Below, piece by piece: positions 1 through 14,286 of a DNA stretch of 14,286 nt. Within the stretch, counting starts at the first letter, position 1. Every line of letters begins with the position of its first letter. The position numbers were made by a program, and so were the translations under genes. The DNA is from Planctomycetota bacterium. GTDB lineage: Bacteria > Planctomycetota > Phycisphaerae > WQYP01. The notes below the pieces were generated by a model. That model saw only the letters and a program-made list of their open reading frames with translations. It was not told the origin of the DNA and made no database searches. The stretch is from positions 1 to 14,286 of the forward strand of contig JAKAZF010000016.1 in the NCBI GenBank assembly GCA_021826605.1, in the 5' to 3' direction.

Positions 1-769
1 AGAAATTTATGGGAATACCCGTGGATTTCATGTAATACCAGAAGGTTTTGCTGGCGATACCCGCCTTGGTGTACGCCTCCAATCCGGTGCGCTGTTCAAT
101 GCGCCGGCACAGAACCGTTAAATTCTGCTGCGGCCGCGCCTTGACCAGGATGACCGCCAACTGATGACGTTGAGCCGGTGCCCAATTGGCGGCACGGCTG
201 TACGTGGTGTAGATAATGGGAAGGCCCTGAAAACTTAAAGCGGTTCGGCACAAACCGGTTACCAGTGCCCGGTTGCCGTTAATCTGCATGGTCTGACCGG
301 GCTTGATATTCCCGAGTTTGTCCTGTGCGTAGGCGGCATCGACCAGGACGCCGTGCGAAATTCGCAACGCATTGATGGTTATTCCGCCCAGCAGCTTTGG
401 CGGCCCGCCCGCCAGAGCCTGATCGCCCAGACCCAGCAGAAGACACGTCTGAAATTTTCCATCGGAAAGCCGCACTTGAACAGCCTGCCGGAATAGCTGC
501 GTGGCCCATAAAACACCAGGTATCGCCTTGACCCGATAAAGCTCATCCTCGCTCATGGGCCGGAGGTCATCGACATCTTCCATGGGCCGGTTGGTCACCC
601 ATATATCCGGGGTGCTGATGTTGGTGACAATGCCATACGTGCTGCGCATCAGGCCGACAAAAATATTCAGCTGCTGGGAAATCAGAAATGTTGCCAGCGC
701 AATGCCGATAATAATACCGATGTATTTAACACGATCTCCCACCAACATGCGTAATGCGACAAAATTCAT
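1..769 (-). CDS. DevC/FtsX-type ABC transporter permease, C-terminus cut by window edge
   Basis: The frame is open from an ATG at 769 to the left edge (about 256 residues visible, no stop). The start is preceded by GGGAG about 9 bases upstream. A short cytoplasmic N-terminus (MNFVALRML) leads into one hydrophobic segment at about residues 17-35 (IGIIIGIALATFLISQQ). A long soluble region follows, with the DIWV motif and alternating short strands. This is the layout of MacB/LolC/DevC permeases: one N-terminal helix, a large periplasmic domain, and three C-terminal helices that would lie outside the window. By family it would work with an ATPase (DevA-like) and a membrane-fusion protein (DevB-like) to export lipids, glycolipids or small molecules; neither partner is visible. 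It lies 99 bases downstream of the DMT gene on the same strand, so cotranscription is possible but unproven. Family assignment is fairly secure; substrate unknown. Confidence 0.8.
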   Translation of the reverse strand, partial: MNFVALRMLVGDRVKYIGIIIGIALATFLISQQLNIFVGLMRSTYGIVTNISTPDIWVTNRPMEDVDDLRPMSEDELYRVKAIPGVLWATQLFRQAVQVRLSDGKFQTCLLLGLGDQALAGGPPKLLGGITINALRISHGVLVDAAYAQDKLGNIKPGQTMQINGNRALVTGLCRTALSFQGLPIIYTTYSRAANWAPAQRHQLAVILVKARPQQNLTVLCRRIEQRTGLEAYTKAGIASKTFWYYMKSTGIPINF

Positions 770-799
770 AATCCATTTCTCCCGGTGGTGGTAACCATC

Positions 800-836
800 C
801 TGCGGCTGTAACCGTCGGTCTTAAAATCGGCCGCAG
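800..836. repeat. Intergenic inverted repeat between the DMT gene and the ABC permease
   Basis: CTGCGGC (800-806) and GCCGCAG (830-836) are exact inverse complements separated by 23 bases. The loop contains a second small palindrome, ACCG-T-CGGT. There is no T-run on the minus-strand side, so it is not a convincing intrinsic terminator. It could be an mRNA processing or attenuation hairpin between the two minus-strand genes. Confidence 0.35.
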
Positions 837-868
837 CATTTCAGGCGTGGCGGCGTCGCCCGGCTAAT

Positions 869-1231
869 TCACGCTTTCATGCCGATCATGACCACACCAA
901 TTAAAATGAAAAGAATACCCAGCCAGCGTTGAGGGGTCATGTGCTCTTTGAGAACATGCGCCGAACAGAACGCGACGGTGGCAAAACAGATAGCCCCCAT
1001 GGGAAAAGCGATAATCAGCGGCATAAAATGCAGCGTCCAGGTCCAAAAAATTGACTCGGTAACAAATGCTACGATCGCCGCCTGAACCCAGTGGTTGGTG
1101 AGAATTTGCCGCAGTATACCGCCGGCTCCCGGGGGCATACTGCGGGTGCCGATTTTCATGGTGACCTGTCCCACGGTTTCCAGGACCACCGCGCCGGAAA
1201 AACTCAACAGACCCATCCAATAGACGTTCAT
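869..1231 (-). CDS. Half-size DMT/EamA-family membrane protein (second of a pair)
   Basis: This 120-residue protein is almost entirely hydrophobic, with about four membrane segments: roughly 3-22, 45-62, 68-88 and 97-118. The last has the typical GILFILIGVVMIG ending. The length and four-helix layout match small multidrug resistance-like and ArnE/ArnF-like members of the drug/metabolite transporter superfamily. The ATG at 1231 is chosen because it overlaps the stop of the preceding gene as ATGA and has GGAGG about 7 bases upstream. The longer open frame extending to 1732 runs through the SGNH gene and is not protein-like. It is translationally coupled to the 145-residue DMT protein, so a heterodimeric transporter or flippase is likely by analogy with ArnEF, which flips lipid-linked aminoarabinose. 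The substrate cannot be read from the sequence. Confidence 0.82.
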   Translation of the reverse strand: MNVYWMGLLSFSGAVVLETVGQVTMKIGTRSMPPGAGGILRQILTNHWVQAAIVAFVTESIFWTWTLHFMPLIIAFPMGAICFATVAFCSAHVLKEHMTPQRWLGILFILIGVVMIGMKA

Positions 1232-1665
1232 CCAGCCGCCTCCGAAGTACCCGGCTGCTGGTGCATGGCTGTGACGCGCGACGAATTGGACGGCGTGCGG
1301 CTGACCAGAACCACGCCGGCTAACACCAGGGCGATACCGCAAAACTGAAGCGGATCCAGATTTTCTGAAAAGAGCCAGTGGGAACTTACCGCTACGACAA
1401 TATAACTTAATGCCGTGATCGGCTGGACAAAGCTTAAATCCGCCAGAGCCAGAACCATCATCCAGTTGAATAACTGCCAGACGTGTAAAAGCAGGCTCAG
1501 CAAAAACAGAGGTTTTATTAATGTGGCCCCCAGAGCGTGGGTCATTGAGCCATGTTGTGGAACCGATGCTCGCCAGCAGAGCTGCACGCTGGTGTCCAGA
1601 GAAATAGCAAGAAATAGCCCGGTCCACAGGAGCATCCGACGAGGTTTTTGAGTCGGAATGCTCAC
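1228..1665 (-). CDS. Half-size DMT/EamA-family membrane protein (first of a pair)
   Basis: A 145-residue hydrophobic protein with about four membrane segments: near residues 12-28, 49-70, 76-97 and 106-123, the last ending GIALVLAGVVLVSR. A hydrophilic tail of about 20 residues follows. The fourth-helix pattern (F/W-GI-L-L-GV) is characteristic of EamA/SMR-type transporters. The start is a GTG at 1665 that overlaps the SGNH hydrolase stop as GTGA, and its own stop overlaps the next gene's ATG by four bases. Translation of all three genes is therefore probably coupled. Two adjacent half-size DMT proteins usually form a heterodimer; ArnE/ArnF is the best known case. I infer transport or flipping of the product or a lipid-linked intermediate of the upstream enzymes. 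It could instead be an unrelated small-molecule exporter. Confidence 0.82.
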   Translation of the reverse strand: MSIPTQKPRRMLLWTGLFLAISLDTSVQLCWRASVPQHGSMTHALGATLIKPLFLLSLLLHVWQLFNWMMVLALADLSFVQPITALSYIVVAVSSHWLFSENLDPLQFCGIALVLAGVVLVSRTPSNSSRVTAMHQQPGTSEAAG

Positions 1666-2396
1666 GCTTTAATTCCGATCTGTGCCGAGCGGGATTTTTC
1701 CAACACCGCCTGGATGACCGCAACCAATTCATCGGCGATCAGTCCATGGGCATAATCGTTGGGATGTACGCCATCGGGTCCCGAGACACTTTCCAGCGGC
1801 ACGCGGCTTAGCGAAGTGCCATACTGCACAAAAGGACATTCCAGTTCCTCAGCCACCTTTGCCGCCGCTACCCGATACACTTCCAGGCCTTGATCGGAAA
1901 CCGGTTGACCGCCCAGAGCCTGAATCATGGCGCTGACATCTTTGCCGCTTAATTGTGATAAATATCGGCCCCGGATATCCAACGCATGATTCGGCATATC
2001 CGTAAGAATAGGCCATGCCCCGGCGGCGATTATCTTCTGCGCGATTTTTGTCAGATGAGCGGAGTACCGATCCACGCGAATGCGATTCTGTACAATTTTT
2101 CCGTTGCTGATCACAAAACGCTTCCACAGCAAATCCACATCATTGCCGCCCAGCATCACCAGCACCGCGTCCGGATGATGCTCCTGCAGCAGGGGGTCCA
2201 TAAGCTCCACCGCGTCGGCTGTGGTGCGATGAATGTCCGCGTCCACAATAAATGTGACGTCCGACAATTGTGTCCGGAGGATATCCAGATAGCTCCGCTC
2301 CACGCGACCCGTTACATCGGTGCCACGGATTTCCGCAATTCCCAGGCTGATGCTGTCGCCGACAATCAATAATGTGCGCTGATGGTTAACCGGCAT
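1662..2396 (-). CDS. SGNH/GDSL-family hydrolase
   Basis: A 244-residue protein with all main SGNH landmarks. Block I is GDSIS at residues 13-17 (Ser15 nucleophile). Block III is GGND at 83-86 (Asn85 oxyanion hole). Block V is DGVHPND from 208, giving the catalytic Asp208/His211 pair. These enzymes are esterases, thioesterases or deacetylases. No signal peptide is visible, so it probably acts in the cytoplasm. The ATG at 2396 is preceded by AAGGAGG seven bases upstream, a strong ribosome site that lies inside the end of the PaaK-like gene. The earlier ATG at 2453 would only add an arginine- and proline-rich stretch that is the other frame of that gene. The gene overlaps the upstream gene by 11 bases and the downstream one by 4. 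A role in releasing or editing an acyl group made by the neighbouring ligase is inference. Confidence 0.88.
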   Translation of the reverse strand: MPVNHQRTLLIVGDSISLGIAEIRGTDVTGRVERSYLDILRTQLSDVTFIVDADIHRTTADAVELMDPLLQEHHPDAVLVMLGGNDVDLLWKRFVISNGKIVQNRIRVDRYSAHLTKIAQKIIAAGAWPILTDMPNHALDIRGRYLSQLSGKDVSAMIQALGGQPVSDQGLEVYRVAAAKVAEELECPFVQYGTSLSRVPLESVSGPDGVHPNDYAHGLIADELVAVIQAVLEKSRSAQIGIKA

Positions 2397-3768
2397 GGGC
2401 GGCCTCCTTGCTGCCTGGCGCGGCGGAAACCGCAGCCGCATCAGAATAATCATGGCGCTGGTCGATCATGCGTTTAAGCTTGCGATCATGACGCAGAGAG
2501 CCGGGCGGATGCAGGACCACGCACAAATCAAATATGCCGATATCCAGGTTTTTGGTCAAATCCGGATACTGCAAGCGCATTTGCTGTTGGATGTCCCTTC
2601 GCACCTGCTGGTCATCGGTGCGCAGGCTTTCCACGTTAATTTCCATCAGTTCGCGTAAACCATCGAGTTTGAAAACCACCTGCCAGTCATGCGTTAAGCC
2701 TTCCACACGCCGCAGAATATTTTCAAACAGCAGGGGATATAAATTGCCCCCGCTGGCGACGATCAATTCGTCACGCCGGCCGCGCAGGCGGCTCATACGC
2801 ATGCCCTTGAGGCCGCAGGGGCATGGTTCGGGAATCAGTCGCGTGATATCCCGCATGCGATACCGCACCAGCGGCATAACCGTGCGCCGCAACGTGGTAA
2901 ACACCAGCTCCCCCAGCCCGCCGCTGTCCGGTTCTATGATCTCCGAATAAAAATCGGTATCGTCCAGATGGTAAACGTCCGGCTCATCACAAGGTTGATA
3001 TCCCAGGCCGCTGCCAAGTTCCACGCTGCCATAGCACATGCGTACTTTAGCGCCCTGCCACACCCGGTTCATCCATCCGATGGCCTCGCGCGGCATTTCC
3101 TCGGCTCCGCCAATAAGCAGCTTCATCGGTACGCTGCCGTGTTCTTCCGCGAGTTCCGTCAAACGTATCAGCCATGTCGGTTCACCCATGATGACATTAA
3201 ACTCATACTGCTTGAGCCGCCGATAGACCTCCAGCGGATCAACTTTTCCAAAGGCCATGCAAAAGCACCTGGTCCTCATCAGAGCGTTATGCACCAGCAT
3301 GCCGGGAATCCACATGGAAAAATCAAACGCGTTGGCCACCCGATCGGTTGATCGCAGCCCCATTACCCGCAAGCCTGCCGCATCAATTTGGGCAATTTGT
3401 GATAACTCATGTTGATCATAATAAATCTGCTTATTTTTTCCGCTGGTCCCGGAAGATTCAAAAACAATATTGGGCGCCCGACAGATGAAAGCCTTGGGGT
3501 CTGCGATAATATCTTCAGGCATGGTATAAAAATCACCGAGATCTGCCGGCGTGCGAACTTTAGCCGGATCAATGCCCCGATCCTGAAACGCCTGACGATA
3601 AAATTCGCTGTGCCGGCTGACATATTTTACAACCTGCCGAAAACGCTGCGCGCGAAGTCGCGCCACGACCCATTGAGGCGTGGTTTGGTAGATCCGCGCC
3701 AGGGCCGCCGGACTAAGCTGGTCTGCAAAAAAGTCTACCGGATTCAATGTCAGATACCACCCTTTCAA
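2386..3768 (-). CDS. PaaK-like (phenylacetate-CoA ligase family) adenylate-forming enzyme
   Basis: About 460 residues in the ANL superfamily and close in layout to PaaK/CapK proteins. Visible motifs (numbered from TTG 3768) are SSGTSGKNK at 105-113 (ATP phosphate loop), IGGAEEMP from 219, YGSVE at 246-250, YRMRD at 303-307, a CPCG zinc-type motif at 316-319, GRRDE at 330-334 (domain hinge) and GGNLYP at 340-345. The C-terminal PPGSLRHDRKLKRMID stretch carries the usual catalytic lysine region. The family activates a carboxylic acid as an acyl-adenylate and passes it to CoA or another acceptor; the substrate here is unknown. The start is uncertain: no ATG is available, and TTG at 3768 or TTG at 3747 (giving LNPVDFF, more like the family N-terminus) are both possible. 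It follows the aminotransferase after 37 bases and overlaps the SGNH gene. Confidence 0.87.
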   Translation of the reverse strand: MKGWYLTLNPVDFFADQLSPAALARIYQTTPQWVVARLRAQRFRQVVKYVSRHSEFYRQAFQDRGIDPAKVRTPADLGDFYTMPEDIIADPKAFICRAPNIVFESSGTSGKNKQIYYDQHELSQIAQIDAAGLRVMGLRSTDRVANAFDFSMWIPGMLVHNALMRTRCFCMAFGKVDPLEVYRRLKQYEFNVIMGEPTWLIRLTELAEEHGSVPMKLLIGGAEEMPREAIGWMNRVWQGAKVRMCYGSVELGSGLGYQPCDEPDVYHLDDTDFYSEIIEPDSGGLGELVFTTLRRTVMPLVRYRMRDITRLIPEPCPCGLKGMRMSRLRGRRDELIVASGGNLYPLLFENILRRVEGLTHDWQVVFKLDGLRELMEINVESLRTDDQQVRRDIQQQMRLQYPDLTKNLDIGIFDLCVVLHPPGSLRHDRKLKRMIDQRHDYSDAAAVSAAPGSKEAAHAG

Positions 3769-3805
3769 ACTTCCGCTGCTTGTTACCGCGGCTTTGCGCG
3801 TGTTT

Positions 3806-5161
3806 CTATCGCACGGCCTTCATGGCCTGCCCGATAGCCTGCGTCGTAAATTCCAAGTCCTCCGCGCTGTGTGCGGCGCTGACAAACCAGCAGGCTGAGC
3901 CGGAACTGTTGACATGCACACCCTGCATCAGCAACGAATGCCGGAATGCCGCGTAGCGTTGTGTGTTCACCTTTAACAAGTCCCGATAATGTTTCAACGC
4001 ATGGCCGTCCTCGTTAAACAGCACCTGGAACATACTGCCCACGCCCTGCACCACGCAGGGAATATCAGCATCCCTGGCAGCCCGGCGAATCGCTTCCATG
4101 CAGCTTAGGCCATGGCTGTGAATATTTTCCAGTGTTCCAGGCTCATTTATCTTGCGCAGGGTATAAAGTGCGGCAGCCGAGCACAATGGATTGCCGTTGT
4201 ACGTGCCGCCATGTTTTACAATATTGGTGCCCACCTGTTCCATAATCACCCGGCGGCCCGCAAAAGCGCTGATGGGAAATCCGCCGCCGATGGCTTTACT
4301 GAATATTGTCAAATCCGGCGTAACGCCAAAATACTGTGCCGCTCCGCCGCGTGCCAGGCGAAAGCCCGTGACAATTTCATCATAAATCAGCAAAATTCCC
4401 CGTTTGTCGCACTGCTGGCGCAACCAGGCCAGCATCCCCTCTTCCGGCATAATGCAGGCATTGTTAGCAACAATAGGTTCTAAAATAATGGCCGCCGATT
4501 GGGCACCGTGCTCATTAAGCAGGCGCTCAATAATGTCCTTGTGATTCCATGGCGCAATGATGACATCCCCGCTGACTCCGTCTGGAATACCACGCGAATG
4601 CGGGCTGTTATGGGGATGATCCAGCGGGCCGGCTTCCGCAGGCGTGGGGCGGTTGCTCACGGCCAGTACGTCGATCCAGCCATGATAATGTCCCTCAAAT
4701 TTTATAATCCGGTTGCGCCCGGTAAACCCGCGTGCCGCGCGGATGGCCCCGCTGATAGCTTCCGATCCGGAATTCGCATAACGCACCAGCTCTGCCCCGG
4801 GAGCCATGGCGCAAATTTGTTCAGCCAGTTCCACTTCTACCGTGTTGCACGTGCCGAACATCGTGCCGCGCTCAAGTTGTCCCTGCACCGCCGCGACCAA
4901 GCCGTCGTCCGCGTGGCCGAGAATCGCACTGCCATAGCTAAGCAGGTAATCAATAAATTCATGGCCGTCCACATCCCACACGTGTGATTTTTCCCCCCGG
5001 TCAATGTACAGCGGATAGGGCAGCGGCCCCGTGGTGGAACTGCGGGCCGAACTGCTGATTCCGCCCGCCAGCACCTGCTTGGCCCGGGCAAACCATCGCT
5101 GGGATTGGTTGGTGGCATGAATGTCGGGCAGACCCAGAGGATGTACCATCGTTTGTGTCAT
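3806..5161 (-). CDS. Class III PLP aminotransferase, glutamate-1-semialdehyde 2,1-aminomutase-like
   Basis: A 451-residue class III PLP enzyme. Landmarks are NSGSEA at 130-135 (phosphate and cofactor contacts), FEGHYHG at 155-161, YDEIVTGFR at 260-268 (Asp261 to the PLP pyridine nitrogen), FSKAIGGGFPISAFAG at 287-302 (Lys289 Schiff base) and HGGTYNGNPL at 317-326. The NSG-EA, YHG and IGGGFPI patterns resemble HemL, which moves an amino group between adjacent carbons using internal PMP/PLP chemistry. HemL itself is usually about 430 residues and lies in tetrapyrrole gene settings. Here it sits 4 bases after an M20 deacylase and just before an acyl-activating enzyme, which argues for a specialised transaminase or aminomutase rather than haem synthesis. 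ATG at 5161; the ribosome site is weak, so translation may depend on coupling to the upstream stop at 5166. Confidence 0.88.
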   Translation of the reverse strand: MTQTMVHPLGLPDIHATNQSQRWFARAKQVLAGGISSSARSSTTGPLPYPLYIDRGEKSHVWDVDGHEFIDYLLSYGSAILGHADDGLVAAVQGQLERGTMFGTCNTVEVELAEQICAMAPGAELVRYANSGSEAISGAIRAARGFTGRNRIIKFEGHYHGWIDVLAVSNRPTPAEAGPLDHPHNSPHSRGIPDGVSGDVIIAPWNHKDIIERLLNEHGAQSAAIILEPIVANNACIMPEEGMLAWLRQQCDKRGILLIYDEIVTGFRLARGGAAQYFGVTPDLTIFSKAIGGGFPISAFAGRRVIMEQVGTNIVKHGGTYNGNPLCSAAALYTLRKINEPGTLENIHSHGLSCMEAIRRAARDADIPCVVQGVGSMFQVLFNEDGHALKHYRDLLKVNTQRYAAFRHSLLMQGVHVNSSGSACWFVSAAHSAEDLEFTTQAIGQAMKAVR

Positions 5162-5165
5162 ACGT

Positions 5166-6488
5166 CTATTTTACCGGTAAAGTTGTCCAATGTATTGCAC
5201 ACAGCGCAAATGACAGCGCCGCTTCATGCACCGCTTTAAGTTCCACGAATTCATCCGCGCCATGCGCCTGCTCCAGGCTGCCGGGACCCCATACCAGCGT
5301 GGGTGTTTGATCCATACCCCAACGAAGGCCCGCTTCGCAACCCGCGTTGAAACCGGCCCATGGCCTGTTGCGCGTTGTCACACCACGGTCGGTCATCGCC
5401 GCCAAAGCACTTTGCGACAAGGGATGTTGTGCGGATAATTCATGCCCGCCATATTCTTCGGAAAATTCAATTTCCAGGGTGCACCCCCTGCCCTTTCCCT
5501 GGTCGTGCAATTCCCCCAGGCGATGCTCAAAGCGATTTTTCCAAATCGCCAGATCGTCCATCGGCAGCAGTTCCAGGTACCCTGCACACCCGGCTAAATC
5601 ACAGGTGGCACCTTGCCAATTCCCTCCATCCACACGATCCACTGTAATGGGCCGCATCACCGGATAGGCCGCGAACAGTGGATTGGGATCAGGCAGGGCG
5701 AACTCTTTTTCCATTATTTCCAGGTGCTCCAGCACCTCACGCAAGGCGATAATGGCATCCTGTCCCAGCCATTTGACTGTGCCATGCACCGCTTTGCCGT
5801 GCAATCGGATGACGAATCTTACGCCGCCGCGTGAGGCATTCCGTGGTTGTCCTTCCGTGGGTTCCAGGACAATCAACCCATCCGGACGATAGCCCCGCAC
5901 ATAACTGGTTAAGGTGCCCAACCCCACGCAATCCTCTTCGCCGGGGACAATTTCCACCATCACATCGCCTGGTAGGCCGTGCGGATATGTTTTTTTCAGT
6001 GCCGTCAGTGCCGCCAGCGCACTGGCCAGCGGACCTTTCACATCGCAAGCGCCCCGGCCATATATCCGCCCCTCGGCAATTTCCCCTGACCACGGGCCAT
6101 GGGTCCAGCGCCCTGGATCGCCCGCTGAAATGACATCGCTGTGGGCGTTAAACATCAGGCTGCGGCCAACGCTGCAACCTGGAAATTTAATAACCAACGT
6201 GGGCCGCCCGGCCAGTGGAATGTGTCGCAAGGCCGCCTGCCGATAAGTCTGAAGCTGCGTTTCTGACGATTCAAATAATTCTGTTTCAAAGTTGTTTTTC
6301 GCGGCCCACCGGGCGATAAACATTACCAGATTGCCTTCATCGCCGCTGGTGGATGGAATCTGCAACAGCTTCGCAAGCAAATCCTCTGTGGCAGGCTGAA
6401 GCTCCTGGAGGTATGTTTCCAGTGAGCAGCGCATGTCCGATGAATTTGCGGGAATTCCTGCGGGTTGAGTCGTGGTTATTCCAGGCAT
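5166..6488 (-). CDS. M20-family metallo-deacylase (ArgE/DapE-like)
   Basis: A 440-residue enzyme of the M20 family with a complete metal site. NAHSDVI at 114-120 gives His116 and the catalytic Asp118. GRGACDVKG at 144-152 gives the bridging Asp149. PGEED at 182-186 gives the Glu184 base and Glu185 ligand. LEPTE at 208-212 gives a carboxylate ligand, and the C-terminal AHGADEF gives His409. HGKAVHGT at 230-237 marks the lid/dimerisation domain. Such enzymes hydrolyse N-acyl amino acids or peptides, for example acetylornithine or succinyl-diaminopimelate. No signal peptide is seen. The start is ATG 6488; Met19 (6434) is an alternative, and neither has a strong ribosome site. It lies between the HAD gene (34-base gap) and the aminotransferase (4-base gap). 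In this company it may remove an N-acyl protecting group during biosynthesis; that role is inference. Confidence 0.88.
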   Translation of the reverse strand: MPGITTTQPAGIPANSSDMRCSLETYLQELQPATEDLLAKLLQIPSTSGDEGNLVMFIARWAAKNNFETELFESSETQLQTYRQAALRHIPLAGRPTLVIKFPGCSVGRSLMFNAHSDVISAGDPGRWTHGPWSGEIAEGRIYGRGACDVKGPLASALAALTALKKTYPHGLPGDVMVEIVPGEEDCVGLGTLTSYVRGYRPDGLIVLEPTEGQPRNASRGGVRFVIRLHGKAVHGTVKWLGQDAIIALREVLEHLEIMEKEFALPDPNPLFAAYPVMRPITVDRVDGGNWQGATCDLAGCAGYLELLPMDDLAIWKNRFEHRLGELHDQGKGRGCTLEIEFSEEYGGHELSAQHPLSQSALAAMTDRGVTTRNRPWAGFNAGCEAGLRWGMDQTPTLVWGPGSLEQAHGADEFVELKAVHEAALSFALCAIHWTTLPVK

Positions 6489-6522
6489 AACGCTCGCATT
6501 CTTTCGTTCGGCTTAAGGCGGC

Positions 6523-7215
6523 TCAAATCGCGGCCACCTGCGATGTCCATGCCCGGTTCATGATCGCGGCAATTTCGTGCAGGCTGTTGTACGGAATACA
6601 GGCATGGTTCCGCGCCGCCAATTCTTGCGCCAGGACTCCTTTGGCAAAGACCACATCGGCCTGCCGGGACGGGCATATATCACTGCGGCCATCGCCTATG
6701 TAAATGGTTTTTCGCCGGTCTACATGCAGTTCCCTGGCGCTGGTGCATTTGCAATGTGCCGCCGCAGATAAGCAGAATTCCGCTTTGTGCGGGCAGACCA
6801 GGTGAAGCTGCTGATGCTTCCGGGCGATGCGATTGGCCCGAATTTCAATATCGCCGACGTTAAAGCGGTTCAGAATTCTGCGAATAAATTTTTCAATGCC
6901 GTCACTGAGAATAGCAAACGGGACATGATTTTGCCGAAGCAGCGTGATCAGGGGGATAAATCCCGGGTCAATGTCCACCTGATCGATAAAATCGTACAGG
7001 TCATTATCTGAAATGTCCAAAAGTGAAAATTCTTCCCGCAGGCATTCTTCCGATCCAATTAACCCGGCTTTCCACCGCTCTTCCACGAGTTTCCATGATT
7101 CATTGCGTGAAAATCTGTTCACCAATTCGTCCAGCACATCCTGCCGCGAGATCGTGCCGTCAAAATCAAACCACACCTGTGCGGCATGGGGTGCAGGTAA
7201 AATCAAAGTCTTCAC
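6523..7215 (-). CDS. MtnX-like HAD-IB family phosphatase
   Basis: A 230-residue HAD phosphatase, first gene of the minus-strand set. Motif I is DFDGT at 17-21 (Asp17 nucleophile, Asp19 acid/base). Motif II is SDG at 104-106. A conserved-region lysine in CPHKAEF lies at 144. Motif III is GDGRSDICPS at 174-183 with the metal-binding aspartates. The C1-type cap of about 80 residues between motifs I and II, and the GDGRSDICPS block, resemble MtnX (2-hydroxy-3-keto-5-methylthiopentenyl-1-phosphate phosphatase) and phosphoserine-phosphatase relatives. No other methionine-salvage gene is nearby, so another phosphomonoester substrate is likely. The start is GTG 7215, the only in-frame start after a stop 18 bases upstream, with GAGGA about 10 bases ahead of it. 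I see no convincing promoter upstream. Confidence 0.87.
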   Translation of the reverse strand: MKTLILPAPHAAQVWFDFDGTISRQDVLDELVNRFSRNESWKLVEERWKAGLIGSEECLREEFSLLDISDNDLYDFIDQVDIDPGFIPLITLLRQNHVPFAILSDGIEKFIRRILNRFNVGDIEIRANRIARKHQQLHLVCPHKAEFCLSAAAHCKCTSARELHVDRRKTIYIGDGRSDICPSRQADVVFAKGVLAQELAARNHACIPYNSLHEIAAIMNRAWTSQVAAI

Positions 7216-7533
7216 TATGGAAAATCCTCTTCAAATCAAGCATGGTTTTTCCGCCCCGCCCGGCTTTATGTCGCCTTCGGGGCTGCTGTGAGAAAACCAA
7301 TTTTTAATTCTCGATAAACGGGTCTTCCGTCCCATTCATCGCGTGCGTTCCAAAATCCATTGGTATCTTAGGGCAAGAGGGGGGTGAATATCAACCGCAA
7401 TCAATAGTGGAGAATGGTATCGGGGCGTGGCAATATTTCCGGGCAATGCGCTGCGCGGGGAAACTTCACATAGCTGCCGGCTATGCCGTGGTAAAGCGCA
7501 CCCCGCGGGGCGGCCCATGCTTCGGACAGGCTC
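7216..7533. other. 318-bp intergenic region with no gene
   Basis: No convincing coding frame on either strand. It should contain the promoter of the minus-strand enzyme set, but I could not find a good -35/-10 pair. The half next to the pRiA4b-like gene holds a hairpin-bearing repeat element from about 7422. Confidence 0.5.
7422..7507. repeat. Dispersed hairpin-containing intergenic element, copy 1
   Basis: Contains the perfect inverted repeat CATAGC-TGCCG-GCTATG (7468-7484) nested within GCGGGG (7455-7460) and CCCCGC (7501-7506). It aligns by eye with the element at about 9208: both carry ATTTCCGGGC and then, about 25 bases on, TCACATA followed by GCCGGCT-TGCC. The core also matches the element near 13950 (GCCGGCT-TGCCG-TGGTA). 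Confidence 0.5.
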
Positions 7534-8103
7534 CTACCTGCTTAGTCGCGCCAGCGATCTGTTCACTGCGTCGATATTAAACGCTTTGGGGTTAAATTTG
7601 CCCATCCATTCAGCGACCTCCGCATGGTCGGGATGCTCTTTATCGTTGAGAATGGCAAGCTGTTCGTAGTATCCCTCCAGACCGCCGCAATCCTCCGGCG
7701 GACAGGCCATTTCGCCGTCAGTGCAGACAATTGGCTTTTCTAAAACCGGGATTACTTTTTCCACGACAATCGTATGCATCCAACTGTCGCCAAAGTCGTA
7801 TTGGTAAAGGAATTTCTTTCTTTTTCCTATAGCCTTAGCCAGGCTAATTTTCGAGTCATCTTCACCGGTATCATCAAAGTCCTCGAATGGATGATATCCC
7901 GTATATCGCACCTCACCGATTTCAAACTCATGCAGATGGCTATCGTTCCAACCCATGGCCATCTGAATGACGATGTGCAGGCCTGCAAGGGTAAGATTCG
8001 CCGGAACGATGACCCGCCGCCAGATGGACGGCTCGCTTTGAGCCAGCGTAATCGTCAATTCAAATCCGTTGGTGGAAAACCTGCCGAATCCCTTTTTCGC
8101 CAT
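7534..8103 (-). CDS. pRiA4b ORF-3-like family protein
   Basis: A 189-residue protein with the pattern of the plasmid pRiA4b ORF-3-like family (PF07929). It shows an amphipathic strand ending PSIWRRV, a helix TLAGLHIVIQMAMGW followed by HLHEFEI, the strand YQYDFGDSWMH near residues 100-110, the CPPEDCGG motif near 133-140, and a C-terminal FNPKAFNIDAVN. The family's biochemical role is not established; it is often found on plasmids and near toxin-antitoxin or defence genes. The start ATG 8103 is preceded by AAGGAG. That ribosome site is itself formed by the tail of the truncated nucleotidyltransferase remnant, whose stop lies 3 bases before this ATG. It is therefore probably cotranscribed with, and perhaps translationally coupled to, module A upstream. 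Confidence 0.85.
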   Translation of the reverse strand: MAKKGFGRFSTNGFELTITLAQSEPSIWRRVIVPANLTLAGLHIVIQMAMGWNDSHLHEFEIGEVRYTGYHPFEDFDDTGEDDSKISLAKAIGKRKKFLYQYDFGDSWMHTIVVEKVIPVLEKPIVCTDGEMACPPEDCGGLEGYYEQLAILNDKEHPDHAEVAEWMGKFNPKAFNIDAVNRSLARLSR

Positions 8104-8106
8104 GTT

Positions 8107-8235
8107 CTACTCCTTATCACCTGTGAATCGTGGTCGGCTGTGAAATGCCACCGCGTACCCGCCGACAATAACGTACTTAACGCGGGCGGCGTTTAACAAC
8201 GCGACAAACTCGCGCAAGCCTTTGGGAAGTTTCAT
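8107..8235 (-). pseudogene. Truncated N-terminal copy of the module B nucleotidyltransferase
   Basis: An ATG at 8235 opens a 42-residue frame beginning MKLPKGLREFVALL. It matches the first 40 residues of the intact gene at 12544-12993, including VIVGGYAVAFH, with one clear change (Gly to Ser before RPRF). Homology stops directly after the first aspartate of the expected catalytic D-x-D (8115); KE and a stop (TAG 8107-8109) follow. The original ribosome site GGAG-CAACG-ATG is intact, so the stub may still be translated. It lacks the second catalytic aspartate and about 110 further residues, so it cannot be an active nucleotidyltransferase. It begins 16 bases after the stop of the module A enzyme and ends just before the pRiA4b-like start. 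Confidence 0.85.
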
Positions 8236-8257
8236 CGTTGCTCCGTTGTCCTTAATC
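8115..8257. repeat. Direct repeat 1, left copy (module B fragment)
   Basis: Positions 8115-8248 align without gaps to 12873-13006, with 8 mismatches by eye (about 94% identity). Similarity continues after a one-base offset to about 8257. Same orientation as the partner. Confidence 0.9.
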
Positions 8258-8932
8258 TATAACCCGATCAAAAATCACCATGGACAGATGGATGCAAGCT
8301 TCCGCGACCGCTTGCCAGTTCTGCCAGGGTGCGATCAGATTGCGATATTCGGCAAGACCTTCCTCACTAAGATCAAACGGCAGGGGATTGGCCAGTTGAA
8401 TAACCAACTGGAGTGTTGGCGATTCTCCATTGGGTTGCGGATAAAGCGCATCCAGCGTTTTCAAGGCGACAACGACCTCAGCGTCCCCCATGTTGGCGGC
8501 CAGCGCGACAAAATCCAGATAATCGCGTGTGGCGTTGCGTTTAAGAATTAGGATTCCCTTGATGCGCAGGATCTCGGCGGGTGTTGGTAATGTTATCACT
8601 TCGTCTTGGACAGTAACTTTCGTCGTCTCCAACGGGGATGTGCGTATCAGTTGCCGCACCCCAGTCTCGATACCATCGAGGCTTCCAAGAATTAATACGG
8701 GCCGGTTAACGCGCGCCGTCTTCCATCCAGCAACGGATTCAAGCTCCGCAAGAACCTGATCGAACCGTGAACGCAAATCAGTGAGGACGTGGTCGGCATC
8801 ATTTGAGAACCGGTGCCTGGCGTGCATTGCCGACGCGGTACCGCCTACGAGAACCGCCCCTGGAAGAATCCGCTGAAGTCGGCCGGCGGCCAGCAGCAGC
8901 CGCTCCCAGTCAGGTTGAGTGTTGTTGGACAT
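8252..8932 (-). CDS. Nucleotidyltransferase-fold protein, AbiEii-like (module A)
   Basis: A 226-residue protein. The Pol-beta nucleotidyltransferase signature is visible: VLVGGTASAMHARHRF (GG at about 30-31) followed by SNDADHVL, where Asp-Ala-Asp gives the two metal-binding aspartates. LPTPAEILRIKG and ILKRNATRDYLDFVALA in the second half resemble the helical part of AbiEii/AbiGii-type proteins, where such a lysine/arginine-rich segment precedes a DxxD region. AbiEii-like enzymes act as toxins that transfer nucleotides, but many homologues are uncharacterised, so activity is inferred. The start ATG 8932 overlaps the small upstream gene by 23 bases; its own ribosome site is weak, suggesting coupled translation. 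The module arrangement (small protein, then nucleotidyltransferase) resembles antitoxin/toxin order. Confidence 0.8.
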   Translation of the reverse strand: MSNNTQPDWERLLLAAGRLQRILPGAVLVGGTASAMHARHRFSNDADHVLTDLRSRFDQVLAELESVAGWKTARVNRPVLILGSLDGIETGVRQLIRTSPLETTKVTVQDEVITLPTPAEILRIKGILILKRNATRDYLDFVALAANMGDAEVVVALKTLDALYPQPNGESPTLQLVIQLANPLPFDLSEEGLAEYRNLIAPWQNWQAVAEACIHLSMVIFDRVID

Positions 8933-9131
8933 AATGCATCCAAAAGTGATAACGCTGAGCGTAAGGATCCGGCAGATGGGTCTTGCAGACTTGAACTACT
9001 TTTGCGGCAACCGCTCTATCACCCAGCACGTTCTGCCGCAGCTCTACCCAATCTTGCCGTCGGCCGCGGGAAATTATGTCATCGATGGCCGCAAGCGTCA
9101 TGGTCGAAGAATTCAAATGCCGATGCTGCAT
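8910..9131 (-). CDS. Small helical protein upstream of nucleotidyltransferase A (candidate partner or antitoxin)
   Basis: A 73-residue protein from ATG 9131 (MQHRHLNSS); a TTG at 9140 would add three residues. It is probably all helical, with a helix LAAIDDIISRG, a second helix DWVELRQNVLG, then VAAKVVQVCKTHL and a C-terminal aromatic motif DPYAQRYHFWMHYV. I recognise no named domain. It overlaps the nucleotidyltransferase start, the usual sign of a two-gene operon whose products interact. By position it may be the antitoxin or regulator, but nothing in the sequence proves this. The first 27 residues occur again, truncated, at 13166-13249, which supports this frame and start as a real gene. 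Confidence 0.65.
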   Translation of the reverse strand: MQHRHLNSSTMTLAAIDDIISRGRRQDWVELRQNVLGDRAVAAKVVQVCKTHLPDPYAQRYHFWMHYVQQHST

Positions 9132-9175
9132 CTTAACCAATCCACATTTAACACAACTTTACAATAACCGAAGGG
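9052..9175. repeat. Direct repeat 2, left copy (5' part of small gene A and its upstream region)
   Basis: Aligns without gaps to 13170-13293 at an offset of 4118 bases, with about 8 mismatches by eye (about 93% identity). It covers the first 27 codons of small gene A and about 44 bases of upstream sequence. Same orientation as the partner. Confidence 0.9.
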
Positions 9176-9183
9176 ACTATCCC

Positions 9184-9290
9184 GTCAAACCAGCACGGCG
9201 ATTCCATCTGGGCGGGACAAATTTCCGGGCCATATCGCCGCACGAGGAACGGTCACATATCCGCCGGCTTTGCCCGCAATGGAACGCACG
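9184..9290. repeat. Dispersed hairpin-containing intergenic element, copy 2
   Basis: The first part can fold as GTC-aaa-CCAG (9184-9193) against CTGG-gcg-GGAC (9208-9218). From 9212 it aligns with the copy at 7424: ATTTCCGGGC, then TCACATA and GCCGGCTTTGCC. The 11-mer CTGGGCGGGAC is shared exactly with the hairpin at 12309-12341. Confidence 0.45.
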
Positions 9291-9407
9291 ATAAAAGCAT
9301 TCCGACGCGCCGCGACCAAACACTGCGATTTGCCCCCTGATTTAGCGCTATCTCGGCACTGCAGGGAAAAATTGCTGCGTCCAAGACGACTGGGGAGATC
9401 GGCGTTT

Positions 9408-9435
9408 TTGAAAACTCCATTCTTACGGGTACAAT
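9408..9435 (+). promoter_or_regulatory. Candidate sigma-70-type promoter for the methyltransferase gene
   Basis: TTGAAA at 9408-9413 and TACAAT at 9430-9435 are separated by 16 bases, close to the bacterial housekeeping consensus. The predicted transcription start is about 9442, giving a leader of about 40 bases before the ATG at 9482. Confidence 0.5.
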
Positions 9436-9444
9436 TTATCCGTT

Positions 9445-9465
9445 ATCCACCGACTGTCGACGGAT
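9445..9465. promoter_or_regulatory. 21-bp imperfect palindrome in the methyltransferase leader (candidate operator)
   Basis: ATCCACCGAC and GTCGACGGAT flank a single T and are inverse complements apart from two positions. It lies just downstream of the predicted transcription start, where a repressor could block transcription. No separate controller protein gene is visible next to the restriction-modification pair, so autoregulation by the methyltransferase or a host factor are the options. Confidence 0.35.
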
Positions 9466-9481
9466 CATAGAAAGGATATTC

Positions 9482-10354
9482 ATGAGTAGAGAGACAATCG
9501 AATTTTTCGGTGACGATGTCACCGACCTCTATTGGGGCGACGCTTTGGATGTGTTGCGGGAACGTATCCCGGATGAATCCGTCGACCTGATTTTTGCCGA
9601 CCCGCCCTACAATATCGGGAAGGTATTCGGCAACTTTCTGGATCGCTGGCCCTCAGATGAGGCTTATGCTCAATGGTGCTATCAGTGGTTGGAGTTATGC
9701 CTGCGGAAGCTCAAAGCGCACGGCAGTATTTACGTGATGACAAGCACCCAATCCATGCCTTTCCTTGATTTGTACCTGCGGGATCGATCCCTGATTCTTT
9801 CACGCATCGTCTGGCACTATGATAGTTCCGGTGTTCAGGCTAAGAACTACTTCGGATCGCTCTATGAGCCGATTCTGTTTTGCGTAAAAGATGCATGTCA
9901 CTACACCTTTAACCCCGATGCTATAAAGGTGGAGGCTCGGACCGGTTCCCAACGCAAACTCATTGATTACCGGAAGCCGGTTCCGACGCAATACAACACC
10001 GAAAAGGTGCCCGGCAACGTCTGGTATTTCCCCCGTGTGCGTTACCGTATGGATGAATATGAGCAGCATCCGTCGCAAAAGCCCGAAAGTCTTATTGAAC
10101 GTATCATCAAGGCGTCAAGTAACGAGGGCGATATCGTGCTGGATCCGTTTGCCGGAACATTTACCACGGGTGCAGTTGCCAAACGTCTTGGTCGGAAAAG
10201 TATAAGCATTGAGCGAGAGGAGGAGTATATTCCGGTCGGTCTGCGTCGACTGGGTTTAGCCAAGAACTTCCAAGGTAGACCAATTGCAGCTCCAACCAAG
10301 ACTTTTGCTCGCGCCTGCACTGAAAAAGGCGAGGGACTTTTTGGGATCGCCTGA
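9482..10354 (+). CDS. YhdJ-like adenine-specific DNA methyltransferase (beta class)
   Basis: A 290-residue methyltransferase. The catalytic motif DPPYN lies at 40-44 and the SAM-binding DPFAGTFTTG at 221-230. Catalytic motif before SAM motif defines the beta class. The middle closely follows E. coli YhdJ (M.EcoKII) as I remember it: SRIVWHYDSSGVQAKNYFGS, YEPILF, EARTGSQRKLIDYRK, KVPGNVW-FPRVRY-MDEYE-HP-QKPE and IIKASSN-GDIVLDPFAG. YhdJ methylates adenine in ATGCAT, so the same target is plausible here, by inference only. The start ATG 9482 has AAAGGA five bases upstream and a candidate promoter further up. The stop is directly followed by the endonuclease ATG (TGAATG), so the two form a restriction-modification operon. 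It is the only plus-strand operon in the window, consistent with separate acquisition. Confidence 0.9.
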   Translation: MSRETIEFFGDDVTDLYWGDALDVLRERIPDESVDLIFADPPYNIGKVFGNFLDRWPSDEAYAQWCYQWLELCLRKLKAHGSIYVMTSTQSMPFLDLYLRDRSLILSRIVWHYDSSGVQAKNYFGSLYEPILFCVKDACHYTFNPDAIKVEARTGSQRKLIDYRKPVPTQYNTEKVPGNVWYFPRVRYRMDEYEQHPSQKPESLIERIIKASSNEGDIVLDPFAGTFTTGAVAKRLGRKSISIEREEEYIPVGLRRLGLAKNFQGRPIAAPTKTFARACTEKGEGLFGIA

Positions 10355-11455
10355 ATGGAACACGAGTTTACAGCCACAATTAGGGAGATCCTCAACAGGG
10401 AATATGGCAAATCAGCGACAGTTATTTTTTCGGCCAGCCCTCTGTTGAATTATTTGAACATCAAGACACGGGCGGCCTCGCGTGGCTCGAAGTCCAGAGC
10501 ATCATTCGGAAATCTATACGCGCTTTATGTGTTGGTTGAGGACTACATAAAAGGCGGGTTCCATAATTCTGGTGACTACGGTCAATACGAAGGTGCCAAG
10601 TTTGTACAGCTGTTCAACCGGCAACGCGAATTACCCTTTGGAGGAAAACTTCAGAACCACCACATGAACACGCGCCTTAACGACGAATTTAAGCGACTCT
10701 TTCCTGCTTGCGGTCTGGAACCGATTTCCCGCGATGACCAGAGCGGGCGCTACTGGCTGAGAGAGGGGATCCTGGTCGTTGACCTCGGTACCCAAAAAGT
10801 AAATGTGGCGTGTGCCGTATTGCGCATCATCGACGCATACGCCGCAGCTCGGGCGAGCGCGTTCAACATGTTCGTCGTGGACTGTGATAAGCTGCGCAAT
10901 TTATCGCAGGGTCAACTTTACCAGGCGGAGGAATTTATCCGTGCGCTTCTCTCTCCGAATGTCGACGCACGGATCTTCGAGATTGTGAGCTACTCGATCC
11001 TCAAACACTTTTATGCCGAACAGAGCGTCTATTGGGGATGGTCGTATGCAACAATTAAGAAAGACGCCTTGGCGCTCTACAAGACGGGCCGTACGAATGC
11101 TAATGATGGCGGGATTGATTTTGTCATGAAACCGCTCGGCCGCTTTTTTCAGGTAACTGAAACAATTGATTCTCGAAAGTATTTTCTTGATATAGACAAG
11201 GTGCAACGCTTCCCGATTACGTTTGTCGTGAAGTCTAATGAACCCATCGAAGCGATTCGGGACAAGATTAAGATGCAGGCGATGCGGCAATACGGAGTGG
11301 AAAAGATAGTACGCCGGTACATGGAAGCAATTGAAGAGATAATCAATGTGCCCGATCTCCTGGCCAAGTTCGCGGAAGTTGGGAAAGCCGGGAAGCTCAG
11401 CGATGTGATTTCGGAAATTGTGCTGCAGAGCAGAGTTGAGTTCAATTACGATTAG
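10355..11455 (+). CDS. Type II restriction endonuclease partner of the YhdJ-like methyltransferase
   Basis: A 366-residue soluble protein starting on the base after the methyltransferase stop. The likely nuclease core lies near residues 209-269: IFEIVSYSILKHFY (Glu209), then GRTNANDGGIDFVMKP (Asp255) and GRFFQVTE (266-269). A GGID strand followed about 11 residues later by Q-x-x-E resembles a PD-(D/E)XK-type core in which the usual lysine position is altered. This is inference from pattern and position. The N-terminal 200 residues, with an acidic and aromatic FHNSGDYGQYEG segment, may recognise DNA. If the methyltransferase targets ATGCAT, this enzyme should cut there, like NsiI or AvaIII. 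ATGCAT occurs in the window at 7774, 8934 and 9891. I cannot tell whether it is related to those enzymes. Confidence 0.75.
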   Translation: MEHEFTATIREILNREYGKSATVIFSASPLLNYLNIKTRAASRGSKSRASFGNLYALYVLVEDYIKGGFHNSGDYGQYEGAKFVQLFNRQRELPFGGKLQNHHMNTRLNDEFKRLFPACGLEPISRDDQSGRYWLREGILVVDLGTQKVNVACAVLRIIDAYAAARASAFNMFVVDCDKLRNLSQGQLYQAEEFIRALLSPNVDARIFEIVSYSILKHFYAEQSVYWGWSYATIKKDALALYKTGRTNANDGGIDFVMKPLGRFFQVTETIDSRKYFLDIDKVQRFPITFVVKSNEPIEAIRDKIKMQAMRQYGVEKIVRRYMEAIEEIINVPDLLAKFAEVGKAGKLSDVISEIVLQSRVEFNYD

Positions 11456-11564
11456 CCGTTGCCAATTCGCGCTCGTCTGTCGCCATCGCGCGCAATTTCC
11501 CCAATATCATGGGGCGACCTGGTTGAAGGACGCGGCTTAGCATTTTTTTCCCATCGCAACCGCG

Positions 11565-11813
11565 CTACGATACAGTAATCTCCTCCCCTGAAGAACCATC
11601 GGGCATCGAAGTATATTTGCCAACAAGCTCACGGCTTGTAAGCAGAAGCTCAGGCCGCTTGGCATCACGCGCGGCCCAATAATCGTCGTGTCGCGTAATT
11701 GTCCACTGACCTCCTTGGCCGACATAAGTTTGATCAGCGAGGGCCATCACGATCGGAGGCGTGGGAGCACCGGTGGCTGCACTCGCAATACTCAGTACGA
11801 TCGCCAATGGCAT
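11565..11813 (-). CDS. Unrecognised small ORF, possibly a gene fragment
   Basis: An 82-residue frame from ATG 11813. The first 23 residues (MPLAIVLSIASAATGAPTPPIVM) look weakly like a signal or membrane segment; an internal ATG in GTGATG would start at MALADQTYVGQGG. The rest (GGQWTITRHDDYWAARD, then LLLTSRELVGKYT) has protein-like composition with alternating short strands and helices. I know no family for it. No good ribosome site precedes the first ATG. It lies between the convergent endonuclease gene and the VapC-like remnant, on the same strand as the latter. It could be a small real gene, the tail of a deleted gene, or chance. Confidence 0.3.
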   Translation of the reverse strand: MPLAIVLSIASAATGAPTPPIVMALADQTYVGQGGQWTITRHDDYWAARDAKRPELLLTSRELVGKYTSMPDGSSGEEITVS

Positions 11814-11903
11814 GCTCGCCCCGATGGACCTTTCCGCGCATTATGAGACCACACGCAATCACCGGAAGACATCACGCGTGCGCACCGAACGCGATAGCTC
11901 ACC

Positions 11904-12060
11904 TCATTCCTGCAACTCGAGAATCCGCTTCAATGCCAGGGCCCCAGTGTGCTGTTGATCTGGGTTCTGGGGTAATGAGCCGCTGGGGCTGATGGTGTCC
12001 AACTGTGGAAAGTATGTACTGTAGCGTGCCGCGTAGCGGGTAATTAGTCCGAGTCCTTTG
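11904..12060 (-). pseudogene. C-terminal remnant of a VapC-like PIN-domain toxin
   Basis: Directly downstream of the AbrB/VapB-type antitoxin, in the +1 frame relative to it, a frame of about 50 codons ends in TGA at 11904-11906. It begins around GLGLITRYAARYSTYFPQLD, followed by TISPSGS and ending ALALKRILELQE. The pattern LITR...RYxTYFPxL..I.P is typical of the last strand-helix-strand of VapC/PIN toxins of the type encoded just after an AbrB-like antitoxin. The expected 100 or so N-terminal residues, with the metal-binding acidic residues, are missing between the antitoxin stop and this segment. No start codon or ribosome site precedes it. I read it as a toxin gene that lost its 5' part by deletion. 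The assignment rests on pattern memory. Confidence 0.5.
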
Positions 12061-12282
12061 TCAATTCCGCGTAAGTTTCATAATCTCATCGGTGGACAAG
12101 CCTGTGCCGGCACGGCCCCGCATCTGCTCTATCAAGGTGTTACCGCGCCGGCCGCCCGATAGCTTGCGTAAAATAACCTCTTTCCCGCGCATGATAAATT
12201 CCACGTCCGTGTGGGGAAGAATCCCTGTCCGCTCGCGAATTGCCCGAGGTACCGTTACCTGGCCCTTCGTCGTCACCTTCAT
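12061..12282 (-). CDS. AbrB/SpoVT-like (VapB-type) antitoxin
   Basis: A 73-residue protein. MKVTTKGQVTVPRAIRERTGILPHTDVEFIMRG, broken here as MKVTTKGQVTVP, RAIRERTGI and DVEFIMRG, is the standard swapped-hairpin AbrB DNA-binding domain. A C-terminal toxin-neutralising tail follows (GGRRGNTLIEQMRGRAG and LSTDEIMKLTR), as in VapB antitoxins paired with VapC; the LSTDEIM-LTR ending is typical. ATG 12282 is chosen because AGGAG lies eight bases upstream and the domain begins there; the open frame to 12411 adds an unrelated stretch. By family it binds its own promoter and neutralises a PIN toxin. The downstream toxin appears truncated, so this may be a solitary antitoxin or transcription regulator. 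Confidence 0.88.
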   Translation of the reverse strand: MKVTTKGQVTVPRAIRERTGILPHTDVEFIMRGKEVILRKLSGGRRGNTLIEQMRGRAGTGLSTDEIMKLTRN

Positions 12283-12308
12283 GATTGAAGCTCCTATGTA
12301 CAGTCCTC

Positions 12309-12341
12309 GTCCCGCCAGTGCCCAACAACGCTGGGCGGGAC
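12309..12341. repeat. Hairpin in the antitoxin leader
   Basis: GTCCCGCC (12309-12316) pairs exactly with GGCGGGAC (12334-12341), and the stem can extend by AG/CT with one bulged G. It lies between the putative operator and the antitoxin ribosome site. CTGGGCGGGAC recurs at 9208-9218, so this may be a repeat remnant rather than a dedicated regulator. Confidence 0.45.
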
Positions 12342-12344
12342 CGG

Positions 12345-12369
12345 GTAATACTCTTACATGTATTATTAC
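12345..12369. promoter_or_regulatory. Palindromic AT-rich candidate operator of the VapB-type antitoxin
   Basis: GTAATA (12345-12350) and TATTAC (12364-12369) form an inverted repeat around a centre that contains TACATGTA (12355-12362). AbrB/VapB proteins bind such AT-rich palindromes at their own promoters. On the minus strand TTGCGT followed by a TAATAA-like box after about 16 bases could be the promoter. Low-certainty call. Confidence 0.35.
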
Positions 12370-12543
12370 TACTTTACAAGATAGACGCAAATAGAAAGCT
12401 GCGCGTAACACGGGGCATTCATAGACTCAGCCGTTATCAGCTATTTCCAGGGCGTTGCGAACGCCGGGAAGACCGCCGCGTTGATGGCACCCTATCCGAT
12501 ACCTCAGACTCGACGATACACACCCGATAAAATATTCACGATC

Positions 12544-12993
12544 TTATTCCGGCAGCGAAAGTTCCTGGGCGTCGGCAATATCTTTGGGGCGGCCTGCGGC
12601 GAGCTTATTCTGAATCAGCAGTTCGCAACTGATAAAGTTTACCGCCAGTCCGTCCAGCATTGCCTCTTCCCGTGACGTCCACGCCTGATCGAAGGTCACG
12701 CCATCAATAGATGTCATCAGGTCAATGCGATTGGGTGGAAAACCGAGCTGCAATACCAGATCATTTCGACTCAAATCCTGGGCGCTGATGCTCAATTCTT
12801 CAAAGCCAAAGGTATTGAGTGCACCGACGATCCTTTCCCCATTATCAACTGAACTTTCAATAAACAGATCGATATCACCTGTGAATCGTGGTCGGCCATG
12901 AAAAGCCACCGCATATCCGCCGACGATCACGTACTTAACGCGGGCGGCGTTTAACAACGCGACAAACTCGCGCAAGTCTTTGGGAAGTTTCAT
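12544..12993 (-). CDS. Small nucleotidyltransferase-fold protein (module B)
   Basis: A 149-residue protein. VKYVIVGGYAVAFHGRPRF (GG at 25-26) followed by TGDIDLFIE (Asp40, Asp42) is the minimal nucleotidyltransferase G-G...D-x-D signature. RIDLMTSIDGV near residues 90-100 probably supplies the third acidic residue, and LIQNKLAAGRPKDIADAQ near the end resembles the conserved lysine/D-x-x-D helix of AbiEii and DUF-type nucleotidyltransferases. It is complete and uses ATG 12993 with GGAG five bases upstream. It overlaps the small gene ahead of it by 59 bases in another frame. Such pairs are often listed as toxin-antitoxin-like, but activity is not known for this type. Its first 40 codons and upstream region are duplicated at 8115-8257. 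Confidence 0.83.
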   Translation of the reverse strand: MKLPKDLREFVALLNAARVKYVIVGGYAVAFHGRPRFTGDIDLFIESSVDNGERIVGALNTFGFEELSISAQDLSRNDLVLQLGFPPNRIDLMTSIDGVTFDQAWTSREEAMLDGLAVNFISCELLIQNKLAAGRPKDIADAQELSLPE

Positions 12994-13015
12994 CGTTGCT
13001 CCGTTGCGCGTTAAT
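12873..13015. repeat. Direct repeat 1, right copy
   Basis: Partner of 8115-8257, covering the first 40 codons of nucleotidyltransferase B and part of the overlapping small gene. About 94% identical over the ungapped 134 bases. Confidence 0.9.
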
Positions 13016-13126
13016 CAGGTCCAGCAGAATATCCAGACGCTGGGTGGGTGAAAGAGACCTGTAGTAAGCCCGATCGGCGGCATCCGCCGCGAGGTGCGAG
13101 TCAAATGTGCGGGCAATCTTTTCCAT
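12935..13126 (-). CDS. Small protein upstream of nucleotidyltransferase B (candidate partner)
   Basis: A 63-residue protein: MEKIARTFDSHLAADAADRAY, then YYRSLSPTQRLDILLDLI and a basic tail RVVKRRPR. The pattern 'F-S...ADAADR-YYRSL-P-QRLDILL-LI' is one I associate with a family of short ORFs preceding nucleotidyltransferases; it has no assigned function. The AADAADRAYYRSL part may form a helical hairpin that contacts the partner. The long 59-base overlap with the next gene implies coupled expression. A perfect TATAAT box ends 7 bases before its ATG and no ribosome site precedes it, so the mRNA may be leaderless. Confidence 0.7.
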   Translation of the reverse strand: MEKIARTFDSHLAADAADRAYYRSLSPTQRLDILLDLINAQRSNDETSQRLARVCRVVKRRPR

Positions 13127-13132
13127 GCAGAT

Positions 13133-13138
13133 ATTATA
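13133..13138 (-). promoter_or_regulatory. Consensus -10 box (TATAAT) just upstream of small gene B
   Basis: On the minus strand TATAAT is followed by ATCTGC and then the ATG at 13126. This puts the predicted transcription start at or within a base or two of the start codon. No good -35 hexamer lies 17 bases upstream. Confidence 0.4.
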
Positions 13139-13165
13139 CCGAAGCAGTTGAAGGAGGCTATTACT

Positions 13166-13249
13166 TCAGTCTTGCCGTCGGCCGCGGGAAATTATGTCAT
13201 CGATGGCCGCAAGCGTCACAGTCGACGAATTCAAATGCCGATGCTGCAT
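13166..13249 (-). pseudogene. Truncated 5' copy of small gene A
   Basis: From ATG 13249 the first 27 residues match the small gene at 8910-9131 (MQHRHLNSST, then TLAAIDDIISRGRRQD) with one substitution (Met to Val). A TGA follows immediately at the point where homology ends (13166-13170). About 46 residues and the whole downstream nucleotidyltransferase A are absent here. It lies directly upstream of the promoter of module B. Confidence 0.85.
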
Positions 13250-13293
13250 CTTAGCCCATCCACATTTAACGCAACTTTACAGTCACCGAAGGG
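13170..13293. repeat. Direct repeat 2, right copy
   Basis: Partner of 9052-9175. It ends 7 bases from the stop codon of the cyclophilin gene, so the island boundary lies right against that gene. Confidence 0.9.
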
Positions 13294-13299
13294 CAATAA

Positions 13300-13785
13300 T
13301 CAGCCGACGGTGACGGATTTCATTTTCGGGGCAGTCTGTGGAGCACCGGACCGCGAATCTTTCAGCGGCGTGGCGGCCAGTTTATCCACCACATCCAAGC
13401 CGGTGGTTACCTGACCAAAGCAGGTGTATTGGCCATCCAGGTGCGGGGAATCCGCGTGCATAATAAAAAACTGCGAGCCGGCAGAATCCGGATCGGATGA
13501 ACGGGCCATGCTGATGACGCCGCGGACATGTTTGCGCTTGCTGAATTCCGCTTTGATGTGGTAACCCGGGCCGCCGGTGCCAGTGCCGGTGGGGCAGCCG
13601 CCCTGTACCATGAATCCCGGAATAATGCGGTGAAATGTCAGGCCGTTATAAAAGCCCTTTTTGGCCAGCGTGACAAAATTCTCAACCGTTTGTGGGGCCA
13701 CATCAGGCCAAAGTTCCAGTTCAATAACGCCCTGATCGGTATCCATGCGAATATGCGGGGCAGCGGGTTTGGCGGTTTCCGTCAT
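13300..13785 (-). CDS. Cyclophilin-type peptidyl-prolyl cis-trans isomerase
   Basis: A 161-residue cyclophilin. It catalyses proline cis-trans isomerisation and assists folding. The signature FHRIIPGFMVQGG carries the active-site arginine and aromatic residues; it is followed by GTGTGGPGYHIKAEF, GSQFFIMHADSPHLDGQYTCFGQV and the usual C-terminal DKLAATP and VTVG. The length is typical of bacterial PpiA/PpiB forms. There is no signal peptide, so it is cytoplasmic (PpiB-like). ATG 13785 is preferred because GAGGAA lies eight bases upstream; an earlier in-frame ATG at 13818 has no good ribosome site. It is probably an ordinary chromosomal gene that marks the right flank of the island. Confidence 0.95.
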   Translation of the reverse strand: MTETAKPAAPHIRMDTDQGVIELELWPDVAPQTVENFVTLAKKGFYNGLTFHRIIPGFMVQGGCPTGTGTGGPGYHIKAEFSKRKHVRGVISMARSSDPDSAGSQFFIMHADSPHLDGQYTCFGQVTTGLDVVDKLAATPLKDSRSGAPQTAPKMKSVTVG

Positions 13786-13889
13786 GCTGTGATTCCTCAA
13801 AGTTAGCTCCGCCATCAACTTCAGCGTAATGGCTGAAATCTTTTATAACCGATAACCAGCCCTGACAAAAGCCGCCGGCGAGAATTGAT

Positions 13890-13985
13890 TGGGCGTGGCC
13901 GGCGCGCAAAATAAGCGCGCCAACCCGAGTCTCCCGCCGCGCCATAAAACCGCCGGCTCTGCCGGTGGTACCGCGCAGGAACGCA
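13890..13985. repeat. Dispersed hairpin-containing intergenic element, copy 3
   Basis: Begins with GGGCGTGGC, also present at 7422-7431. It contains the perfect inverted repeat GGCGCGC-aaaataa-GCGCGCC (13901-13921) and then CATAAAACCGCCGGCTCTGCC with GGTGGTA. The latter matches the core of copy 1 (GCCGGCT-TGCCG-TGGTA, then GCGC). Confidence 0.45.
13944..13969 (-). terminator. Candidate intrinsic terminator after the right-hand partial gene
   Basis: On the minus strand ACCACCGGC-AGA-GCCGGCGGT forms a 9-bp stem with one A-C mismatch and is followed by TTTTAT. It lies about 70 bases after the stop of the gene ending at 14041. It coincides with the repeat core, so the terminator function is uncertain. 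Confidence 0.35.
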
Positions 13986-14040
13986 GATCAGGAACCTTTT
14001 GAACTGCCTTGGATAACCGCGCCGATCCCGGCCAATCCTC

Positions 14041-14286
14041 TTACCGTCCCGGCCCGCCCTGATGCAATGTGATGGTGCCGGCATCGGCTGTGCCGCCGGC
14101 GGATACAGTGACAGGTTTGCGACTGCGGCCAAAGCCCACGCCCCGATCAATGATCAGAATCTGATACTTGCCGGCGGGCGCATTGGTAATGCTGAAAGTT
14201 CCATCTGAAGCTGTTTTGGCAAAGCCGGTGACCTGCCAGATTGTCTGGCCCGCCTTTGGATGGGGAAACCATCCGCGTCGGCCTTG
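14041..14286 (-). CDS. C-terminal end of a carboxypeptidase-regulatory-like domain protein (N-terminus outside window)
   Basis: An open frame enters from the right edge and ends with TAA at 14041, giving 81 residues. The region DGTFSITNAPAGKYQILIID followed by VTVSAGGTADAGTITL is the classic last part of a CarboxypepD_reg / SpaA-like beta-sandwich, where a G-F-x-I-x-x-x-P-A-G-x-Y strand turn is diagnostic. Such domains occur in secreted or outer-membrane proteins, often as repeats. The rest of the protein, including any signal peptide or enzyme domain, is beyond the window. A glycine/arginine ending (HQGGPGR) closes the protein. Confidence 0.72.
   Translation of the reverse strand, partial: QGRRGWFPHPKAGQTIWQVTGFAKTASDGTFSITNAPAGKYQILIIDRGVGFGRSRKPVTVSAGGTADAGTITLHQGGPGR

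Follow-up and report, generated by a model that had tools for sequence, protein, structure and literature searches.

The question raised by this locus was how two nucleotidyltransferase modules, here called A and B, came to lie at a single chromosomal site with each intact module adjoining a truncated piece of the other. The window comprised the whole stretch analysed, 14,286 nt at positions 1-14,286 of the forward strand of contig JAKAZF010000016.1 (GCA_021826605.1), from a Planctomycetota bacterium of the lineage WQYP01 whose genome consists of 216 contigs. The relatives used in the synteny comparison were multi-contig drafts. According to this comparison, the region bounded by a HAD-hydrolase gene and a cyclophilin gene, approximately 7409-13298 in the window, was a variable toxin-antitoxin island. 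The homology of the left flank stopped at 7395-7410 in all five relatives compared, and that of the cyclophilin side started at 13299-13300 in all four relatives compared. Toxin-antitoxin modules of different classes were clustered at this one site, with A, B and vapBC remnants lying between the HAD and cyclophilin genes in both the window and the congener G002. The same island held A and vapBC in G004 and B in G007.

Module A is an AbiEii/MenT-like nucleotidyltransferase pair. A2 (8252-8932, minus strand) is an intact AbiEii/MenT-like nucleotidyltransferase of 226 aa, and its small partner A1 (8910-9101, minus strand) is an intact protein of 63 aa with a 23-nt overlap with A2. The start of A1 was uncertain between ATG 9131 and ATG 9101; homologues from three other lineages aligned from about 9101. 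A1 preceded A2 in three of three distant loci (L050, L182 and L183). A2 scored above the Pfam cut-off for AbiEii and was classed as a nucleotidyltransferase of the AbiEii/DUF1814 type. In an alignment of 26 A2 sequences, G30, G31, S43, D45, K125, R136, D137 and D140 were invariant and D47 was nearly so; the assignment of the conserved A2 and B2 active-site residues to motifs is partly an assumption of ours. The predicted A2 model aligned best with MenT3, JHP933 and MenT1 (VIA-align), and Foldseek returned nothing for A2 below E 0.001. A1 matched no Pfam family. A2 matches were found in 5 of 198 genomes, this one included, and the A2 scan of genome contigs gave three loci, among them L184, which is the G002 contig. 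The only nearly whole A2 outside the window was in G091, on a contig other than that of its B-type matches.

Module B is a MenT1-like pair. B2 (12544-12993, minus strand; 149 aa, intact) is a DUF6036/DUF2204 MenT1-like nucleotidyltransferase that matched MenT1 with an E value of 1.7e-7, contained GG and GDID in its translation and was under purifying selection (dN/dS 0.16-0.22). Its small partner B1 (12935-13126, minus strand; 63 aa, intact) overlaps it by 59 nt. In 29 of 30 loci, this one included, a short upstream ORF overlapped the start of the B-type enzyme, and 10 of these ORFs were recognised as B1 by similarity. Neither B1 nor a 13-sequence B1 profile matched MenA1 or another convincing solved structure, and MenA1 likewise stayed unmatched when A1, B1 and the profile were compared with solved structures at E <= 1, a comparison of short proteins by sequence alone. 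We also considered that B might have a site-specific boundary at 13165, where the window and G002 agree within about 2 bp; selection acting on the promoter of B1 accounts for this agreement equally well.

The fragments were evident as two repeat pairs, D1 (8115-8248 versus 12873-13006) and D2 (9049-9175 versus 13167-13293). Both were direct, on the same strand and in the same order, and they were the largest direct repeats in the window. The first-pass annotation had described two direct repeat pairs in the same order, and a repeat search of the window supplied these breakpoints; the annotation's estimate by eye of 8/134 mismatches was exact for D1, and that of about 8/124 for D2 became 9/127. 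The blastn E values of the two pairs, 1e-53 and 3e-48 for the window against 13 fetched loci, were far beyond chance. Across the 216 contigs of the genome, the module regions matched nothing at E <= 0.001 besides the modules themselves and these fragments. The truncated start of the B enzyme reported next to intact A (8107-8235) was found there, and the HAD-proximal fragment as a whole (8107-8248, minus strand; homologous part 8115-8248) held the last 23 codons of B1 besides the first approximately 40 codons of B2. The overlap of B1 with B2 over 12935-12993 explains why D1 includes the end of B1; the intact-side copy of D1 (12873-13006, minus strand) is partly dual-coding. The B fragment comes from the interior of the B operon, and its ORF of 42 codons stops short of the Asp-x-Asp motif, which we take to be catalytic in B2. 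The truncated start of the small A gene was likewise present beside intact B (13166-13293, minus strand) as the first 27 codons of A1 (ATG 13249), closed by TGA at 13166-13168, together with the leader. The intact-side copy of D2 (9049-9175, minus strand) covers the A1 5' end and the upstream leader. D2 extends beyond the A1 start into the 5' flank as far as 13293, which is 6 bp short of the cyclophilin-side homology.

Between the copies, a stretch at 9191-11980 that G002 and G004 lack at their A-vapBC junction contained an adenine-specific DNA methyltransferase of a type II restriction-modification (RM) system (9482-10354, plus strand) and a type II restriction enzyme (10355-11455, plus strand; PADLOC REase_II, E 2.1e-158). 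It was followed by a 78-bp remnant of the vapC 3' end (11981-12058, minus strand), which matched the end of the intact G004 PIN-domain gene, and by a vapB-like antitoxin that has lost its toxin (12061-12282, minus strand). Window positions 9190-9192 to 11981 corresponded to G002 55608-55755 and G004 1600-1745; the RM genes take the place of a spacer of about 145 bp within the left-hand A-vapBC block. The presence of RM genes between the copies as a result of the duplication was rejected, since the RM-free site was seen in both relatives. The first-pass annotation had proposed a search for an empty site lacking 9176-12543; G002 and G004 lacked the RM part of it and carried vapBC or its remnants beside A. 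A copy of a dispersed repeat of about 90 nt lies at 9207-9290, just upstream of module A. The repeat was rejected as a specially stable hairpin (folding energy z -1.34; 19 of 200 shuffles folded as well).

The gene order in the relatives was then compared. The order in G002 was HAD, A leader, other genes, A, vapC'B', DUF488, B, A leader and cyclophilin. It was A, vapC, vapB and DUF488 in G004, and HAD, B, A1-like leader and DUF488 in G007, in which B stands where the window has just the B fragment. In G007, approximately 230 bp separate B from the A remnant, which is strongly diverged. B followed by A or an A remnant in the same orientation was thus observed at four places (window left, window right, G002 right and G007 left), and this recurrence fits an ancestral B-A array present twice. 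The two B positions, each adjoining A or what is left of it, are probably older than the species. An intact undivided B-A array, for which the first-pass annotation had proposed a search in relatives, was absent from the 198 genomes searched, its own included; these are drafts, and this absence weighs little. An old B-A duplication before the split of the window and G002 lineages, with separate losses per lineage in the toxin-antitoxin island, is the reading that we somewhat favour.

The relative age of the two repeat pairs was explored with K2P neighbour-joining trees. Equal age read from equal percent identity was rejected, since D1 is slow and the leader fast: between the window and G002, the D1 segment was 4.5% diverged and the rest of B2 12.5%. 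The percent identities of D1 and D2 are non-comparable clocks because D1 is a slow, partly dual-coding segment. In the D1 tree of 8 sequences, from which more distant B genes were left out, window B grouped with G002 B at 0.81 and with its own fragment at 0.07. In the D2 trees, window A and the A1 fragment clustered at 0.82-0.92 in four taxon sets; the G007 piece, which is strongly diverged, was absent from the first of these trees, and once it was included the window pair received 0.91 (six sequences) and 0.82 (all eight). These short trees give moderate support to a split of the B pair before, and of the A pair after, the window-G002 split. In a direct comparison of the D1/D2 ratios, the age difference had a bootstrap of 0.89, and both topologies were recovered jointly in 0.63, the segments being short. 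Window B was nearer to G002 B than to its own fragment in just 0.67 of resamplings, and the B fragment, with 9/134 mismatches to G007 B and 8/134 to window B, did not lie nearer to the former. The full-length B genes of the window and G002 were 88.7% identical, and the left flank 85.0%. Those of G002 and G007 were only 79.4% identical though their flanks reached 88.8%; the HAD-side B of G007 is accordingly an old paralogue or xenologue of the B found in the window and G002. Moreover, the cyclophilin-side A leaders of the window and G002 differed at 10/38 positions, whereas the two window copies differed at 4/38. The cyclophilin-side leaders were not closest relatives, and homogenisation or a second event must therefore be added to the old-duplication model.

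These results bear on the explanation first proposed, that a single B-A array was duplicated within the window's own lineage, B was lost from one copy and A from the other, and selection kept one of each. The common order and strand, the similar raw divergence of the pairs and the clustering of window A with the A1 fragment agree with it, but the raw divergence compares a slow dual-coding segment with a fast leader, the D1 tree places window B with G002 B and not with its own fragment, and B with an A leader already stands on the cyclophilin side in G002. The outline of duplication and complementary loss was supported by the two B positions; its timing in the window's own lineage was weakened by G002. 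Furthermore, module A was broken in all three other genus genomes that carry it, so that selection to keep both modules, deduced from one intact copy of each, is unsupported. The proposal as a whole is unlikely.

It was also considered that there was no array duplication, and that B and A were inserted separately into a hotspot with the fragments produced by independent illegitimate recombination. A-leader scraps with other end points and divergences occurred in G002 (two) and G007, and one matched the local A leader without a difference over 57 bp and is therefore recent. B was found at unrelated loci in G001, G005 and G006, where no A leader was detected, and in G001 it overlaps the end of an integrase-core ORF. 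A2-type proteins of approximately 70% identity in Pseudomonas and Chloroflexi point to lateral transfer. Against these observations stand the B-then-A order in one orientation at four island places and the B-side junction common to the window and G002 within about 2 bp, a limit that selection acting on the B promoter could likewise impose. Separate insertion is rather doubtful on this balance. The number of A-leader pieces, four separate ones in the window, G002 and G007 with one identical to its likely source over that length, would also suit an A1 leader that is a preferred recombination substrate, pieces of which are recopied in the island and seed module swaps behind a shared leader; this is quite improbable.

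The retained pieces may instead be functional: the A leader would provide B with a promoter or a leader ORF, and the B slice would serve the A operon as a tail that is regulatory or translated. In the window and G002 alike, some 40 bp separate B1 from an A leader upstream of it, a promoter-like site (9 of 12) occurs in both window copies where shuffles gave 0.4 sites per region, and both fragments are short open frames. However, the right copy in G002 retains only the part upstream of the leader-ORF start and conserves neither the leader ORF nor the promoter-like site, the other B loci in G001, G005 and G006 have no detected A leader, and a TATAAT-like element is located directly ahead of B1 in the window, G002, G006 and G007. 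This makes a function for the pieces highly improbable. The leader ORF as a conserved functional uORF was rejected because it is missing from the G002 right copy.

Under the old-duplication reading, B would have stood at two positions, HAD-side and cyclophilin-side, before the split from G002, with an A module or leader directly upstream of each; duplication of an old B-A array would leave such a pattern. Each lineage would afterwards have lost modules independently. On the HAD side of the window, B would have been reduced to the 134-bp slice behind A2 and A kept, and on the cyclophilin side A would have been reduced to its first 27 codons and leader and B kept. Later homogenisation or recopying probably affected the A-leader pair, and the RM system would have come in between A and the decayed vapBC. 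B, and A where intact, are probably MenAT-type modules, in which tRNA ends would be modified by the nucleotidyltransferase, and the small protein encoded upstream would inhibit this enzyme. The repeats, gene content, synteny, intactness and relative divergences are the data on which this reading rests. Two further observations count against it: the A-side breakpoints differ (9049 versus 9138), and both immediate flanks of window B are unlike those of G002 B, which requires two deletions in the window.

Taken together, the evidence suggests ordinary gene turnover in a hotspot that started from an old duplication, rather than selective maintenance of a balanced pair. The locus is a clear, synteny-ordered example of how toxin-antitoxin modules are duplicated, truncated and lost at a single chromosomal site. 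It also carries a caution, as fragments of overlapping genes evolve slowly and two repeat pairs of equal identity need not be equally old. Moreover, one intact copy of each module is a poor sign of selection when congeners show loss of one module.

The locus was not found in the literature at the level of titles and the beginnings of abstracts, in searches made by terms other than accession. No paper combining DUF6036 with a nucleotidyltransferase was found, and a search for toxin-antitoxin with reciprocal loss gave only a result that was off-topic by its title and abstract. Among known systems, AbiE (AbiEi/AbiEii) resembles module A in that A2 passes the Pfam AbiEii cut-off. It differs in that the gene beside A2 encodes 63 aa without a Pfam match and is not of the AbiEi type (COG5340), and A2 had no PADLOC match. 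The AbiEi antitoxin is larger than 63 aa. The MNT-HEPN toxin-antitoxin systems differ in their partner, as neither A1 nor B1 had a HEPN match in Pfam at E <= 0.1. The likeness to MenAT1/MenT is closer: the B2 sequence is related to MenT1, the A2 model is nearest to MenT3, JHP933 and MenT1, and both enzymes have a 63-aa small upstream partner. According to the MenAT1 reports, MenA1 has 68 aa and appears to be without a DNA-binding domain; of the 21 menA1 genes identified, 15 were located upstream of a menT-like ORF (PMC10435456, PMC11375011). The present modules differ in that B1 has no sequence match to MenA1 and their genes overlap. For TAS islands, in which differing toxin-antitoxin classes lie close together, preferential incorporation or transfer of cassettes has been suggested (Makarova et al., 2009; PMC2701414). 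A, B, vapBC and the RM system lie close together in the same manner at one chromosomal site; in contrast to the islands described there, the decay and rearrangement here can be traced between congeners, and duplication of one module type was probably also involved.

The window (bases 27552-41837 of contig C199 in a 3.86-Mb draft genome) was searched for repeats, and the two largest direct repeat pairs were aligned. The B pair, D1, linked a fragment at 8115-8248 with positions 12873-13006 inside intact module B (B1 and the MenT1-like B2), with 8 mismatches in 134 positions. The A pair, D2, linked positions 9049-9175, at the 5' end of intact module A (the 63-aa partner A1 and the AbiEii/MenT-like nucleotidyltransferase A2), with a fragment at 13167-13293, with 9 mismatches in 127. 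The reciprocal pairs reported by the first-pass annotation were thus real at the aligned breakpoints, and the observation of paired modules with reciprocal fragments stands. The module regions matched nothing else in their own genome at E ≤ 0.001.

The left flank ended in a HAD-family hydrolase gene, and its homology to relatives stopped at 7395-7410 in 5/5 genomes (G002, G003, G004, G005 and G007). On the right, homology set in at 13299-13300, where the cyclophilin gene has its stop codon, in 4/4 (G002, G004, G007 and G017). The stretch between these flanks is a variable island. The window order was HAD, PRiA4 ORF3 gene, B fragment, A, type II restriction-modification (RM) genes, vapC remnant with vapB, B, A fragment and cyclophilin. 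In G002, HAD was followed by a piece of the A leader, molybdopterin genes and others, a copy of A that had lost 362 bp from its interior, a vapC/vapB remnant, DUF488, B, an A leader, further genes and cyclophilin. The G007 order was HAD, B, ~230 bp, a diverged A1-like leader, then DUF488 and more; G004 had truncated A, vapC, vapB, then DUF488 and more. The HAD contig of G004 stopped within ~10 bp of the point where the G007 B started, and the window B fragment sat at the HAD-side position. The PRiA4 ORF3-like gene (7534-8103), which separates the B fragment from the HAD flank, had no counterpart by blastn in the relatives' loci compared. The RM pair (9482-11455), with both frames open, was absent from the corresponding site in G002 and G004. 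A dispersed ~90-nt repeat lay at 9191-9300 and 7419-7487, with at least 21 matches in its own genome (E ≤ 0.01; 40 of 49 candidates scored) and many copies in G001 and G002; it gave a long hairpin fold, yet one no better than shuffles (z -1.34).

The similar divergence of both pairs had been read as the mark of one duplication. D1 covers a 59-nt stretch encoding both B1 and B2, and it diverged by 4.5% between the window and G002 vs 12.5% for the rest of B2 (6.7% vs 26.7% between the window and G007). As D1 is a slow, partly dual-coding segment, similar raw divergence is no sign of a single event. Flank identities (window-G002 85.0%, window-G007 83.3%, G002-G007 88.8%, G004-G007 96.4%) made the window the outgroup to G002, G004 and G007. 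Full-length B identity was 88.7% for window-G002 and 79.4% for G002-G007; the latter is far below their flanks, which marks the HAD-side G007 B as an anciently separated paralogue, or else a xenologue, of the window/G002 B. In the D1 tree, the window B grouped with the G002 B at 0.81 and with its own fragment at 0.07, and the fragment joined the window B/G002 B pair (0.51) or G007 (0.44). Trees of D2 paired the window's two copies with each other, apart from G002 and G004, at 0.92 (five sequences), at 0.88 after two short G002 pieces were added, at 0.91 with the G007 piece and at 0.82 with all eight sequences. At face value, the B pair would predate and the A pair postdate the window/G002 split. 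Resampling counsels caution on these tree-based ages: the window B was nearer the G002 B than its own fragment in 0.67, the A pair was closest in 0.93, both topologies occurred jointly in 0.63, and the relative-age difference between pairs reached 0.89. A recent single duplication, which would give both pairs one age, is judged quite unlikely.

G002 carried two further A-leader pieces, at 45992-46059 and 58943-59073, and G007 one at 19559-19699; their end points differed, and the first showed no difference from the leader of the G002 A across 57 bp. Independent insertions leaving such stray fragments would be a rather unlikely source of the window's reciprocal pairs. The window A leader at 9176-9206 matched the right-hand G002 leader at 29/31 positions vs 22/31 for G002's own A, a pattern that points to exchange between island positions. 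A solitary vapB adjoined a 78-bp vapC tail (11981-12282), and the vapC deletion junction was common to the window and G002 within 1-2 bp. G004 retained a PIN-domain vapC, though nearer G002 by flanks; the common junction despite this gene also hints at exchange at the site. In G002, ~9 kb with molybdopterin genes lay between two A-leader copies (contig C116, 46060-55017; loci L150 and L043), and G007 had no counterpart of this block at the corresponding place.

Among the other genomes of the genus, the B frame was open in 5/5 whose copy was close, defined as ≥70% identity (G001, G002, G005, G006 and G007). Only 45-46% relatives occurred in G003 and G004, and the G004 one carried a stop. With B2 dN/dS values of 0.22 and 0.16, B is under purifying selection. 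In G001, the B module overlapped the end of an integrase-core ORF (locus L048, 44-1504, contig C105), which we take to be of the IS3 type and which is a possible vehicle for B. Module A was broken in 3/3 other genus genomes carrying it (G001 at another locus, G002 and G004), so one intact copy of each module in the window is poor evidence for selection on both, and the claim that selection keeps both was not borne out. The parts of A common to the window and G002 had dN/dS of 0.10-0.26, which suggests that A was functional until recently.

Duplication with complementary loss survived in outline, though probably not as a single recent event. Judged from sequence comparison, an old duplication within a toxin-antitoxin island is more likely, with separate decay afterwards and a degree of later copying. 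This island is of a known kind, that of the TAS islands described in PMC2701414.
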